In this document: positions 1-64,000 of the stretch, piece after piece
How the letters are laid out: each line of letters begins with the position of its first letter
Position numbering within the stretch: the first letter of the stretch is position 1
DNA from: Catellatospora sp. IY07-71
GTDB taxonomy: Bacteria; Actinomycetota; Actinomycetes; Mycobacteriales; Micromonosporaceae
Assembly (NCBI RefSeq): GCF_018326265.1
Contig: NZ_AP023360.1
Location: 3,091,501-3,155,500, forward strand
Length of the DNA: 64,000 nt
Direction of reading: 5' to 3'
Notes under the pieces: generated by a model
What the model saw: the letters and a program-made list of their open reading frames with translations, nothing else
What the model was told of the DNA's origin: nothing
Database searches by the model: none
Made by a program: the position numbers and the translations under genes

Positions 1-771
1 GACCGCTACTGGCACGTGACCTCGCAGCTTGGCAACCGCTACGACGTCGGCGGGTACTTCGTGCTCGGCCGCACTGAGATCGAGGAGTGGCTGCCCACCT
101 TCGCCGGTGGGCAGGTGGTCAAGTGCGGCACCTCGCTCGGCGCCGAGCCCGCCTCCGACGCCGACGTGGCCGCCTGGAAGGCCGCCGGCTCGCCGTCGAC
201 CTGGACCAGCCGCCCGCCCGGCGGCGCGACCGGCCCCGGCCGGGAACTCGCGGCCGCGCCCGGTCAGCGCAAGTGCGGCGCCGGCCCGGAGAAGACGTAC
301 CAGCTCGGCGGCGCCGACCTCGCGCCCGCGCAGGTGCTGGAGCTGCCCGCCGACCCGGCGGCGCTGAAGGAGATGATCCTGAGCAGCGACGCGGCCCAGC
401 GCGCCGGCGGGGGTTACCAGCCGCAGGACCTCGGCCGTTACCAGAGCGAGGTGCTGTTCTCCGCCGCGGTCGAGCTGCTGCTGCGGCTGCCGGTCAGCGC
501 CCAGGTCCGCAGCGCGGCCTACACGATGCTCGCCGACCTGCCGGGCGTCACCATGTCCGCGCAGGCCACGGACCAGCTCGGTCGGCCCGGAGCCGGGGTG
601 GAGTACACGTTCCGCAACGCCGACGGCTCCGACCAGACGACGCGACTGATCGTCGACCTCACCACCGGCGCCATGCTGGCCGAGGAGCACCGCGAGGCGG
701 GCACCACCGCGCTGCGCTACTACGTCGTGGTCACCGAGACGGGGTTCGCCCCCGAGGCCCCCGCCGTCTGA
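1..771 (+). CDS. CU044_5270-like protein, 5' truncated by window edge
   Basis: The reading frame is open from the first base of the window (D-R-Y-W-H-V-T-S-Q...), so the visible 256 codons are the C-terminal part of a longer protein. The pattern (YW-type start of an extracytoplasmic domain, a late segment with LLLRLPVSAQVRSAAY and LADLPGV, then a beta-rich GVEYTF tail) resembles the actinobacterial CU044_5270 family, which usually lies directly behind an ECF sigma factor and has an N-terminal membrane anchor. That upstream part is outside the window, so operon and function are inferred. The GTG at position 16 is only the first in-window start codon, not a credible real start. Confidence 0.65.
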   Translation, partial: DRYWHVTSQLGNRYDVGGYFVLGRTEIEEWLPTFAGGQVVKCGTSLGAEPASDADVAAWKAAGSPSTWTSRPPGGATGPGRELAAAPGQRKCGAGPEKTYQLGGADLAPAQVLELPADPAALKEMILSSDAAQRAGGGYQPQDLGRYQSEVLFSAAVELLLRLPVSAQVRSAAYTMLADLPGVTMSAQATDQLGRPGAGVEYTFRNADGSDQTTRLIVDLTTGAMLAEEHREAGTTALRYYVVVTETGFAPEAPAV

Positions 772-818
772 CCGCTCGAGTCCGGGCGAGTCGGAAAGGG
801 CCGCCTGTCCCGCCCGTG

Positions 819-864
819 ATGAGGTTCCCGTCCTGCAGTGCTGACAGCAGGACGGGAACCTCAT
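819..864. terminator. 18-bp perfect inverted repeat between convergent genes
   Basis: Arms 819-836 and 847-864 are perfect reverse complements with a 10-nt loop. There is no T-run. It lies between a + strand and a - strand gene end, so a bidirectional terminator is the simplest reading. Confidence 0.55.
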
Positions 865-980
865 GACGATGTGTGCGGCGGGCCGCTCGCACGTAACCGC
901 ACAGCTGCCGGGCAGCGGATCCGCAGAGCAGGGTCAACGGACCCGCACGGCAGCGGGTCAGCCGATCCGCAGGCTGCCGG

Positions 981-1481
981 TCAGCGGGCGTCGCGGACGG
1001 CCTGGCGGCGGGCGCCCGCGCCACGGCTGGAAGCCTGGCGCTTGCGCATGCCGGGGCTGTCCGGGGCCTGGCGGGGACGCTGGTCGCCGGGGGTGGCCTT
1101 GCGGCGGGCCGTCGCCGGGCGCGGGGGAGCGGTGTTGCGCTCACGGCGGGCCGAGGCGAGCCGCTCCTGCTTCAGGGCCGCCGCGCTGGCCTTGGCCATG
1201 ACCGCGAGCTGGCGGCTGACCCGGGCGAGCGCGTCCTCGATGACCTCGGCCTTGTCGCGGTTGCGCTGGTTGACCGGGTTGGCCTTGCCCCGGCCGCCCG
1301 ACTCGGCGACCTGGGCACCGGCCTGGCGGCGGTAGAGCTTGACGTACTTGTTGCGGGCGCGGCGCACCCGGTCGTGCAGCTCCAGCAGGCCGTCCTCGTC
1401 GAGCGCGGCCAGCGCGTCGCGCTCGGTGCTGCGTACCAGCTCCAGCTCGCTCTCGGTCAGCGAGTTGATCAGCGCGTCCAT
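981..1481 (-). CDS. Conserved hypothetical basic protein
   Basis: 166 residues. The start is the ATG at 1481, preceded by a GGGGGG stretch acting as ribosome binding site; a longer upstream frame exists but lacks one. The N-terminal half is acidic/helical (DALINSLTESELELV, LLELHDRVRRARNKYVKLYRRQ), and the C-terminal half is a low-complexity arginine/alanine/proline tail that is probably disordered and could bind nucleic acid. No catalytic motif is visible. Such short helical proteins with basic tails are common hypotheticals in Micromonosporaceae. It is monocistronic and convergent with the preceding gene. Function unknown. Confidence 0.7.
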   Translation of the reverse strand: MDALINSLTESELELVRSTERDALAALDEDGLLELHDRVRRARNKYVKLYRRQAGAQVAESGGRGKANPVNQRNRDKAEVIEDALARVSRQLAVMAKASAAALKQERLASARRERNTAPPRPATARRKATPGDQRPRQAPDSPGMRKRQASSRGAGARRQAVRDAR

Positions 1482-1656
1482 CGGTCCCCCCGACCTCGAT
1501 CGACGTCTTCCCAATGCTGCAAAGCCTAGGCCCGCCAACGCCGCCGCACGCCCGGATCACGCACATCCCCGGCGCCGATCCTGCGCGGGCGGCCCCATCC
1601 CCGCCCGACAGGGCGTGTCGGGGCGTACGCCCGCGCAGGATCGGCGCATCTGCGGG

Positions 1657-2844
1657 TCAGCTCAGGCGCCACTGCTGGTTGCCGCCGAGCGGGCGGCCGC
1701 AGTCCCAGATCTGGAGGCGGGTGTAGTTGGCGGTGCCGAACTCGACCGCGTCCAGGCACTTGCCGGAGCTGGGGTTGACGATCGAGCCGTCGCTGTTGAC
1801 GTTCCACTGCTGGGCGCCGTTGTTGAGGCAGGTCCACAGCTGGACGACGGCGCCGTTGGTGGTGCGGCCGCCGGAGACGTCGAGGCACTTGCCCGAGTCG
1901 AGGCTGACGAAGGTGTTGCCGACGCGGCGCCAGCGCTGGTTGTTGTTGTTCGGGAAGCAGTCCCACAGGTGCACGACGGTGCCGTCGGTCTTGCCCCAGC
2001 CGGCCACGTCGACGCAGCGGTTGGAGGCCACGCCGCGGATGACCGAGACGTCACCGCCGCCGCCCCCGGCGGCGTTGCCGTCGACGTTGACGTCGAACAG
2101 GTTCACAGCCAGCCCGGCGCCGCCCACCCAGGGCTCGAAGCCAGCCTGCACACTGGTCATGTACCAGTTGGGGTCGATCTTGCCGCGGCTCACCGAGTCG
2201 TTGATGAACGCCTTGAGGCTGAAGTTGGCGAAGGTGTTGTTCGGCACCGTGCGCACGTACGAGATGACGTTCCAGCCGATGTTGCCGAACCAGACGTCCC
2301 AGGTGCCGCCCTCCAGGTTGACGGTGGCGATGCGCCCGCCGATCGGCTGCGGGCGGCCCCGGTGGTTGGTCCAGATCATGACCTCGGCGCCGTAGTTCTG
2401 CCCCGGCGGGTTGGGGCTGGCGTCGAACCACAGGTCGAACGCCGCGTCCCACTCGCCGGAGTCCGGCGTGCTGATGTTGAACGTGGCCCGCGGATTGTTC
2501 AGCGCGCTGACCCGGGCGGGCAGTCCGCTGTTCGCGGTGCAGGCGCCGTAGTGGCAGCCGGCGTAGACGGACGGGTACGACGCGGGCGGCCCGTTGGTGG
2601 CGTTGTCGTGGTCGGCCCGGGTCACGGTGAACCCGGAGTTGGACACGTCGATGCACTGGGCGGTGCTCGCACCCCACCGGTTGTTCTGCACGATGTACTT
2701 GCCGCCCTGGACGGGGGCGGTGCCGTACTGCTCGCAGATCACCGGCGCGGCGGCGGCCGGGGACGCCGACACCGCCAGCAGCCCGGCGGCCGCCGCGGTG
2801 CCCAGCGCCGCCGCGACGGCGAGCGGGCGTAGTCGCCACTTCAT
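1657..2844 (-). CDS. Secreted GH12 endoglucanase with ricin-B (CBM13) domain
   Basis: 395 residues starting at the ATG with AAGGAG upstream; an in-frame extension of 32 codons is unlikely to be used. Residues 1-33 form a Sec signal peptide ending in an alanine run. Residues about 35-255 match glycoside hydrolase family 12: the nucleophile glutamate is in YGAEVMIW (E154) and the acid/base glutamate in QAGFEPW (E237). A glycine linker (about 259-264) leads to a ricin-type beta-trefoil lectin (about 265-395) with the repeated QxW motifs (QRW, QQW) and GKCLD repeats. GH12 enzymes cleave beta-1,4-glucans such as cellulose or xyloglucan outside the cell; the lectin should bind polysaccharide. It is divergent from another hydrolase with the same type of lectin tail. 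Confidence 0.9.
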   Translation of the reverse strand: MKWRLRPLAVAAALGTAAAAGLLAVSASPAAAAPVICEQYGTAPVQGGKYIVQNNRWGASTAQCIDVSNSGFTVTRADHDNATNGPPASYPSVYAGCHYGACTANSGLPARVSALNNPRATFNISTPDSGEWDAAFDLWFDASPNPPGQNYGAEVMIWTNHRGRPQPIGGRIATVNLEGGTWDVWFGNIGWNVISYVRTVPNNTFANFSLKAFINDSVSRGKIDPNWYMTSVQAGFEPWVGGAGLAVNLFDVNVDGNAAGGGGGDVSVIRGVASNRCVDVAGWGKTDGTVVHLWDCFPNNNNQRWRRVGNTFVSLDSGKCLDVSGGRTTNGAVVQLWTCLNNGAQQWNVNSDGSIVNPSSGKCLDAVEFGTANYTRLQIWDCGRPLGGNQQWRLS

Positions 2845-2966
2845 ACGCGTACTCCTTGGAGCGAAGGAGGATCGGGACAGATGCCGTGGGAGCCCTCCCA
2901 CGTCAACACCCGAGCGTAGTAACGCTTCGACAATCATCAATTGTTTTCGAAAACCGTTGCTTCGAA

Positions 2967-3014
2967 AGGAAGGGCACCTTCTTATCGTTTTCCGTCGTAG
3001 AAGGTGCCCTTCCT
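2967..3014. repeat. H repeat copy 1 (dispersed 16-bp-arm palindrome)
   Basis: Arms 2967-2982 and 2999-3014 are perfect reverse complements (core GGAAGGGCACCTTC) separated by a 16-nt loop. The same arms recur at 48886-48933 and, in a shorter form, at 57623-57666. The loop of copy 2 is nearly the reverse complement of this loop, so copy 2 is in inverse orientation. Confidence 0.85.
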
Positions 3015-3042
3015 AACCTCGCCTGCCGTTGCGCGCCCTGAT

Positions 3043-3103
3043 GATCGGCACTTGGTGTCGAAACCTTGCGCCAGACCTCGGGTTTGGACACGAACTCGCG
3101 ATC
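3043..3103. repeat. G repeat copy 1 (GATC-ended imperfect palindrome)
   Basis: The element begins and ends with GATC and has half-sites GTGTCGAAACC and GGTTTGGACAC facing each other. Related elements lie at 28082-28141 and 57530-57590. It lies 28 bases from H repeat copy 1. Confidence 0.7.
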
Positions 3104-3204
3104 AACCCGCAGGCAACGAAACTTTTACGAAAACTCGGGACTGCCCGATGGGCGCGGGCATAGCCTCCCCGCACCGCTCCACATCGATCCCCATCGGAGA
3201 CGTG

Positions 3205-4727
3205 ATGACCCGTTCCCTGCGCGGGCGTGGGCGCCTGGCGGCTGCCCTCGCCGTCACCACCACCGCCCTCACGCTGCTGATCGGCCCGCCTGCGCACGCC
3301 GCGGTCAGCGGCCGCAACCTGCCCGCCGACGGTAAGGTGCGCCTGTTCATGGGCCAGGACTCCAGCACCCTGGCCGACTACAAGCGCGACGTGCTCGACC
3401 TCGACGCCTCCGCGCCCCGCCCCGGCGGCGTCACCCTGTACACCAACCTCGTGCTCGGCGGCACGCCCGGCCCGCTGGGCGGCTTCTACGGCCCCGTCGA
3501 CTACGGCTCCGGCGTGGTCGACTTCCCCGCCACGATGAGCCAGTACCCGGGTGCGCCGCTCGCCGTGGGCCTCTACCTGTCCGACGCCAGCGCCGGGTGC
3601 GGCAACCAGCCGCTGCGCGCGATCATGGGCCGCAACGACGCCGACGTGACGGCGGGCAGCCCCAACCTGATCACGCAGTACCGAGCCAAGGTCGACGAGA
3701 TGGTCAACTGGCTCAAGAACACCGGGCGCGAGGTCTTCCTGCGCATCGGGTACGAGTACGACGGCCCCTGGAACTGCTACAACGCCGAGTTCTACCGGGC
3801 CGCGTTCCAGTACATCAAGGGCCGCATCGACGCGCTCGGCGCGACGAGGGTGGCCACCGTGTGGCAGTCGGCCGCGTGGCCGCTCGACGAGCACACCGGC
3901 AACCCCGAGTGGAACTACATCGTCACCGCGGCCAACCATTTCGACGTGTGGTACCGGGAGACGCGTACGTCGACTGGGTGTCCCTGTCCGCGTTCTACGG
4001 TGCGACGTACAACCAGGTGCAGTGGGCCTGTAAGGCCCCGTCGACCTCGCCGCGCGCATTGCAGGACCGGGTGCTGAACTTCGCCCGCGCCCACAACAAG
4101 CCCGTCATGATCGCTGAGGCGGCCCCGCAGGGCTTCACCAACGGCAGCAAGACCCGCAGCTGCATCTTCAACAAGAGCCCGCAGGCCACCACCGGCGACG
4201 CCATCTGGAACACCTGGTACGCCGACTTCTTCGGCTACATCGCGGCGAACACCGACGTGATCCGCGCGGTGGCGTACATCAACACCAACTGGGACGCCCA
4301 GCCCGACTGGCAGTGCAACGGCGCCCCGGCCGGGCAGCCCGGCTGCGCCAACGGCTACTGGGGCGACTCGCGGGTGCAGGCCGACGCGACCGTCAAGAGC
4401 CGGTTCCTGAACGAGCTGCGCAACGCCCGCTGGGTGAACGGGTCCGGCGGCGGCACCAGCCCCGAGCGCACCATCCGCGGCGTCGGCTCCAACCGCTGCC
4501 TGGACGTGTCCGGCGGCCGCACCGCCGACGGCACGAAGATCCAGCTGTGGGACTGCCTGAACAACGCCGCCCAGAAGTGGCGGGTCGAGGCCAACGGCTC
4601 GCTGGTCAACCCGCAGTCGGGCAAGTGCCTGGACGCCGACGGCTGGGGCACCGCCAACGGCACCCAGATGATCATCTGGACCTGCGGCAACCCCGTCCAG
4701 TCCAACCAGAACTGGGTGGTCTCCTGA
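3205..4727 (+). pseudogene. GH26-like secreted glycoside hydrolase with ricin-B domain, frameshifted
   Basis: The start ATG at 3205 (GTG at 3202 is an alternative) follows CGGAGA. Residues 1-32 are a signal peptide ending AHA. The catalytic part resembles clan-A, GH26-type enzymes: RIGYEYD (E184, likely acid/base) in frame 1 and MIAEAAPQ (likely nucleophile) in frame 3. Frame 1 loses homology after HFDVWY; frame 3 picks it up as GDAYVDWVSL. The junction TACCGGG at 3952-3958 would read correctly as TACCCGGG, so one C is missing. A C-terminal ricin trefoil (RCLDVSGG, QKW, GKCLDADGW) completes a protein of about 507 residues. It is either a recent pseudogene or a base-call error. Confidence 0.8.
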
Positions 4728-4747
4728 CCGCCCCACATTCGTGATCG

Positions 4748-4787
4748 GCGCTCCCCGCACGCTGCTCCGGCGGCGTGCGGGGAGCGC
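4748..4787 (+). terminator. Hairpin terminator after the GH26-like gene
   Basis: Perfect 15-bp arms 4748-4762 and 4773-4787 with a 10-nt loop, 20 bases after the stop codon. GC-rich stem without T-run, as is usual in actinobacteria. Confidence 0.65.
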
Positions 4788-4802
4788 ATCGCGAGTGAGG
4801 GC

Positions 4803-4927
4803 GAGCGCGGGTCCGGGTGGTCGACGTTGTGGGAGTCCGAGGACGCCTGCCGGCGGTTCGCCGAGAGCTCAAGCCCATCCTGAAAGAGGTCGGCGTGGAC
4901 GAGCCGGCGGACCCGGCGGTGGTGTGT
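4803..4927 (+). pseudogene. Remnant of an antibiotic-biosynthesis-monooxygenase-like protein
   Basis: Frame 3 reads STLWESEDACRRFAE (from 4821) and the next frame continues as ELKPILKEVGVDEPAD (from 4865). Together they look like the C-terminal end of small ABM-fold or similar proteins (W-x-SEEA-x-RRF ... LRP-x-LKE-G). No start codon or N-terminal half is present, and the frame breaks near 4864. I read it as a decayed fragment; the family assignment is weak. Confidence 0.4.
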
Positions 4928-4966
4928 AGCCGTCTCAGCCGCCTACGCGTGCTCGCGGCGGCCCGC

Positions 4967-5443
4967 TCAGCCCAGGCTGAGCATCAGGTGCTGCTCCAGG
5001 TCCGCGGCGGTGTACTGCAGGCGGCCGCGGTGAGTGACCTCGATGCCGTAGGAGGTCTCGCCGCGCGGCACGTCTTCGACGCGGAAGGTGAGGTGGCACT
5101 CGGTGACCGTCTCCTTGGCGGTCTCGATCTCCCCGGTCGCGACCGTCCGCTGTGCCGCGTCGGTGACGACCACCTTCGCGCCGGGGCGGATGTCCTGGAA
5201 GCCGCCCATGCCGTAGCAGGCGCCACCGGTGTCGATGAACTCCCCGTTGGAGAGGATGACGGTGCCCGTGACAGTGTGGGCATCGGAGAACGGATTGCCG
5301 ATCTTCCCGCTCTGTGCCAGCGCGAAGACCACACCGGCGGCGGCGAGCGCGGCCACGGAGATCAGGATGAGCGTGTTACGCCGGGTGCGCCGCCTCGTGC
5401 GGCGCGCCGGAGGGGTGTCGACGTGCACGTAGGGGTCGATCAT
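4967..5443 (-). CDS. Membrane-anchored hypothetical protein
   Basis: 158 residues. After a basic cytoplasmic N-terminus (ARRTRRRTRRN) there is a single transmembrane segment at about 27-45 (LILISVAALAAAGVVFALA), then an extracytoplasmic domain of about 110 residues with two cysteines (GGACYGMGG and VTECHLTF) that could form a disulfide. The domain is rich in alternating hydrophobic strands. No family is recognised. Topology is N-in/C-out. It stands alone, with no obvious operon partner. Confidence 0.75.
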   Translation of the reverse strand: MIDPYVHVDTPPARRTRRRTRRNTLILISVAALAAAGVVFALAQSGKIGNPFSDAHTVTGTVILSNGEFIDTGGACYGMGGFQDIRPGAKVVVTDAAQRTVATGEIETAKETVTECHLTFRVEDVPRGETSYGIEVTHRGRLQYTAADLEQHLMLSLG

Positions 5444-5640
5444 CCGCGCACAGTACAGCCGGTTTTGAAATGATCACCGTCCGCTGACCGGGGGAGGCGG
5501 CACCACCGGACGGGACAGGCACTCATGGTCGGAGGGCCTGTCGCAGGCTCATCCGAAGCCCGTCCGGCAGCGGCACGGACGTCACGCCATGTCGCCGACA
5601 CGATGGAGCGAGAAGGGCCTGGCGGATGGAGGGGGACAGG

Positions 5641-5967
5641 GTGCACGAGCGCCGGGCCCGGATCCGGGTCGCGGGTAACACCGCCGGTCCGGCGCTGTTC
5701 GCGCTGAGGGCGAAGGGTTACACGGTCGAGCTCAGCTACGTCCGTGCCGAGCCCGGTGAGTACGCGCCCGAGTACGCGGCGGCGAAGGACGGGCTCCTGT
5801 TCAGCGCCGATACGGCGGAGGAATTGCTCGGGCTCGTCGCGATGTGGGAGGTGCGTGGCGACGACTGGAGTGCGAGCAGCCACGACGAGCGGGCCTGGCG
5901 GGACGCCCTTGAAGCGGCGGCGCTGGTGTATGACCGCGACGGCAACGTGGTGGATGAGGACGAGTGA
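5641..5967 (+). CDS. Small hypothetical protein
   Basis: 108 residues from the GTG at 5641, chosen because GGAGGGGG lies five bases upstream; an in-frame ATG at 5626 would overlap that site. The sequence (RVAGNTAGPALFALRAKGYTVELSY ... AEELLGLVAMWEVRGDDW) looks like a small alpha/beta fold with an acidic C-terminus. Proteins of this kind often accompany toxin/immunity or SMI1-like loci, but nothing here proves that. Function unknown. Confidence 0.65.
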   Translation: MHERRARIRVAGNTAGPALFALRAKGYTVELSYVRAEPGEYAPEYAAAKDGLLFSADTAEELLGLVAMWEVRGDDWSASSHDERAWRDALEAAALVYDRDGNVVDEDE

Positions 5968-5988
5968 CGAACCGATGGCGGCTCGGGG

Positions 5989-6231
5989 TCAGTCGGGCTT
6001 CCGGGTCCAGCGGTGATGCTCTCGCAGAACCCAGGCGAGCGCGTGCAGGGCGACGAACAGCACGGCCAGCGCGAGCCCGGAGTACGCACCGGCCAGCATC
6101 AGCTCCGGGCTGTCGTAGCGCCAGGGGTGGGTGGTCGCGTTGTAGATCAGGATCAGCCCGCCGGCGAACAGGGCCAGCGCCAGAACGAGCAGTCCTGGGC
6201 GGGTCGCGGGGTGGCGGTGGTGCGGTGGCAT
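5989..6231 (-). CDS. Small two-helix membrane protein
   Basis: 80 residues from the ATG at 6231; a GTG at 6249 in the same frame is an equal alternative, and neither has a clear ribosome binding site. Two transmembrane segments are visible, LLVLALALFAGGLILIY and LAGAYSGLALAVLFVALHALAWVL, followed by a short basic C-terminus. No known family is recognised. It lies just beyond the tRNA cluster and is separated from it by a terminator. Confidence 0.6.
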   Translation of the reverse strand: MPPHHRHPATRPGLLVLALALFAGGLILIYNATTHPWRYDSPELMLAGAYSGLALAVLFVALHALAWVLREHHRWTRKPD

Positions 6232-6289
6232 GGGGGCTCTGGTGGTCACCGGCGCATGGTAGTGGCCCGGGGCTGGCGCGCAAACGGCG

Positions 6290-6313
6290 AAAGCCCCTCC
6301 GAAGAGGGGCTTT
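6290..6313 (-). terminator. Terminator downstream of the tRNA cluster
   Basis: Stem AAAGCCCCTC / GAGGGGCTTT with a 4-nt loop, immediately after the tRNA-Val gene in the direction of tRNA transcription (minus strand). Confidence 0.75.
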
Positions 6314-6327
6314 TCCTGTTTTCTTGC

Positions 6328-6402
6328 TGGTGGGCGATACTGGGTTTGAACCAGTGACCTCTTCCGTGTCAAGGAAGCGCGCTCCCACTGCGCCAATCGC
6401 CC
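6328..6402 (-). tRNA. tRNA-Val (anticodon GAC)
   Basis: Complete cloverleaf: acceptor GGGCGAT/ATCGCCC, anticodon loop TTGACAC inside CTTCC/GGAAG, T-loop GGTTCAAACC, discriminator A and encoded CCA. It reads GUC/GUU codons. It is the last member of a Gly-Cys-Val cluster on the minus strand. Confidence 0.95.
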
Positions 6403-6415
6403 GTGCTGTACTGCG

Positions 6416-6486
6416 AGGTGGAGACGGGATTTGAACCCGTGTACACGGCTTTGCAGGCCGTTGCCTCGCCTCTCGGCCACTCCACC
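6416..6486 (-). tRNA. tRNA-Cys (anticodon GCA)
   Basis: Acceptor GGTGGAG/CTCCACC, anticodon loop CTGCAAA, discriminator U as expected for tRNA-Cys, CCA not encoded. Lies 13 bases upstream of tRNA-Val. Confidence 0.95.
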
Positions 6487-6513
6487 GTGGTGACGCCTTG
6501 CGGCGGTTCTCCG

Positions 6514-6586
6514 AGCGGATGACGAGACTCGAACTCGCGACCCTCACCTTGGCAAGGTGATGCGCTACCAACTGCGCTACATCCGC
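6514..6586 (-). tRNA. tRNA-Gly (anticodon GCC), copy 1
   Basis: Acceptor GCGGATG/CATCCGC, anticodon loop TTGCCAA inside TCACC/GGTGA, discriminator U. First gene of the minus-strand cluster. Its 73 bases are identical to the plus-strand copy at 7910-7982. Confidence 0.95.
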
Positions 6587-6680
6587 TTGTCAGTTCGCCC
6601 GCCTTCCGGCGTGCTGCCCAACGGATGAGAACTTTAGCCGGTCCCCGGAGGTCTTGACAAACCGGGGTGCCCCCGGCGCG

Positions 6681-7757
6681 TCACGCGGCGGGTTGGGCGG
6701 CCAGCCCCGTGCACCGTGCGGCCTGGTCAAGACGGTTCTGTACGGCCCGCAGCGCGTCCCCGGTCACCGGCTTGGGCTGTCCGTTGTTCGAGACGACACC
6801 CGGGACGAACCTCCGGGTTTTCACCTTCCCGTCCCGGATCGTCACGGTCAGCAGCCCGGTGTCGGTGCTCTTGGACTCGGAATACCAGAGGAAGTTGCCC
6901 AGGCCGTAGTGCACGTACGTGTCGCCCAGGAAGCCGTCGGCGAGCAGCACGTGGGCGTGGGTGCCGAGCACGAGGTCGGCGCCGTTGTCGGCCATGAGCC
7001 TGGCGAAGCTCTTCTGCTCGCCGTTGGGGCAGGCCTGACCCTCGGTGCCCCAGTGCATGAAGACGATCACCACGTCGGCCTGCGCGCGGGCCTGCTTCAC
7101 GGCGGCGGTGGCCAGCTTGCGGTCGAACGCCATGGCGACGCCGGGCCGGGTGGCGGTGGGCTTCCACTGCTCCTTCAGGTCGTGCACCTGCGACATGCCG
7201 AGCACGGCGAGGCGGACGCCTTTCACGGTGACCAGGTAGGGGGCGTACGCCTCGGTGGTGTTGAGCCCCGCGCCGACGACGGGCATGCCGGCGGCCCGCG
7301 CCGAGTCGAGGGTGTCGAGCAGGCCGATCTGGCCGTAGTCGAGCGTGTGGTTGTTGGCGATCGAGACGAGATCGATCCCGGCGGCCTGGATGGCGGCGTA
7401 CGACGTGGTGGGCGCCCGGAAGTGGAACTGCTTGGGCTGCTCGCTGCCCCGGTCGGTGACCGGCGTCTCCAGGTTGACCATGGCGAAGTCGGCGGCCCGC
7501 AGCTGCGTGGCGTACGGGCCGAACGCCTTGTCGGGGTTCTTGAGCAGGGCCAGGGTGCGGCCGGTGAAGTGCACGTCGCCGGCGAAGGCGAGCGTGATCT
7601 CGGCGGCGGGCGGGCTGGGCTCAGGCGTTTGCTCGCTGACCGGGGCGGGCGGCTGCTGCCATACCGCCGGCTCTTCGCCGGAGCACGCGGCCAGGGCCGT
7701 GACGGCGGTGGCGAGGGTGAGGGCCGTGGCGAGTCGCGCGACGCGGGGGTGGGTCAC
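6681..7757 (-). CDS. CapA-family lipoprotein (PGA_cap metallophosphatase fold)
   Basis: 358 residues from the GTG at 7757; longer starts at 7793 and 7805 would make an unusually long signal peptide. The signal peptide ends in a lipobox (LAAC), so the protein should be lipidated and face outward. The CapA/PGA_cap domain shows the metal-site motifs of the calcineurin-like fold: FAGDVHFTG, NLETPVTD, SIANNHTLDYG, VFMHWGTEG and GTHAHV. Family members are linked to poly-gamma-glutamate capsule synthesis in Bacillus, but in actinobacteria lone CapA lipoproteins have no proven substrate. It lies between two identical, oppositely oriented tRNA-Gly genes. Confidence 0.88.
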   Translation of the reverse strand: MTHPRVARLATALTLATAVTALAACSGEEPAVWQQPPAPVSEQTPEPSPPAAEITLAFAGDVHFTGRTLALLKNPDKAFGPYATQLRAADFAMVNLETPVTDRGSEQPKQFHFRAPTTSYAAIQAAGIDLVSIANNHTLDYGQIGLLDTLDSARAAGMPVVGAGLNTTEAYAPYLVTVKGVRLAVLGMSQVHDLKEQWKPTATRPGVAMAFDRKLATAAVKQARAQADVVIVFMHWGTEGQACPNGEQKSFARLMADNGADLVLGTHAHVLLADGFLGDTYVHYGLGNFLWYSESKSTDTGLLTVTIRDGKVKTRRFVPGVVSNNGQPKPVTGDALRAVQNRLDQAARCTGLAAQPAA

Positions 7758-7909
7758 CGGACGAGCGTACGGGCAGGTGAAGGCGATTCGCATCACCGAG
7801 TGCACCGGGGGGCGCGACGCGCGGGGGATACCGAGTGGCGGTGGTCCGGGGGCACCCGCTAGAGTTCTCTCCTGTCAGGCAGCGAGCCGAAAGGCGAGCT
7901 GAGGGACGT

Positions 7910-7982
7910 GCGGATGTAGCGCAGTTGGTAGCGCATCACCTTGCCAAGGTGAGGGTCGCGAGTTCGAGTCTCGTCATCCGCT
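7910..7982 (+). tRNA. tRNA-Gly (anticodon GCC), copy 2
   Basis: Same 73-base cloverleaf as the copy at 6514-6586 but on the opposite strand; discriminator U, no CCA encoded. Confidence 0.95.
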
Positions 7983-7992
7983 CTCTTACCGA

Positions 7993-8030
7993 AATCGCCG
8001 GGACCCACGGGTCACCGGCGATTCGCCTTT
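7993..8030 (+). terminator. Terminator after tRNA-Gly copy 2
   Basis: Stem AATCGCCGG (7993-8001) / CCGGCGATT (8015-8023) followed by CGCCTTT, 10 bases after the tRNA end. It also overlaps the 3' end of the convergent kptA transcript. Confidence 0.65.
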
Positions 8031-8047
8031 CCGGCCCCGAGCGTGGG

Positions 8048-8590
8048 TCAGGGGAGGGGCGCTTCGCCGCGGAGGTAGGCGGCGGGGATGTCATCGGTGA
8101 GCCAGACGCCGTTGGCGGAGCGGTAGAAGGTGTGGCCGGCCGCGGCCATGGCGGCGGCGTCGACGACCAGGATCACCGGGGAGCCGTGACGGCTGCCGAC
8201 GGCGCGGGCGGTGGTGGTGTCGCCGGACAGGTGCACGTGGTGGCGGCTGCCCTTGTGCACACCCTTCGCCATGATCGAGTCGAGGTTGCGGCGGGCGGTG
8301 CCGTGGTAGAGCAGCGTGGGCGGGGTGACCGGGTCGAGGCCCAGCTCGACGGGCACGGAGTGGCCCTGGCTGGCGCGGATGCGGTCGCCGTCGATCGCGA
8401 ACCGCTGCTTGTCGTTGTCCGCGACGACGGCGTCGAGCTGCTCGCGGGTCATGCCCTTGCCGTGGGCGCGCAGCGCGGCCAGCAGGGTGTCGATCGGCAC
8501 CCAGCCGTCGGGGCTGAGCGTGACGCCGATGCTGTCGGGGCGGTGGCGCAGCACGTACGCGAGCTGTTTGCTCATCTTCTTGAGTTCCAT
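8048..8590 (-). CDS. kptA: RNA 2'-phosphotransferase (Tpt1/KptA family)
   Basis: 180 residues. KptA removes an internal RNA 2'-phosphate by transferring it to NAD+, giving ADP-ribose 1'',2''-cyclic phosphate. The family signature is complete: LAYVLRHRPDSIGVTL and GWVPI in the N-terminal winged-helix lobe, then RIRASQGHS, LYHGTARRN and RHHVHLS in the NAD-binding lobe, covering the arginines and histidines of the active site. The start is the ATG at 8590; a second ATG at 8575 would also leave the fold intact. Bacteria lack the tRNA-splicing pathway that needs Tpt1 in fungi, so the native role is probably RNA repair or removal of 2'-modified ends. Confidence 0.92.
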   Translation of the reverse strand: MELKKMSKQLAYVLRHRPDSIGVTLSPDGWVPIDTLLAALRAHGKGMTREQLDAVVADNDKQRFAIDGDRIRASQGHSVPVELGLDPVTPPTLLYHGTARRNLDSIMAKGVHKGSRHHVHLSGDTTTARAVGSRHGSPVILVVDAAAMAAAGHTFYRSANGVWLTDDIPAAYLRGEAPLP

Positions 8591-8689
8591 AACGTGGCTC
8601 ACGCTAGCGGCGCGCGGCCGGTGCGTCGATCGGAAAACCCGGACCCCTCCGCGGGAGCGCTGCCGAGCGTGTAGGTGGCGGAGGTGGTG

Positions 8690-9202
8690 ATGTCCGACGC
8701 CGAGTCGTTCCACGAGTACGCGCGCTCGCGGCTGCCGATGCTGAGCCGGGTGGCGTTCCTGCTGACCGGGGACGCGCACCTGGCCGACGATCTGGTGCAG
8801 CTGACGCTGGTGCGGGTCGCGTCGCGCTGGGAGCGGCTGGCCGACGGGCCGAACCCGGACGCGTACGTGCGCCGCGTGCTCTACACGCAGCATGTGTCCT
8901 GGTGGCGGCGGGTGCGGCGGGAGGCGGTGCCGGCGGCGGTGCTGCCGGAGCGGGCGGTGCCGGACTTCGCCGGTGAGGCGGCGACGGCGCTGGCGGTGCG
9001 GGCGGCCCTGGCGAAGTTGGCGCCGCGGCAGCGGGCCGTGCTGGTGCTGCGCTATTTCGAGGACCTGACCGAGGTGGAGACGGCGGCGGCGCTGGGCGTC
9101 TCTGTCGGCACGGTGAAGAGCCAGGCCAGGGACGCCCTGGCGCGGCTGCGGGTGATAGCGCCGGAACTGGCCGGGCGCGGACTGGTGGGGGTGGGCCGAT
9201 GA
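8690..9202 (+). CDS. SigE-family ECF RNA polymerase sigma factor
   Basis: 170 residues from the ATG at 8690, chosen because GGAGG lies five bases upstream. Region 2 (RLPMLSRVAFLLTGDAHLADDLVQLTLVRVASRW) and region 4 (LAPRQRAVLVLRYFEDLTEVETAAALGVSVGTVKSQARDALARL) match the SigE/SACE-type ECF family of Streptomyces and relatives. The stop overlaps the next gene by 4 nt (ATGA), so sigma factor and membrane partner are translationally coupled; this arrangement usually means the partner senses or restrains the sigma factor. Confidence 0.9.
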   Translation: MSDAESFHEYARSRLPMLSRVAFLLTGDAHLADDLVQLTLVRVASRWERLADGPNPDAYVRRVLYTQHVSWWRRVRREAVPAAVLPERAVPDFAGEAATALAVRAALAKLAPRQRAVLVLRYFEDLTEVETAAALGVSVGTVKSQARDALARLRVIAPELAGRGLVGVGR

Positions 9203-10500
9203 CGGCGACGTTGCGGGAGGTGCTGCGGACGGCCGCCGAGCACGCTCCGCCGCCGGTGGTCACGGACGGCCTGTGGCGGCGCGGGCGCCGCAGGCGGCGG
9301 TGGCGGCGGGCAGGCACGGCCGTGGCCGGGGTCCTGGCCGTGGTGGTTCTGGCCGGCATGCCGCGGCTGCTGCCCGTGGGCGGCACCGAGCCGCAGCCGG
9401 CGGTCGGCGGCCCGGAGCAGGGTGCGCTGGGCCGGGCCTACCCGTGGCTGCCGGCGCACGCGGAGGACCCGAACGGGCCGGCGGTCGCGATGTTCACCGG
9501 CGGCGGCGCGGGTCTGTTCGGGCCGGCGGGGGTGCTGGTGGGCGCGGACGGCTCGTACCGGCTGCTGCCGGTGGAGGGGGCGGGCGGCCCGGGTCTGCTG
9601 TCCCCGGACGGGAGCCTGCTGGCCCGGCCGGGCGAGGTCGTCGACCTCGGCACCGGCACACCCATCGGGACGGCCTGGACGGGTGCGCCGGTGGCGTGGT
9701 CACCGGACGGGCGGCGGCTGCTGACGGTCGTGACGCAGACCACGCTGGGCCCGCCGGCCGGCGAGGAACACGCCGGGCGGCGCTACATGGTGTACGACGT
9801 GGACGCCGACACCCTGACGTCCGTGATGAGCGCCGACATCGGCTCCCCGGCGGGGGCGTTCTCGCCGGACGGCACGAGGGTGGCAGTGGTCTCCGGCGGG
9901 CCGCCCGGCGACCGGCAGACCCTGCAGATCCTGGACCTGCCCGACGGCAGGCATCCGCTGATCCTGCCGCTGGAGAGCGGCCAGCGGCTGGCGGGGACGG
10001 CGGCGTGGACCCCGGACGGCCGCTCGGTGGTGCTGGTCACGGCGGCGGGGTGCGGCTGGCCGGACTGCCGGGAGCGGCCCGCGGACCTGAAGAGCTGGCA
10101 CCTGCAGTACGTCGACACGACCTGGCCGCTGCCCGCTCACGATCCGGTTCGGGTCACCGACGAGCCGGCGCGGCGGATCGGCCTGCCGGGAGACCTGACG
10201 GGCTGGCGGGACGGACTGCCGGTGCTGGTCGAGGACGGCCGTCCGGCACTGTTCGTGGCCGAGCCGGACGGCTCGGCACGGGTGCTGCTGACCGGGCCCG
10301 CCGGCGCCGACCACCTCAGCGTGCCCCGGCAGCTGGCCGAGGCGGGCACGTTCGGGGTGTACGCGGCCGATCCGTGGCAGGCGCCGTGGTGGGTGTACGC
10401 GCTGCCGCTGCTCGTCCTCGGCGGGCTGCTGTGGGCGGCCTGGGTCCTGTGGCGGCGCGGGCTGTGGCGGCGCAGGAGGGTTCGGCGGGGTCAGGGGTAG
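9199..10500 (+). CDS. Membrane protein coupled to sigma factor, beta-propeller-like ectodomain
   Basis: 433 residues. A short cytoplasmic N-terminus (LREVLRTAAEHAPPP, typical of sigma-coupled membrane proteins) is followed by a highly basic stop-transfer segment and a transmembrane helix (AVAGVLAVVVLAGM). The ectodomain has repeated SPDG motifs (LSPDGSLL, WSPDGRRL, FSPDGTRV, WTPDGRSV) like TolB/WD40-type propellers. A second hydrophobic segment near the C-terminus (WWVYALPLLVLGGLLWAAWVL) is followed by an arginine-rich tail. It probably acts as anti-sigma factor or sensor for the upstream SigE-type factor; this is inferred from position. Confidence 0.8.
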   Translation: MTATLREVLRTAAEHAPPPVVTDGLWRRGRRRRRWRRAGTAVAGVLAVVVLAGMPRLLPVGGTEPQPAVGGPEQGALGRAYPWLPAHAEDPNGPAVAMFTGGGAGLFGPAGVLVGADGSYRLLPVEGAGGPGLLSPDGSLLARPGEVVDLGTGTPIGTAWTGAPVAWSPDGRRLLTVVTQTTLGPPAGEEHAGRRYMVYDVDADTLTSVMSADIGSPAGAFSPDGTRVAVVSGGPPGDRQTLQILDLPDGRHPLILPLESGQRLAGTAAWTPDGRSVVLVTAAGCGWPDCRERPADLKSWHLQYVDTTWPLPAHDPVRVTDEPARRIGLPGDLTGWRDGLPVLVEDGRPALFVAEPDGSARVLLTGPAGADHLSVPRQLAEAGTFGVYAADPWQAPWWVYALPLLVLGGLLWAAWVLWRRGLWRRRRVRRGQG

Positions 10501-10871
10501 GGGAGGCGGCGGGGTCCGATGATGCGGGCGCCCAGCGCGCCCACACGGTCCTGCAACGCGCGGTCGGCGGTGGCGACCACCACGACCGGCCGCTCGACCG
10601 CGTGCTCGCGGACCAGGTCGACGATCGCGTCGTCGCCGCTGCGGGGCGCGGCGTGCACACGTACCCCCGGCGCCTCGTCGATGCCGCGGGCCGCACCCTC
10701 GACGACCAGGACGACCTCGACGGGACCGGGCAGGTCCGGCAGGCCGCGCGCGGCGAGCGGGGCGACGGCGTCGCGTAGCCGGGCGGCGGCCCCGGCGCGG
10801 TCGCGCCACCAGCCGTCGGGCACGGAGCCGACGACGTTGGCGGCATCGACGATGAGCAGCGGCAGGGTCAC
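10491..10871 (-). CDS. NYN-like (PIN-fold) protein
   Basis: 126 residues from the GTG at 10871, which overlaps the upstream GNAT stop codon (GTGA); a longer frame is out of step with that coupling. LLIVDAANVVGSVPDGWWRDR carries the aspartate/asparagine pair typical of NYN/PIN nucleases, and the downstream acidic SGDDAIVDL and ATADRALQDRV fit the remaining metal ligands (cf. YacP/NYN families). This suggests a small metal-dependent RNase or a derived regulatory fold. The 3' end overlaps the convergent upstream gene by about 10 bases. Confidence 0.7.
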   Translation of the reverse strand: MTLPLLIVDAANVVGSVPDGWWRDRAGAAARLRDAVAPLAARGLPDLPGPVEVVLVVEGAARGIDEAPGVRVHAAPRSGDDAIVDLVREHAVERPVVVVATADRALQDRVGALGARIIGPRRLPYP

Positions 10872-11320
10872 AGTGCCAGTTTCATACCCAGATGGCTGCC
10901 GGTGAAGCCGAGGCTCTCGTAGAAGCGGTGCGCGTCGGTGCGGGAGCGGTCGGTGGTGAGCTGGACCATGCCGCAGCCGCGCGCGCGGGCGGTGTCGATC
11001 GCCCACTCGACGAGCTGCCGGCCGGTGCCCTGGCCGCGCTGGTCGGCGCGGACGCGGACGGCCTCGATGAGGGCGCGGCGGGTGCCGCGGCGGCTGAGCC
11101 CGGGGATGACCGTGAGCTGGAGCGTCCCGACGACCTCGCCGCCGCGTACGGCCACCGCGAGCAGCTGGTGCGGGTCGGCGTCGATCTCGGCGAAGGCGCG
11201 GGCGTACGCGGGGTCGTCCGGGTCGCCCTCGCGGGTGGCGCCGAGCGGGTCGTCGGCGAGCATCGCCACGATCACGGGCACGTCGGCGGCGACGGCGCGC
11301 CGAATATCAAGATCGCTCAC
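10868..11320 (-). CDS. GNAT N-acetyltransferase
   Basis: 150 residues. The acetyl-CoA binding motif A is clear (EAVRVRADQRGQGTGRQLVEWAI: R/Q-x-x-G-x-G/A), followed by motif B (HRFYESLGF). The N-terminal IRRAVAADVPVIVAML is the usual first strand-helix. Substrate unknown. It is translationally coupled to the NYN-like protein downstream (GTGA overlap), so the two form a two-gene operon. Confidence 0.88.
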   Translation of the reverse strand: MSDLDIRRAVAADVPVIVAMLADDPLGATREGDPDDPAYARAFAEIDADPHQLLAVAVRGGEVVGTLQLTVIPGLSRRGTRRALIEAVRVRADQRGQGTGRQLVEWAIDTARARGCGMVQLTTDRSRTDAHRFYESLGFTGSHLGMKLAL

Positions 11321-11382
11321 GGCTGCGACGGTATCAGCCTCGATCGGCCGCGAGCTGGCACGCGCCCTCTACGCTGACGCGC

Positions 11383-11607
11383 ATGGACCGTATCTCTCGT
11401 CTGTGGGCCGCTGTCGTCACCGGATTCCTCGCCACCGTGCTCGTCCCCGCCACCGCGTGGGCGGAGGAGACCGGCGTCGCCGACCTCGTCCGCAAGAAGA
11501 AGGGCATCGGCGGCATCGGCGGCCTGTTCGGGGCGCTGTGCTGCATCGCCGTCATCGTGATCATCGTGGTGGTCGCGCTGTTCGTGATGAAGAGCCGCAA
11601 GAAGTAG
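11383..11607 (+). CDS. Small secreted/membrane peptide
   Basis: 74 residues: an N-terminal signal-like segment ending AWA, a short basic glycine-rich loop (RKKKGIGGIGG), then a strongly hydrophobic helix (LCCIAVIVIIVVVALFVM) with a basic tail (KSRKK). It would sit in the membrane with its tail inside. No family recognised. It is followed directly by a strong terminator. Confidence 0.65.
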   Translation: MDRISRLWAAVVTGFLATVLVPATAWAEETGVADLVRKKKGIGGIGGLFGALCCIAVIVIIVVVALFVMKSRKK

Positions 11608-11613
11608 ACGAAA

Positions 11614-11650
11614 ACGCCGGTGGGTGTGCGCGGGGCACACCCACCGGCGT
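11614..11650. terminator. Bidirectional terminator
   Basis: Perfect 15-bp arms 11614-11628 and 11636-11650 with a 7-nt loop and an A-run/short T-run on either side, placed between convergent gene ends (11607 and 11663). Confidence 0.8.
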
Positions 11651-11662
11651 CTTGGCGTGTGG

Positions 11663-12250
11663 TCAGGCCGGGACGGTCGTGCGGACCATGGTGAGCACGT
11701 GCTCCACCAGGGTGATGAGCACGGTCTTCACCGAGATGCGGTCGCGGGCGTCGGTGAGCAGCACCGGCACGTGGGCGTCCACGTCCAGGGCCTCGCGCAC
11801 CTGCTCGACGGTGTAGCGCTGCTCGTTGTCGAAGCAGTTCACCGCGATGACGAACGGCGTCTTGCGCTGCTCGAAGTAGTCGATCGCGGCGAACGAGTCG
11901 GCCAGCCGGCGGGTGTCGGCCAGCACCACCGCGCCCAGCGCGCCGGTGGCCAGCTCGTCCCACAGGAACCAGAACCTGTTCTGCCCGGGGGTGCCGAACA
12001 GGTACAGCACCAGGCTCGGGTTGATGGTGATGCGGCCGAAGTCCATCGCGACCGTGGTGGTGGTCTTGGTGGCGACCCCGGTGGTGTCGTCGGTGCCGAC
12101 GCCCGCGGTGGTGAGGACCTCTTCGGTCCGCAGTGGAGCGATCTCGCTCACCGCGCCCACGAGCGTCGTCTTGCCGGCGCCGAAGCCGCCGGCGACCAGG
12201 ATCTTGAGCGCCTGGGGGACCGGTGCGTTGTCAGAGCGCACGGAGTCCAT
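11663..12250 (-). CDS. cvnD: Conservon GTPase (CvnD, MglA-like)
   Basis: 195 residues. P-loop GGFGAGKTT (G1), a T-rich switch region (TTTTVAMDFGRI), G3 FGTPGQNRF (Walker B aspartate replaced by threonine-proline, as is normal in CvnD), and the G4 region FVIAVNCFD. Last gene of a four-gene cvn operon; its start overlaps the end of the DUF742 gene. In Streptomyces, CvnA-D form a membrane-associated complex compared to a eukaryotic G-protein system and influence development and antibiotic production. Confidence 0.92.
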   Translation of the reverse strand: MDSVRSDNAPVPQALKILVAGGFGAGKTTLVGAVSEIAPLRTEEVLTTAGVGTDDTTGVATKTTTTVAMDFGRITINPSLVLYLFGTPGQNRFWFLWDELATGALGAVVLADTRRLADSFAAIDYFEQRKTPFVIAVNCFDNEQRYTVEQVREALDVDAHVPVLLTDARDRISVKTVLITLVEHVLTMVRTTVPA

Positions 12251-12617
12251 GGATCACCGCCTGCAGGGTCTCGACGTTGGGGAGATGGTCTGTGGGAGGG
12301 GGATCGTACCGGGCGATCAGCCCCTCGGAAAGCAGATCACACAGCAGCACCCGGACCACACCCAGGGGCAGGTCGACGCGGGAGGCGACTTCGGCCACCG
12401 CGCGGGGCTCCTGGGTGAGCGCCAGGATGGCCTGGTGCTCCGGGCTGGCGGTGTCCACGGCCAGGTTCGCCGTGGCCACCAGGTAGGTGATCAGGTCGAA
12501 GTCGACGGTGACGGGGCGCACCCGGCCGCCGGTGACCATGTACGGGCGCACGACAGGCCCGGCCTCGTGGTCCCACCAGGCCGGGCCTTCCTCGACAGGG
12601 TCGATCTGGTCAGCCAT
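12231..12617 (-). CDS. cvnC: Conservon DUF742 protein (CvnC)
   Basis: 128 residues with the DUF742 layout: VVRPYMVTGGRVRP near the N-terminus, then a winged-helix-like part (VAEVASRVDLPLGVVRVLLCDLLSEGLI) that may mediate protein or DNA contacts. It overlaps CvnB upstream and CvnD downstream, which supports a tightly coupled operon. Confidence 0.92.
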   Translation of the reverse strand: MADQIDPVEEGPAWWDHEAGPVVRPYMVTGGRVRPVTVDFDLITYLVATANLAVDTASPEHQAILALTQEPRAVAEVASRVDLPLGVVRVLLCDLLSEGLIARYDPPPTDHLPNVETLQAVIHGLRAL

Positions 12618-13026
12618 CGCTGCCCGGCCGGGACGGTGTGGCCAGGTGCGTGCCCACCCGCGTGGCCAGCATCGCCATCTCGTAGGCGAGGATGCCGAGG
12701 TCGATGTCCGGCTCGGCCAGCACCGCCAGGCAGGACCCCTGGCCAGCCGCGCTCACCAGCAGGAACGCGTCCTCCATCTCGACGATGGTCTGCCGCACCG
12801 GGCCGCCGTTGAAGCGCTGCCCGGTCGCTCCGGCGAGGCTGGAGAACCCCGACGCCACAGCGGACAGGTGCTCGGCGTCGTCGCGCGAGAGACCGCTGGA
12901 CGCTCCGGTGAGCAGACCGTCGACGGAGAGCACGACGGCGCAGCGAGCCTGTGGCACTCGCGCGAGCAGGTCGTCGAGCAGCCAGTCGGTCGCGGGTCGG
13001 GTCGTCGTCGGTACCACGTCAGGCAC
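12610..13026 (-). CDS. cvnB: Conservon roadblock/LC7 protein (CvnB)
   Basis: 138 residues. Roadblock/LC7 fold: WLLDDLLARVPQARCAVVLSVDGLL, SGLSRDDAEHLSAVASGFSSL, then VSAAGQGSCLAVLAEPDIDLG. Roadblock proteins act as regulators or activators of small GTPases, here CvnD. The gene overlaps both neighbours by 8 nt. Confidence 0.92.
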   Translation of the reverse strand: MPDVVPTTTRPATDWLLDDLLARVPQARCAVVLSVDGLLTGASSGLSRDDAEHLSAVASGFSSLAGATGQRFNGGPVRQTIVEMEDAFLLVSAAGQGSCLAVLAEPDIDLGILAYEMAMLATRVGTHLATPSRPGSDG

Positions 13027-15397
13027 GTCCTTCCAGGGTGGAGCTGTCTTCCATACCGGCGCTGTCTTGCGGGGTCTGCAAGGGGACGGTCGTTGTGTCT
13101 TCCCCGTTCGCGGTCATCTCGGTGCTGGCCTTGGCACGCCCGCGCACGGTACCCGACTGGAACGCGGACATCATCGTCCGGACCTGGTCGGCGCTGCGCG
13201 GCCGCGGCACCGCGGCAGGCTCGGCCGCGGCGAGCGAGACAGTGGTCTCCTCGGGCTCGGCCGGCGCGGTCTCGGCGCGGCGCACCCGCTTGGGCAGCAG
13301 CGCCGTGGTCTCGTCCGGGCTGCGCTCGGCCAGGTCGACGGTCTTCTCCTCGACCACCGGCGCGGCGGCCGGGGCCTCGATGGCGCGGGCGGCGCGGGGG
13401 GCGAAGATGCCCAGCGGCTCGCCCTTGTCGGCCGCGTCGGCCAGCACCAGCTCGGCGGGGATCAGCACGACCGCGGTGATGCCGCCGTACGACGAGGCGC
13501 GCAGCCGGACGGTGATGCCCTGGCGGACGGCGAGCCGGGCCACCACGAGCAGGCCCAGCCGGGAGCTCTGCGCGGGGTCGAAGGCGGGCGGCTCGGCGAG
13601 CCGGGTGTTGGCCTCGGCCAGCTCGGTGTCGCTCATGCCCAGGCCGCGGTCCTCGATGTGCAGGGCCAGGCCCTGCCCGACGGCCTCGGCGAAGACCCGG
13701 ACCCGGGTGTGCGGCGGGGCGAACGAGGTGGCGTTCTCCAGCAGCTCGGCCATCAGGTGGATCAGGTCGCCGACGGCGCGGCCGAGGATCTTCATCTCCG
13801 GCAGGCGGTCGATGGTGACCCGCTGGTAGTCCTCGATCTCGGAGGTCGCGCCGCGCACCACGTCGATGACGGGCACCGGGTGGCGCCAGCCCCGGCCGGG
13901 GGCGGCGCCGGCGAGGATGACCAGCGCCTCCGCGTGGCGGCGCATGCGGGTGGCCATGTGGTCGAGGCGGAACAGGTCCTCCAGCTCCTGCGGCTCGGTG
14001 GTGCGGCGCTCCATCCGGTCCAGCAGGGTGAGCTGGCGGTGCAGCAGCGCCTGCGAGCGGCGGGCGATGTTGAGGAAGACCTCGCTGATGCCGCGGCGCA
14101 GCACGGCCTCGTCGACGGCGGCGCGCACGGCGGTGCGCTGCACGGCGCCGAAGGCGTGGCCGACCTGGCCGACCTCGTCGGTGCCGACGGCGACCAGCGG
14201 CACCTCGGTCAGCGACGGGTCGTTGACGATGGCGCCGGGCTGGCGCAGCGCGGCGATGGCGCGGGGCAGCCGCTCGTGGGCGACCTCGAGGGCGGATACG
14301 CGCAGCCGCTCCAGGCGGCGGACCACGGACCGGCCGGTGCGCAGCGACAGGACCAGGGAGATGCCGGCGCAGAGCAGGCCGAGCAGGGCCGCGCCGATGG
14401 TCTGCACGAAGGCCGCGATGCCGACCTCGTTGGCCAGGTCGGAGGTGCCGCCGGCGGCCGCGCCCTCGGTGGCGTCGAGCTGCTCGTAGATGGCGTCGTT
14501 GGCGCTGCGCCAGACGGCGGCGTCGATCGGGACTCTGCCGCCGGCCTTGGTGCTGCTCAGCGACTCCTCCATGGCGTGGAGGCTGATGTAGGTGTCGCTG
14601 GTGAAGATCTGCTCGAAGCGCTCGCGGTGCGGCGACTGCAGCCGGCCGACGGCCTCGTCCTGGATCTGGCGGCGGGCGCCGACGGCGCGCAGGATCTGGC
14701 CCTGCTCGGCGGCGGTGAGGCGGCCGTCGAGGACGGCGGCGGTGATCACCGCGTCCTCGCGGGCGAGCAGCTCACGGGCCCGGCTGACGGCGAAGATGCC
14801 GTGCGCGGAGGCGGCCAGCTCGGGATCGGACAGCTGCGTCAGCGGCGAGAACGCCACGTAGAGCGTGTCGATGATCTCGGAGTAGCTGCGGATGACCTCG
14901 GCCGGGACGGCCTTGCCGCCGTCAACCTCGGCGCGGATCTGCGGCAGCCCGGCGAGCTTGGTGAGGAACGCGTCGACCAGGGCGCGCTGCGCCGCGGGCA
15001 GCTCGTCGCGCAGCTTGCTGTCCGACAGGCTGGTGTGGAACTGCTGCTCGCGCTCGTCGGTGGCCTGGCGCTGCTTGACCAGGGCCTCGGCGCCGGGCTT
15101 CTCGGCGACGGAGACGCGCCGCTCCCTCTGCAGCTGCACCATCATGCGCTCGCCGTACGCGCCGAAGACCTGCTCGTACTTGCGGGCGTCGAGGAGGTTG
15201 AGCGCGCCCTTGGCGCTCACCGCGACACTGAATATGGACAGGCCGGTGATGGCCACCAAGGGCACCACAGCCAATGTCATGATCTTGGCGCGAATGCTCC
15301 AGCCACGGTTTCTCACACTGACCACGTCCAAAACACGGTGCACCGTGACGTCGACATCCGGGTCCCGGGGGCCAGCCGGGGCTCGGCGCGGAACCAT
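13019..15397 (-). CDS. cvnA: Conservon sensor kinase-like protein (CvnA)
   Basis: About 792 residues from the ATG at 15397; the frame also allows a TTG at 15424 and GTGs at 15325/15316, the latter starting just before the typical GWSIRAKIM segment. Order: transmembrane helix (LAVVPLVAITGLSIFSVAV), NIT-type extracellular sensor (nitrate/nitrite-like, about 250 residues), second helix (IGAALLGLLCAGISLVLSL), HAMP-like region, a dimerisation helix, and a HATPase domain with N-box ENATSFAPP and G-box DRGLGMSD. The C-terminal about 150 residues are disordered and acidic. CvnA lacks an obvious response regulator partner and works with CvnB-D. Confidence 0.9.
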   Translation of the reverse strand: MVPRRAPAGPRDPDVDVTVHRVLDVVSVRNRGWSIRAKIMTLAVVPLVAITGLSIFSVAVSAKGALNLLDARKYEQVFGAYGERMMVQLQRERRVSVAEKPGAEALVKQRQATDEREQQFHTSLSDSKLRDELPAAQRALVDAFLTKLAGLPQIRAEVDGGKAVPAEVIRSYSEIIDTLYVAFSPLTQLSDPELAASAHGIFAVSRARELLAREDAVITAAVLDGRLTAAEQGQILRAVGARRQIQDEAVGRLQSPHRERFEQIFTSDTYISLHAMEESLSSTKAGGRVPIDAAVWRSANDAIYEQLDATEGAAAGGTSDLANEVGIAAFVQTIGAALLGLLCAGISLVLSLRTGRSVVRRLERLRVSALEVAHERLPRAIAALRQPGAIVNDPSLTEVPLVAVGTDEVGQVGHAFGAVQRTAVRAAVDEAVLRRGISEVFLNIARRSQALLHRQLTLLDRMERRTTEPQELEDLFRLDHMATRMRRHAEALVILAGAAPGRGWRHPVPVIDVVRGATSEIEDYQRVTIDRLPEMKILGRAVGDLIHLMAELLENATSFAPPHTRVRVFAEAVGQGLALHIEDRGLGMSDTELAEANTRLAEPPAFDPAQSSRLGLLVVARLAVRQGITVRLRASSYGGITAVVLIPAELVLADAADKGEPLGIFAPRAARAIEAPAAAPVVEEKTVDLAERSPDETTALLPKRVRRAETAPAEPEETTVSLAAAEPAAVPRPRSADQVRTMMSAFQSGTVRGRAKASTEMTANGEDTTTVPLQTPQDSAGMEDSSTLEGRA

Positions 15398-15601
15398 GAC
15401 ACGCCACAGGTCGCTGTTTGACAATGCCTCCGGGCGATGAACCTAGTCGGCTCGCCCGTTCCTGTCCACTGCGGTGGATGTCCATTGTGGACGAGGTCAC
15501 CTTGAGCGATGATGTTGTCGCTTTGGGTGCCCGGCTTGGCATGACGGACCAGGCCCGGCACACTGTCGCACGGCCACCCCTCAGCCCTCGGGAGTTCGTC
15601 G

Positions 15602-16390
15602 ATGGATCTCGTCAGCATCGTGTCAGCGGCCCTGTCCGTGCTCGGCGCGATCGTCGCCGGCGTGATGACGACCTGGTCGGCGCGCAAGTCCAGCATGCTG
15701 GAGCACGCGCTGGCCGAGCAGCGGCACCGGGAGAGCAAGGCCGAGCAGGCCGCCGAGGTGCTCAGCCGCTACCGGGAGCCGCTGCTGCTGGCCGCGTTCA
15801 ACCTGCAGACCCGGCTGCACAACGCGGTCAGCGGTGACTACCTGACCAACTTCCTGCGCCACGAGGACCCTGACGAGAGCCGCTACGCCCGCGACTACAC
15901 CGTCTACGTGCTGGCCGAATACCTGTGCTGGGTCGAGATCATCCGCCGCGAGCTGCGCTTCCTGGATCTGGGCGACGAGGAGAGCAACCGCACGTTCAAC
16001 CGGCACCTGGTCGCGGTCGGGCAGAAGTTCTCCACGCAGCAGTTCCCGCAGCAGTTCCGGCTGTTCAAGGGCCAGCAGCGGGCCGTCGGCGAGCTGCTGA
16101 TGGTGACCGGCGTCAACGGCCGCACCGACAGCATGACCTATCCGGCGTTCTGCTCACGGCTGGACAACGACCCCGAGTTCGCGCGCTGGTTCACCCGGCT
16201 GCGCGCCGACGTCGACGTGATCGTGGACAGCGACCCGGTGGGCAACGAGCGCCTGCTGCGGGCGCAGCACGCGCTGATCGACCTCATCGACTTCCTGGAC
16301 CCTGCCCGCACCCGCATCCCCGAGCACCGGGCCAAGCTGGACGATCTGCCCGCCTGGCCGCCGGCCTCGCCGGAGCCCGCGGCGATCTGA
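15602..16390 (+). CDS. Membrane-anchored conserved hypothetical protein
   Basis: 262 residues. One N-terminal transmembrane segment (VSIVSAALSVLGAIVAGVMTTW) is followed by a helical, charged cytoplasmic domain (HALAEQRHRESKAEQAAEVLSRYREPLLLAAFNLQTRLHNAV). Aromatic motifs such as YVLAEYLCWVEIIRRE and FCSRLDNDPEFARWF recur in actinobacterial proteins of this size that have no assigned function. It is divergent from the cvn operon and followed by P repeat copy 1. Confidence 0.75.
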   Translation: MDLVSIVSAALSVLGAIVAGVMTTWSARKSSMLEHALAEQRHRESKAEQAAEVLSRYREPLLLAAFNLQTRLHNAVSGDYLTNFLRHEDPDESRYARDYTVYVLAEYLCWVEIIRRELRFLDLGDEESNRTFNRHLVAVGQKFSTQQFPQQFRLFKGQQRAVGELLMVTGVNGRTDSMTYPAFCSRLDNDPEFARWFTRLRADVDVIVDSDPVGNERLLRAQHALIDLIDFLDPARTRIPEHRAKLDDLPAWPPASPEPAAI

Positions 16391-16407
16391 GCCGCCCGGC
16401 CGCGGCC

Positions 16408-16467
16408 GCAGTTTCGGGGAAACTGCACGACCGGCGGCGCGGATTCGTGCAGTTTCCCCGAAACTGC
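16408..16467. repeat. P repeat copy 1 (23-bp-arm palindrome)
   Basis: Arms 16408-16430 and 16445-16467 are perfect reverse complements with a 14-nt loop; each arm holds the internal near-palindrome GTTTCGGGGAAAC. A second copy with the same 14-nt loop length lies at 55531-55588. It lies between convergent gene ends and could also terminate transcription. Confidence 0.85.
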
Positions 16468-16547
16468 AGACTCGGCCAAGCCCGAGACGCCCGTCCGGCG
16501 CCGGACGGACGTACCCGGGCCGCGTCACCGCGCGGCGCGGCACCGCG

Positions 16548-17132
16548 TCACTGCGCGGCGAGGTCGGGCTGCTCGCCCGTGCTCGGCTCGGCCGGCATGA
16601 TCGGCGGCGACCCGGCCGCCCGCCACGCCGTGCACAGCGCGTCGGCGACGGCCGTGGCCTGCGCGCCGCTCAGCGCGGTCGTGCTCGCGGTGCAGGAGCC
16701 GTCGGCCACCTTGACGGTGAGCGTGCCGCCGCCGGCCAGCGGCAGCCCGAGCGAGCCGTCGGCCTGCCAGGACAGGTCCATCGGCAGCTCGGCCAGGGTC
16801 ACTCCGGACGGCAGTGCGACGGCGACCGCGTCCACGGCGCTGCCCAGCGGGAACCCGGTGGCCAGCTGGGACCCGGCGTTCGGGTCCACGACGGCCTCCG
16901 CGGGGGAGGCCGAGGGCTGGGCGATCTGCTGCGTCGGGGCCGCGCCCGGCCAGACCGCGACCGCGACGGCCCCGGCCAGCACCGGCGTCAGCGCCAGCGC
17001 GCCGAGCCGGGCGTAGCGGCGGTTGCGGCGGCGCACCCCGCGCCGCTCGATGTCGTCGGCGCCCGATGGCAGGTCGGGCTCCTCGGCGACGAGCGCGGCC
17101 AGCGCGGCGCGCACGTCCTCGTCCTCTTTCAT
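16548..17132 (-). CDS. Putative anti-sigma/sensor membrane protein
   Basis: 194 residues. The start ATG overlaps the stop of the upstream sigma gene (ATGA). N-terminal cytoplasmic segment (EDVRAALAALVAEEPDLPSGADDIERRGVRRRNRR), one transmembrane helix (LGALALTPVLAGAVAVAVW), then an extracytoplasmic domain of about 130 residues with two cysteines (DGSCTAST, ADALCTAW). Coupling to a SigE-family factor suggests it modulates that factor; no zinc-binding anti-sigma motif is visible, so the mechanism is open. Confidence 0.8.
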   Translation of the reverse strand: MKEDEDVRAALAALVAEEPDLPSGADDIERRGVRRRNRRYARLGALALTPVLAGAVAVAVWPGAAPTQQIAQPSASPAEAVVDPNAGSQLATGFPLGSAVDAVAVALPSGVTLAELPMDLSWQADGSLGLPLAGGGTLTVKVADGSCTASTTALSGAQATAVADALCTAWRAAGSPPIMPAEPSTGEQPDLAAQ

Positions 17133-17635
17133 ACGGGTTCTCCCTCCAGGGCGCCGGACGTGGCCAGCGCCGTACGCAGGTGTGCCAGGCCGCGGGAGGC
17201 CTGGCTCTTGACGTTGCCCGTGCTGCAGCCCAGCGCGGCGGCGGTCTGCTCGACCGACAGGTCCTCCCAGTAGCGCAGGACCACCACGGCCCGCTGGGAC
17301 GGCTGCAGCCCGGCCAGCGCCCGCAGCAGCACCTCGCGGGTGCCGTCGGGCTCGGCCGCGCCGTCGGCGACGTCGGGCAGCTCGGCGGTGGCGACCTCGC
17401 GCCGCCACTTGCGCCGGTGAGTGGCCAGATACCCGTTGACCAGCATGCGGCGCACGTACGGGTCGACGTCGCCGCCCGCGCGCACCCGCCGCCAGCGCAC
17501 GAACAGCCCGGCCAGGGCGTCCTGGACCAGGTCGTCGGCGAGGTGCCAGTCCCCGCACAGCAGGAACGCCGTGCGGCGTAACGCGCTGCGCCGGGCGGCG
17601 GCGTACTCGCGGAAGTCCTCGGGTGTCTCGCTCAT
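17129..17635 (-). CDS. SigE-family ECF RNA polymerase sigma factor
   Basis: 168 residues. Region 2: RRTAFLLCGDWHLADDLVQDALAGLFVRWRRV; region 4: LQPSQRAVVVLRYWEDLSVEQTAAALGCSTGNVKSQASRGLAHL. It is a paralogue of the factor at 8690-9202, with the same downstream layout (4-nt overlap with a single-pass membrane partner), but the partners are unrelated in their ectodomains. It is probably activated by an envelope signal. Confidence 0.9.
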   Translation of the reverse strand: MSETPEDFREYAAARRSALRRTAFLLCGDWHLADDLVQDALAGLFVRWRRVRAGGDVDPYVRRMLVNGYLATHRRKWRREVATAELPDVADGAAEPDGTREVLLRALAGLQPSQRAVVVLRYWEDLSVEQTAAALGCSTGNVKSQASRGLAHLRTALATSGALEGEPV

Positions 17636-17692
17636 GACTGGTCCATGCGAACTCCTGCCGCGCGGGTTGCACGGGCGGGCAGGAGAGATTAG

Positions 17693-18949
17693 TCAGGACC
17701 GCAGCCTGCGCCAACCCGCCTTGGCCAGGTCGAGGGTGGTCAGCGCCGCGCCGGCGAGCTGCCCGGCGGCCCGCAGCGCCGCCTTGCGCGGTCGGCGGCG
17801 CCCGTGCCGGGCCGCGAGCAGCCGCTGGAACAGGGCCGCGTGCCGGTCGGCGACCGCCGCCGGGTCGAACCGGGCCGCCTTGGCCAGCGCCGCCCGGCCC
17901 ATCGCCTGCCGCCGGTCCCCGTCGCCGATCAGGTCCAGCATCGCCGCGGCCAGCGCGGCCGGGTCGCGCGGCGGGACCAGCAGCCCGTCCACGCCGTGGT
18001 CGATGATCTCGCGGGGGCCGTGCGGGCAGTCGGTGGCGACCACGGGCAGGCCGACCCGCATGCCCTCGACGATGGTCATGCCGAACGACTCCATGCTCGA
18101 CGACACCACCAGCAGCGAGCCCTCGGCCAGGTGCGGCTCCAGCGGCGTGGTCACCCCCATGAGCTGTACATGCTCGCGCAGGCCGAGTTCGCCGATCAGG
18201 TCGTCGAGGGCGGCCTTGCGCTCGCCGCCGCCGTACAGTCGCAGCGTCCACTCCGGACGCCGCGCGCGGACCAGAGCGAACGCGCGGATCAGGTCGTCGT
18301 AGCGCTTGACCGCCGCCAGCCGTCCCGCGGCCACGACCACGGGCGCGGTCACCGGCGACGGCGGCACCGGCGTGGCGGGTACGCAGTTCGGTATCGCGCT
18401 GACGTGCACCCCAGGCAGGCGCATCAGCCGCCGGTACGCCGCCGCGTCGGCACGCGTGGTCGTGGTGACCGCGTCCAGCCGGGTGAAGTGGCGGCGCAGC
18501 GTGAACCGCAGCCGGTTGCTGTAGGACTGCAGCGTCAGGTGCTCCTGCGCGACGCGTACCAGCCGGGCCGGGGCCTGCCGGGCGATGTGGACGTTGAGCC
18601 CCGCCCTGGTCCCGACCACCACGTCGGCGTCGAGCCCGGCCAGGTAGCCGCCGATGCGCTCGTCGGTGAGCGCGCTGTACTGCTCGTACCGGTGCTCGGC
18701 CACCGGGAAGACCGCCGAGCGGCGGCTCATCCCGGGATGGTCGCCCTCGTAGCGGCCGTCGCGGCGCAGGTCCACCAGGTGCCTCAGGCGTGCCCCGGCG
18801 AGCCCGAAGTGCGGTTCGTCGCGGTGCCGGAACACCGAGACGACCTCGACCTCGTGCCCCGCCATGGCCAGCGCGTTGGCCAGGTTCGCGGTGGTACGCG
18901 CCGTGCCGCCGACCGCGTAGGCGTTGTGGACCAGGAACGAGATGCGCAT
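17693..18949 (-). CDS. GT4 family glycosyltransferase
   Basis: 418 residues. GT-B fold: N-terminal domain begins RISFLVHNAYAVGGTARTTANLANALAMAGHEV (donor-proximal glycine loop), and the C-terminal domain has VVAAGRLAAVKRYDDLIRAF, RLYGGGERKAAL and the E-x7-E signature ESFGMTIVEGMRVGLPVVATD. The HGPREIID motif following it also occurs in teichoic-acid or poly(sugar-phosphate) enzymes such as TagE/TarM-like GT4 proteins, so a role in wall-polymer glycosylation is possible. No sugar cluster is adjacent, so the acceptor cannot be inferred. Confidence 0.85.
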   Translation of the reverse strand: MRISFLVHNAYAVGGTARTTANLANALAMAGHEVEVVSVFRHRDEPHFGLAGARLRHLVDLRRDGRYEGDHPGMSRRSAVFPVAEHRYEQYSALTDERIGGYLAGLDADVVVGTRAGLNVHIARQAPARLVRVAQEHLTLQSYSNRLRFTLRRHFTRLDAVTTTTRADAAAYRRLMRLPGVHVSAIPNCVPATPVPPSPVTAPVVVAAGRLAAVKRYDDLIRAFALVRARRPEWTLRLYGGGERKAALDDLIGELGLREHVQLMGVTTPLEPHLAEGSLLVVSSSMESFGMTIVEGMRVGLPVVATDCPHGPREIIDHGVDGLLVPPRDPAALAAAMLDLIGDGDRRQAMGRAALAKAARFDPAAVADRHAALFQRLLAARHGRRRPRKAALRAAGQLAGAALTTLDLAKAGWRRLRS

Positions 18950-19076
18950 GGGACCCCCGTGTTCGCCGCTGTGTCATCCGGTTACGCACGGCGCGGTGGC
19001 ATGGTTGCGGTCCGGTGCGTGATTCATCCGGCGGGCGCGATGGTCGTTGTCGGACGGGGTCGTTAAGTTGGCGCGC

Positions 19077-20402
19077 ATGTCCGAACCGATCGAGCCGCCC
19101 TGGAGCGCCGAGCAGATCCAGGCGCTGGCTCCTGACGCGTCCTCGCTGAAATCGGCCGCCAAGCTCGCCGGCGGGTCCGGCTGGAGCAGCACCGGCACCG
19201 GCGGCACCCCGGCCGGCCTGTGGGGCCTGTGCCAGGGCAGCGGCAGCACGCCGTACCAGATCTGCGTCGACCTGACCGAGCCCGCCTACAAGTGCTCCTG
19301 CCCGAGCCGCAAGTTCCCGTGCAAGCACGCGCTGGCGCTGCTGCTGCGCTGGTCGGCCGGGAAGGTGGACGCCGCCGCGCCGCCGCAGTGGATGACTGAG
19401 TGGACCACCTCGCGCGGGGCGCGGGCGCAGAAGAAGGCCGAGGCCGCCACCGCGCCGCGCACCGAGGCCCAGGAGAAGGCCGCCGCGAAGCGGGCCGCCA
19501 AACGCGCCGAGTCGGTCGCCGGTGGCGTCGCCGAGCTGCGGGTATGGCTGTCCGACCAGGTCCGGCACGGCATCGCCGGGCTCGACCAGGCCGGCTACCG
19601 CCCGTTCGAGCAGGTCGCCGCGCGGCTGGTCGACGCGCAGGCGCCCGGCCTGGCCGCCGCGGTGCGCCGGCTCGCGCCGCTGCCCAGCTCGGGGTCTGGC
19701 TGGGAGCAGCGGCTGCTCGCCGAGCTGGGCCTGCTGCACCTGCTGGCCGGGGCCGCCGCCGACGCGGACGCGCTGCCGGAGGACCTCGCGGTCACCGTGC
19801 GCTCCCGGGCCGGGCAGCAGGTCAGCGCCGACCAGGTGCTGGCCGGGCCGCGGGTGCGCGACCGGTGGCAGGTCACCGGCGCCCGTGACGAGCTGGACGA
19901 CAAGCTCAACAGCCGCCGGGTGTGGCTGCGCGGCCGCGACACCGGCCGGGCCGCGCTGGTGCTGTCGTTCGCGGCGCCCGGCCAGGCGCTGCCGGTGGAC
20001 CTGGTCCTCGGCACCGAACTCGACGCGGATCTGACCTTCTATCCGGGGGTCGCGCCGCTGCGCGCGCTGATCGCCGAGCGGCACGGCGCACCGAGCGCCT
20101 GCCCGGCCCCCGGCCCGGCACAGACCGTCGCGCAGGCCCTCGACGAGATCTGCACCGCGCTGGCCGCCGACCCGTGGCTGTTCAGCTGGCCGCTGCTGCT
20201 GACCGGCGCGTTCGCCCCCGGGCAGCCGTGGCACCTGGTCGACGCCGACGGCGACGCCCTGCCGCTGGACCCGTCGTTCGGCGAGCCGTGGCGCCTGGCC
20301 GCCGTCGCGGGTGGCGAGCCGATCACGCTTGCCGCCGAGTGGGGCCCGTCCGGCCTGCGGCCACTGACGGTGTACGCCGCGGGCGAGGTGATCCGGGCAT
20401 GA
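19077..20402 (+). CDS. SWIM zinc-finger protein (first gene of five-gene operon)
   Basis: 441 residues from the ATG at 19077. A SWIM motif CxCx(n)CxH is present at about residues 72-84 (KCSCPSRKFPCKH) in a context that binds zinc and usually nucleic acid or protein. A lysine/alanine-rich helical linker (AQKKAEAATAPRT ... KRAAKRAES) separates it from a C-terminal domain of about 270 residues with no recognised fold. In many actinobacteria the same gene precedes DUF5691, MoxR ATPase, DUF5682 and VWA genes, exactly as here. Role unknown; it may be the target-recognition subunit. Confidence 0.85.
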   Translation: MSEPIEPPWSAEQIQALAPDASSLKSAAKLAGGSGWSSTGTGGTPAGLWGLCQGSGSTPYQICVDLTEPAYKCSCPSRKFPCKHALALLLRWSAGKVDAAAPPQWMTEWTTSRGARAQKKAEAATAPRTEAQEKAAAKRAAKRAESVAGGVAELRVWLSDQVRHGIAGLDQAGYRPFEQVAARLVDAQAPGLAAAVRRLAPLPSSGSGWEQRLLAELGLLHLLAGAAADADALPEDLAVTVRSRAGQQVSADQVLAGPRVRDRWQVTGARDELDDKLNSRRVWLRGRDTGRAALVLSFAAPGQALPVDLVLGTELDADLTFYPGVAPLRALIAERHGAPSACPAPGPAQTVAQALDEICTALAADPWLFSWPLLLTGAFAPGQPWHLVDADGDALPLDPSFGEPWRLAAVAGGEPITLAAEWGPSGLRPLTVYAAGEVIRA

Positions 20403-20493
20403 GGCCGGGTGCACCGCTGACCGCCGTAGTGCAGGGACCGGCGGGAACGTCGCGGCAGGAGCCGCTGTCCGGCGCATGGGAAGGAGGAGCGGC

Positions 20494-21987
20494 ATGACTG
20501 GCGAGGTGTGGAACGACCTGCTGTCCAGCGCCCTGGTCGGCACCGACCGGCGTAAGGCGGTGCTGCCCGCCGTTGACGGCGCGCTCAAGGCGGTGCTGCC
20601 GGTCGGCGAGCTGGACCCGGAGTCGCTGCTCACGGCGGCGGCCGTGGTGACCGTCGCGCGCCGTGCCGGGCAGCAGGCCGCCCGGGTCGCCGCGCCGGTG
20701 CCCGCCCCGGCGGAGACGATGCCGCTCGCGCCCGCCGGTGCGCAGGACCGGCTCGGCCGGCTGCTGTCCGGGCTGGACGGCGACCTCGACCGGGCCACGA
20801 GCCGGGAGCTGGCCGGGGAGTGGCTGCGCCTGGCCGCCGACCGTGGCCTGCGCGCCGCGCCGCAGCTCCTGGTGACGCTGCTGGAGCTGGGCTGTGCCGA
20901 GTCGTCGCTGCGGCCGCTGATCCGCGCGGCCGGCGGCGAACGGCTGACCTGGCTGTGCGTGGAGGGGCCGGGCCGCTGGGCCTGGGCCGCCGAGACCGAC
21001 ACGGAGCCGGACCCCGCCGACTGGGACACCGGCCGCGTCGCCGAACGGGCCGCGTACCTCGCCCACCTGCGGGAGCGGGATCCGGCCGCGGGCCGGGAGC
21101 TGCTGCTGGCGAGCTGGCCGCAGGAGAAGGCCGCCGACCTGGCCGTGCTCGTCGACGCGTGCGAGGCGGGGCTCGGTCCCGAGGACGAGCCGTGGCTGGA
21201 GAAGGCGCTCGACGGGCGCAGCGGGCAGGTGCGGGAGGCGGCCGTGCGGCTGCTGGCCGCGCTGCCCGGCTCGGCATACCGGCAGCGGATGAAGGAGCGG
21301 GCCCTGGCGGGCGTCACCGCGCCCGCGCGCGGGCGGCTGGAGGTGCACCTGCCCACCTCGTATGACGCGGGGATGCGCCGCGACGGAGTCGTCGAGAAGA
21401 CCCTCGCCGGGGTCGGCGAGCGCTCGCACTGGCTGCGGCAGTGCATCGCCGCCGCCCCGCTGGACTGCTGGTCGGCGTACAGCGACTCGCCGGAGGCGTT
21501 CCTGACGCGGCAGGCGCGGCAGGCCGACGACGACTGGGGCAACCCGCTGCGCCACGGCCTGGCCCGGGCGGCGATCGAGCAGCGCGACGCCCGCTGGGCC
21601 AGGGCGCTGATCAAGGACGGCTTCCTCGCCGACAGCAGCGACATGTACGCCGACCTGGCCGCGGTGCTGCCCGCTGACGAGCTGACCGAGCTGGTGGCAC
21701 GCCGGATCGCGCGCGAGGGTGGCGCGTCGGCGCGGCTGCTCGAAACGCTGCCGCAGCCCTGGCCCGCGCCGGTGTGCGAGGCCGTGCTGGGCGCTCTCGC
21801 CAACCAGGAGCGCCGCCGTTCCGGCTGGTGGCAGCTGCTGCGCCAGGGTGAGAACGGCTTCGGCCCCGAGTACGCGCCGCAGGTGCGGGCGCTGCACGAC
21901 GCGCTGCCGCCCACCGACCAGCAGATGCTGTCCCGCTTCATGATCATTTTGCAGATCCGACACGACATCCACCGGGAGTTCGCATGA
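20494..21987 (+). CDS. DUF5691 family protein
   Basis: 497 residues from the ATG at 20494, preceded by GGAGGAG. Mostly alpha-helical with repeated short helices (RLGRLLSGLDGDLD, LLVTLLELGCAESSL, VREAAVRLLAALPGSAYRQRM), reminiscent of HEAT-like repeat scaffolds. The family is defined by its association with SWIM and MoxR/VWA genes and has no assigned activity. It overlaps the next gene by 4 nt (ATGA), so it is co-translated with the ATPase and is likely a structural partner of it. Confidence 0.85.
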   Translation: MTGEVWNDLLSSALVGTDRRKAVLPAVDGALKAVLPVGELDPESLLTAAAVVTVARRAGQQAARVAAPVPAPAETMPLAPAGAQDRLGRLLSGLDGDLDRATSRELAGEWLRLAADRGLRAAPQLLVTLLELGCAESSLRPLIRAAGGERLTWLCVEGPGRWAWAAETDTEPDPADWDTGRVAERAAYLAHLRERDPAAGRELLLASWPQEKAADLAVLVDACEAGLGPEDEPWLEKALDGRSGQVREAAVRLLAALPGSAYRQRMKERALAGVTAPARGRLEVHLPTSYDAGMRRDGVVEKTLAGVGERSHWLRQCIAAAPLDCWSAYSDSPEAFLTRQARQADDDWGNPLRHGLARAAIEQRDARWARALIKDGFLADSSDMYADLAAVLPADELTELVARRIAREGGASARLLETLPQPWPAPVCEAVLGALANQERRRSGWWQLLRQGENGFGPEYAPQVRALHDALPPTDQQMLSRFMIILQIRHDIHREFA

Positions 21988-23072
21988 CCGCCACCCTCGA
22001 CGCCGCCACCCCCGTGCTGCGGCCGCACGCCGAGCAGCTGTACGCCGCCGAGCTGGCGCAGCTGGCCGAGGCCGACGACCGGCCCCGCCCGCCGGGCTGG
22101 CGGCTGTCCCCGCAGGCCGTGGTGACGTACCTGCTCGGCGACGGCAAGGACGTCAGCGCCAAGTACATCGGCCCGCGCCGGCTGATGGAGGTCGCCGTGG
22201 CGACACTGGCCACCGACCGGGCGCTGCTGCTGCTCGGCGTGCCCGGCACCGCCAAGACCTGGGTGTCGGAGCACCTCGCCGCGGCGATCAGCGGCGACTC
22301 GACGCTGCTGGTCCAGGGCACCGCGGGCACCCCCGAGGAGGCCATGCGCTACGGCTGGAACTACGCCCGCCTGCTCGCCGAGGGCCCGACCGCGGGCGCG
22401 GTGGTGGCCAGCCCGGTGATGCGGGCCATGCGCACCGGCGCGATCGCGCGCATCGAGGAGCTGACCCGGGTGCCCTCCGACGTGCAGGACACCCTGCTGA
22501 CCATCCTGTCGGAGAAGACGCTGCCGGTGCCGGAACTGGGTGAGGAGGTGCAGGCGGTCAAGGGCTTCAACGTCATCGCCACCGCCAACGACCGCGACCG
22601 GGGCGTCAACGAGCTGTCCAGCGCCCTGCGGCGCCGGTTCAACACGGTCGTGCTGCCCGTGCCGGGGACCGTGGATGAAGAGGTCGACATCGTGTCGCAG
22701 CGGGTCGCGTCGCTCGGCCGGGCCCTGGAGCTGCCCGAGGTGCCCGACGCGATCAGCGAGATCCGGCGCGTGGTGACCGTGTTCCGGGAGCTGCGCGAGG
22801 GCGTGACCGCCGACGGGCGGACCAAGCTGAAGAGCCCCAGCGGCACCCTGTCCACCGCCGAGGCGATCTCGGTGATGACCAGCGGCATGGCCCTGGCCTC
22901 GCACTTCGGCGACGGCACCGTCCGCGCCGCCGACGTCGCGGCGGGCATCCGCGGCGCGGTGGTCCGCGACCCCGTCTCCGACGCCGTCATCTGGCGGGAG
23001 TACCTGGAGACCGTGGCGCGCGAGCGCGACGGCTGGAAGGACTTCTACCGCGCCGCCCGGGAGGCGGAGTGA
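21984..23072 (+). CDS. MoxR-type AAA+ ATPase
   Basis: 362 residues. Walker A GVPGTAKTW at about 85-93, Walker B region AIARIEELTRVP at about 155-166, sensor 1 NVIATANDRDRGVNELSSALRRRF (arginine finger region) and a C-terminal lid. MoxR ATPases act as chaperone-like remodelers and nearly always pair with a VWA protein; here the VWA gene is two genes downstream. It overlaps both neighbours by 4 nt. ATP-driven remodeling of a partner or target by this complex is the likely function. Confidence 0.92.
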   Translation: MTATLDAATPVLRPHAEQLYAAELAQLAEADDRPRPPGWRLSPQAVVTYLLGDGKDVSAKYIGPRRLMEVAVATLATDRALLLLGVPGTAKTWVSEHLAAAISGDSTLLVQGTAGTPEEAMRYGWNYARLLAEGPTAGAVVASPVMRAMRTGAIARIEELTRVPSDVQDTLLTILSEKTLPVPELGEEVQAVKGFNVIATANDRDRGVNELSSALRRRFNTVVLPVPGTVDEEVDIVSQRVASLGRALELPEVPDAISEIRRVVTVFRELREGVTADGRTKLKSPSGTLSTAEAISVMTSGMALASHFGDGTVRAADVAAGIRGAVVRDPVSDAVIWREYLETVARERDGWKDFYRAAREAE

Positions 23073-25447
23073 GCTCCGACCGCGTCCACGTCCTGGGCGT
23101 ACGCCACCACGGCCCGGGTTCGGCCCGGGCCCTGGTGCGGGCGCTGGACGAGCTGCGCCCCGACCTGATCCTGGTCGAGGGCCCGCCGGAGGCGGACGGC
23201 CTGGTCGCGCTCGCCGCGCACGAGGACCTGGAGCCGCCGGTCGCGCTGCTGGCGTACCCGACGGCCGCGACGGCGGGCAAGGGCGGGGTGAAGGGGCGGG
23301 CGGCGTTCTGGCCGTTCGCCGTGTTCTCCCCGGAGTGGCAGGCGCTGCGCTGGGCGGTCGAGCACGACGTGCCGCTGCGCTTCTGCGACCTGCCCGCCGG
23401 ACACCGCTTCGCCGCTCAGGCCACCGAGGACGCCGGGACGGGTGGCGCGGAGCCGGACGGCCCGCTCGACGCGGCCGGGCCGCAGCCGGATCCGTCCACG
23501 GCGACTGCGCCCGTTGACGGAGCGGCGCCCGGCGCGGCGGGTGAGCCCGTAGTCGCGGACGAAGCCGAGCCCGCGGAGGGTGAGGACGCGCTGCGGGTGG
23601 ACCCGATCGCGGGGCTGGCCCAGGCCGCCGGGTACGACGACCCGGAGCGCTGGTGGGAGGACGTGATCGAACACCGGCGCGACGTGCCGCCGTTCGCCGC
23701 CGTGGCCGAGGCGATGGCCGCGGTGCGCGAGTCCGCGCCCGTCATCGGCGAGGACCTGGTACGCGAGGCGTACATGCGCCAGGTCCTGCGTGCGGCCCTG
23801 AAGGAGGGGCACCAGCGCATCGCCGTGGTCTGCGGCGCCTGGCACGTGCCCGCCCTCACCGGCGAGCTGCCCCCGGCCAAGGCAGACGCCGTGCTGCTCA
23901 AGGGCCTGCCCACGGTGCCCACGACGGTCACCTGGGTGCCGTGGACGCACGGGCGGCTGGCCTCCTGGAGCGGCTACGGCGCGGGCGTCACCGCGCCCGG
24001 CTGGTACCACCACCTGTTCACCGCCGAGGACCAGCCGGTCGAGCGCTGGCTGGTCGGCGTCGCCGGGGTGCTGCGCGGCGAGGACCTGCCCGTGTCCAGC
24101 GCTCACGTCATCGAGTCGGTCCGCCTGGCCGACACGCTCGCCGTGCTGCGCGGCCGCCCGCTGCCCGGCCTGGCCGAGGTCACCGAGGCGACCCGCGCCG
24201 TGCTGTGCGACGGCGACGACACCCGCCTGGAGCTGGTCCAGCGCAAGGTCGTGGTGGGGGAGCGGCTCGGCCGCGTCCCGGCCGACGCCCCGGCCGTCCC
24301 GCTGGCCCGGGACCTGGCCGCGACCGCCAAGCGCCTCAAGCTCGCCCAGCAGGCCCTGATCACCGACCACGACCTCGACCTGCGCAAGCCGAACGACCTG
24401 GAGCGCAGCCGGCTGCTGCACCGGCTGCGGCTGCTCGGCGTCGGCTGGGGCACCCCCGGCCAGCGCAAGGCCGGCAAGGGCACCTTCTGGGAGTCGTGGC
24501 GCCTGCAGTGGCACCCCGAGTACGCCGTAGACCTCATCGAGGCCAGCGCGTACGGCGTCACCGTCGAGCAGGCCGCCACCGCCAAGACCGTCGAGTCCGC
24601 CGCCGGGGCCGAGCTGCCGGTGCTGACCGGCCTGCTGGAGGCGTGCCTGCTCGCCGACCTGCCCGGCGCGCAGCCCCGGGTGCTCCAGGAGCTGAACGAC
24701 CGGGCCGCCGTCGACACCGACGTGGCCCAGCTGATGGCGGCCGTGCCCGCGCTGGCCCGCTCGCTGCGCTACGGCGACGTCCGCGCCACCAGCACCGAGG
24801 CGCTGGCCGAGGTGCTGACCGGCCTGGTCACCCGGATCCGGCTGGGCCTGCCCGGCGCGCTCACCGGCCTCGACGACGACGCGGCCCGCGCCCTGCGCGA
24901 GCACCTCGACGGCACGCACGAGGCCCTGAACCTGCTCGCCGACCGGCTGCCGCTGCGCGAGGAGTGGCTGGCGGCGCTGGCGCGGCTGGTGGACCGGCCG
25001 GACCTGCCCGGTCTGCTCGCCGGGCGGCTGCTGCGGCTGCTGCGCGACGCGGGCAGCTTCGACGCCGACGCGGTCGAGCTGCGCCTGTCCCGGGCGCTGA
25101 CGGTCGGCGTGCTGCCGACGACGGCGGCCGGGTATGTCGAAGGCTTCATCGCCGGCGGCGGGCTGCTGCTGGTGCACGACGAGGCGCTGCTGTCGCTGGT
25201 GGACCGGTGGCTGACCGGGCTCGCCCCGGACACGTTCACGGCGGTGCTGCCGCTGCTGCGGCGTACCTTCGCCGCCTTCGCCGCCCCCGAACGCCGCGCC
25301 GTCGGCGAAAAGGTCCGTCACCTGGGCTCCGGCGGCACCCGCCGCACCGGATCCGATCTGGACGATCTCGATCTGGACGAGGCCCGCGTGGCGCGGGTCG
25401 TGCCGACGCTGGAGCTGCTGCTGGCGGCGGGAAGGGGTACGCGGTGA
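23069..25447 (+). CDS. DUF5682 family protein with TraB/TIKI-like motifs
   Basis: 792 residues from a GTG overlapping the previous stop. N-terminal VHVLGVRHHGPGSARAL and ILVEGPPEAD, and near residue 255 VVCGAWHVPAL. These paired motifs (GxxH..GPGS.., E in VEGPPE, second GxWH) resemble the TIKI/TraB/EreA superfamily of putative metal-dependent hydrolases; this link is my inference from the motifs. Between residues about 118-175 is an acidic low-complexity insert. The C-terminal 400 residues are helical, repeat-like. It may be the effector enzyme of the five-gene system. Confidence 0.85.
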   Translation: MSSDRVHVLGVRHHGPGSARALVRALDELRPDLILVEGPPEADGLVALAAHEDLEPPVALLAYPTAATAGKGGVKGRAAFWPFAVFSPEWQALRWAVEHDVPLRFCDLPAGHRFAAQATEDAGTGGAEPDGPLDAAGPQPDPSTATAPVDGAAPGAAGEPVVADEAEPAEGEDALRVDPIAGLAQAAGYDDPERWWEDVIEHRRDVPPFAAVAEAMAAVRESAPVIGEDLVREAYMRQVLRAALKEGHQRIAVVCGAWHVPALTGELPPAKADAVLLKGLPTVPTTVTWVPWTHGRLASWSGYGAGVTAPGWYHHLFTAEDQPVERWLVGVAGVLRGEDLPVSSAHVIESVRLADTLAVLRGRPLPGLAEVTEATRAVLCDGDDTRLELVQRKVVVGERLGRVPADAPAVPLARDLAATAKRLKLAQQALITDHDLDLRKPNDLERSRLLHRLRLLGVGWGTPGQRKAGKGTFWESWRLQWHPEYAVDLIEASAYGVTVEQAATAKTVESAAGAELPVLTGLLEACLLADLPGAQPRVLQELNDRAAVDTDVAQLMAAVPALARSLRYGDVRATSTEALAEVLTGLVTRIRLGLPGALTGLDDDAARALREHLDGTHEALNLLADRLPLREEWLAALARLVDRPDLPGLLAGRLLRLLRDAGSFDADAVELRLSRALTVGVLPTTAAGYVEGFIAGGGLLLVHDEALLSLVDRWLTGLAPDTFTAVLPLLRRTFAAFAAPERRAVGEKVRHLGSGGTRRTGSDLDDLDLDEARVARVVPTLELLLAAGRGTR

Positions 25448-26595
25448 GCGACGAGGAGCGGCTGCGCCGCTGGCGGCTGGTGCTCGGCGGCGAAGGTGCC
25501 GAGGGCACCGGCACGACCCTGACCGGTGTGGATGCGGGCATGGACGCGGCCCTGGCCGCGCTCTACCGCGACGGCGACGGCGAGGGCGGCTCGTCGCGCA
25601 GCGCGGGCCTGGGCGGCTCCGCGCCGAAGGTGGCCCGCTGGCTCGGCGACATCCGGGAATACTTCCCGTCCACCGTGGTGCAGGTGATGCAGGCCGACGC
25701 GATCGAGCGGCTCAACCTGACCCGGCTGCTGGTCGAGCCGGAGATGCTGGAGGCCGTCGAACCGGACGTGCACCTGGTCGGCACGCTGCTGTCGCTGAAC
25801 AAGGTGATGCCCGACAAGGCCCGCGCCACCGCCCGCATGGTCGTCGCGAAGGTCGTGGCCGAACTGGAGCGCCGCGTCGCGCAGCGCACCCGCGCCGCGA
25901 TCACCGGCGCCGTCAACCGGGCCGCGCGGATCACCCGCCCGCGCCACCGCGACATCGACTGGAACCGGACCATCCGCGCCAACCTCAAGCACTACCAGGC
26001 CGAACATCGGACCGTGGTGCCGGAGCGCCTGATCGGCTACGGCCGGCAGACGAAGTCGGTGCAGCGTGACGTGGTGCTGTGCGTGGACCAGTCCGGCTCG
26101 ATGGCCGCGTCGGTGGTCTACTCCGGAGTCTTCGGTGCGGTGCTGGCCTCGATGAAGTCGCTGCGCACGTCCCTGGTCGTGTTCGACACCGCCGTGGTGG
26201 ACCTGACCGACCAGCTGCAGGACCCGGTCGAGGTGCTGTTCGGCACGCAGCTCGGCGGCGGCACCGACATCAACCGCGCCATCGCGTACTGCCAGGGCCT
26301 GATCACCCGGCCGCGGGACAGCATCTTCATCCTCATCTCCGACCTCTATGAAGGAGGAGTACGCCAGGAGATGCTGCGCCGGGTCGCCACCATGACCGCG
26401 GCCGGGGTGCAGGTGATCGTCCTGCTCGCACTGTCCGATGAAGGACAGCCGTCGTACGACCACGCCAACGCCGCGGCGCTGGCCGCGATGGGGGTGCCGT
26501 CGTTCGCGTGCACGCCGGACGCGTTCCCGGACCTGATGGCGGCTGCGATCGAACGGCGCGACCTGCGCACCTTCGTCGAGAAGATCGGCCGCTGA
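25444..26595 (+). CDS. VWA domain protein (CoxE/MoxR-partner type)
   Basis: 383 residues from the GTG at 25444, overlapping the DUF5682 stop. A helical N-terminal half (KVARWLGDIREYF ... VVAKVVAELERRVAQRTRAAITGAVN) precedes a von Willebrand A domain with an intact MIDAS: DQSGSM at about 215-220, threonine in GGGTDIN at about 273, and aspartate in ISDLYEGG at about 300. Such VWA proteins bind the MoxR ATPase and a metal-dependent ligand. Last gene of the operon. Confidence 0.92.
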   Translation: MSDEERLRRWRLVLGGEGAEGTGTTLTGVDAGMDAALAALYRDGDGEGGSSRSAGLGGSAPKVARWLGDIREYFPSTVVQVMQADAIERLNLTRLLVEPEMLEAVEPDVHLVGTLLSLNKVMPDKARATARMVVAKVVAELERRVAQRTRAAITGAVNRAARITRPRHRDIDWNRTIRANLKHYQAEHRTVVPERLIGYGRQTKSVQRDVVLCVDQSGSMAASVVYSGVFGAVLASMKSLRTSLVVFDTAVVDLTDQLQDPVEVLFGTQLGGGTDINRAIAYCQGLITRPRDSIFILISDLYEGGVRQEMLRRVATMTAAGVQVIVLLALSDEGQPSYDHANAAALAAMGVPSFACTPDAFPDLMAAAIERRDLRTFVEKIGR

Positions 26596-26780
26596 GCGGC
26601 GGATCAGGGGAAAGTCACGGATCCGGCCGCGCTGACCTGGGGAGGTTGACGGGCGCGGCCGGATCACACTGATCACACCGCGCGTGGGGCGTCCGGTCAA
26701 GTCCTCCGGACGTACGGGCCCGGCTGTCCGGAGCGCGGCGCGCCGGGCCGTTTCGGCGCTGTGTGCCGTCTGTTACGGCG

Positions 26781-27209
26781 TCAGTGCGTGCTGACGTATT
26801 CCCAGGCCTGGCTCACCACGTCGATACCGAAACTGAAGCGCAGCGTGGTGTAGAGCACGGCGGCCACGAACGCCAGCCCCGCCAGGCCGATCAGCAGGCG
26901 CACCGGCAGCGGCTGGCGCTTCACCCACTCCGTCCAGCCGTGCACCTTGTCCTTGGTGAACCGCAGCAGGTGCCGGGCCCACACGAACTCGATCGCCCAG
27001 ATCGCCAGACCGCCGATCACGATCAGCCAGCCCGGCCCCGGCAGCGGGATGAGCAGCACCCCGATCGCGACCACCACGGCGCCCAGCACCCCGATGATCA
27101 CCTTGAGTGCGGCTGCCCCGGTCGGATTAGCCCGAACGGTCTGATGTGCAATGCGCGCCCGGTCCCGCCACGTGCTGGAGCGCTGCGGAAAGTCCGGTTT
27201 GTCGCTCAT
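26781..27209 (-). CDS. PGPGW-family transmembrane protein (TIGR02611-like)
   Basis: 142 residues. Two transmembrane segments, the first containing the family signature LIPLPGPGWLIVIGGLAIW and followed by RHLLRFTKDKVHGW, the second LLIGLAGLAFVAAVLYTTL. This matches the actinobacterial PGPGW/TIGR02611 family of unknown function. It is convergent with the five-gene operon, and the 5' region faces ssgB. Confidence 0.88.
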   Translation of the reverse strand: MSDKPDFPQRSSTWRDRARIAHQTVRANPTGAAALKVIIGVLGAVVVAIGVLLIPLPGPGWLIVIGGLAIWAIEFVWARHLLRFTKDKVHGWTEWVKRQPLPVRLLIGLAGLAFVAAVLYTTLRFSFGIDVVSQAWEYVSTH

Positions 27210-27380
27210 CTCCCCAACCTCGGTCGCCTTGTCTCCGGGCCCTCGAAATCGCCCGTCACCAACCCCGATGACTGGACGTTACCGGAGTGTGTCGACGGTC
27301 CTGGCCGGCATCACGAACGACACATTCGGGCAGAAGCACGGCATCTTACTCCCGTAGGTGAGTCCGTGCCCGCGTTTTGC

Positions 27381-27409
27381 TCGATCTTCCCGCTATCGGG
27401 TGAGATCGA
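27381..27409. promoter_or_regulatory. Palindrome upstream of ssgB
   Basis: TCGATCT (27381-27387) and AGATCGA (27403-27409) with inner CCCG/CGGG pairs form a nested inverted repeat about 90 bases before the ssgB start. It is a candidate operator; no known developmental regulator box is matched. The rest of 27210-27499 shows no gene. Confidence 0.4.
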
Positions 27410-27499
27410 ACGATGACGGAGCGTATAGGGGAGGGTCACCTTGAGTATGGGAGGGGCGGGGCGGGCAAGCGCCGCCGCAGTGCCGGGGGGAGTACGTCC

Positions 27500-27931
27500 A
27501 TGAGTGCTATCCGTCCTACGACCGTCGAGGTCGAGACATCGTTGCGGCTGGTCGCGCCCGACGCGACCTCGCTTCCGGTGCGGGCGAGTCTTCGCTACGA
27601 CCCGGTCGACCCGTACGCGGTGCATGTGCTCTTCCACGCCGAATCCGCCGGCGGCGAGGCGGTGAGCTGGTCGTTCGCCCGCGAGCTGCTGGTCACCGGA
27701 CTCGACGAGCCGGCCGGCATCGGCGACGTGCGGGTCTGGCCCTGGGCCACCCCGCGTGGCGACTTCGTCGCGCTCGCCCTGTCGTCGCCTGACGGCAACG
27801 CGCTCTTCGAGGTCCCGCGAAGCGTCCTGGTGCGCTTCCTGCGCCGCACCTACGTCGTGGTGCCCCGCGGTCGCGAGACCGACCACCTCGACGTCGACGC
27901 GGCGGTCAACCGGCTGCTGGCCGGCCGCTGA
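27500..27931 (+). CDS. ssgB: SsgB-like sporulation/cell-division regulator
   Basis: 143 residues from the ATG at 27500, with GGGGGGAG upstream. SALP family hallmarks: LRYDPVDPYAVHVLFH, VSWSFARELLVTGL, GIGDVRVWPW and SPDGNALFEVPRSVLVRFLRRTY. SsgB localises FtsZ to future septa during sporulation in Streptomyces, and orthologues occur throughout morphologically complex actinobacteria. Its presence supports a sporulating, mycelial host. It is monocistronic. Confidence 0.92.
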   Translation: MSAIRPTTVEVETSLRLVAPDATSLPVRASLRYDPVDPYAVHVLFHAESAGGEAVSWSFARELLVTGLDEPAGIGDVRVWPWATPRGDFVALALSSPDGNALFEVPRSVLVRFLRRTYVVVPRGRETDHLDVDAAVNRLLAGR

Positions 27932-28081
27932 TCAACCACTGCCCAGCGGAGGTCGGTAGGAAGATCAACCCCTAGCCAGACGAACCCCGACCGGAGTCCC
28001 CGGTCAGCACACCGACGAGGTGCTCGAGGCGGAGCACCTCGTCTCGTGCGTCCGGGGTCCGCTCGGCCGCCCCGCGCCCAT

Positions 28082-28141
28082 GATCGCCGTTCGTGTCAGA
28101 ACCTCGGGTCTGGCCCCACCTGCTGACACGAAGCCGCGATC
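28082..28141. repeat. G repeat copy 2
   Basis: GATC-bounded imperfect palindrome with TTCGTGTCAGAACC on the left and GCTGACACGAAGCCGCGATC on the right. It lies between ssgB and the tRNA-Val that hosts the integrated element. No H repeat accompanies this copy. Confidence 0.65.
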
Positions 28142-28230
28142 TTCGCGGGCTCCAGAGCGGGGTGCGCCACGCCGGTGGGGTACCGAGATGCACGGGGTGC
28201 CGGACGTGCTGTAGAGTTCCATTCCGTTGC

Positions 28231-28305
28231 GGGCGATTGGCGCAGCGGGAGCGCGCTTCCTTCACACGGAAGAGGTCACTGGTTCGATCCCAGTATCGCC
28301 CACCA
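28231..28305 (+). tRNA. tRNA-Val (anticodon CAC), integration target
   Basis: Complete cloverleaf with acceptor GGGCGAT/ATCGCCC, anticodon loop TTCACAC, T-loop GGTTCGATCC, and encoded ACCA end. The 3' part from base 28261 onward is duplicated at 36352, marking integration of the element in this gene while leaving the tRNA intact. Confidence 0.95.
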
Positions 28306-28335
28306 TCAGCTACAGCAGGTCAAAGCCCTTCTTCG
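28261..28335. repeat. attL direct repeat
   Basis: 75 bases starting in the anticodon loop of tRNA-Val(CAC) and running through the tRNA end and half of its terminator are identical to 36352-36426. Homology then continues for 24 more bases (28336-28359 = 36441-36464). Confidence 0.92.
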
Positions 28336-28345
28336 GAAGGGCTTT
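28322..28345 (+). terminator. tRNA-Val terminator inside attL
   Basis: Stem AAAGCCCTTC / GAAGGGCTTT with loop TTCG. The right-end copy has an extra 14-bp tandem duplication (36427-36440) inside the stem region. Confidence 0.75.
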
Positions 28346-28377
28346 CGCCGTCTTCGGGGTCGGCTGACGGCTCGATA

Positions 28378-28397
28378 GTCAGCGAAAAGTCAGCGAA
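28378..28397. repeat. Left 20-bp repeat (putative arm site)
   Basis: The sequence at 28378-28397 (two GTCAGCGA units joined by AA) occurs again in the same orientation at 36228-36247, just inside the other end. Candidate integrase or excisionase arm-binding site. Confidence 0.5.
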
Positions 28398-28749
28398 GGC
28401 GTCGCGGACCCGGCCGTCATGCTCACCCGAGTGGTGCGTGTACCGGTTGAGCCTCGTCGACGCCTGCTCGTGTCCCATGACCCGCTGGACGTCGTTGACC
28501 GGGACGCCGCTGGAGATCAGCCACGTGGCGTACGAGTGGCGGAGGTCATGGAACCTCAGCCCGCCGGCCGCGTTCGTGGCGACCAGGGCGACGGCCTCGG
28601 CACGGGTGCCAGTGTCGGTACTGCGCTCGATCCCGGCCGCGTCGACCCAGGAAGCGCGGAGCTTGCCCGGACCGATCTCCTCGATGCTGCCGAGTAGGCC
28701 GGCTTCGGCCAGGGCGGGACGCCAGACCCGAGAGCGGAACAGGGTCCGG

Positions 28750-29006
28750 GCGCAGCTTACGCGCCTTCTTCGCACAGGCCGGGCACTTGTTGTCCAGGGT
28801 GGCGCCGCACGGGATGTCGATGGTGGTGGTCTGGCCGGTGTCCAGGTCGGTGCGGCGCAGGCTGACCGGCCGGGTGCAGACGCCGGCCTCGGTGGCGATG
28901 TCCTTGACGACGTCCACGGAGCGGGGCATGAGGAGTCGGGCGGCCCGGGAGCCCGGCCGGGGCTCGGGGCCTCGGCCGGGCTCGGGGCGATCGTCGGGGC
29001 GGTCAT
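28750..29006 (-). pseudogene. AICE replication initiator (Rep), N-terminal fragment
   Basis: The frame from ATG 28929 reads MPRSVDVVKDIATEAGVCTRPVSLRR and IPCGATLDNKCPACAKKARKLR, which matches the zinc-ribbon-like start (C-G-x-T-L ... C-x-x-C-A) of RepSA-type initiators. In the +1 frame an upstream ATG at 29006 begins MTAPTIAPSPAEAPSPGRAPG, and the two halves join near 28945 in a G/C run, so a one-base shift probably split the natural N-terminus. Everything after KKARKLR has been deleted and replaced by the integrase fragment. Confidence 0.75.
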
Positions 29007-29092
29007 CGTGCGCCCGCTGTCGTGCTGTCGTGGGCGGTGGCCTGTGCAGATCTGGGGCCGTCGAAGGGCGCGGACTGGCCTAGCGTGTGTGC

Positions 29093-29509
29093 ATGCAGAC
29101 CGTGGCGCCGCACGCCTCCGACAGCGACTTGATCGGCTGTATCGAGGAGTGGGTTGGCCTCCTTGCCGCTGGCAGCTTCGTGGCGGCGGCGCAATTCTTG
29201 TGTCCGCCAGCCGAGGTTTCGCGCGGCGAGCCCTGGACGGCGGAGAGTCTGGAGACCTACATCGCCGACTACGGCTGGTGGGAGCCACTGGACGACGGCA
29301 GACGTATGCATGTCACCTCGGCCGCTGGCGCTGGCGCTGGCGGTGACCTGACTCCTCACCGTGACGTCATCCGCTACGACGACCGGCCGCCGCGCATCGA
29401 ATTCAGCCTCCCGCTCAACGGTGAGTGGAGCGACCTCACCGCTGTTTTCCATCTGGTGGAGGTTGATGGCGCATGGGCCTTTGATCTCTACGACCTTCGT
29501 GTCTTCTAG
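29093..29509 (+). CDS. Hypothetical protein, AICE cargo
   Basis: 138 residues from the ATG at 29093 (a GTG at 29087 is possible). The only intact plus-strand gene in the left half of the element. Aromatic-rich segments (YIADYGWWEPLDDGRRMHV, RIEFSLPLNGEWSDLTAVF, VDGAWAFDLYDLRVF) suggest a small alpha+beta, SnoaL- or DUF7668-like domain, but no family is certain. Its GC content is below that of the chromosomal genes. Confidence 0.65.
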   Translation: MQTVAPHASDSDLIGCIEEWVGLLAAGSFVAAAQFLCPPAEVSRGEPWTAESLETYIADYGWWEPLDDGRRMHVTSAAGAGAGGDLTPHRDVIRYDDRPPRIEFSLPLNGEWSDLTAVFHLVEVDGAWAFDLYDLRVF

Positions 29510-29577
29510 GAAGCCGCAGACGCCAGGGATATGGGGCAGGCGCAAATTGGCAGCCGCGCTCAGGACGATCGTGGCCG

Positions 29578-30479
29578 TCATCGCGCACCCGCCATCGTGT
29601 CGGCGTGGCTGTTCGGCGAAGGCGCAGACGGGCGGGCGGCTAGGGTCAGCGGCCCGAGCCCACGACGCGCCGGGACCGGGGTAGTGGTGCGCAGGTGGCG
29701 GAGCAGTTCGCCTGCGGTGCCGTTGGCGACGCGCAGCCGTGCCCGCAGCTCGTCACGGGTGATCGACCGGCCGGTGGCCTTGAGGTAGGCGGCAGCCTCC
29801 TGCCGGGCGCGGGTGACCAGTTCGCCGTGACGACCTGGTCCACGTCCTCGCTGTCGTCTGCGTCGTCCTCGACGGCGAGGACGGCCGGGGACGCCGCGGG
29901 GACGGCCGCAATGGTCACCGCGCGCGGCTCCTGGATGGGCGGTGCCGCCACGGTCGGCGCAGCCGTGGTGAGCGGGGCGGGTACGGGGTGGGGACGATCG
30001 TGGGGACGGTCCGGGACGATCACCGGCGCAGGCTCCGGGTCCAGTGCCGGGGTCTTGCCCAGCACCAGCTTGGCGAGGGCGGCGAAGGCGAGGGCGGCGA
30101 AGGCGAGGGCGGGGATGACGGAGACGAGTCCGCCGGAAAAGCCCGGCTTCGCCACGGCCCGCTGCGCGGTCACCGACAGCACCAGCGCCGCGCCCAGGAG
30201 CGCCGTAGGCGATGGGCTGTCCAGCGGCGCGGCGGCGGCGCATGACGAGCAGGCGGCGATGGGGACGAGTTCGGTGATGACGGCGTTCGCCCAGCCGAAC
30301 CAGTCCCCGGTGCTGGACGGGCTGTTGTGCATGGTCCAGTCGTGGACGTGCGTGAACGACGCTGCTCCGGCGGCGCCGCCGACGGCGAGGAGGATGAGGA
30401 CGAGGACAGCGCCCTCGATGCGGGCGGTTTTGCGGGTCCGCGCCGGCACCGTGGTGCCGGGGATGGCGTGGCTGGTCAT
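29578..30479 (-). pseudogene. DUF2637 (Spd-like) membrane protein with several frameshifts
   Basis: The ATG at 30479 is preceded by GGAGGA and overlaps the upstream stop (ATGA). Transmembrane helices VLVLILLAVGGAAGAASF and LLGAALVLSVTAQ and the motif DWFGWANAVITELVPIAA identify DUF2637, a spreading protein family on actinomycete plasmids and AICEs. A stretch of about 20 codons (CSSCAAAAPLDSPSPTA) is out of frame; the correct frame there reads LVMRRRRAAGQPIAYGA, and the frame returns afterwards, so two compensating indels occurred. Near 29825 another shift moves the natural C-terminus (QEAAAYLKATGRSITRDEL) to a different frame. Confidence 0.8.
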
Positions 30480-30667
30480 CGTAGTCCTCCGGTCAGTGGG
30501 GTGCGGCGGGCGGCGGTGGCGTAGACCCGGACCCCGCCCCGGCGGGCGGGCTCGGGGTCGGAGACGTTGGTGAGAGTGAGGACCTGGTCCAGGACGGCCA
30601 GGGTCTTGGCGACGGCGTGCAGGTCGCCCAGCAGCCGCAGCTGCACCGGCCCGGTCGGTGTGGTCAT
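30476..30667 (-). CDS. Small AICE protein between traB and DUF2637
   Basis: 63 residues. Its start ATG overlaps the TraB stop and its stop overlaps the DUF2637 start (both ATGA), so three genes are translationally coupled. Sequence QLRLLGDLHAVAKTLAVLDQVLTLTNVSDPEPARRGGVRVY is of a type often found at this position in AICEs. Function unknown, probably accessory to transfer. Confidence 0.7.
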   Translation of the reverse strand: MTTPTGPVQLRLLGDLHAVAKTLAVLDQVLTLTNVSDPEPARRGGVRVYATAARRTPLTGGLR

Positions 30668-31344
30668 GCCGCCACCTCCGGCGCGTAGGCGGCGGCGAGG
30701 TCGGCCAACTGCGGGTCGGTGTGGAAGGAGAACCGGACCCGGTGCGGCTCGGGCGAGCCGTCCAAGCGCACGAACCCCACACCCGGCAGCGCGACCGGGA
30801 TCAGGTCGCAGATGGCGCCGCGGTCGCGGGAGCCGTCGCCGAGGATCAGATCGGCCTGCTCGGGTTCGGTCAGCCGCAGCGCGATCCGGGTCGGGAACAG
30901 GTCCCGGAACGGCAGCACGTCCTTGCGCGGGTCCTGCACCGCCGCGACGACGTGCACGCCGACGGCGCGGCCCTGGGACAGGATCAGAGACAGGGCGTCC
31001 TTGATCCGGTCGCGGGTCTTCTTGTCACCGACGTACGCGGTCAGCGCCGCGATCTCGTCGACCAGGATCACCAGCGTCGGGTCGTCCACGGTCGCGGTGT
31101 GCTGGCGGGCACGGCCCCACAGCGCAGCAGCACGGCGGCGCAGCACCTTCACCGCGTCCTCCAGGTCCCCGGCCATCGCGTCGGGGTCCTCGAAGCTGAA
31201 CCGGACGAACAGCGGAGCACCGGCGGCCAGTTCCATGCCGCCCTTGGGGTCGAACGCCCACAGTTGCACCAGCCCGGCCCGGACGCTGCCCGCGAGGGCG
31301 GACATGATCGACCACAGGACCGAGCCCTTCCCAGAGTCGGTGGC
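30664..31344 (-). pseudogene. TraB/FtsK-like DNA translocase, truncated at Walker A
   Basis: The preserved part has LVQLWAFDPKGGMEL, the Walker B segment PTLVILVDEIAALTAYV, SLILSQGRAVGVHVVAAVQDPRKDVLP and the C-terminal LPGVGFVRLDGSPEPHRVRF of AICE transfer ATPases (double-stranded DNA pumps). The frame starts inside the P-loop: ATDSGKGSV instead of GATGSGKGSV, and upstream codons have no homology. The N-terminal half, including the membrane part, is missing and is replaced by a creatininase fragment on the other strand. A functional pump is very unlikely. Confidence 0.85.
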
Positions 31345-31728
31345 CCGGCGATCAGCTACGTCCTTTCCAGCATCGTGCAAGAGGCGTCGATCGACGGACC
31401 ACGGATGACGCTCTTCCCCCAGGGCGCCGACTGGGCACGAGCCCGTGACGCCGCCGGCCTGGAGACCAACTCTCACGAGGACATGCACGCAGGCGAGCTC
31501 GAGACCTCAATCCTGCTGCACGTCACTCCGAGCGTGGTGCAACCAGGCAACGAGACAGCCGACCACATCGCCGGCGATCGCACCCACATGCTGAGCCTCG
31601 GCCTCGCCAAGTACACATCAACCGGCGTGGTTGGCCGTCCATCCCTGGGAACGGCGGACAAGGGAGCGAGGGCAATAACGAATTTCGTCGATGGCTTCGC
31701 GAGCTACTACGGCGTTCTGACACGCTGA
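31336..31728 (+). pseudogene. Creatininase-family C-terminal fragment
   Basis: The frame from 31336 reads SYVLSSIVQEAS, MTLFPQGADWARARDAAG, HEDMHAGELETSILLHV and GVVGRPSLGTADKGA, which is the C-terminal half of creatinine amidohydrolase/MftE-like metalloenzymes, including the metal-ligand region around HEDMHAGE. The N-terminal half with the first histidine/aspartate ligands is missing. The fragment abuts the broken TraB gene head-on, so an illegitimate recombination at about 31340-31350 joined them. Confidence 0.75.
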
Positions 31729-31752
31729 CACCTGTCTAGATATCGCGATTCG

Positions 31753-31998
31753 TCAAGCGTCATCGTCCGCTGAACGCCAGCCCTGGCCACGGCGTCGATC
31801 GCTCCAGGCGCGTACGGTCTCTGGCCTCCACACCCGCTGCTGGCCGATCTTCCGATCTTCGGCCGGCGCCTGACCGCGGGAAACATACGAGGTCCAAGTG
31901 TCCCGAGCTACGCCGAGGAACTGGGCGCAGTTCTCAGCCGTCCACCAGTCTTCGGGCAGGCTCATCGCATCTGGGTTCGCGTCGGCTCGGTCCGGCAT
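31753..31998 (-). CDS. HTH excisionase-like protein (Xis/AlpA type)
   Basis: About 81 residues from the ATG at 31998; other ATGs at 32022, 32010 and 31965 are possible and none has a clear ribosome binding site. WWTAENCAQFLGVARDTWTSYVSRGQAPAEDRKIGQQRVWRPETVRAW matches the winged helix-turn-helix of small excisionases (helix 1-2, then R/W-rich wing). In an AICE it would bind arm sites and promote excision. It is intact although its integrase is not. Confidence 0.75.
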   Translation of the reverse strand: MPDRADANPDAMSLPEDWWTAENCAQFLGVARDTWTSYVSRGQAPAEDRKIGQQRVWRPETVRAWSDRRRGQGWRSADDDA

Positions 31999-32180
31999 AA
32001 ATCGTGACATTAGCGTGGGCACTCGACTACGTCACTACGCAGTCCACCCATCGCGCCATCGCTGACGGGCCGCGATTAGGCGCATGGCCCCCGGCACAAC
32101 CCAGCAGCGACTGAGTCTGGCACGGTTATTAACCTGCCAACGCATAACCCAATCGGGCGCCATGCTAAACACTCTTCCCC

Positions 32181-34904
32181 CTACGGCACAAATGGGAGTC
32201 CCGCATCATACTCCCGGTAATGCATGGAACACACCCACAGATAGTCGCCAGACGGTGCTTGTACTCGGCGCAGACCTCCGAACCGCTGAACTGGATCTAG
32301 CCCCTGAAGTAGTGCCCTGATGGCCCTTGCAGCCTCGCCTTCTGCTCTAGTCAAGACCTCTTGTCCATCATCAGTTAAAGGTTGCTGCTGATCGGCAATT
32401 GAGGCTGGAAGTCGTTCGATCAGCGTCTTCATGAGGTCAATTTCATGCTGGATGGACTTGAGCCGATCCTCATCGAACATGACACCAAGGACTGCGCCAG
32501 CGATAGGAGCGCCAGCTTTGAGCACTCGAAACGTTAGCGAAATGTATGGTCCCACCTTCGCGAGCCATCGCGTTGGCTTCTCGAACTCATATACAGCGTC
32601 TGATAGAGCGTGATGAGCACCGGCCTGCTCGCACCACAGCGTCATCCGAAGGGTATGCCGACCCGCTAGGCGCCGCAATGCAGGAGTACTGAGAGGAGCT
32701 AGCGTGAAGAGCCGTGGACAATCCGCAACTTCAATACTAGTAGCTTTCAACAACCTGCGGAGCAAGTCCGAGGCATCAGCCGCTTGACGGGATGCTTCGA
32801 CGGCCTGGAGTTCGAGCCGCTCGACACCGCTTCGCACATCAGTGAGGTCGATTGCTAGTTGGTCGAGGCGCGAGTGAAGTCCCAGCTTTGGCGTAGCGAA
32901 TCCAGTCAACAACAGTGTCACGTCATGGTCGGTTTGGCAATTTAGGCATGGGTAGCTATGTCCACCTCGCTGACGATAGCCGAGAAGACCCTCAAGCGGA
33001 AACTGCCCATCACATCTATTGCCGCCCGCAAACTTCGTGGGGCACGGGACATGCAACCTGTAGGTTAAACCGGGCCAGCGACGCCTAATCAGGTCCTCAA
33101 CACTATCCCGCAATACGTTAAAGAACATGTCTGGCGAAGGAGCGCGTACCTCGATCAGCAGATGCCGCTCGGATGACGTTAGCTCCAGCAGGGCTTCCGA
33201 CTCGTATAGTGCGATCGGGTGACGCAGAAACACACCAGCACGCCAATGTCTGCGGGTTGAGGCCAAATGGTGGCGTACGGTCAGCCATGCAATAAGACCC
33301 GGAGCGGGTTCCGCAAGTTCGCAGATCAGTCGCAGTACATAGACATTGTTGGCAAGTGGAGTAGTGGACTCCCAAGTAAGTAGCGGCCGCTCATACGGTA
33401 CTAGTTGAGCAATCAAGCTGCGGTGCTCATCCTCGGCCAGCCTGTAGGAGACGTCGAATTTCTCCATCAAACGCAAGAAATACGGATGGAACTGCGTTGG
33501 GTACGATAGCCCATTCGGGCGATCAGACCAAATGTCTCTAAGTCGCGAGTGATCAAGTACTCCCATTTCGTTGCGAGTGTGCTCGTCTTCGAGGACGGCC
33601 CCAATCGCCTTCGTCAACCATTCCGGGTCTAGAACGACGACATCTCGCAGCCCGTCGTCATCACTGTAATAAATGATAACGCCCAGGTCGTGCAGTAAGT
33701 TGGCGAGAGCCGTAATTTCATCATCTGGCAGTTCGTTGCCACGACATATATTTACAAAGCGCTGGTATTTAATGTATGGGTGCCTTCTCGCAATGCTGCG
33801 AACTTCCTCGCGGGCCGTCACCCACCGACGGCTCAGGGCTTGCCCCATCTGGGGCAACCTAGAGGCGTGTTCTGCGAGCTTTCCTCTCAATTGCTGAACT
33901 CCGTAACCCGTGCGACTATCCACCACGAAATGACCCCTGAGCATTCCGGGGAACATATGCATAAGTCGTGGATAGTCAAGCTCAGCTCTCCGCTCTTCGC
34001 CATGTGTCGCAACAATCATCGTCGGAGCGTCCGGTCCTACCCGCAAACGAATGCGACGCAGCCAGCCTTCGACCTCGTTTTGCTCTTGTCCCTCACGTGG
34101 ATTCCATACCACCAAATATAGAGCTCGCTGGCTAAAGAAGAACTGATGAGTTATTCGGTAGACCTCTTGTCCCCCAAAGTCCCACATATGCAGCGTAAGC
34201 TGTATATCGGAGTCGTCGGGAGATGCTAGTCTTAGTTGATTGACCTCAATTCCGTGGGTTGTTGATCTGTTGTGAACAAAGGGTTTCTCATTTAGTGCTG
34301 CTACTAACGACGTTTTCCCTACATTTCCTTCTCCGACGAGGACTACTTTTGCCTCATGAAGTTGAATGGCGTCATTCAAGCTGCGCAGATAGGCGGAGGT
34401 CCCAGCGGTTCCCAGACTCCCCGAGCTATTGACGCCATCATGGAAGCGTGTCCCTTCCGCAATCAGCCTCAACCCGCGCTTGACCATGTCGGCCAGTTCG
34501 GGTGGGAGCCGCCTAATCGGATTGTTGCTGATGTCGAGAACTCGTAGCTTCTTCAGCTTCGCGATTCCGCTGGGCAAATCACGAAGGAGGTTGTCATTAA
34601 GGTCGAGTTCCTCTAACTGACCCAGGCTCCATATTTCGTCGGGCAGGTACTCAAGCCGGTTGCCATAGAGCTCCAGTACGCGCATGCTTCGGTATCGTCC
34701 GATTTCCGGCGGCAGCGACTCCAGTCCCTGTCCCGATAGGGACAACACCCCATTCTGATATGCCCAGTCCAGCTCGTCGGGCGACAGTTCGGTCATGGTG
34801 ACAACCTTGGCTACGAAAAGGGGTGCGGCGACCTGCAGCAGATGTGCCCATTGACCATACAGGACCGTTGCGGCCGTCCTGACTTCTAAGATGATAGTAG
34901 ACAT
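32181..34904 (-). CDS. LRR-Roc-COR (ROCO family) GTPase
   Basis: 907 residues; an internal ATG at 34796 with AAGG eight bases upstream gives a more typical start (MTELSPDELDW). Residues about 50-145 contain leucine-rich repeats (LESLPPEIG, LEYLPDEIW, LRDLPSGIA, IRRLPPELA). The Roc GTPase follows: G1 GEGNVGKTS (191-199), G3 WDFGGQE (241-247), G4-like ATHGEE (about 299-304). The COR region covers about 370-560, and a cysteine cluster (PCPTKF, NRCDG, PCLNCQ) lies near 640-690. The last 200 residues are helical. Two sampled lines count 57% and 45% GC, well below the host. The function of bacterial ROCO proteins is mostly unknown. Confidence 0.88.
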   Translation of the reverse strand: MSTIILEVRTAATVLYGQWAHLLQVAAPLFVAKVVTMTELSPDELDWAYQNGVLSLSGQGLESLPPEIGRYRSMRVLELYGNRLEYLPDEIWSLGQLEELDLNDNLLRDLPSGIAKLKKLRVLDISNNPIRRLPPELADMVKRGLRLIAEGTRFHDGVNSSGSLGTAGTSAYLRSLNDAIQLHEAKVVLVGEGNVGKTSLVAALNEKPFVHNRSTTHGIEVNQLRLASPDDSDIQLTLHMWDFGGQEVYRITHQFFFSQRALYLVVWNPREGQEQNEVEGWLRRIRLRVGPDAPTMIVATHGEERRAELDYPRLMHMFPGMLRGHFVVDSRTGYGVQQLRGKLAEHASRLPQMGQALSRRWVTAREEVRSIARRHPYIKYQRFVNICRGNELPDDEITALANLLHDLGVIIYYSDDDGLRDVVVLDPEWLTKAIGAVLEDEHTRNEMGVLDHSRLRDIWSDRPNGLSYPTQFHPYFLRLMEKFDVSYRLAEDEHRSLIAQLVPYERPLLTWESTTPLANNVYVLRLICELAEPAPGLIAWLTVRHHLASTRRHWRAGVFLRHPIALYESEALLELTSSERHLLIEVRAPSPDMFFNVLRDSVEDLIRRRWPGLTYRLHVPCPTKFAGGNRCDGQFPLEGLLGYRQRGGHSYPCLNCQTDHDVTLLLTGFATPKLGLHSRLDQLAIDLTDVRSGVERLELQAVEASRQAADASDLLRRLLKATSIEVADCPRLFTLAPLSTPALRRLAGRHTLRMTLWCEQAGAHHALSDAVYEFEKPTRWLAKVGPYISLTFRVLKAGAPIAGAVLGVMFDEDRLKSIQHEIDLMKTLIERLPASIADQQQPLTDDGQEVLTRAEGEAARAIRALLQGLDPVQRFGGLRRVQAPSGDYLWVCSMHYREYDAGLPFVP

Positions 34905-35260
34905 GGCGCTTCGTGAACGTTTCTGAGCCCGAACCGTTTAGCCATAAGGCCGGGGCCGATGGGGCTAGCGACGATCAGACAAACCGATGATTTGGACCTG
35001 CTACTGGTGTTCTCGGAGTGAGCAACCAATCGCTTAACTCTGGAAGCAAGACGATGAGCCTCGGTAGCGATGTCGGTACGAGCCTTCGCATGTGTGCCTT
35101 CACATGACAAGGCGCAACGCGGGCTGTCGCCGTGGGCAGCCTGCCGAGTTGTGCTGTTCAAGGATCAAGGGCCGCGCAAGCGCGGCCGCGCCCCCGCATG
35201 CCCGCGCTGCGGCCTGGAGGCCGGTCGCGGGCACGCGGGCGCGCCAGCTTGCCGGGCCGG
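34905..35260. other. Intergenic region upstream of the ROCO gene
   Basis: 356 bases with no convincing gene. The left part (to about 35100) has the lower GC of the ROCO gene and should hold its promoter; the right part is GC-rich with a small hairpin GGCCGCG/CGCGGCC at 35170-35187. A 91-codon minus-strand frame (34886-35161) has no ribosome binding site or recognisable pattern. Confidence 0.5.
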
Positions 35261-35716
35261 TCAGATGTCCACGCCGTGCTTCTGCAGCCGCGACACGATC
35301 CCCGACTCCTTCCGGCCCATGTCGTTCGCGATCTCAGCGACCGTGTCGCCGGCTTCGAACCGCGTCAGCAGCTGCGCGTCCAGGTCATCGGTCCACGGCG
35401 CATAGGCGTTGGGGCGCTCCCGGCGCTTCTCGGCCAGGTTGAAACGCTTGCGGCGGCCGCCATAGCTCTCGACCAGGGCGGCCAGCTCGGCGGTGAGGAG
35501 CCGAATGACGGTGGGCAGTTCATCGGGCGCCAGGGTGCCGCGTAGCTCGGTGAGGACCTGGCCGTCGCTGTCGCAGCTGACCATCGAGAAGTCAGCTCGT
35601 TGGTCGCCGGTCGGGGAGACATCCAGCTGGTAGGTGCGTCCGGTCGCGGCGGCCTCGCGGTGCAGGAGCACGGTCGGAGGTTGTGCCTCAGCGGGGAGCC
35701 AATCTGCGTCGTCCAT
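35261..35716 (-). CDS. Hypothetical protein with C-terminal helix-turn-helix
   Basis: 151 residues. The first 100 residues are an alpha/beta region (TVLLHREAAATGRTYQLDV, LTELRGTLAPDELPTVIRLL). The C-terminus WTDDLDAQLLTRFEAGDTVAEIANDMGRKESGIVSRLQKHG is a GcrA/sigma-70 region 4-like helix-turn-helix, a shape also found in ATP-dependent helicase tails. It lies upstream of ROCO on the same strand, separated by 356 bases, and may regulate AICE or cargo genes. Confidence 0.75.
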   Translation of the reverse strand: MDDADWLPAEAQPPTVLLHREAAATGRTYQLDVSPTGDQRADFSMVSCDSDGQVLTELRGTLAPDELPTVIRLLTAELAALVESYGGRRKRFNLAEKRRERPNAYAPWTDDLDAQLLTRFEAGDTVAEIANDMGRKESGIVSRLQKHGVDI

Positions 35717-35821
35717 GTGCTGAACGTATCGACAGACGCTGACATTGTGAGGGTGCGGTTTGAAGACCTCGGGGCGCTGCCCCGAACCCCGGCCCTCCCT
35801 CGGTGATCGGTGGGTCGGTGG

Positions 35822-35875
35822 GCGGGATCTCCTCGGTCGGGCAGGCCTGCCCCTGCCCGACCGAGGAGATCCCGC
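35822..35875. repeat. 23-bp perfect inverted repeat inside the AICE
   Basis: Arms 35822-35844 and 35853-35875 are perfect reverse complements around an 8-nt loop. It lies between two minus-strand genes (starts at 35716, ends at 35917), so it may terminate the small gene's transcript. Confidence 0.8.
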
Positions 35876-35916
35876 AGCGCCGCGCTATGTGCAGGCGCCC
35901 AGCGCCTCAGAGCGGA

Positions 35917-36105
35917 TTACTGGGCTTCCCGTCGAAGCATCGCCAGGGCAAAGAAGGCTGCCGCTTGAGCGGCCCGCATGGTGCTGACGGCAGTCTCTGT
36001 CGTCATGGGGTGGATGGAGTCCTTCAAGAGATCAAATCCAGCCTGCTCGATTTCCGACGCAGACATGCCGGACATCCTCCGAACTAGTCCCACCTGGTCA
36101 ACCAC
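35917..36105 (-). CDS. Small hypothetical AICE protein
   Basis: 62 residues from the GTG at 36105, supported by GGAGG six bases upstream. SGMSASEIEQAGFDLLKDSIHPMTTETAVSTMRAAQAAAFFALAMLRREAQ looks like a single helix-hairpin with an alanine-rich C-terminal helix. No family recognised. It lies at the far end of the element beside the right arm repeat. Confidence 0.55.
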   Translation of the reverse strand: MVDQVGLVRRMSGMSASEIEQAGFDLLKDSIHPMTTETAVSTMRAAQAAAFFALAMLRREAQ

Positions 36106-36227
36106 GATCTACCTCCAGTTCCCCGTACCAGCCTTGTGCCCAACGATCCGCAACACCAGGAGGCGCGACCCGTAAGAATCGGTTGCGGGGGGTGACGGTG
36201 GGGAGTAAGCGTGATCATCGCAGGGGA

Positions 36228-36247
36228 GTCAGCGAAAAGTCAGCGAA
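36228..36247. repeat. Right 20-bp repeat (putative arm site)
   Basis: Identical to 28378-28397, same orientation, 104 bases inside attR. In the excised circle it would lie on the other side of the core from the left copy. Confidence 0.5.
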
Positions 36248-36351
36248 CCCGCTGACTCCAGCTCCTGCCGAGCACTTCCAGATGCCGGCTGCTGCGCCCA
36301 CTTCCAGGCACGCTGACGGTGGGCGATACGAGACGACAGGACTCGACCGCG

Positions 36352-36464
36352 TTCACACGGAAGAGGTCACTGGTTCGATCCCAGTATCGCCCACCATCAG
36401 CTACAGCAGGTCAAAGCCCTTCTTCGAAAGCCCTTCTTCGGAAGGGCTTTCGCCGTCTTCGGGG
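36352..36464. repeat. attR with tRNA-Val 3' remnant
   Basis: 36352-36426 repeats attL exactly; 36352-36396 is the 3' part of tRNA-Val with CCA, not a functional gene because the 5' half is missing. A 14-bp tandem duplication (36427-36440) interrupts the second homology block. The remainder of 36106-36640 shows no gene apart from the right arm repeat. Confidence 0.9.
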
Positions 36465-36571
36465 ATGGCTGGCGGCTGACGAGGCCGGGTGCCTCGCCCG
36501 CAGGGGCTCGCACGTAGAGCCGGCGGAGTTCCGTCACTCGAAGGAGTCACCGGCTGGTTAAACCGGGTGAT

Positions 36572-36583
36572 GTTTCACGAAAC
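36572..36583. promoter_or_regulatory. Short inverted repeat before MFS gene
   Basis: GTTTC-AC-GAAAC about 60 bases upstream of the MFS start is a possible operator for a regulator of the exporter. Weak because it is short. Confidence 0.3.
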
Positions 36584-36640
36584 TTGCTGCAGTGTGGGTC
36601 GCTGCGATGAGTTTTGTCGGTGCGGGCGGTCAGTCTTGGT

Positions 36641-38167
36641 ATGACGACGACTGCCGCCAAGTCCACCGGACCTGACCGTCTAGTCCCCCCACTACCCGAT
36701 CGAGGTACCGTGCCCAGCCAGCTGCTCGACTCACCCGCCAAGTCCGCGACTCCGATCTCAGGTGGCACGCCGCCCGTGGTCCGGCTGCTGGTGCTGGCCA
36801 CGTTCATCGTGATCCTCAATGAGACGATCATGATCAACGCGATCCCGAACCTGATGGACGCGTTGAAGATCACAGAACAGACCGCGCAATGGCTGTCGAC
36901 CGCCTTCATGCTGACCATGGCCGCGGTGATCCCGATCACCGGGTGGTTCCTGCAGCGGGTGTCCACCCGGGGCGCCTACGCCACGGCGATGGGCCTGTTC
37001 CTGCTCGGCACCGCATCGGCCATCGTCGCGCCGAGCTTCGAGGTGCTCCTCGGCGCCCGCATCATCCAGGCGTCGGGCACGGCGGTGATGATGCCGCTGC
37101 TGATGACCACGCTGATGCATGTGGTGGCCGAGCGCGACCGGGGCAGGGTGATGGGCAACGTCAGCCTGGCGATCTCCGTCGCGCCCGCGATGGGCCCGGC
37201 GCTGTCCGGGGTGATCCTCAACTTCGGGTCCTGGCGCCTGCTGTTCGCCGTCGTGCTGCCCATCGCCGCCGCGATCACGTGGGGCGGCCTGAAGCAGCTC
37301 AAGAACGTGGGCGAGCCCGAGGTCGGCACCATCGACTGGTTCAGCGTGGCGCTGGCCGCGCTCGGCTTCGGCGGCCTGGTCTACGGGCTCAGCCGGTTCC
37401 AGGGCGGCAACATCGGCCTGGCCGCCGGCATCGTCGCAGCGGGCCTGGCCGCCATCGCGGTCTTCGTCTTCCGCCAGCTGTCGCTGCAGCGACACGGATC
37501 GCCGCTGATGGACCTGCGCACGCTCAAGCACCGCACCTACACCGTCGCGCTCATCCTGATGTCGGTCGCCTTCATGGCGATGCTCGGCTCGATGATCCTG
37601 CTGCCGCTGTACCTGCAGAATCTGCGTGGGCTCAGCGCCCTGCAGGCCGGGCTGCTGGTCATGCCCGGCAGCCTCGCCATGGGCCTGCTCGGGCCGACCG
37701 TCGGCCGCCTGTTCGACCGGTTCGGCGGCCGGGTGCTGGTCGTCCCCGGCGCGATCGCCATCAGCCTCTCGCTCGCCGGGTTCACCCAGGTCTCGATGAC
37801 CATGCCGTTCTGGCAGCTTCTCGCGCTGCACGCGCTCTTGATGATCGGCCTTGCCGCGACCTTCACCCCGGTCTTCACGCTGGGGCTCGGTGCGGTCCCG
37901 CCGCACCTGTACGCCCACGGCAGCTCGATCCTGGGCACGCTGCAGCAGGTGGCCGCGGCCTTCGGCACCGCGCTCGTGGTCACGGTGATGAGCGCGCGAG
38001 CCGAGTCGCTGAAGGCGGAGGGGGTCGCGGCCGCGGCCGCCAGCCTCGACGGTATGCGGCTGGCGTTCATCATCGGCGTGGTCCTGTCCGTCGCCGTGAT
38101 CATCACCGCGCTGCTGCTCCCGGCCCGAGCCGACAACGGCGCCCAGGGCGTGGGGCACGGCCACTGA
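36641..38167 (+). CDS. DHA2-family MFS drug exporter
   Basis: 508 residues from the ATG at 36641. About fourteen hydrophobic segments, motif A-like GRLFDRFGGRVLV after helix 8 and an N-terminal half with FIVILNETIMINAIPNLMDALKITEQTAQWLSTAFMLTMAAVIPITGWF, typical of LmrB/EmrB-like proton-driven exporters. Substrate is unknown. It is the first chromosomal gene to the right of the integrated element. No adjacent TetR gene is seen. Confidence 0.9.
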   Translation: MTTTAAKSTGPDRLVPPLPDRGTVPSQLLDSPAKSATPISGGTPPVVRLLVLATFIVILNETIMINAIPNLMDALKITEQTAQWLSTAFMLTMAAVIPITGWFLQRVSTRGAYATAMGLFLLGTASAIVAPSFEVLLGARIIQASGTAVMMPLLMTTLMHVVAERDRGRVMGNVSLAISVAPAMGPALSGVILNFGSWRLLFAVVLPIAAAITWGGLKQLKNVGEPEVGTIDWFSVALAALGFGGLVYGLSRFQGGNIGLAAGIVAAGLAAIAVFVFRQLSLQRHGSPLMDLRTLKHRTYTVALILMSVAFMAMLGSMILLPLYLQNLRGLSALQAGLLVMPGSLAMGLLGPTVGRLFDRFGGRVLVVPGAIAISLSLAGFTQVSMTMPFWQLLALHALLMIGLAATFTPVFTLGLGAVPPHLYAHGSSILGTLQQVAAAFGTALVVTVMSARAESLKAEGVAAAAASLDGMRLAFIIGVVLSVAVIITALLLPARADNGAQGVGHGH

Positions 38168-38323
38168 GGCATTGCGCGGCTCCGGCCGCTGGGCGCGGCC
38201 GCCGCCGTGCCGGTGCCGATAACACGACGGTTATCCGCCCTTGCGGTGTTCGCCGTTGATCGGCACCGGCCCGGCCACGATCGTGGAGGCATCACATGAT
38301 CGTGTTCGCGCCAGGAGGTACGG

Positions 38324-38743
38324 ATGAAGTTCACGTTGGTCGGTATGGCGGTGGCGGCGGAGTCGCCGGCCGCGAGCGCGGCATGGTTCGCCGAGCACTT
38401 CGGGTTCGTGGTCGGGGTCGACCTGGGCTGGTACGTCAACACCCAACATGCCGAGCATCCGAACCTGAGCCTGGACTTCGTCCAGCGCGACCACGCGTCG
38501 TGGCCGGCGGTGACCCGCGGCCGGACCGTGGCCGGCACGCTGCTGGCGTTCCTGGTCGCCGACGTCGACGCCGAGTTCGCCCGCCTGTCGGCCGCGGGGC
38601 TGGAGGTGGTCCTGCCGCCGGTCACCGAGCCGTGGGGGCAGCGCCGGTTCCAGCTGGCCGGACCGGACGGGCTGCTGGTCGAGGTGCTGCAGGCGGTCGC
38701 GCCGGATCCGCAGTGGCTGGCCGAGAACGGGCTGGGTGCGTGA
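38324..38743 (+). CDS. VOC (glyoxalase/bleomycin-resistance) family protein
   Basis: 139 residues from an ATG with AGGAGG upstream. Two beta-alpha-beta-beta-beta modules: SPAASAAWFAEHFGFVVGVD and VADVDAEFARLSAAGLEVVLPPVTEPWGQRRFQLAGPDGLLVEVLQ. The metal-ligand positions are not fully conserved, so it could be a binding protein or a dioxygenase-like enzyme. The next gene follows within 10 bases and is probably co-transcribed. Confidence 0.85.
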   Translation: MKFTLVGMAVAAESPAASAAWFAEHFGFVVGVDLGWYVNTQHAEHPNLSLDFVQRDHASWPAVTRGRTVAGTLLAFLVADVDAEFARLSAAGLEVVLPPVTEPWGQRRFQLAGPDGLLVEVLQAVAPDPQWLAENGLGA

Positions 38744-38753
38744 GGTGGCGGCC

Positions 38754-39236
38754 GTGATCGAGACTGAGCGGCTGCGGCTGCGGCCGCTGACCTTGGAGCA
38801 GGCCGGGCAGGTCGTGGCCGGGGACCGGGCCGGGCAGGCGTGGTCGGCGGGTTATCCGCGCGACGACGACCGGGACGTGGCCCGGATGGCGCTGGCCCAT
38901 CCGGCGGCGGAGCCGTCGTTCGGGCCGCTGCAGATCGTGACGCGCGACGCCGGGCTGGTCGTCGGCGGCATCGGCTTCTTCGGCCCGCCGGACGCCGACG
39001 GCGTCGTCGAGCTCGGCTACGGGGTGGCGCCGGAGGCCGAAGGACGCGGCTATGCCACCGAGGCGCTGCGCGGCCTGCTGCGGTACGCGTTCGTCACCGG
39101 CCGGGTGCGCCGCGCGATCGCCGACACGACCCACGGGAACGTCGGCTCGCAGCGGGTGATGGAGAAGGCCGGCATGCGGCGGACGCGCTCCGACGAGCGG
39201 CTGCGTTACTACGAGGCCACCGCCCCGGCCGCCTGA
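38754..39236 (+). CDS. GNAT acetyltransferase (RimJ/RimL-like)
   Basis: 160 residues from the GTG at 38754, with GAGGTGG upstream; a GTG at 38736 overlapping the previous stop is an alternative. IETERLRLRPLTLEQAGQVV is the RimJ/RimL-type start, and LGYGVAPEAEGRGYATEALRGLLRYAF is the acetyl-CoA motif, followed by TTHGNVGSQRVMEKAGM. Likely modifies a small molecule or a protein N-terminus. It is in an operon with the VOC gene. Confidence 0.85.
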   Translation: MIETERLRLRPLTLEQAGQVVAGDRAGQAWSAGYPRDDDRDVARMALAHPAAEPSFGPLQIVTRDAGLVVGGIGFFGPPDADGVVELGYGVAPEAEGRGYATEALRGLLRYAFVTGRVRRAIADTTHGNVGSQRVMEKAGMRRTRSDERLRYYEATAPAA

Positions 39237-39309
39237 CCGCCCCGGATCGGAGCGACCGCCGCATCGTGGCTCACTGGTCACGATGCGGCGCATCTCGGCG
39301 GTGGCGTCG

Positions 39310-40229
39310 TCAGTGCCCGGCGGCGCCGTCGCGGGGCGCGGCATAGGCGCGGGGTCCCGACGCCGCCGCCACCTCGACGAAAGCCTTGGCCCGCGGATGC
39401 AGGCCGCCGGTACGCCATACCAGGGCCCACTCGGTGACGGGTGCGTCGTGGATCGGCACCCACACCACGCCGGGGTGGGAGAAGTAGTGCAGCCGGTGCT
39501 CGTTCATGGGCGTGACGCACCGGCCCGCCGCGACCTGGGTCAGCACCTCGTGGAACGTCGTGACGACCGGCCCGCGGGGCACCGGCCGCCCGCTCGGCGT
39601 GCACCGCGGCAGCATCGACTCGGTCCAGTAGCTCGGCGCGGGCGGCGCGGGGTCGACGACCGTGCGCCCGGCGAAGTCCTCCATCGACACCGCGCTGCGG
39701 CCGGCCAGCTCGTGACCGGCCCACATGCCCATCAGGCGGCCCTCGGTGAGCAGGACGGGCCCCTCGGTCAGATCGGGTTCGCGTACCTCCCGCCAGACCA
39801 GGATCAGATCGAGCTCCCCAGCGCGCAGCGCGGCGAACGGATCGCTGAACACGATCTCCCGCATCGTCACGTCGCAACCCGGGTGGCCGGCCACGAACTT
39901 GCCGATCACATCGCGGATCTCGTGCCCGACGACGCCCATGACACCGAGCCGCACCGTCCCGGCCAGACCCCGGGTCGATTCGGACGCCCGCGCCAGGCCC
40001 TGGCGAATCGCGTCGTAGCCCGCCCGGAGATCGTCCCGCAGCTGCTCTCCCAGGGGCGTCAGGGTCACGGCACGGCTGGTGCGCTCGAACAGCGTCCCGC
40101 GATCCGGCGTTCCTGCATCTTGATCGCCTGGCTCACCCGCGCCTGCGAGACGTGCAGCCGATCGGCGGTCCTGCCGAAGTGCAGCTCCTCGGCGAGCGTC
40201 AAGAAGATCTCGATGTCGCGCAGCTCCAC
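39310..40229 (-). pseudogene. LysR-family regulator with frameshift in HTH linker
   Basis: The GTG at 40229 (GGGAG upstream) starts VELRDIEIFLTLAEELHFGRTADRLHVSQARVSQAIKMQERRI, a classic LysR winged helix. After RRI the frame reads nonsense (AGRCSSAP), while another frame continues correctly as GTLFERTSRAVTLTPLG and covers the whole effector domain to the end. ATCGCGGGACG at about 40097-40107 would be in frame as ATCGGCGGGACG, so one G appears missing. It is either a recent pseudogene or a base-call error. The divergent region contains an ATAACC/GGTTAT-type repeat that may be its operator. Confidence 0.85.
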
Positions 40230-40434
40230 GCCGTCTCCCGCCCCATAACACTCCGGTTATGGATCATCCGGATACAGGTTATGGATGCTACCGATCCCGT
40301 ACCCGGAGCGGCTCGGCCGGTCTTCGCGGCGCGGACTGTGATCCAGTCCATGCGTGAGGTCGACCCGGGGTCAGGGTGAATGCTCGGCCGTGGCGGCAGG
40401 CCGCCGTCCCGTACCGCGCCGAAGGAGCCCGCCC

Positions 40435-40541
40435 ATGTCCATCACCCTCCCGAACCAGATGGGGGATCGGTCGCGGCCCGGCTCGCCGCGCTCGTCGAGG
40501 CGAGGCTTCGCGCCGCGGGCGTGCGCATCCCCCGGCCGTGA
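40435..40541 (+). pseudogene. Small helical protein with frameshift
   Basis: The ATG at 40435 with AAGGAG upstream begins MSITLPNQMGDR; the natural continuation VAARLAALVEARLRAAGVRIPRP, ending at a TGA at 40541, lies in another frame. CGGTCGCG at 40468-40475 would fit as CGGGTCGCG, so one G is missing. Intact it would be about 35 residues, a short amphipathic helix. Function unknown. Confidence 0.45.
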
Positions 40542-40555
40542 GTGCGGCCGGGCCG

Positions 40556-40753
40556 TCAGTCGCGGCTGACGCGGCGGGAGTTGCGCTGTGCGTCGTCGGC
40601 GATCAGCACCGTGGCGACCAGACCCGCGACGACGATGCTCAGGAACCAGGTGTCGTCATCAGACAGCCAGGCGGTGAACGGCGCATACGCTGCCATCAGC
40701 AAGAACGCGGCCCACAGTCCCCGCCGCTGCCCGCGGCTCAGAAATCCAGTCAC
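40556..40753 (-). CDS. Small two-helix membrane protein
   Basis: 65 residues from a GTG at 40753. Two hydrophobic segments (GLWAAFLLMAAYAPFTAWL and WFLSIVVAGLVATVLIA) separated by an acidic loop SDDDT, with basic ends. No family is recognised and the ribosome binding site is weak. Confidence 0.5.
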   Translation of the reverse strand: MTGFLSRGQRRGLWAAFLLMAAYAPFTAWLSDDDTWFLSIVVAGLVATVLIADDAQRNSRRVSRD

Positions 40754-40846
40754 CCGACGAGGGTGCCACCGTCAGATGACGATCGTGCACACTCGATCGG
40801 ATGAATCTGCTCACAAACAGGTTTAACCACCGGACTGAACAGTGAA

Positions 40847-40880
40847 GCGGAGCGCCCTCCCGCTCGGGAGGGCGCTCCGC
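40847..40880 (-). terminator. Hairpin terminator after the DUF4097 gene
   Basis: Perfect 15-bp arms 40847-40861 and 40866-40880 with loop GCTC, 13 bases beyond the stop codon at 40893. Confidence 0.75.
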
Positions 40881-40892
40881 CGCGGGTACGGG

Positions 40893-41561
40893 TCAGCGGC
40901 TGCGGGCGGTGATGTCACCCTGCGAGGTGGTGGCGTGGATGTCGAGCGTGGTGGTGCCGTCGTTGCGCAGGCCGTTGCTGATGCGGCCGTAGGAGGTGCC
41001 GGCGTCCAGGGCCGCCGAGACGCCCGCGGCCGCGGTGACCGAGATGTCGCCGGACTGCGTGCGGAGCACGACGGTGCCGCGGACGGCCTCGCTGATCCGG
41101 ATGTCGCCCCGCGGGGTGGTGATCTCGGCGGGACCGTTCAGCCGGCCGACCTCGACGTCTCCGTCGACCGCGGTCAGCCGGACGCTGGCCGCCTCGTCGA
41201 TCTTGATCTGGCGGTACGCGCCCTCGAAGGCGACGTCGCCGAGGCGGCCCACGCCGCGCAGCTCGGCGGCGGCGGTCCGGCCCTCGACCCGCGACCCGGC
41301 GGGCAGCTGGACGGTGACCTCCACCGATCCGGACTGGCCGAAGAGCTGTTTCTTCGGCTCGGCGGTGTGGATCCGCAGCACGCCGTCGGTGTACGCGACG
41401 CTGGTCTGCGCGGCGGCCTCGACGTCGCGGCTCTTGCCGGGGTCGGCGGGGCGGACCTCGACGACCGTGTCGGCGCGCGTGGCGGCGATGAGCTGGACGC
41501 GCCCGGCGGGGATGTCGAGGACGGCGGCGATCGGGGCGGGGGTGTCGAACTGCTGCATCAT
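40893..41561 (-). CDS. DUF4097-family beta-repeat protein
   Basis: 222 residues from tandem ATGs at 41561/41558; GGAG is well spaced for the second. The chain is almost wholly short beta strands (LTAVDGDVEVGRLNGPAEITTPRGDIRISEAVRGTVVLRTQSGDISV), as in the DUF4097/adhesin-like beta-helix family. There is no signal peptide. Many DUF4097 proteins sit beside envelope-stress regulators or PadR/MarR genes; here it is divergent from a MarR-type regulator, which likely controls it. Confidence 0.85.
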   Translation of the reverse strand: MMQQFDTPAPIAAVLDIPAGRVQLIAATRADTVVEVRPADPGKSRDVEAAAQTSVAYTDGVLRIHTAEPKKQLFGQSGSVEVTVQLPAGSRVEGRTAAAELRGVGRLGDVAFEGAYRQIKIDEAASVRLTAVDGDVEVGRLNGPAEITTPRGDIRISEAVRGTVVLRTQSGDISVTAAAGVSAALDAGTSYGRISNGLRNDGTTTLDIHATTSQGDITARSR

Positions 41562-41678
41562 GCTCTCCGATGTTCGGAAGGTTGTTTCTGACATCGGAAA
41601 CGCTACGTTGCTTTCCATTTATCGGCAACAAGTTCGTTGCATCTGCGGTGAGAAACGCCAGTTCAAATCGCGGAAAGT

Positions 41679-41707
41679 GTTGCAATGGATCTGTCTTCAA
41701 TGCAACA
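41679..41707. promoter_or_regulatory. Inverted repeat between DUF4097 and MarR-type gene
   Basis: TGTTGCAATG and CAATGCAACA face each other with one mismatch, and another GTTGCAATGGA follows at about 41723. Repeated TTGCAA/TTGCAT elements in this divergent region are good candidates for operators of the adjacent regulator. Confidence 0.5.
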
Positions 41708-41793
41708 CTGATCCGGCCTAGCGTTGCAATGGATGAGAAGTGAACGCTATGGTGCGGGGTCAGCGGCCAGTACGGGAACACGAGGAGATCGCG

Positions 41794-42534
41794 ATGCCGG
41801 GAGGCAGGCTAAGCCAGCAGGAACGTCAGCAGATCGCGTCCGGGTTGGCCGACGACCTGCCGTACGCGGAGATCGCCCGGCGGCTGGACCGTCCGACCTC
41901 GACGGTCACCCGGGAGGTGATGCGCAACGGCGGCCCCGTCGCCTACCGGGCCGAGCTGGCCCACCGGGCGACCGAGCGCCGTGCCCACCGGCGCAGGCCG
42001 GCCACCTCGCGCGGGCCGGGGGCGGCTCCGCACCCGCACGGGCGCGACGCCGCGGCCGTCGCGGAGTACGAGGAGCAGCTCACCGCGGTCCTCGTGGCCA
42101 CCGGCGTGCCGAGGATGGCGGCCCGGGTGCTGACCGTCCTGTTCACCGCCGACGCGGGCAGCCTCACCGCGTCCCAGCTCGCCCAGCGGCTGCAGGTCAG
42201 CCCGGCGTCCATCTCCAAGGCGATCGCGTTCCTGGACGGCCAGAGCCTCGTCCGCCGAGAGCGCGACGAGCGCCGCCGCGACCGGTACGTCGTCGACGAC
42301 GAGCTCTTCTACCAGGCGACGATCGCCGGTGCCCGCTCGAACGACCAGCTCGTCGCCACCGCCCGCCAGGGCGCCGCCGTCCTCGGCGCGGACAGTCCCG
42401 CCGCCCAGCGCCTGGAGAACGTCGCCCGCTTCCTCGACTTCATCAGCGAGAGCATCCTCCGCGCCGCCGAGCAGGCCCGCGCCGTCCTGCACACCAGACC
42501 GGCGTCACCCGATCCCGACCGCGAACGGGCCTAG
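41794..42534 (+). CDS. GbsR/MarR-type regulator with extra IS30-like HTH
   Basis: 246 residues from the ATG at 41794, favoured over upstream GTG/ATG starts by GAGGAG six bases away. The N-terminus GRLSQQERQQIASGLADDLPYAEIARRLDRPTSTVTREVMRNGG is an HTH_38 domain as in IS30 transposases, followed by a basic linker (RRAHRRRPATSRG). The C-terminal part MAARVLTVLFTADAGSLTASQLAQRLQVSPASISKAIAFLDGQSLVRRERDERRRDRY is a MarR/GbsR winged helix. Thus two DNA-binding modules are fused. It probably represses the divergent DUF4097 gene and itself. Confidence 0.82.
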   Translation: MPGGRLSQQERQQIASGLADDLPYAEIARRLDRPTSTVTREVMRNGGPVAYRAELAHRATERRAHRRRPATSRGPGAAPHPHGRDAAAVAEYEEQLTAVLVATGVPRMAARVLTVLFTADAGSLTASQLAQRLQVSPASISKAIAFLDGQSLVRRERDERRRDRYVVDDELFYQATIAGARSNDQLVATARQGAAVLGADSPAAQRLENVARFLDFISESILRAAEQARAVLHTRPASPDPDRERA

Positions 42535-42986
42535 CCGGAAGCGGCGCCGGTCGGTGCGAAGAACTCCTTGAAGGTGAACGCCTCCGGCCCCGCGCCGTGC
42601 TCGCGGAGCGTGGCGAGCCGGGCCATGCCCTCCGCCGCGGTCGGCCGGTGCTCCTCGGCCACCCACCACATCACGCTGTGGACCTGCACCGACCGCTGAA
42701 ACCACTCCCGGCGGCGCTGCAGCACGGCGAGGTGGCGGGAGCGGTAGACGTAGTTCCACAGGTCGTCGCGGGTGCGCCAGACCGACATGTTGATCAGCAG
42801 GTCGTCGCCGAACTCGTGCTGGTAGGCCACGGCCGAGTCGGTGCCGTCCGCGACGAGCCGCCACACGAACCCGGGAGCCGCGTCGGCGAGCGCGTTGATC
42901 GGTTCGAGCAGGGCCATGAACTCGGCGACTTCGGGGGCGTCGGCGGGGGCGACGAGGCGCCCCACGTTCAGCTGCGCGAGATGCAT
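42531..42986 (-). CDS. DUF3291 family protein
   Basis: 151 residues: HLAQLNVGRLVAPADAPEVAEFMALLEPINALADAAPGFVWRL, then SVWRTRDDLWNYVYRSRHLAVLQRRREWF and HRPTAAEGMARLATLREHG. This matches DUF3291, a ferredoxin-like alpha/beta-barrel (ABM-related) family of unknown function. It overlaps the end of the convergent MarR-type gene by 4 bases. Confidence 0.88.
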   Translation of the reverse strand: MHLAQLNVGRLVAPADAPEVAEFMALLEPINALADAAPGFVWRLVADGTDSAVAYQHEFGDDLLINMSVWRTRDDLWNYVYRSRHLAVLQRRREWFQRSVQVHSVMWWVAEEHRPTAAEGMARLATLREHGAGPEAFTFKEFFAPTGAASG

Positions 42987-43017
42987 GGTCCGAGCGAACC
43001 ACCCGCCACGTTCTATG

Positions 43018-43644
43018 TCAACGATTATTGTTTTTAGAAAGCGCGACGCAGCATTCGCCGGGGCGCGGGTCCAGCTCCGCGGTCGCGTCGCCGCCCGCGA
43101 TCCCCTGGCACAGCGCCAGGTTCATCGTGCACACCAGCAGCGGCTCGTCCTCGGCGACCTGGTGGAAGGGGCAGTTGCGCAGGCGTACCCGGCCGTCCTG
43201 TTCGTAGGGTTCGTAGCCGCGGGCCCGCAGGATGTCCAGCCAGCCGCCGGGCCGGTGGGCGCGCTCGCCCGCAGCACGGGCCGCGGCCGTCGCGTGATCG
43301 CCGGCACTGGCGTCCTGCACCGCCTCGGCCAGCAGCGCCGCCAGCTGCCCGTAGTCGCGCGCGGGCAGGCTGACCTGCCGGGGCGTGCGCCCGCGACGGT
43401 AGACCTTCGCGGGGCGGCCGCCGCCGGGACCGGGCCGGGCGTCGGTCAGCCGCATGAAGCCGATCTCCAGCAGGCCCGCCTCCGCCAGCTTGTCCAGATG
43501 AAAGGCGGCGAGGGTACGCGAGATCCCGACACCCTCGGCGGCCTCGTTGCGCCCCACCGCGTGACCCTGGGCCGCCACATACTCGTACAGCGCCCGGCGG
43601 ACCGGCTCGTGCAGGGCGGCAACCGCGCTGAGGTCGTCGTTCAC
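43018..43644 (-). CDS. ArsR-like HTH regulator with cysteine-rich C-terminus
   Basis: 208 residues from the GTG at 43644 (a GTG at 43683 is also in frame). Winged helix: LHEPVRRALYEYVAAQGHAVGRNEAAEGVGISRTLAAFHLDKLAEAGLLEI, followed by RPGPGGGRPAKVYRR, a wing typical of the SufR/DeoR-like iron-sulfur or metal sensors. The C-terminal cysteines (RNCPFH, LVCTMNLALCQG, GECCVAL) could ligate an iron-sulfur cluster or metal, as in SufR-type repressors. DUF3291 lies downstream and may be co-transcribed. Confidence 0.8.
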   Translation of the reverse strand: MNDDLSAVAALHEPVRRALYEYVAAQGHAVGRNEAAEGVGISRTLAAFHLDKLAEAGLLEIGFMRLTDARPGPGGGRPAKVYRRGRTPRQVSLPARDYGQLAALLAEAVQDASAGDHATAAARAAGERAHRPGGWLDILRARGYEPYEQDGRVRLRNCPFHQVAEDEPLLVCTMNLALCQGIAGGDATAELDPRPGECCVALSKNNNR

Positions 43645-43754
43645 CCCCGAATTGTGCCCGGCGGGCGACCGGTCGTGCACCACGCGGCGGGGAGGAGGGG
43701 TGACCGGAGTCGGCCGGGGTCTTGCCGCGAATCCCCGGGTGCGGTATAGCTTGA

Positions 43755-43784
43755 GTGGGCAGGGAGCGGGTTCTCCCTGCCCAC
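43755..43784 (-). terminator. Hairpin terminator after the TetR gene
   Basis: Arms 43755-43766 and 43773-43784 (12 bp, perfect) between the TetR stop at 43815 and the next minus-strand gene. Confidence 0.65.
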
Positions 43785-43814
43785 CACATTCGCCGACCGT
43801 CGTGGGTGGACGGT

Positions 43815-44420
43815 TCAGGGGCGCCGCTCGTGATCGAGCAGCCGGGCCAGGTGGCCGTCGACGATGCCCAGCGCGTCGGCGTAGCGAAGCGCGCCGATCA
43901 GCACCGGATGCCGCAGGCCGTCGAGCAGCGCTGCCAGCTCGTGGGCCGCGGTGTCCGCGTCGAGCGGCTGCCCGCAGTGCCGGAGGATCCCGCGCAGCGT
44001 GCCGACGAAGCCGGTGTACGCGAGCACGAGCGCGGCGGCCAGGGCCGGGGTGACGGCGGCCCGGGACTGGAAGGCCAGGCCCACGCGGGCCTCCAGGCTG
44101 GTGGCGTCGTCATGGGGCAGGTACTCGGCGGCCACCGCGCGCAGCGTCGCCAGGGGTGTCGCGGCGGGCTCGCGGGCGACGCGGGCACGGATCCGCTCGG
44201 CGAACGACCGGTGCACGTCGAGGCTCAGCCACTGCTCCAGCGCGTACAGCAGCATCGCGTCCTTGGACGCGAAGTAGTGCTGCACCGCGCCGAGCGACAC
44301 CCCTGCCTCCTGCGCGACCTCGCGCATCGAGACGGCGTCGAGGCCCTGCGCGCCGGCGATGCGCAGCAGCGCGCCGACGATGTGCCGGCGCCGCTCGTCG
44401 TGGTCGACCTTGCGGGGCAT
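43815..44420 (-). CDS. TetR-family repressor
   Basis: 201 residues. N-terminal HTH: RRRHIVGALLRIAGAQGLDAVSMREVAQEAGVSLGAVQHYFASKDAMLLYAL. The ligand domain is helical with a C-terminal RRP. It is divergent from an alpha/beta hydrolase with a clear inverted repeat between them, so it should repress that hydrolase and respond to a small substrate-like molecule. Confidence 0.9.
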   Translation of the reverse strand: MPRKVDHDERRRHIVGALLRIAGAQGLDAVSMREVAQEAGVSLGAVQHYFASKDAMLLYALEQWLSLDVHRSFAERIRARVAREPAATPLATLRAVAAEYLPHDDATSLEARVGLAFQSRAAVTPALAAALVLAYTGFVGTLRGILRHCGQPLDADTAAHELAALLDGLRHPVLIGALRYADALGIVDGHLARLLDHERRP

Positions 44421-44444
44421 GTGGTGGCCTCACCTTCCCGTGTA

Positions 44445-44460
44445 CAATACGAGTGTATTG
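44445..44460. promoter_or_regulatory. TetR operator in divergent promoter
   Basis: CAATAC-GAGT-GTATTG, a perfect 6-bp inverted repeat that overlaps a TACAAT -10-like element, lies between the TetR and hydrolase genes. Confidence 0.65.
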
Positions 44461-44490
44461 CAAAAACGCGCCGCGCGAAGAGGAACACCC

Positions 44491-45408
44491 ATGAACGTGC
44501 AGACGGCCCACCACGGCGACGTCGCCGTCGCCTACGAGACCTTCGGTCCGGCCGGCGGCGAGCCGCTGCTGCTCATCATGGGCCTCGACTACCAGATGGT
44601 CTGGTGGCCGGACGGATTCTGCCAGGCGCTGGCCGACCGGGGCTTCCACGTCGCCCGGTTCGACAACCGCGACGCCGGACTGTCCACTCACTTCACCTCG
44701 CCCGCGAGGGAGAACCCGTTCCGGGTGCTGTTCCGGGGGAGCCGCCGGCCCGCGTACGGCACCGCCGACATGGTCGGCGACGGCATCGCGGTCATGGACG
44801 CGCTCGGCTGGGAGTCCGCGCACGTGTTCGGGGCCTCGATGGGCAGCGCGCTCGCCCTGTCGACCGCGGTGCTGCACCCGGACCGGGTGCGTTCGGTGAC
44901 CGCCGCCATGGGCGGGCCGTTGCGGGGCGCCGCCGCCCTGCGCCATCTCAACTTCGGCTTCTTCCTCCGGGCCGCCCGCATCAAGCACCCCGCCACCGAC
45001 GAGGGCGCGATCCGGACCCTGGTCGACCTCGCCCGGCTGCTGGCCACGCCGCACCACCCGTTCGATGAGGACTGGGCCCGCGAGGTCGCCGAGATCAGCC
45101 ACGCCCGCTCGCCACGCGACCCCGGCACCACGCAGCGGCAGACGTACGCGCTGCGCGCCGCGGGCGCCCTCACCGGCCGCATGCGGGACATCGCCGTGCC
45201 CACGCTGGTCGTCAACGGCGCGGACGACCCGCTCATCCGTCCCGGCGCGGCCGCCGCGCTGGCCCGCCTGGTCCCCGGCGCGCGGCCCGTCGTGTACCCG
45301 GGCATGGGACACCTGCTGCAGGAACACCTCTGGGACACGATCGCCGACGAGGTCGCGGCACAGGCGCGCACCACCACCGGGCACCGCCTCCCGCAGCGCG
45401 GCGCCTGA
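44491..45408 (+). CDS. Alpha/beta hydrolase
   Basis: 305 residues from the ATG at 44491 with GAGG upstream. PLLLIMGLDYQMVWW (oxyanion region), FDNRDAGLSTHF, the nucleophile elbow VFGASMGSALAL (serine in GASMG), acid in VNGADDPLI and histidine in YPGMGHLLQ complete a catalytic triad. Similar to esterases/epoxide-hydrolase-like enzymes controlled by TetR repressors. Substrate unknown. Confidence 0.9.
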   Translation: MNVQTAHHGDVAVAYETFGPAGGEPLLLIMGLDYQMVWWPDGFCQALADRGFHVARFDNRDAGLSTHFTSPARENPFRVLFRGSRRPAYGTADMVGDGIAVMDALGWESAHVFGASMGSALALSTAVLHPDRVRSVTAAMGGPLRGAAALRHLNFGFFLRAARIKHPATDEGAIRTLVDLARLLATPHHPFDEDWAREVAEISHARSPRDPGTTQRQTYALRAAGALTGRMRDIAVPTLVVNGADDPLIRPGAAAALARLVPGARPVVYPGMGHLLQEHLWDTIADEVAAQARTTTGHRLPQRGA

Positions 45409-45420
45409 CCGGGGCAGGCT

Positions 45421-46341
45421 TCAGGACCGGGCGACCTGGATGATCGTCTTGCCGGGGGCGCGGCGGCCGGGGACGAACGCGGCGGGGGCTTCCTCGAGCG
45501 GCAGGACCGTGCCCACGGTCAGCTCCAGCCGCCCGTCGCGCAGGCGCTGCACGAGGTCCGCGAGCCGGGCACGGTCGGGCTCGACCACGAAGAAGACGGC
45601 GCGGCCGTGCTCGGGCCGCACCTTCGGCGGCCCGGCGATGGTGACCAGGGTGCCACCGGCCCGGACCAGCGCCGCCGAGCGGTCGAGGATCTCGCCCCCG
45701 ATCACGTCGAACACCACGTCCACCTGGCCGGCGTCCTCCAGGCGGTCGCTCTGCAGGTCCAGGTAGGTGTCCGCGCCGAAGCCGAGGGCCCGGTCCCGGT
45801 CGGCCGCCCGCCCGGTGCCGATCACCCGCGCGCCCGCCTCCCGCGCCAGCTGCACCGCGACGGAGCCGACGCCGCCCGCCGCGCCGTGTACGAGAACGGT
45901 CTGCCCGGGGGCCAGCCGCGCGTGGTCGAACAGGCCCTGCCAGGCGGTCAGCCCGGCGATCGGCAGCGCGGCGGCCGCGACGTAGTCGACGTCGGCGGGC
46001 AGGGGAGCCAGGTTGCGTGCCTCCACCGCGACGTACTCGGCCAGCGTCCCGTTCCGGGTCCAGTCGGTCAGGCCGCACACCCGCTGGCCCACGGTGAGGT
46101 AGGAGGTGCCGTACCCCAGCTCGGCGACGACCCCGGCCACCTCGTGACCGGGCACGCTCGGCGTGCGGTCCCGGCCTGCGCGGTCGGTCCAGGTGCCCGG
46201 CCAGTCCAGCTCGCCCGGCGTGAACCCGGCGGCGTGGACCCGCACGATGACGTCGTTCTCGGCCGCGTGCGGGTGCGGCAGGTCGGTGAGGGAGAGCCCG
46301 GCGGCGCCGGACGCGCGGTCACTGACGGCGATCGCTCGCAT
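45421..46341 (-). CDS. Zinc-independent quinone oxidoreductase (MDR superfamily)
   Basis: 306 residues from the ATG at 46341, with GGAGG eight bases upstream. GroES-like N-terminus: VIVRVHAAGFTPGELDW, TPSVPGHEVAGVVAELG. NADPH-binding Rossmann motif AAGGVGSVAVQLAREAGARVIGTG, then DVVFDVIGGEILDRS. The zinc-binding cysteines of classical alcohol dehydrogenases are absent, pointing to a quinone reductase/enoyl reductase. It converges with the hydrolase gene. Confidence 0.9.
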   Translation of the reverse strand: MRAIAVSDRASGAAGLSLTDLPHPHAAENDVIVRVHAAGFTPGELDWPGTWTDRAGRDRTPSVPGHEVAGVVAELGYGTSYLTVGQRVCGLTDWTRNGTLAEYVAVEARNLAPLPADVDYVAAAALPIAGLTAWQGLFDHARLAPGQTVLVHGAAGGVGSVAVQLAREAGARVIGTGRAADRDRALGFGADTYLDLQSDRLEDAGQVDVVFDVIGGEILDRSAALVRAGGTLVTIAGPPKVRPEHGRAVFFVVEPDRARLADLVQRLRDGRLELTVGTVLPLEEAPAAFVPGRRAPGKTIIQVARS

Positions 46342-46634
46342 TGCGGGATCCTCCGGCCTCATGGGACGACTCGACGGCCAGCCGTGCGGCAGGAGCATGC
46401 CCGTGCGGACGTCTCCGGGCCGCGTGGCGGGTGCGGCAATTGACCAGTTTATCCCGTATCGCCCCGGCAGTGGCCGGCTTCGGACAGCGTTCCTGGCCGC
46501 TGCTCGCCGGCGTCCGAGCGTGCCGAACAGCCGACACCTCGCCGCCGCCCTGCAGCGGCTCGGCGACATCTGCCGTGGCTGAGCCCGCGCAACATCACAC
46601 AGGCGGCCCGCCTGGCGCGGGTTACGCTCGGGCG

Positions 46635-47579
46635 GTGCCGCTGACCGTGCAGGACGTCGACCGCTTCATGGCCGCCAGGCCGCGCCTGGAGGCCATCGCC
46701 TACCGCCTGCTCGGCTCGGCCGCCGAGGCGGAGGACGCCGTGCAGGAGACGTTCCTGCGCTGGCAGGCCGCCGACCCCGAGCGCATCGAGGTGCCCGAGG
46801 CCTGGCTGACGAAGGTCCTCACCAACCTGTGCCTCAACCAGCTCACCTCCGCCCGCGCCCGCCGCGAGAGCTACGTCGGCGAGTGGCTGCCCGAGCCGCT
46901 GCTCGGCGGCGACCCGATGCTCGGCCCGGCCGACACCGCCGAGCAGCGCGAATCCGTCTCGTACGCCGTCCTCACCCTGATGGAGCGGCTGTCCCCGAGC
47001 GAGCGCGCCGTGTACGTGCTGCGCGAGGCGTTCGACTACCCGCACCGCGACATCGCCGAGATCCTCGACATCTCCGAGGCGGCCAGCCAGCAGACCTTCC
47101 ACCGCGCCCGCAGGCACGTCGCCGACGGCCGGACCCGCGTCGAGATCGACCAGGCGGCCGCCCGGCGGGTCGTCGAGGAGTTCCTCGCCGCGGCCGCGAG
47201 CGGACAGCTGGACTCGCTGGTACGCATGCTCACCGCCGACGTGGTGTCCGTCGGCGACGGCGGCGGCAAGGTCCCGGCCCGCACGAAGCCGTTCGAGGGC
47301 GCGGTCGCGGTGGCGAAGTTCCTGTGGGGCCTGTTCAAGCCGGCCGAGTCCAAGCGCGCCGTGCTCGGGGGCTCGCCCGAGATCCACGTGTGGACCGCCA
47401 ACGGCGAGCCCGCCGTCCTGGCCGTGCTCGACGGCCGGGTCGTCGGCGTCATGTGCCTGGAGGTCACGCCGGACGGCATCGCGGCCGTGCGCAACCAGGT
47501 CAACCCCGACAAGCTCGAACGCGCGACCGCGCAGTGGGCCGCCGCCGAGCACGGGGAACCCCTGTTCCGCGTCTGGTGA
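46635..47579 (+). CDS. ECF41 (SigJ-type) RNA polymerase sigma factor
   Basis: 314 residues from the GTG at 46635. Region 2: RPRLEAIAYRLLGSAAEAEDAVQETFLRWQAA; the linker has the ECF41 hallmark WLPEPLL; region 4: LSPSERAVYVLREAFDYPHRDIAEILDISEAASQQTFHRARRHV. A SnoaL-like C-terminal domain (VVEEFLAAAASGQLDSLVRML ... VAKFLWGLF ... NQVNPDKL) replaces a separate anti-sigma factor; in this family it both inhibits and activates the sigma domain. It typically sits next to the oxidoreductase it controls, as here. Confidence 0.92.
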   Translation: MPLTVQDVDRFMAARPRLEAIAYRLLGSAAEAEDAVQETFLRWQAADPERIEVPEAWLTKVLTNLCLNQLTSARARRESYVGEWLPEPLLGGDPMLGPADTAEQRESVSYAVLTLMERLSPSERAVYVLREAFDYPHRDIAEILDISEAASQQTFHRARRHVADGRTRVEIDQAAARRVVEEFLAAAASGQLDSLVRMLTADVVSVGDGGGKVPARTKPFEGAVAVAKFLWGLFKPAESKRAVLGGSPEIHVWTANGEPAVLAVLDGRVVGVMCLEVTPDGIAAVRNQVNPDKLERATAQWAAAEHGEPLFRVW

Positions 47580-47661
47580 CCTGGTTCACACCGCACACCT
47601 GTCAGGAAACTGCGGGCTGCCCGGTTCAAGGGGCACCACCGCGAACGACAGGAGCAAGGAC

Positions 47662-48858
47662 ATGCGCCACCGCATCATCGTCCTCGGCGCCGGATACACC
47701 GGCGCCTCCGCAGCCGGCCGCCTCGCCCGGCGGCTGCGCCGTGACGACGTCGCCATCACCCTCGTCAACGCCGAGCCCGACTTCATCGAGCGCGTACGCC
47801 TGCACCAGCTCGCCGCCGGGCAGCACCTCAAGCCCCGGCCGCTGGCGAAGATGTTCGCGGGCACCGGCGTAGCGCTGCGCCTCGCGAAGGTCACCGCCGT
47901 CGACGCCGACCGCAAGACCGTGACCGTCGCCGACGCGAACGGCACCGAGCAGCTCGCCTACGACACGCTCGTCTACGCCCTCGGCAGCGGCTGGAACGCC
48001 CAGGCCGTGCCCGGCACCGCCGAGCACGCCCACGAGGTGGCCAGCCGCCCCGGCGCGCTGCGGCTGCGCGAGCGCCTGGCCGGCCTCGGCGCCGGGCAGA
48101 CGGTGACCGTCGTCGGCGGCGGGCTCACCGGTGTCGAGGCCGCGACCGAGATCGCCGAGGCCCGCCCGGACCTCGACGTCGCGCTGGCCGCCGGCGGCGG
48201 GCTCGGCGACTGGCTGTCCCCCAAGGGCCGCGCGCACCTGCGCAAGGTCTTCGGCGGGCTCGGCATCACGGTGTACGAGCACGCCGCCGTCACCGCCGTC
48301 GCGGCCGACCACGTGGCCACCGCCGACGGCAGGACCGTCCCGGCCGAGGTCACCGTGTGGACGGCCGGCTTCGCGGTGCACCCGATCGCCGCGGCGACCA
48401 GCCTGCGGGTCACCGGCACCGGTCAGATCCTGGTCGACGGGACGATGCGCTCGGTGTCGCACCCCGACGTGTACGCGGTCGGCGACGCCGCCCTGGCCAT
48501 GGGCCCCAATGACAAGCCGCTGCGCATGTCGTGCGCCTCGGGCGTGCCGATGGCCTGGCAGGCCGCCGACGCGATCGCGGCCCGCCTCACCGGCGGCAGG
48601 CTGCCGAACATCCCGATCCGCTACTTCAACCAGTGCATCTCGCTGGGCCGCGCGGAGGGCCTGATCCAGTTCGTCACCGCCGACGACCAGGCCAAGCCGT
48701 CGGCGCTGACCGGGCGGCTCGCCGCGACGTACAAGGAGCTGGTCTGCAAGGGCGCCGCCTGGGGCGTGGCCAACCCGACCGTGGGCATGCCCACCCGCCG
48801 CCGCCCCGTCCTCCGCGAGCAGGCCGCGGCCGGCACGACCGCCCGCGCGACGGCGTAA
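47662..48858 (+). CDS. NAD(P)/FAD-dependent oxidoreductase (NDH-2-like)
   Basis: 398 residues, AGGAG upstream. FAD-binding GAGYTGASAAGRLARRL at the N-terminus, NAD-binding VVGGGLTGVEAATEIAE at about 150-166, and the second FAD motif HPDVYAVGDAALA. The architecture resembles type II NADH dehydrogenase or ferredoxin-NAD reductases without a membrane anchor. It lies 82 bases after the ECF41 factor and is its probable target. The upstream TGTCAGG at 47600-47606 is near the ECF41 -35 consensus, which is suggestive only. Confidence 0.88.
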   Translation: MRHRIIVLGAGYTGASAAGRLARRLRRDDVAITLVNAEPDFIERVRLHQLAAGQHLKPRPLAKMFAGTGVALRLAKVTAVDADRKTVTVADANGTEQLAYDTLVYALGSGWNAQAVPGTAEHAHEVASRPGALRLRERLAGLGAGQTVTVVGGGLTGVEAATEIAEARPDLDVALAAGGGLGDWLSPKGRAHLRKVFGGLGITVYEHAAVTAVAADHVATADGRTVPAEVTVWTAGFAVHPIAAATSLRVTGTGQILVDGTMRSVSHPDVYAVGDAALAMGPNDKPLRMSCASGVPMAWQAADAIAARLTGGRLPNIPIRYFNQCISLGRAEGLIQFVTADDQAKPSALTGRLAATYKELVCKGAAWGVANPTVGMPTRRRPVLREQAAAGTTARATA

Positions 48859-48885
48859 CCGCGCTCCCACCTGCGACTCGGGGTT

Positions 48886-48933
48886 AGGAAGGGCACCTTC
48901 TTCTACGGAAAACGATAAGAAGGTGCCCTTCCT
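48886..48933. repeat. H repeat copy 2 (inverse orientation)
   Basis: Arms 48886-48901 and 48918-48933, same 16-bp arms as copy 1, 16-nt loop with CGGAAAACGATA, the reverse complement of part of the copy 1 loop. It lies between convergent gene ends, where it can serve as a bidirectional terminator. Confidence 0.85.
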
Positions 48934-48944
48934 TCGTGGTCAGG

Positions 48945-49310
48945 TCAGAGCCAGGTCGTGGCGAGCCAGGCGGATGTGGCGGCCGTCAGCAGGAGGGCGA
49001 CGTTGAGGCCGATCAGGCGCGCTTCGCCGCGGGACACGTGCACGACGATGCCGCCGACCTGGATCAGGACGAGGCCGATCGCCGCCGCGACGGCGAGCCA
49101 GGTCGCGATCCCCATCAGCGGCGGCAGGATCAGGCCGAGCGCGCCCAGGATCTCCAGCGCCCCGATGGCCCTGACCAGCGGCATGGGGATGGTGTCGACC
49201 CAGCCCATCATCGGCTGGAGCCGCTCCTGGCTCTGGGCGGCCTTCTTGCCGCCGGCGTAGAGGTAGAAGACCGCGAGCAGCCCGGCCACGATCCAGTAGG
49301 CGAGTTCCAC
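48945..49310 (-). CDS. DoxX-like membrane protein
   Basis: 121 residues from the GTG at 49310. Four transmembrane helices: ELAYWIVAGLLAVFYLYAGG, LVRAIGALEILGALGLILP, GIATWLAVAAAIGLVLIQVG and LIGLNVALLLTAATSAWLA. GKKAAQS after helix 1 is typical of DoxX. Members in actinobacteria are often regulated by an adjacent HxlR regulator and linked to redox or thiol stress. Confidence 0.88.
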   Translation of the reverse strand: MELAYWIVAGLLAVFYLYAGGKKAAQSQERLQPMMGWVDTIPMPLVRAIGALEILGALGLILPPLMGIATWLAVAAAIGLVLIQVGGIVVHVSRGEARLIGLNVALLLTAATSAWLATTWL

Positions 49311-49407
49311 GGGAACGCCCTTCGACGAGAGGTGTACGCCGGTGACCAGGTTGGTTACCGTTCGTAAGTCGCCTCATGATGCGTGGTCGCGAGGAGGCTT
49401 ACAAAAG

Positions 49408-49421
49408 GCACACGAGTGTGC
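49408..49421. promoter_or_regulatory. HxlR operator candidate
   Basis: GCACAC-GA-GTGTGC inverted repeat, 20 bases upstream of the HxlR start codon in the divergent DoxX/HxlR region. Confidence 0.45.
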
Positions 49422-49441
49422 GTCAGGCACAAGGGGCTGTC

Positions 49442-49822
49442 ATGTCGGACTACGAGCACACGTGCCTGATCAGGGGCGACGGCGGGGCGACGCTTCGCGC
49501 GATCCTGGACCAGATCTGCAACAAGTGGACGCTGCTGATCGTGGCGACCCTGGACCGGGGCACGCTGCGCTTCACCGACCTGCACCGGCAGATCCCCGGC
49601 ATCTCGCAGCGCATGCTGACCCTGACCCTGCGCAACCTGGAGCGCGACGGCCTGGTCGCCCGGACCGTGTACGCGGAGGTCCCGCCCCGGGTCGAGTACG
49701 AGCTGACGCCCGTCGGCAAGAGCCTCATCCCGCCCGCGCTGGCGCTGGCGGGCTGGGCCATCGAGCACGTCCCGCACATCGAGGCCAGCCGGGCGGCGTA
49801 CCAGCCGAAACCCGGGCGGTGA
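49442..49822 (+). CDS. HxlR-family transcriptional regulator
   Basis: 126 residues from the ATG at 49442 (AAGGGG upstream). Cysteine near the N-terminus (YEHTCLIRG) as in redox-sensing HxlR/YodB-type repressors, then ILDQICNKWTLLIVATLDRGTLRFTDLHRQIPGISQRMLTLTLRNLERDGLVARTVY and EYELTPVGKSL, the winged helix. Divergent from DoxX, which it likely represses until oxidised or alkylated. Confidence 0.9.
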   Translation: MSDYEHTCLIRGDGGATLRAILDQICNKWTLLIVATLDRGTLRFTDLHRQIPGISQRMLTLTLRNLERDGLVARTVYAEVPPRVEYELTPVGKSLIPPALALAGWAIEHVPHIEASRAAYQPKPGR

Positions 49823-49903
49823 GCGGCCGTGCCCGGTCCTATCGGGCGGGACGGGGCGCACCGACGTCCGCGATGCCGTCGCGACGCGCGGCATGATCGG
49901 GGT

Positions 49904-50239
49904 ATGCCTCTGCTCTTCTCCTACGGAACGCTGCGTGACCCCGCCGTGCAGCAGGCCAACTTCGGCCGCCTGCTCGCCGGCCGCGAGGACGCGCTGCCCG
50001 GCTACCGGGTCGAGCTGGTGAAGATCACCGACCCCGACGTGCTCGCGGTGAGCGGCCAGGACCATCACCCGATCGTGACGCCGTCCGGAGACCTCGCCGA
50101 TCAGGTGCCCGGCACGGTGTTCGAGGTGAGCGACGAGGAACTCGCCGCCGCCGACCTGTACGAGGTCGACGACTACCGCCGCGTGCTGGTCCAACTCGCC
50201 TCCGGCGACCACGCCTGGGTGTACGTCCAGGCTGCGTAG
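49904..50239 (+). CDS. Gamma-glutamylcyclotransferase-fold protein
   Basis: 111 residues. LLFSYGTLRDPAVQQANFGRLL is the signature YGTL loop of the GGCT/AIG2 fold; the later glutamate in DLYEVDDYRRV could be the general base. Such proteins include GGCT and gamma-glutamylamine cyclotransferases; the actual substrate is uncertain. Monocistronic. Confidence 0.88.
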   Translation: MPLLFSYGTLRDPAVQQANFGRLLAGREDALPGYRVELVKITDPDVLAVSGQDHHPIVTPSGDLADQVPGTVFEVSDEELAAADLYEVDDYRRVLVQLASGDHAWVYVQAA

Positions 50240-50316
50240 GGCCGGGGGTCGTGCAGCCTCGATCCGATCTCCAGGGGTTGTTGCGTTTTTGGTGTTTATT
50301 GCGGCATGGTGGACGT

Positions 50317-50820
50317 ATGGAGCACAGTCGTGATGACCTGCTGACGACCACAGAGGCGGCGGCCCTGCTGCGGTCGTCCCGCCAGCATGTCGTCGACCTG
50401 TGTGAACGCGGAGTCCTTCCCTTCGTGCGGGTGGGTACGCACCGCCGGCTCGCGCGGGCGGACGTGCTCGCGATGCTGCGCCCAGAGTTGACGCGCGATC
50501 AGCTGAAGTCGCTGTGGCTGCACCGCGCTGTAGCCGGCCGCCTCGTCGCTGACCCCGACGCGGTGCTGGACCGGGCTGCCAAGAACCTGCGGCGGCTGCA
50601 GTCGGTACATCCGGACGGCATGGCTGCGATGTGGCTCGATCGATGGCGGCAGGTTCTCGAAGCCGGAGTCGAGGCCGTGCTCGATGTCTTGACGTCGCGG
50701 AGCCGCGACGCCGCCGAACTGCGACAGAACTCGCCCTTTGCGGGCGTGCTGCCCGAAAGCATGCGGCAGGCCGTGCTGACCGCGTTCGCCGAGCATTGGC
50801 GACGGGAGCGGACGGCGTGA
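50317..50820 (+). CDS. HTH (excisionase-type) protein, antitoxin-like
   Basis: 167 residues from the ATG at 50317. DDLLTTTEAAALLRSSRQHVVDLCERGVLPFVRVGTHRRLARADVLAML is an excisionase/MerR-like HTH. The C-terminal part (LDRAAKNLRRLQSVHPDGMAAMWLDRWRQVLEAGVEAVLDVLTS) is helical and could wrap a partner. It overlaps the next nucleotidyltransferase by 4 nt (GTGA), as in toxin-antitoxin pairs of the HTH/DUF6036 kind. Confidence 0.8.
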   Translation: MEHSRDDLLTTTEAAALLRSSRQHVVDLCERGVLPFVRVGTHRRLARADVLAMLRPELTRDQLKSLWLHRAVAGRLVADPDAVLDRAAKNLRRLQSVHPDGMAAMWLDRWRQVLEAGVEAVLDVLTSRSRDAAELRQNSPFAGVLPESMRQAVLTAFAEHWRRERTA

Positions 50821-51381
50821 GGCGCGAGCAGTTGGAGCACGTGCTGCGGGCAGCGTCGCAGATCGCACAGGAAACCGATGTGCTGGTTATCGGCTCAGTC
50901 GGTTCTCGGCGCGATACCTGAGGACAGGCTGCCCGCAGCCGCTACGGCGTCGATCGAGGTGGACGTCGCTTTCTTCGACGACCCCGGTGACCTCAAGGCA
51001 GATCGCGTGGACGGTGCGATCGGCGAGTTGTCGGCCTTTCACGACACCTTCGGCTACTACGCCCAAGGCGTGAGCGTTTCCACGGCGGTGCTGCCCGCCG
51101 GCTGGCGAGAGCGTCTCGTGGTGGTCGATACACCGGGCACGGCACCGGGGCGCGGTCACTTGCTCGATCCACACGACTGCGTGGTGTCGAAACTGGTCGC
51201 GGGCCGGGAGAAGGACCACGTTTTCGCTGCGGCGTTGTTGGAGCACGGACTGATCGACGCCGCGGTTCTGGCCGAACGGGTTGAGACGGTCGACGTGTCC
51301 GATGGTCACCGACAGCGTCTGCGCCAGTGGATCGATTACCACGTGCGACTCGGCAGCGGCGGATCTTCTCCCGGCGTGTGA
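50817..51381 (+). pseudogene. DUF6036-like nucleotidyltransferase, frameshifted
   Basis: The GTG at 50817 begins VRREQLEHVLRAASQIAQETDVLVIGS; the natural continuation QSVLGAIPEDRLPAAATASIEVDVAFFDDPG is in another frame. ATCGGCTCAGTCGG at about 50890-50903 fits only if two bases (for example GC after CTC) are restored. The rest is intact and shows the nucleotidyltransferase features GSQS and EVDVAFFDD (metal aspartates) and the C-terminal LLDPHDCVVSKLVAGREKDHVF. DUF6036 proteins are thought to be AbiEii/MenT-like toxins. Loss of frame would disarm it. Confidence 0.8.
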
Positions 51382-51540
51382 TGCTGCGCCGCCCTGCGGA
51401 CATCTCATCGGCACTTCGGGGAGTGCGACGCGACCTCGGGTAGCTGCTCACTCTCGTGCGCTGCTCGGTGGCCTTTGGGTGGCTCTTTACCAATCTGGAA
51501 TGTGACCCAGGCCACTTGAAGGGTTCCCGACTCCAGCAGG

Positions 51541-51559
51541 GGTGGTTAGCCTTACCTAA
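51541..51559. promoter_or_regulatory. IdeR/DmdR-type iron box
   Basis: Read on the minus strand the site is TTAGGTAAGGCTAACCACC; its first 16 bases match the 19-bp iron-box consensus TTAGGTTAGGCTAACCTAA at all but one position. It lies 38 bases before the ABC operon start codon. An iron-loaded repressor bound here should block transcription when iron is sufficient. Confidence 0.8.
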
Positions 51560-51596
51560 CTTTAGGTTGCCCTTCCTTAGTGAGAACGGAACCCCT

Positions 51597-52604
51597 ATGC
51601 GCACCTGGCGTCCGATACTGGCCGTGGCGGCTCTGAGCCTTACGCTCGCCGCCTGCGGTTCGACCGACACCCCCGGCGACGCGGCCCCCACGTCGGCCGG
51701 GCCGTGGCAGTTCACCAACGGCAACGGCGAGGTCGTCAAGGCCGACAAGACCCCGACCCGGATCATCGCGCACGCCGGTGAGGCCGCCGCGCTGATGTCG
51801 TTCGGCATCAAGCCGGTCGGCGTCTACGCCGACGAGTCGGTCAAGACCGACCCCAACCTCAAGGGCCTGGACCTGGCCGGGATCGAGATCCTCGGCGAGG
51901 AGTGGGGCAAGATCGACGTCGAGAAGGCCGCCTCGCTGCGCCCCGACCTGATCGTCGCCGACTGGTGGCCGGCCGAGAAGGCGCACAGCGGCCTGGAGGA
52001 GGGCGTCGACGAGAAGAGCAAGAAGCTCAAGGAGCTCGCTCCGATCGTCGGCGTCTCGCAGGGCAAGTCGATCCTGGACCTGGCCGAGGGCTACGAGAAC
52101 CTGGCCAAGAGCCTCGGCGCCAAGGTGGACGCCCCCGAGATCGCCGCGTCGAAGAAGCGCTTCGAGGACGCGCTGGCCAAGTTCAAGGAGGCCACCGCGG
52201 CCAAGCCGAACCTGACCGTGCTGGCCATGTCCCCGTCCGACGACAAGGTCTACGTCGCCAACCCGGAGTACGCGCCGGAGCTGCTGGACTTCCAGAAGTG
52301 GGGCCTGAAGGTCGTCAACCCCGACAAGCCCGACCCCGGCTTCCCGTACTGGGAGAACCTGAGCTGGGAGAACGCCGACAAGTACCAGCCCGACCTGATC
52401 CTGTGGGACGGCCGCTCGTACACCGAGACCGCCAACGCCGAGTGGGGCAAGAAGCAGCCGACCTGGTTCGCCATCAAGGCCGCCAAAGCGAACGCGGTCG
52501 TGTCCTGGCCGGCGTACTGGCTGCACACCTACGGCCACTTCGCCACCGAGCTGGAGAAGCTGACCACGGCGATCAAGGCCGCCGACGAGAACATCGGCTC
52601 CTGA
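51597..52604 (+). CDS. Ferric-siderophore ABC transporter binding lipoprotein
   Basis: 335 residues from the ATG at 51597. Signal peptide with lipobox LAACG. Periplasmic-binding fold of the FecB/FepB class (cluster A): PTRIIAHAGEAAALMSFGIKPVGVY, RPDLIVADWWPAE, PIVGVSQGKSILDLAEGYENLAKSLG, KYQPDLILWDGRS. First gene of a four-gene uptake operon under an iron box. The siderophore cannot be named from the sequence. Confidence 0.92.
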   Translation: MRTWRPILAVAALSLTLAACGSTDTPGDAAPTSAGPWQFTNGNGEVVKADKTPTRIIAHAGEAAALMSFGIKPVGVYADESVKTDPNLKGLDLAGIEILGEEWGKIDVEKAASLRPDLIVADWWPAEKAHSGLEEGVDEKSKKLKELAPIVGVSQGKSILDLAEGYENLAKSLGAKVDAPEIAASKKRFEDALAKFKEATAAKPNLTVLAMSPSDDKVYVANPEYAPELLDFQKWGLKVVNPDKPDPGFPYWENLSWENADKYQPDLILWDGRSYTETANAEWGKKQPTWFAIKAAKANAVVSWPAYWLHTYGHFATELEKLTTAIKAADENIGS

Positions 52605-52612
52605 ACCTCCGC

Positions 52613-53641
52613 ATGAAAAGCGCAACAGTACGGGCACGGCGAGCACTGGCCCTCGGGCCGGGGCTCGCCGTGCTCTGCGTCATCCTGGCCCTGGTCGCGT
52701 TCCTGAGCGTCACCCTCGGCTCCCGTGACATCGGCCTGCCCGAGGTGCTGCGCGCCCTGGCCGGTCTCGGCGGCGGCTCCGCGATCGAGGACACCGTCAC
52801 CCTCGAACTGCGCGTGCCGCGCACCCTGCTCGGCATCCTGGTCGGCGCGGCGCTCGGCGTGGCCGGCGCGATCCTGCAGGGCGTCACCCGCAACCCGCTC
52901 GCCGACACCGGCATCATGGGCGTCAACTCCGGCGCGGCGGCGTGCGTGGTGCTGGCCATCACCGTGCTCGGCGTACGCGGCGTGAGCGTCTACATCTGGT
53001 TCGCCTTCGCCGGGGCCATCCTCGCCACGCTGCTGGTGTACGCCATCGCGTCGCTCGGGCGGGAGGGCGCCACGCCGGTCAAGCTCGCCCTGGCGGGCGC
53101 TGCCGTGACGGCGGGCATGGGCTCGCTGACCACCGGCATCGTGATGACCAACGTGGACGCCCTCAACGAGCTGCGCTTCTGGCAGGTCGGCTCGCTGGCC
53201 GGACGGTACGCCCCGATCCTCACCGGGGTAGCGCCGTTCCTGATCGCCGGGCTGATCGCCTCGCTGGCCTGCGGGCGGGCGCTGAACGGGCTGGCCCTCG
53301 GCGAGGACGTGGCCCGCGGCCTCGGCCAGCGCGTCGGCCTGACCCGCGCCGCGGCGTTCGCGCTGGTCGCGGTGCTCGCCGGGGCGGCCACGGCCGCGTG
53401 CGGGCCGATCGTGTTCGTCGGGCTCATCGTCCCGCACCTGGCCCGGTTCATCTGCGGGCCGGACTACCGCTGGATCCTGCCGTACGCGATGCTGCTGTCC
53501 CCGATCATCCTGCTGCTCGCGGACGTCGTCGGCCGGGTCGTGGCCGCTCCCGGCGAGCTGCAGGTCGGCGTCGTGCTCGGCGTGCTCGGCGCGCCCGTGT
53601 TCGTCGGCATCGTCCGCTACGGCAGGTTGTCGGAGGCCTGA
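52613..53641 (+). CDS. FecCD-family siderophore permease 1
   Basis: 342 residues; start ATG at 52613, eight bases after the preceding stop. Nine to ten transmembrane helices, FecCD motifs RVPRTLLGILVGAALGVAGAILQGVTRNPLADTGIMGVNSGAA, GLGQRVGLTRAAAFALVAVLAGAATAACGPIVFVGLIVPHLAR and the ATPase-coupling loop. It forms a heterodimer with the next permease. Confidence 0.92.
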   Translation: MKSATVRARRALALGPGLAVLCVILALVAFLSVTLGSRDIGLPEVLRALAGLGGGSAIEDTVTLELRVPRTLLGILVGAALGVAGAILQGVTRNPLADTGIMGVNSGAAACVVLAITVLGVRGVSVYIWFAFAGAILATLLVYAIASLGREGATPVKLALAGAAVTAGMGSLTTGIVMTNVDALNELRFWQVGSLAGRYAPILTGVAPFLIAGLIASLACGRALNGLALGEDVARGLGQRVGLTRAAAFALVAVLAGAATAACGPIVFVGLIVPHLARFICGPDYRWILPYAMLLSPIILLLADVVGRVVAAPGELQVGVVLGVLGAPVFVGIVRYGRLSEA

Positions 53642-53642
53642 G

Positions 53643-54725
53643 ATGACCGCGATGATCACCCCCGGCACCAAGACCCCGCAGGTCCGCGCGGCCGGTGCCA
53701 CCGCCAGGGCGCTGCGCGCCACGCGCCGCCGCCGGGCGGTGCGCGCGCTGACCGCCACCACCGGGCTCACCGTTGCCGTGATCGGCCTGTTCGTGCTCAC
53801 CATGATGGTCGGCAGCTTCCGGCTCACCGCGCAGGAGGTCGTCACCTCCGTGCTGCACCTGGCCGACAACCCCAGCGTCGACTTCGTGGTGCGCGGCCTG
53901 CGGCTGCCCACCGCGCTGTCGGCGTTGACCGTCGGCCTGGCGCTCGGCTCCTCCGGCACCGTGTTCCAGCAGCTGCTGCGCAACCCGCTCGCCTCGCCCG
54001 ACTTCGTCGGCATCACCGCCGGGGCGAGCCTCGCCGCGGTCACCGGCATCGTGCTGTTCCAGGTCGGCGGGCTGGCCGTGTGCCTGCTGGCGCTGGGCGG
54101 CGCGGTCGTCGCGGCGCTGCTCATGTACGCCCTCGCCTGGCGGGACGGGGTCAGCGGCTACCGGTTCATCCTCATCGGCATCGGCGTCGCCGTGTTCTTC
54201 GAGGGCATCACCGGCTACATGCTGACCAGGGCCGAGCTGTTCGAGGCCCGGCAGGCGATGCACTGGCTGACCGGCTCGGTCGGCCAGGCCAGCGACGCCG
54301 AGCTGAAGCTGCTCTCCGCCGCGCTCGTGGTGCTGCTGCCGCTGGCGGTGCTGCTGTCACGGCGGCTGCGGGTGCTGGAGCTGGGCGACGACTCGGCCCG
54401 CGCCCTCGGCGCGCGCGTCGAGCTGACCCGCGCGGTCCTGCTCGGCACCGCCGTGCTGCTGGTCGCGCTGGCGGTCGCGGTGGCCGGGCCGATCGTGTTC
54501 GTCGCGCTGGTCGCCGGGCCGATCGCCAACCGGCTGCTCGGCCCCGCCACCGGCGGCATCGCCGCGGCGGCGCTCGTCGGGGCGGCACTGCTGCTCAGCG
54601 CCGACCTGATCGCCGTACACCTGCTGCCGACGCCGCTGCCGACCGGTGTGGTCACCGGCGCGGTCGGCGCACCGTACCTGCTGTGGCTGCTGGCCACGAC
54701 GAACCGACAAGGAGCGGGCGGATGA
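53643..54725 (+). CDS. FecCD-family siderophore permease 2
   Basis: 360 residues. Same fold as its neighbour: RGLRLPTALSALTVGLALGSSGTVFQQLLRNPLASPDFVGITAGAS, LGARVELTRAVLLGTAVLLVALAVAVAGPIVFVALVAGPIANRLLG. It begins with a longer basic N-terminus. It starts one base after the previous stop and overlaps the ATPase gene by 4 nt. Confidence 0.92.
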   Translation: MTAMITPGTKTPQVRAAGATARALRATRRRRAVRALTATTGLTVAVIGLFVLTMMVGSFRLTAQEVVTSVLHLADNPSVDFVVRGLRLPTALSALTVGLALGSSGTVFQQLLRNPLASPDFVGITAGASLAAVTGIVLFQVGGLAVCLLALGGAVVAALLMYALAWRDGVSGYRFILIGIGVAVFFEGITGYMLTRAELFEARQAMHWLTGSVGQASDAELKLLSAALVVLLPLAVLLSRRLRVLELGDDSARALGARVELTRAVLLGTAVLLVALAVAVAGPIVFVALVAGPIANRLLGPATGGIAAAALVGAALLLSADLIAVHLLPTPLPTGVVTGAVGAPYLLWLLATTNRQGAGG

Positions 54726-55498
54726 CCCGACTGCGCGCCGAAGGGCTCACCCTCGGCTACGACGCCCAGCCGATCGTGCGCGACCTCGACGTCACCGTGC
54801 TCGACGGCAAGGTGACCGCGATCGTCGGCGCCAACGCCTGCGGCAAGTCCACGCTGCTGCGCGGCCTGGCCCGGCTGCTGCGGCCGCGCGCGGGCACCGT
54901 CGTGCTCGACGGCAAGGCGATGGCCGAGCTGAGCACCCTGGAGGTCGCCAAGGTGCTCGGGCTGCTGCCGCAGGCGCCGGTCGCCCCCGACGGGATCACC
55001 GTCGCCGACCTGGTCTCCCGCGGCCGCTACCCGCACCAGGGCTGGTTCCGCACCTGGACCGACCGCGACCACGACGCCGTCGCCCGCGCCCTGGACGCGA
55101 CCGACACCGCCGACCTGGTCGACCGGCCGCTGCGGCAGCTGTCCGGCGGGCAGCGCCAGCGGGTATGGGTCGCGATGGCGCTCGCCCAGGACACGGACCT
55201 GCTGCTGCTCGACGAGCCGACCACGTTCCTGGACATCAACCACCAGGTCGAGCTGCTGCGCCTGCTGCGCAAGCTGAACGGGGAGTCCGGCAAGACGATC
55301 GTGGCGGTGCTGCACGACATCAACCTGGCCAGCCGCTACTGCGACCACATCATCGCGATGGCGGGCGGGGCGATCGTCGCCGAGGGCAGCCCGGCGGAGG
55401 TCATCACCGCCGAGCTGATCGCGAAGGTGTTCGGCCTGGAGTGCGTGGTCCTCACCGACCCGGTGGCCGGTACGCCGATCATCGTCCCGGCCGGCTAG
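54722..55498 (+). CDS. Siderophore ABC transporter ATPase (FepC-like)
   Basis: 258 residues. Walker A GANACGKST, Q-loop LLPQAP, ABC signature LSGGQRQRVW, Walker B LLLLDEPTTFLDI, H-loop VLHDINLA. Closest in layout to FepC/FecE. It powers import by the two FecCD permeases. Last gene of the operon; P repeat copy 2 follows 33 bases later. Confidence 0.93.
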   Translation: MTRLRAEGLTLGYDAQPIVRDLDVTVLDGKVTAIVGANACGKSTLLRGLARLLRPRAGTVVLDGKAMAELSTLEVAKVLGLLPQAPVAPDGITVADLVSRGRYPHQGWFRTWTDRDHDAVARALDATDTADLVDRPLRQLSGGQRQRVWVAMALAQDTDLLLLDEPTTFLDINHQVELLRLLRKLNGESGKTIVAVLHDINLASRYCDHIIAMAGGAIVAEGSPAEVITAELIAKVFGLECVVLTDPVAGTPIIVPAG

Positions 55499-55530
55499 CC
55501 GGGCGCGGCAGGTCCGTGCCCGTGGGGCTG

Positions 55531-55588
55531 CGGTTTCGGGGAAACTGCACGCCTGGGCGATGAGCCGCGTGCAGTTTCCCCGAAACCG
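55531..55588. repeat. P repeat copy 2 (22-bp-arm palindrome)
   Basis: Arms 55531-55552 and 55567-55588, perfect, 14-nt loop. Same GTTTCGGGGAAAC core as copy 1. It lies between the iron operon and a truncated gene and may act as a terminator for the operon. Confidence 0.85.
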
Positions 55589-56146
55589 GGGGTCCTGCTG
55601 CGCCAGGTGTCGCCGGGGGAGCTCGACTCCCGGCTGCTGGCCGAGGGCGTCTACCGGGACAGCGCGTACGCCGTCGCCATCCCGGGCTACCGGCCCACCG
55701 ACCGGGACTACGGCGGTGGCGTCGGCGGGGGCGAGTTCCAGCCGGTGGATCCGGCCGCGATCCCGGCGCCGAAGTTCATCTCGGTCGTCGCGTATCGGCA
55801 GGTCTTCCCGAACGAGCAGCTGTGCGGGCAGCCCACCGCGATCGACTCCAACCTGTACCAGGGCGGGTGCGCGAAGGAGCCCGGCGGCCTCGTCTACCGG
55901 CACAACGAGATCATGCACGGCTACCAGGTGCGGATCGGACAGCGATACGTCGAGGTGCACGGGACGCCCGGCGTGCCGCACGAGCTGCTGCGCCAGGCCG
56001 CCCGGAGCCTGCGCCCGGCCACCGAGGCCGACCTGGACGGCGACTTCGAGCCGACGGCGGACGCCGAAGCTCCCGTCACGCCGCTCGGGCAGTGTGACGG
56101 GAGCCTTGTCACGGCTCAGGCGGCGGTGACGCCCCGGCGGCGGTAG
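55588..56146 (+). pseudogene. Hypothetical protein, 5' end apparently replaced by P repeat
   Basis: The frame reads PGVLLRQVSPGELDSRLLAEGVYRDSAYAVAIPGYRP from directly after the P repeat, so the coding pattern seems to begin at the repeat boundary; a GTG at 55607 gives a 179-residue product without a ribosome binding site. Motifs FISVVAYRQVFPNEQLCGQ, YRHNEIMHGYQVRIGQRYVEVHG and acidic tail. No family recognised. Either a short intact hypothetical gene or a gene truncated by insertion of the palindrome. Its end overlaps the convergent gene by 31 bases. Confidence 0.5.
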
Positions 56147-57081
56147 TCGGTGTAGGCCTCCACCAGCGAGGTGATCACGACGACCACACCGGCGATCATG
56201 GCGCCGCTGCTCGCCCACTTCACCGCGATCGGATCCCAGCCCACGGCGTCGGCGAACGCCGGGTTGACCAGGTGGGACGTCGCGCCGACCGCGATCAGCG
56301 CGGCCGCCCCGGCCAGGTCCACCAGCAGGATCGCCAGCGCCCGGGAGAGCTGCCAGCCCAGGTAGAAACGCAGGTAGCGGGTGACCAGTCCGACGAGGAC
56401 GAGCGCGGCGAAGGCGTAGATCGCGCCGGTGTCCCACAGCCAAGGGTCCAGCGGCCCGACCGGGTCCCCGGCCGCGTCGCGCACCGGGCTGGCGTACGGC
56501 GAGATGAGCAGCGCCACGACGAACACCACCGACAGGGCCGTGGTCGCGATCAGCTCCCCGAAGCGCGCCCGTCGGCTGGGCACGGTGCTGTCCGGCAGCG
56601 CGTCCGGTGTCCAGTCCTGGCCGGTCAGCGGGTTGCGCACGCCGCCCCGCTCGATCGCCACGAAGCCGATGGTGACCCAGAAGAACAGGTGCATGGCCGT
56701 GGTGATGACGGAGCTGATGCTCGTACCGATGATCGTGCCGACCTTCGCGCCGCCGAGCACCTGCGCCAGCGCGACCGCGCCGGCCACGGCGGGCAGCACG
56801 ATCGCGGCGAGCGTCTTGAGTAGCCGCGTGTAGTCCAGGAAGTATGCCGGGCCGATGAGGTGCTGGGGCGAGTCGGCGTAGCCGGCCGCGAGCCGGGCCG
56901 GGTCGCCGAGGTCGCGCAGCACCGCGTACTCCGCGGTGGTGGCGTCCTCGCCCGCGTCGACCCGCCCGTCGACCGCGTCGGCGATCGAGGCGCGCAGCTC
57001 GCGCTCGATGTCGGCGCGGCGGGCCTCGGGCAGCCGGGTGACGGTCGCGGTGACGTACCGGTCGGTGAGGGTGGCGGTCAT
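56116..57081 (-). CDS. Permease-prefix (HAAS-type) membrane protein
   Basis: 321 residues. The N-terminal 75 residues, RYVTATVTRLPEARRADIERELRASIADAVDGR ... AEYAVLRDLGDPARLAAGYAD, are the HAAS/permease-prefix signalling domain. Six to seven hydrophobic helices follow (for example LAAIVLPAVAGAVALAQVL, ALSVVFVVALLISPYA, LVLVGLVTRYLRFYLG). Such proteins are nearly always encoded just after a PadR regulator, as here (4-nt overlap), and are thought to receive or transmit a membrane signal. Confidence 0.85.
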   Translation of the reverse strand: MTATLTDRYVTATVTRLPEARRADIERELRASIADAVDGRVDAGEDATTAEYAVLRDLGDPARLAAGYADSPQHLIGPAYFLDYTRLLKTLAAIVLPAVAGAVALAQVLGGAKVGTIIGTSISSVITTAMHLFFWVTIGFVAIERGGVRNPLTGQDWTPDALPDSTVPSRRARFGELIATTALSVVFVVALLISPYASPVRDAAGDPVGPLDPWLWDTGAIYAFAALVLVGLVTRYLRFYLGWQLSRALAILLVDLAGAAALIAVGATSHLVNPAFADAVGWDPIAVKWASSGAMIAGVVVVITSLVEAYTDYRRRGVTAA

Positions 57082-57416
57082 GATGGCTGTCCTTTCAGGG
57101 CGCGGAAGGCGTGGTCGAGGGAGTCCCAGTCACGGGTGAGGGCGTCGGCCATGGCGTCTCCCTCGGGGCTGGTGCGGTAGAACTTGCGCGGCCGGGCCTC
57201 GTCGGTGTTCCAGTCGCTGACGAGCAGGCCCTGCTTCTCCAGCCGGCGGAGCAGGGGGTAGAGCGTGTTGGCGTCCACCGCGAAGCCGTTGCGGTCGAGG
57301 TCTTCGAGCAGCGCGTAGCCGTAGTTGGGCTGGCGGAGGATCAGCAGGCAGGCGAGCACGACGGTGCCGCGCCGCAGTTCCTGCAGGTGATTGCTGAGCA
57401 GTTCATCGCCGGACAT
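57078..57416 (-). CDS. PadR-family regulator
   Basis: 112 residues. LRRGTVVLACLLILRQPNYGYALLEDLDRNGFAVDANTLYPLLRRLEKQGLLVSDWNTDEARPRKFYRTSPEGDAM is a standard PadR winged helix with a short C-terminal dimerisation helix. Translationally coupled to the HAAS-type membrane protein. A perfect palindromic operator lies 9 bases upstream of its start codon, so it should repress its own operon. Confidence 0.92.
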   Translation of the reverse strand: MSGDELLSNHLQELRRGTVVLACLLILRQPNYGYALLEDLDRNGFAVDANTLYPLLRRLEKQGLLVSDWNTDEARPRKFYRTSPEGDAMADALTRDWDSLDHAFRALKGQPS

Positions 57417-57424
57417 GCATCACA

Positions 57425-57449
57425 CGATAGTGTGTGCCACACACTATCG
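57425..57449. promoter_or_regulatory. PadR operator
   Basis: CGATAGTGTGT-GCC-ACACACTATCG, perfect 11-bp arms, just before the PadR start. A further half site CATAGTGTGTG follows at 57461-57471. Confidence 0.75.
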
Positions 57450-57529
57450 CAACCGAAACTCATAGTGTGTGCGCAACGCTGCTGGACAGGCCGCATCGGA
57501 CCGTGCTGTTCGCGGCTCCGAGTAGGCAT

Positions 57530-57590
57530 GATCGCGAGTTCGTGTCGAAACCTTGTGCCACACCGCAGTTCTTGACACGAACCAGTGATC
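57530..57590. repeat. G repeat copy 3
   Basis: GATC-bounded imperfect palindrome with GCGAGTTCGTGTCGAAACC and GACACGAACC half-sites, closely related to copy 1. It is followed after 32 bases by H repeat copy 3, the mirror of the copy 1 arrangement. Confidence 0.7.
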
Positions 57591-57622
57591 AAGCCGCGCA
57601 CCCTGCGGACCGCGGTGGTTAA

Positions 57623-57666
57623 GAAGGGCACCTTCCTCTACGCAAGGCGTTAAGAAGGTGCCCTTC
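57623..57666. repeat. H repeat copy 3 (13-bp arms)
   Basis: Arms 57623-57635 and 57654-57666 share GAAGGGCACCTT with copies 1 and 2; arms are shorter because of point changes. It lies seven bases beyond the stop of the MFS gene and could terminate it. Confidence 0.8.
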
Positions 57667-57673
57667 CTTCCGC

Positions 57674-58996
57674 TCAGGACGTGGGGTGGGCGAGTGCGGG
57701 GCGGAGGGCGGCGAGCAGGCGGGCGGCGGCCACGGCGGTGCCGAGGGCGATGGTGAGCACGGCTGAGAGCAGCAGCGTGGGCTGGGCGCCGAGCGCGGAC
57801 ACCGCGGGACTGCCGGCCAGCACGCCGAGCGCGGTCGCCGGGAGGGTGAGCGCGGTACGCGTGGCCAGCACCTGGCTGAGCAGGTGCGGCGGGCTGGTGC
57901 GCTGGAACAGCGCGGTGCAGATCGCGGTGAACGGGCCGTAGATCAGGCCGCCCACGGCCAGGCCGAGCAGCCCGGCCCACGCGGTGCGGGTCAGCGCGAG
58001 CGGCAGCAGCGCCGCGCCCCACCCGGCGATGATCACGACGACCACCGTGGACAGGCGCAGGTGACGCAGCAGCCCCGCACCGAGCCCGCCGACGACCGAG
58101 CCGACGCCGAACGCGGTCCAGTACGCGCCGAGCAGGGTGGGTGCGCCGTGCAGGTCGTGCGCGACCTAGATGGGCAGGGCCACCTCGACCGGCCCGTACA
58201 GGAAGAAGAAGACGCAGGTGACGGCGAGCAGGCCGAGCAGCCGGGGCTGCCGCCGGATGACGCGCCACCCTGCGGCCGCCTGCCGCTCAGGCTCCGCCGG
58301 GGCGGCCGGGGCGGTCAACCGGCGGCCGGTGACGGTCGCGGCGCTGATCGCGAGGATCGCGAAGCTCGCCGCGTCGATGCCGATCACCCAGCCGGGCCCG
58401 GCGAACGCGGCCACGACTCCGGCCAGCGTCGGGCCGACCAGCACCGCGGCCTGCTGCAACGTCGAGATCAGCGCGTTGCCGGCGAGCTGCTCCTCCTCGG
58501 GGAGCAGTTCGGCGACCAGCGTGTAGGTGCCCGCGCTGCCCCAGGCGTGCAGCAGCGACGATCCGGCCAGCAGCAGCACGTATCCCAGGGCGCTCAGGTG
58601 GCCGGTTACGGCGAGCACCGCGATCGTGCCCAGGGCGAGGGCGCGCAGGGTGGCGTCGAGGGTGACCAGCCGGGCGCCGCTGAACCGCCGCACGAACCGG
58701 CTGAACAGGGCCGCGCCGAGGGTCGCGGGCAGGGCGTACGCGGCCACGGCCAGTCCGGTCCACACGGCGGCCTGCGGTCCGGGCACGAGCTGCACGGCCA
58801 GCCAGGCCACCGCGACCATGCTCATGCCGTCGCCGAGCGACGAGGCCGCGACGCCGGGCAGGATCCGGCGCAGCTGCGGCTGGCGCAGCACCGGGGCGTA
58901 CGTGCGCAGATGGCTTCGGGCCTCGCTCGCGCGGCGGGCCCGGGGCGCCGCCGCCTCCTCGGCGGAGGCGGTGGCGCGCACCGGGGACTCGCTCAT
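57674..58996 (-). pseudogene. MFS transporter interrupted by an in-frame stop
   Basis: The ATG at 58996 opens a 12-helix MFS protein (PVLRQPQLRRILPGVAASSLGDGMSMVAVAWLAVQL, FSRFVRRFSGARLV, ELLPEEEQLAGNALISTLQQAAVLVGPTLAG). The frame stops at TAG 58166-58168 after EVALPI, and the same frame continues immediately as VAHDLHGAPTLLGAYWTAFGVGSVVGGLGAG through the last helices to 57674. A tyrosine codon TAC changed to TAG would explain it. Without readthrough the product lacks about the last four helices. Macrolide-exporter-like by pattern. Confidence 0.85.
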
Positions 58997-59023
58997 GGCG
59001 GTTCTCCTTGTCCGGAAGGGGTT

Positions 59024-59383
59024 TCAGTTGTCCTGGAGCAGGCCGAGCACGTTGCCGTCGGGGTCGGTGACGGTGGCCACCAGGCGGCCGCCGCCGACGT
59101 CGTGGGCGGCCTCCCGGACGGTGGCGCCCGCGGCGGTGACCTCGGCGAGCTTCACCGCGAGGTCCGGCACGTGCCAGTAGGTCACCGGCGAGGTCATGCC
59201 CTGCGGGCCGCCGCCGGGCACCAGCCCGATGTGCTGACCGGCGACGTCGAACCCGACGTAGAAGGTGCCGTCGGTCTGCGGCGCGACGCCGAGCAGCGCG
59301 GCGTACACGGCCTTGGCCGCGGCGAGGTCCGACACCGGGTGCAGCACGGTCCGGGCGCCCTGGGTGGGGGAAGAGCCGTTCAT
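59024..59383 (-). CDS. VOC-family protein
   Basis: 119 residues: TVLHPVSDLAAAKAVYAALLGVAPQTDGTFYVGFDVAGQHIGLVP and VTYWHVPDLAVKLAEVTAAGATVREAAHDVGGGRLVATVTDPDGNVLGLLQ, two glyoxalase-fold modules. The C-terminal D-P-D-G-N-V-L-G-L is common in VOC proteins associated with antibiotic or stress genes. It lies 27 bases upstream of the MFS gene and may share its transcript. Confidence 0.88.
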   Translation of the reverse strand: MNGSSPTQGARTVLHPVSDLAAAKAVYAALLGVAPQTDGTFYVGFDVAGQHIGLVPGGGPQGMTSPVTYWHVPDLAVKLAEVTAAGATVREAAHDVGGGRLVATVTDPDGNVLGLLQDN

Positions 59384-59505
59384 CGTTCACTCCTTGCTCG
59401 TGGGCTTTCTGAACTGGTCACAGCATTTCGCCGGAGGGGGTGCCGCCACATCCGTGCCGACCACGGAACCGGCCACGGACCGGCGCACGGAGCGGGTACG
59501 CGAGA

Positions 59506-62310
59506 ATGGATCGTGTGACGGTGACGGTGGACATCTCAGCCCGTGAAGCCGAAGTGCTGACGCTGCTCGGCGAGCACCTCAGCAACGCCGAGATCGGCGC
59601 CCGGCTGTTCATCTCCGTACGCACCGTGGAGAGCCACGTCTCATCGCTGCTGCGCAAGCTGGAGGTGGCCGACCGGCGGGCCCTGGCCCAGCGCGCCGCC
59701 GAGCTGGCCGGTCCCGGCCGCGCGCAGCCCGCGCCGGTCCTGCCCACCCCGCTGACCTCGTTCGTGGGCCGTGCGCAGGAGCGCGCCGAGCTTGCCGACC
59801 TGCTCAAGAACCAGCGGCAGGTGACCGCGCTCGGGCCGGGCGGTGTCGGCAAGACCCGGCTCGCGCTCACCGTGGCCGCGCAGGTCGCGGGGGAGTATCC
59901 CGACGGGGTCTGGTTCGTGGACCTGGTGTCGGTCACCGACCCGGGCGCGTGCGTGGTCGCCGGTGCGGTCGCGTCGGCGCTGGGCCTCGGCGAGCAGCCC
60001 GGCCGGGCCATGGACGAGTCCGTCGTGGCCACCCTGGCCGACCGGCACGCGCTGCTCATCCTCGACAACTGCGAGCAGGTGCGCGACGGGGTGGCCCCGT
60101 TCCTGGAGCGGCTGCTGGCCGGCGCGCCCCGGGTGACGGTGCTGGCCACCAGCCGCGCCCGGCTCATGGTGCCGTTCGAGCGGGTGTATCCGGTGCCGCC
60201 GCTGTCGCTGGCCGAGGACGGCGATTCGGACGCGGTCGCGCTGTTCCTGGACCGGGCCGGGGCCGTGGGCCTGTCACCGGATCCCGCGCAGCACGAGCGC
60301 ATCGCGCAGGTGTGCGCCCGGCTGGACGGCATGGCCCTGGCCATCGAGCTGGCCGCCGCCCGGCTGCCCACGCTCGGGCTGGACGGGCTGACCGCGGCGC
60401 TGGCCGACCCGCTGCGCATGCTGGCCGGGGGCTCGCGGGCCGACGAGCGGCACCGGTCCGTACGCGCCGCGCTGGACTGGAGCTACTCGCTGCTGGACCC
60501 CGCCGACCGGGCGCTGCTGGCGCGGGTGTCGGTGTTCGTGGCCCCGTTCACCGTCGGCGCGGCGGCGCAGACGGCCGGCACCGACTTCGCCGACGCGGCC
60601 GACGGGCTGGCCCGGCTGGCCGAGCAGAGCCTGCTCACGGTCACCCCGGCCGCGGGCGGCACCCGCTACCGGGCGTTGGAGACGGTCCGGCAGTACGGCA
60701 CGCAGCGCCTGGCCGACACCGGTGAGCTGGACGCCGCCCGCGCCCGGCACCTGCGCTGGTGCCAGGACGCCGCCGCGGAGCTGGCCGTGGTCCGCGAGGA
60801 CTGGCGGGTCCGGTTCGACCAGGCCGCCGACGACTTCCGGGCCGCCCTGGCCTGGGCGGTGGAGCGGCCCGAGCAGCGCGCGAACGTGTACGACCTCGCG
60901 CGGCGCATGGCCGAGCTGACGTTCACCCGCACCTACGTCGGGGAGTCGCAGCTGCGCTTCGAGCAGGCGGCCGCGTTCGCCGACGACCCGGCCGCCGCCG
61001 CCGAGCTGCTGCGCCGCGCCGCCGCCGTGGCGGGCTGCCGGATGCGCGGCGACGACATGTACCGGCTGCACCGCGCCGCCGCCGAGGTCGCGCTGGCCGT
61101 CGGGCAGCCCGCCCGTGCCGCCGCCGACCTGGCCACGGCCGGTAACAACAGCTACCGGTTCTGGAGCAAGTTCGAGACGCTGCCGCCCCGCGACGAGGTG
61201 CTCGGGCTGATCACCCGGGCGGGGGAGCTGTCCGGGGACGACCCGGCGGCCCTGGCGGCGGTCGCGCTGGCCGAGGCCGGGGTGCTCGCCGACGCGTACG
61301 GGGCCGCGCAGGGCCCGGCCGTAAACACCGTCGCGGAGACGGTCGAGCGCGCCGAGCGGGCCGTGGAGCTGGCCCGGCGCACCGGCGACCCGCTGGCCGA
61401 GTCGGCCGCGCTCGACGCGCTCACCGGCTCGCGCAGCTGGTCCGGCGACACGTTCGGGGCGGCGGCCACCGCCCGGCGGCGCATCGAGCTGCTCGCGTCC
61501 CAGCCGGTGACCCCGGAGGTCACCCACGAGCTGCTCGACGCGCTCGGCAACGCCACCGAGGCCGCCCTCGGTGCGGGCGACCTGGCCGCCGCCCGCCGCT
61601 GGGGGCGGCAGCTGGCCGACCACCCGCTGCTGGCCGAGGTCGGGCACCGGGCAACCAGCTGGCTGCTGGTCACCGACGCGATGGCGGGCGACGTCGGCGA
61701 GACGCTCGCCCTGGCCGACCGCTTCCTGGAGGCGTGGGAGCGCAACGGCCGCCCCGCCCGGTCCGTGCTCGGCCCGGCGGTGGCCGCGATCTCGATGGTC
61801 CACTCGCTGCGTGGCGACGACGCCGCCCGCCGCGAGTGGGACGAGATCATGGGGCAGCTCGGTGCGCCGCCGGAGCACGTCTACGGCTACGGCGCGGTGT
61901 ACGACGCGATCTGGTCGCTCCACGAGGGACGGCCGGAGCAGGCGCTGGAGCGGATGGCGCCCGAGCCCGCAGACGTGTGGAAGTGGGTCTGCTGGATCTG
62001 GCTGCACTGGTACGCCGCGCTGCGGGCCGAGGCCGCCGTGCTCGCCGGGCGTCCGGACGCCGCCGCGCGGCTGGCCGCGGCGCGCAAGGCCGTCGACGGG
62101 AACCCGGTCGCGGGCGCCATCGTCGAGCGGGCCCAGGCGCTGCTGGACGGGGACGCCGGGGGGCTGCTCGCCGCGGCGGCCGCGTTCGAGGCGGCGGGCT
62201 GCCGCTACCAGTGGGCGCGGACCCTGGTGCTCGCGGGCGGCGAGCACGCCGGACGCGCCGCCGCCGCACTGTCCGAACTGGGCCTCGCCCCGATGGCGCC
62301 GCGCCGCTGA
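59506..62310 (+). CDS. LuxR-type regulator with NB-ARC ATPase, N-terminal HTH
   Basis: 934 residues from the ATG at 59506. Residues 1-65 are a LuxR HTH (ISAREAEVLTLLGEHLSNAEIGARLFISVRTVESHVSSLLRKLEVADRRAL). An NB-ARC/STAND ATPase follows: Walker A GPGGVGKTRLAL, Walker B ALLILDNCEQV, TSRARL sensor, and the winged part WSYSLLDPADRALLARVSVF. The last 500 residues are helical tetratricopeptide-like repeats. In most LuxR-STAND regulators (MalT/LAL) the HTH is C-terminal; here it is N-terminal. It should activate a nearby operon upon ligand-driven ATP-dependent oligomerisation. Confidence 0.9.
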   Translation: MDRVTVTVDISAREAEVLTLLGEHLSNAEIGARLFISVRTVESHVSSLLRKLEVADRRALAQRAAELAGPGRAQPAPVLPTPLTSFVGRAQERAELADLLKNQRQVTALGPGGVGKTRLALTVAAQVAGEYPDGVWFVDLVSVTDPGACVVAGAVASALGLGEQPGRAMDESVVATLADRHALLILDNCEQVRDGVAPFLERLLAGAPRVTVLATSRARLMVPFERVYPVPPLSLAEDGDSDAVALFLDRAGAVGLSPDPAQHERIAQVCARLDGMALAIELAAARLPTLGLDGLTAALADPLRMLAGGSRADERHRSVRAALDWSYSLLDPADRALLARVSVFVAPFTVGAAAQTAGTDFADAADGLARLAEQSLLTVTPAAGGTRYRALETVRQYGTQRLADTGELDAARARHLRWCQDAAAELAVVREDWRVRFDQAADDFRAALAWAVERPEQRANVYDLARRMAELTFTRTYVGESQLRFEQAAAFADDPAAAAELLRRAAAVAGCRMRGDDMYRLHRAAAEVALAVGQPARAAADLATAGNNSYRFWSKFETLPPRDEVLGLITRAGELSGDDPAALAAVALAEAGVLADAYGAAQGPAVNTVAETVERAERAVELARRTGDPLAESAALDALTGSRSWSGDTFGAAATARRRIELLASQPVTPEVTHELLDALGNATEAALGAGDLAAARRWGRQLADHPLLAEVGHRATSWLLVTDAMAGDVGETLALADRFLEAWERNGRPARSVLGPAVAAISMVHSLRGDDAARREWDEIMGQLGAPPEHVYGYGAVYDAIWSLHEGRPEQALERMAPEPADVWKWVCWIWLHWYAALRAEAAVLAGRPDAAARLAAARKAVDGNPVAGAIVERAQALLDGDAGGLLAAAAAFEAAGCRYQWARTLVLAGGEHAGRAAAALSELGLAPMAPRR

Positions 62311-62353
62311 CCTGCGTGTGCCATCCGCCGCGGAGGGCCTTGCGCGATAACTC

Positions 62354-62367
62354 TATCTAGGTAGATA
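62354..62367. promoter_or_regulatory. Operator before second PadR gene
   Basis: TATCTA-GG-TAGATA palindrome nine bases before the PadR start codon; a likely autoregulatory site. Confidence 0.6.
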
Positions 62368-62375
62368 TTAGTTGC

Positions 62376-62702
62376 ATGGTACGCGTACGACAGCCCTCAC
62401 CGCAGACCGCGGCCGTGCTCGCCGCCCTCGCCGCAGCGGGCGACGGCTGGAGCCACGGCTACGACCTGTGCCGTGCCCTCGGCCTGAAAGCGGGCACCGT
62501 CTACCCGATCCTCATCCGCCTCGCCGAACGCGGGCACGTGGACACCTCCTGGGAGACCGATCCGCCGCGCGGCCGCCCGCCCCGCCACCTCTACCGGCTC
62601 AGCACCGCGGGCGCCGAGCTCGCCCGCTCCCTCGCCGCCTCGGCCCAGGCCGCCGACAGCGCCACCCCAGGCACCGCCCGGCTCGCGCCGCGCACGGCCT
62701 GA
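62376..62702 (+). CDS. PadR-family regulator
   Basis: 108 residues. QPSPQTAAVLAALAAAGDGWSHGYDLCRALGLKAGTVYPILIRLAERGHVDTSWETDPPRGRPPRHLYRLSTAGAELA is the PadR winged helix. It precedes a multi-helix membrane protein on the same strand, the same regulator/membrane-protein layout seen at 56.1-57.4 kb. Confidence 0.9.
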   Translation: MVRVRQPSPQTAAVLAALAAAGDGWSHGYDLCRALGLKAGTVYPILIRLAERGHVDTSWETDPPRGRPPRHLYRLSTAGAELARSLAASAQAADSATPGTARLAPRTA

Positions 62703-62744
62703 CCTTCGACCGCCCGCCCCACCCCTGCCGTTCGGAGGCTCCCG

Positions 62745-63986
62745 ATGCTCGAATTCCTGCTCTTCCTGGTGGTGTTCATCCCGGCGCCGCTGCTCGCGGT
62801 CATCCTGCTCGCCGTGCGGCTGCGCGGTGCCGTACGCGACGGCGGCTTCGGCGGTCTCGGCCCCCGCACCGTGGCCGCACTGCGCGCCGGCACCCGGTGT
62901 CCCGTCTGGCGAGCGCTGGCCACGGTCACCGTCGCGGCCGCGGTCCTCACCGCCGCGCTGGAACAGGCCTATCTCGCCTCGGTCGCGAGCGGACCGGGCT
63001 GGGGCACCGACGTGGCACTGCTCGCCGTGGTGCTCGGGCTGCTGGCCTCGCTCGCCTGCGGCGCACTCGCCGCGCTGGCCGGGGCCACCGTGGCGCGCGC
63101 TCGCGGCTTCGGCGCCGGGACCGTCGCCGGGCTGCTCGCTCTCGCCGCCGTCGCCATCGGCGCCACGGCCGCGCACCTGCCGCTGTACGCGGTGTACCGC
63201 GCCGACCCGGCGAGCTTCCCTACCGTGGCCAACCTCGCGGAAGGCGACCTGCTCATCCCGTTCCAGGTGTTCCTCGCCTCGCTGATCTGGTCACTGCCCT
63301 GGCCGGTGCTCGGCGCGGCCTACGGCGCCCGCAGGGTGCCCACCGGCGACCGGCCCGCCACCCGCGACCTCTGGCAGGTGCTGCTCGACCTGGCCACCAC
63401 TGATCTGCCCGAGAGCCGGGCGGCTTGGGGTGCGGCACTGCGCGCCGAACTCGCCGCGATCGAGCCGCCTGCCGAGCGCCGCAGATTCGCCCTCGGTGGC
63501 GTGTGGACGGCGCTGCGGACCGGGCGGGCGCGGGGTGCCTGGGTGCCCGCCCTCGGCGTGGCCGTCGTCGCGGCCGCGAGCATGTTCGCCGCGTCCCGCT
63601 GGTCACTGGCGTATAACCGCGGCGGCATCCTGAGCTACTGGATCGGTGTGCCGACCACCCTGCTGTTCGTGGTCACCATCGCCACGGCCTGGCGGCACCG
63701 GTCCTTCGGCGTGGCGCTGCGCACCGGTGCCCTGGCCGGGCTCGCGGCCATGCCGGCGGTGCTCGCCGTCAGCATCCCCGAGTCCGTGGTCTGGTTCCAC
63801 CGGCGGGCCGGTTACCTGAGCACCGGCGACGCGGTGCCACCGACCTGGCAGGACGCCGTCAACGACGTGCTGCGGCCGGAATTCCTCCTCGCCATGGTCG
63901 TCTTCTGGGTGATCGGGGCGGTCAGCGGCGCGGGTCTCGGCGCCGCGCTGGCCCGCCTGCGTACCCCCGGTGTGGTCGGCAGCTGA
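62745..63986 (+). CDS. Multi-pass membrane protein, PadR-associated
   Basis: 413 residues. About nine hydrophobic segments (LEFLLFLVVFIPAPLLAVILLAVRL, ALATVTVAAAVLTAALEQAYLA, LLAVVLGLLASLACGALAALAG, LSYWIGVPTTLLFVVTIATA, FLLAMVVFWVIGAVSGAGLGAAL), with a cytoplasmic region in the middle (LPESRAAWGAALRAELAAIEPPAERRRFALGGVWTALRTG) that is reminiscent of permease-like proteins next to PadR genes. No catalytic motif. Its stop is just inside the window. Confidence 0.8.
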   Translation: MLEFLLFLVVFIPAPLLAVILLAVRLRGAVRDGGFGGLGPRTVAALRAGTRCPVWRALATVTVAAAVLTAALEQAYLASVASGPGWGTDVALLAVVLGLLASLACGALAALAGATVARARGFGAGTVAGLLALAAVAIGATAAHLPLYAVYRADPASFPTVANLAEGDLLIPFQVFLASLIWSLPWPVLGAAYGARRVPTGDRPATRDLWQVLLDLATTDLPESRAAWGAALRAELAAIEPPAERRRFALGGVWTALRTGRARGAWVPALGVAVVAAASMFAASRWSLAYNRGGILSYWIGVPTTLLFVVTIATAWRHRSFGVALRTGALAGLAAMPAVLAVSIPESVVWFHRRAGYLSTGDAVPPTWQDAVNDVLRPEFLLAMVVFWVIGAVSGAGLGAALARLRTPGVVGS

Positions 63987-64000
63987 CCGCACCACGGCGG

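Follow-up and report, generated by a model that had tools for sequence, protein, structure and literature searches.

The open reading frame at 32181-34904 of the window (the whole 64-kb stretch of DNA that was analysed) encodes an LRR-Roc-COR (ROCO) protein that is intact and related to LRRK2, the human protein of Parkinson's disease. Its gene is a laterally acquired, actinobacterial one, and in this soil-type actinobacterium it is cargo of a degenerate 8.1-kb pSAM2-type AICE in tRNA-Val. The reading that we prefer, with a probability of about 0.45, is that the protein would act inside the cell as a self-contained receptor that detects phage or other invaders. The features on which the analysis is based are collected in Table 1.

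Table 1. Position, strand and basis of assignment of the features in the window.
Feature	Position	Strand	Basis or remark
tRNA-Val (CAC), integration site	28231..28305	+	ARAGORN, Rfam; conserved in 10/10 same-genus genomes
attL-side direct repeat, 84 nt	28261..28344	+	96% identical to 36352-36435
Integrase C-terminal remnant	28323..28748	-	PF00589 positions 125-170 of 172, E 3.5e-12
Doubled GTCAGCGAA, possible integrase arm site	28377..28397	+	identical 21 nt at 36227-36247
RepSA N-terminal remnant	28549..29005	-	PF20199 positions 2-137 of 438, E 9.1e-12
Spd-like gene remnant, frameshifts at 29823, 30203, 30252	29578..30482	-	comparison with sibling AICE
FtsK/TraB C-terminal remnant	30664..31356	-	PF01580 E 5.5e-10; sibling FtsK residues 263-496 of 496, 94%
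Creatininase C-terminal fragment	31342..31725	+	PF02633 positions 115-236 of 238, E 9.5e-17
Small HTH gene directly 3' of ROCO	31753..31998	-	HTH_17 E 1.5e-4, below family cut-off
ROCO gene (LRR, Roc, COR-A, COR-B, C-terminal domain)	32181..34904	-	ORF list, Pfam, PDB sequence matches
ROCO C-terminal domain (residues 661-907), conserved	32181..32924	-	alignment A2, 35 rows
151-aa gene at far end of element	35261..35716	-	96% identical copy in sibling AICE
Second doubled GTCAGCGAA, inside other element end	36227..36247	+	sequence match to 28377-28397
attR-side direct repeat	36352..36435	+	chromosome common with G002 picks up at 36532

An earlier note on this DNA had described a fully open 2.7-kb gene with a P-loop and a WDFGGQE switch. 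This is borne out by 907 stop-free codons, by the P-loop GEGNVGKT (G1) from residue 191 and by WDFGGQE (G3) at residues 241-247. Judged by eye, translation more likely starts at Met37 (34796, with AAGG ahead), which would give a protein of 871 aa. Pfam placed the LRR at about residues 54-140 (LRR_4 and LRR_8 above the cut-off, three strict repeats by motif count), an N-terminal position that is a trait of the prokaryotic group 1 of Roco proteins. Roc (186-301, E 1.2e-24), COR-A (359-502, E 2.9e-40) and COR-B (524-667, E 4.1e-20) follow in the order of the Roco family, each above its Pfam cut-off. The top match among PDB sequences was an LRR-only structure, and the best of those spanning Roc and COR were 4wnr (E 1e-45), 6hlu (CtRoco of Chlorobaculum tepidum, E 5.2e-40) and LRRK2 (E 1.7e-35). 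CtRoco and LRRK2 share the LRR-Roc-COR arrangement; the window protein differs from them in having few LRRs, the G4 motif THGE, a different C-terminal domain and no kinase. G4 (residue 303, 33996-33998) most commonly takes the form THxD; Asp occupies this position in 19 of 28 rows of the alignment, and Ala, Glu, Asn, Ser or Gly takes its place in the others. The G-domain thus appears not to be fully canonical, and some members of the family may be less strict in their preference for guanine. The four COR-B cysteines C621, C631, C653 and C656 are complete in 19 of 28 rows. No other place in the 8.6-Mb genome was matched by the ROCO query at E <= 0.001.

The C-terminal domain is conserved among relatives. 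P730, C758, E759, W780, D870 and L878 are invariant in the 35 rows of alignment A2, while H765, C892 and H895 are jointly present in 21 rows and jointly missing in 14, with C729 following this set in all rows but one. This suggests a metal site that was gained or lost as a unit; since the pattern sorts by two clades, it may reflect a single change. Residues 788-812 belong to the most hydrophobic segments. Pfam gave no match for the domain as it stands in the window, and in the A2 rows it named 21 families, each in a single row (best E 0.026), and a search of PDB sequences found no credible relative (best E 0.52). The domain may be among the at least 24 kinds of C-terminal domain mentioned in the AP-GTPase part of PMC8195603. 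A scan with the single sequence found the query alone in 394 genomes of the class; the 35-row alignment performed better and gave 49 rows in 354 family genomes (7 candidates scored per genome), of which 43 lie in long ROCO frames, 3 lie in partial ROCO matches and 3 are lone fragments. The lone fragments, in short frames at G392:C1:2096380, G251:C18:4376 and G416:C1:8086198, are likely remnants of lost ROCO genes.

The 84-nt repeat that bounds the element starts within tRNA-Val, its second copy lies 8091 bases further, and the doubled GTCAGCGAA has 4 matches in the window where 0.40 were expected. As the earlier note had stated, the mobility genes are broken: int, rep and ftsK are each truncated, as they would not be in a functional AICE, and spd is frameshifted. 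What remains, tRNA att repeats around AICE gene remnants, is the picture of a decayed AICE. The C-terminal part of the integrase, 80.6% identical at the nucleotide level to an element occupying this site in the same-genus genome G005, is fused with the RepSA N-terminus into one run. The gene at 29578-30482 and its counterpart in the sibling element described below are presumably Spd-like. A 140-aa gene lies between the rep and spd remnants (29087-29509, plus strand; DUF7668 below the cut-off, E 1.1e-4) and is missing from the sibling. Next to the 151-aa gene there is an inverted repeat (35822-35875) whose 24-nt arms match perfectly and are set 6 nt apart, a possible origin or transfer site, of which similar pieces occur in the sibling. 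ARAGORN also predicted a 98-nt tRNA-Pro at 28928-29025, which was not confirmed by Rfam and is probably an artefact.

The left flank is colinear with the window as far as tRNA-Val in all ten same-genus genomes (82-97% identity). Colinearity stops there in eight of them and runs on into a related integrase end in G009 and G005. In the nearest genome, G002, the right flank resumes at 36532 of the window with 92% identity; there it is separated from the tRNA by about 41 kb, and these 41 kb (C28; loci L065, L075 and L076) hold a further att copy. By these comparisons the tRNA-Val site is a hot spot of integration, and the MFS gene at 36614-38167 belongs to the chromosome. The left flank shared by all ten genomes also holds a gene pair (about 23000-26600) ending in a protein that was named VWA-like by eye.

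By way of the 96% identical copy of the 151-aa gene, a second AICE of the same family was found in the same genome (L145, G000:C1:1312001-1332000). It is apparently intact, with genes for an integrase (399 aa), RepSA (585 aa, E 4.2e-98), an assumed Spd (no Pfam match) and FtsK (496 aa), cargo and the 151-aa gene. Three stretches of the window are shared with it: 28749-29005, the start of RepSA (93.0%), 29630-31356 (90.6%) and 35141-35843 (93.7%). Three frameshifting indels separate the two copies of spd, and in blastn the integrase of the sibling gave no match to the integrase remnant of the window. The 3.8 kb at 31357-35140, with the creatininase fragment, the HTH gene and ROCO, stand where the sibling has 4.7 kb made up of the N-terminal half of FtsK and its cargo. 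Together with the att repeats and the gene remnants, this comparison upholds the view of the ROCO gene as cargo of a dead AICE, and with the sibling as a guide nearly the whole element can be read. The cargo of the sibling (L145 12434-13764) consists of a TIGR04255 gene (E 1.3e-12) and an adjoining 188-aa gene that matches the PADLOC candidate PDC-M32A (E 8.7e-8) over the last third of the model alone; the two are a possible two-gene defence cargo.

Published pSAM2-type and decayed AICEs are alike in the order att-tra-rep-int-att, in cargo that varies within a family, and in leaving behind partial integrase, cargo and direct repeats, as far as described in the parts of PMC9513070 and PMC3218068 used here. 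The window element differs from the pSAM2-type AICEs covered there in its Micromonosporaceae host, in having a sibling in the genome and in its ROCO cargo. The terms LRR and leucine-rich are absent from the main text of PMC9513070, which deals with Streptomyces AICEs. The 151-aa gene was considered as an AICE marker and rejected: 14 further loci with homologues (L146-L159) have no match to FtsK, RepSA or Spd, and L158 alone has an integrase match, a weak one.

The low GC content noted earlier was confirmed, with 54.7% and a GC3 of 0.57 against neighbour medians of 73.3% and 0.95 (42 called neighbours). Among 13 measured ROCO genes, seven, including that of the window, lie about 10 GC points or more under their neighbours, and six do not. 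The earlier note had also concluded that an intact frame in a decaying island implies selection, and this is not established for the window copy. The remnants carry four frameshifts over about 2.3 kb, a density at which 4.7 would be predicted for the 2721 nt of ROCO, with a probability of 0.009 for none; leaving out spd gives 1.9 and 0.15, in a crude estimate that takes age and rate as equal. The argument from intactness is weak for this copy.

These figures bear on the first alternative, namely that the creatininase fragment, the HTH gene and ROCO are a chromosomal piece that recombined into the AICE, has not yet decayed and is useless to the host. The remnants of the element are still 90-94% identical to the sibling and the frame of the FtsK remnant is still open, the GC3 of ROCO is far from that of the host, escape from frameshifts by luck has the probability of 0.15 if spd is left out, and cargo pseudogenes are frequent in the Streptomyces AICEs treated in the consulted part of PMC9513070. 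The value of 0.009 obtained once spd is counted speaks against such a recent passenger, as does the retention of the P-loop and most switch motifs, and we regard it as unlikely, although worth keeping in mind.

For the family, purifying selection is observed in relatives. The earlier note had proposed dN/dS between homologues as a check, and it is below 1 (0.20-0.68) in 15 pairs of relatives above 62% identity, pairs at or below this value having been dropped; the window gene is in none of them, and sequences of genus g12 are used repeatedly, in most of the pairs. The LRR has a higher dN/dS than the rest of the protein in 13 of 14 pairs (L089/L092 has no LRR split) and in all six hand-chosen pairs that have no sequence in common, though repeat alignments can mislead and a misaligned LRR would inflate its rate.

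ROCO is scattered among the 354 family genomes (the own genome included): with 2 candidates scored per genome, a match at E <= 1e-60 was found in 32 and one below 1e-200 in 11, and the best near-whole-length identity was 53%. Thirteen plasmid records matched, none spanning 80% of the query and all below 60% identity; one phage record matched in the LRR part only, and three viral contigs matched at 25-26%. Nineteen ROCO loci were drawn from named genomes. In a quick tree of 37 proteins (calculated without a mixture model, with L095 and the rows from outside the class omitted) the genus labels need 19 changes where the minimum for 15 labels is 14, and the members from the genus of the window (G000, G008 and G009) are on separate branches. 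The flanks of the G008 gene match separate places in other same-genus genomes. This is not the pattern of a core gene with vertical phylogeny, but the eleven rows of genus g12 form one clade and their inheritance looks vertical.

To follow carriage, 54 loci were probed with FtsK, RepSA, Spd and integrase of the sibling and with two other integrases; 53 are distinct, as L163 is the same gene as L003, four are partial ROCO matches (L161, L197, L198, L199) and several are on short contigs (L012, L172, L199). RepSA and FtsK lie near ROCO in three of the 53 (L160 in G208, L161 in G028 and L164 in G258), other recombinases or integrases adjoin it in two (L010, L051), weak traces occur in two (integrase scraps in L168, a distant FtsK match in L181), and 46 have none of the probed mobility genes. 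That homologues lie in AICEs is partly supported: two are end cargo of AICEs bounded by repeats, and in G028 a ROCO fragment at a contig edge is about 9 kb from a third AICE, for which att sites were sought and none found. With 4 candidates per genome and a strict cut-off in the AICE scan, the figure of two in 53 is not a claim of enrichment in AICEs.

In G208, tRNA-Met and a 43-nt exact repeat 16.7 kb off enclose int, RepSA, Spd, FtsK and a ROCO gene of 1680 aa; int and RepSA are open, and FtsK matches in two overlapping pieces, so that a frameshift is possible. A DUF4365 gene (L201 8805-9890, E 3.4e-14) adjoins ROCO in this element. In G258, two stretches at about 2101-2462 and 17485-17839, which share exact colinear matches as long as 46 nt, bracket ROCO, FtsK, Spd, RepSA and int. 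When stretches of this contig were paired at random, the longest match was 15 nt, except where they overlapped that repeat. Here int, RepSA and FtsK are all open. ROCO lies at the int-distal end and on the same strand as the transfer genes in the window, G208 and G258, and the three AICE-borne genes fall on three branches of the tree. AICE carriage and the mixing in the tree indicate that the ROCO family moves laterally, at times by AICE, while most copies are in ordinary chromosome.

The other possibility, that homologues lie in defence islands, found no support in the flanks that were scanned. At 14 loci no neighbour gene was common to more than three, an ABC-type gene recurring in L002, L005 and L011, the two Lentzea loci having several genes in common, and the other cases being single pairs. 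Pfam was applied to 10 flanking proteins of nine loci and PADLOC to 8 proteins; in the G208 and G258 regions, 10 proteins, including the ROCO of G208, were run against both. Apart from one STAND NTPase, the nine loci were flanked mostly by proteins of ordinary kinds such as a transporter, regulators and a monooxygenase, and on these scans the defence-island reading was set aside. The gene upstream of the ROCO homologue in L008 (6208-9792) encodes an nSTAND1-WD40 protein (E 2.1e-120), another conflict-type architecture.

According to the second alternative, the protein is a signalling GTPase of host physiology (growth, development or cell surface) with no tie to invaders. Dictyostelium Roco proteins work in development, as covered in the parts of PMC6337361 used here, the g12 genes make up a single vertical-looking clade and most ROCO loci are ordinary chromosome; against this stand the patchy occurrence even within the genus of the window, the lack of a neighbour common to more than three of 14 loci and the faster LRR, and we consider this account improbable. 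Still less probable is a gene that primarily serves the element by barring competing AICEs or phages from carrier cells or by tuning transfer, with any host benefit secondary. For this account, ROCO recurs at the same AICE end and strand and the tRNA-Val site is contested by other insertions in relatives; against it, most relatives are off AICEs and the gene persists here in a dead carrier.

The receptor reading was already published as a prediction: section 15 of PMC8195603 (eLife 2021) treats LRR-Roc-COR (AP-GTPase) proteins as counter-invader or immune receptors. The systems described there share with ours the order LRR, AP-GTPase (Roc), COR and further C-terminal region as well as a fast LRR, the trait found here in relatives, with the window copy outside the comparison. 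They are reported there to have paralogues in some genomes and, as noted above, many kinds of C-terminal domain, where a single unnamed domain occurs throughout the lineage here; AICE carriage is absent from the consulted portions, and in the present case ROCO is AICE cargo. In brown algae, ROCO genes were proposed as immune receptors with diversifying LRRs (PMC11378527, in the part consulted).

In the mechanism that we propose, the N-terminal LRR would bind a protein associated with the invader. Binding would turn the closed Roc-COR dimer into monomers that are open and carry GTP, by analogy to CtRoco, for which the consulted part of PMC11052575 describes a closed dimer in the nucleotide-free state, an open monomer with GTP and an LRR swing of about 135 degrees. 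The C-terminal domain, newly exposed, might then stop growth or kill the infected cell. Since the LRR is fast, the C-terminal module is an addition and carriage on mobile elements is patchy, the published invader-receptor reading is the simplest. An architecture like that of the predicted AP-GTPase class and the CtRoco cycle favour it by analogy; the LRR rates, the genus-mixed distribution, the recurrence as cargo of two other AICEs and, in the sibling slot, the gene resembling the end of PDC-M32A beside TIGR04255 also speak for it. On the other side, PADLOC-DB 2.0.0 has no system model for ROCO beyond short weak P-loop matches (best E 0.0035), 46 of 53 loci are without a probed mobility gene amid mostly ordinary scanned flanks, the C-terminal domain appears unlike any known effector and G4 deviates from the commonest form. 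More tentatively, we picture a GTP-switched, single-gene, NLR-like immune receptor of actinobacteria, with a fast LRR as sensor, a Roc-COR of relaxed G4, a new C-terminal effector with a metal site of C758, H765, C892 and H895, spread by AICEs and outliving its carrier.

The ROCO family itself was known. New here are the comparison of cargo slots and the finding that ROCO recurs on two other AICEs; to these come the C-terminal domain with its conserved Cys/His set, the unusual G4 and selection at family level with a faster LRR. An experimentally tested anti-phage ROCO was not found in the literature among the matches listed, mainly open-access. Bacterial Roco proteins serve as structural models for LRRK2; the 2019 Roco review, in the part consulted, states that very little is known on bacterial and archaeal roles (PMC6337361). 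The window ROCO is a good candidate for a bacterial immune receptor, predicted from sequence and context, and the copies carried by AICEs provide naturally mobile single-gene constructs for direct tests. If the receptor reading is true, this would be the first defence role for bacterial ROCO proteins.
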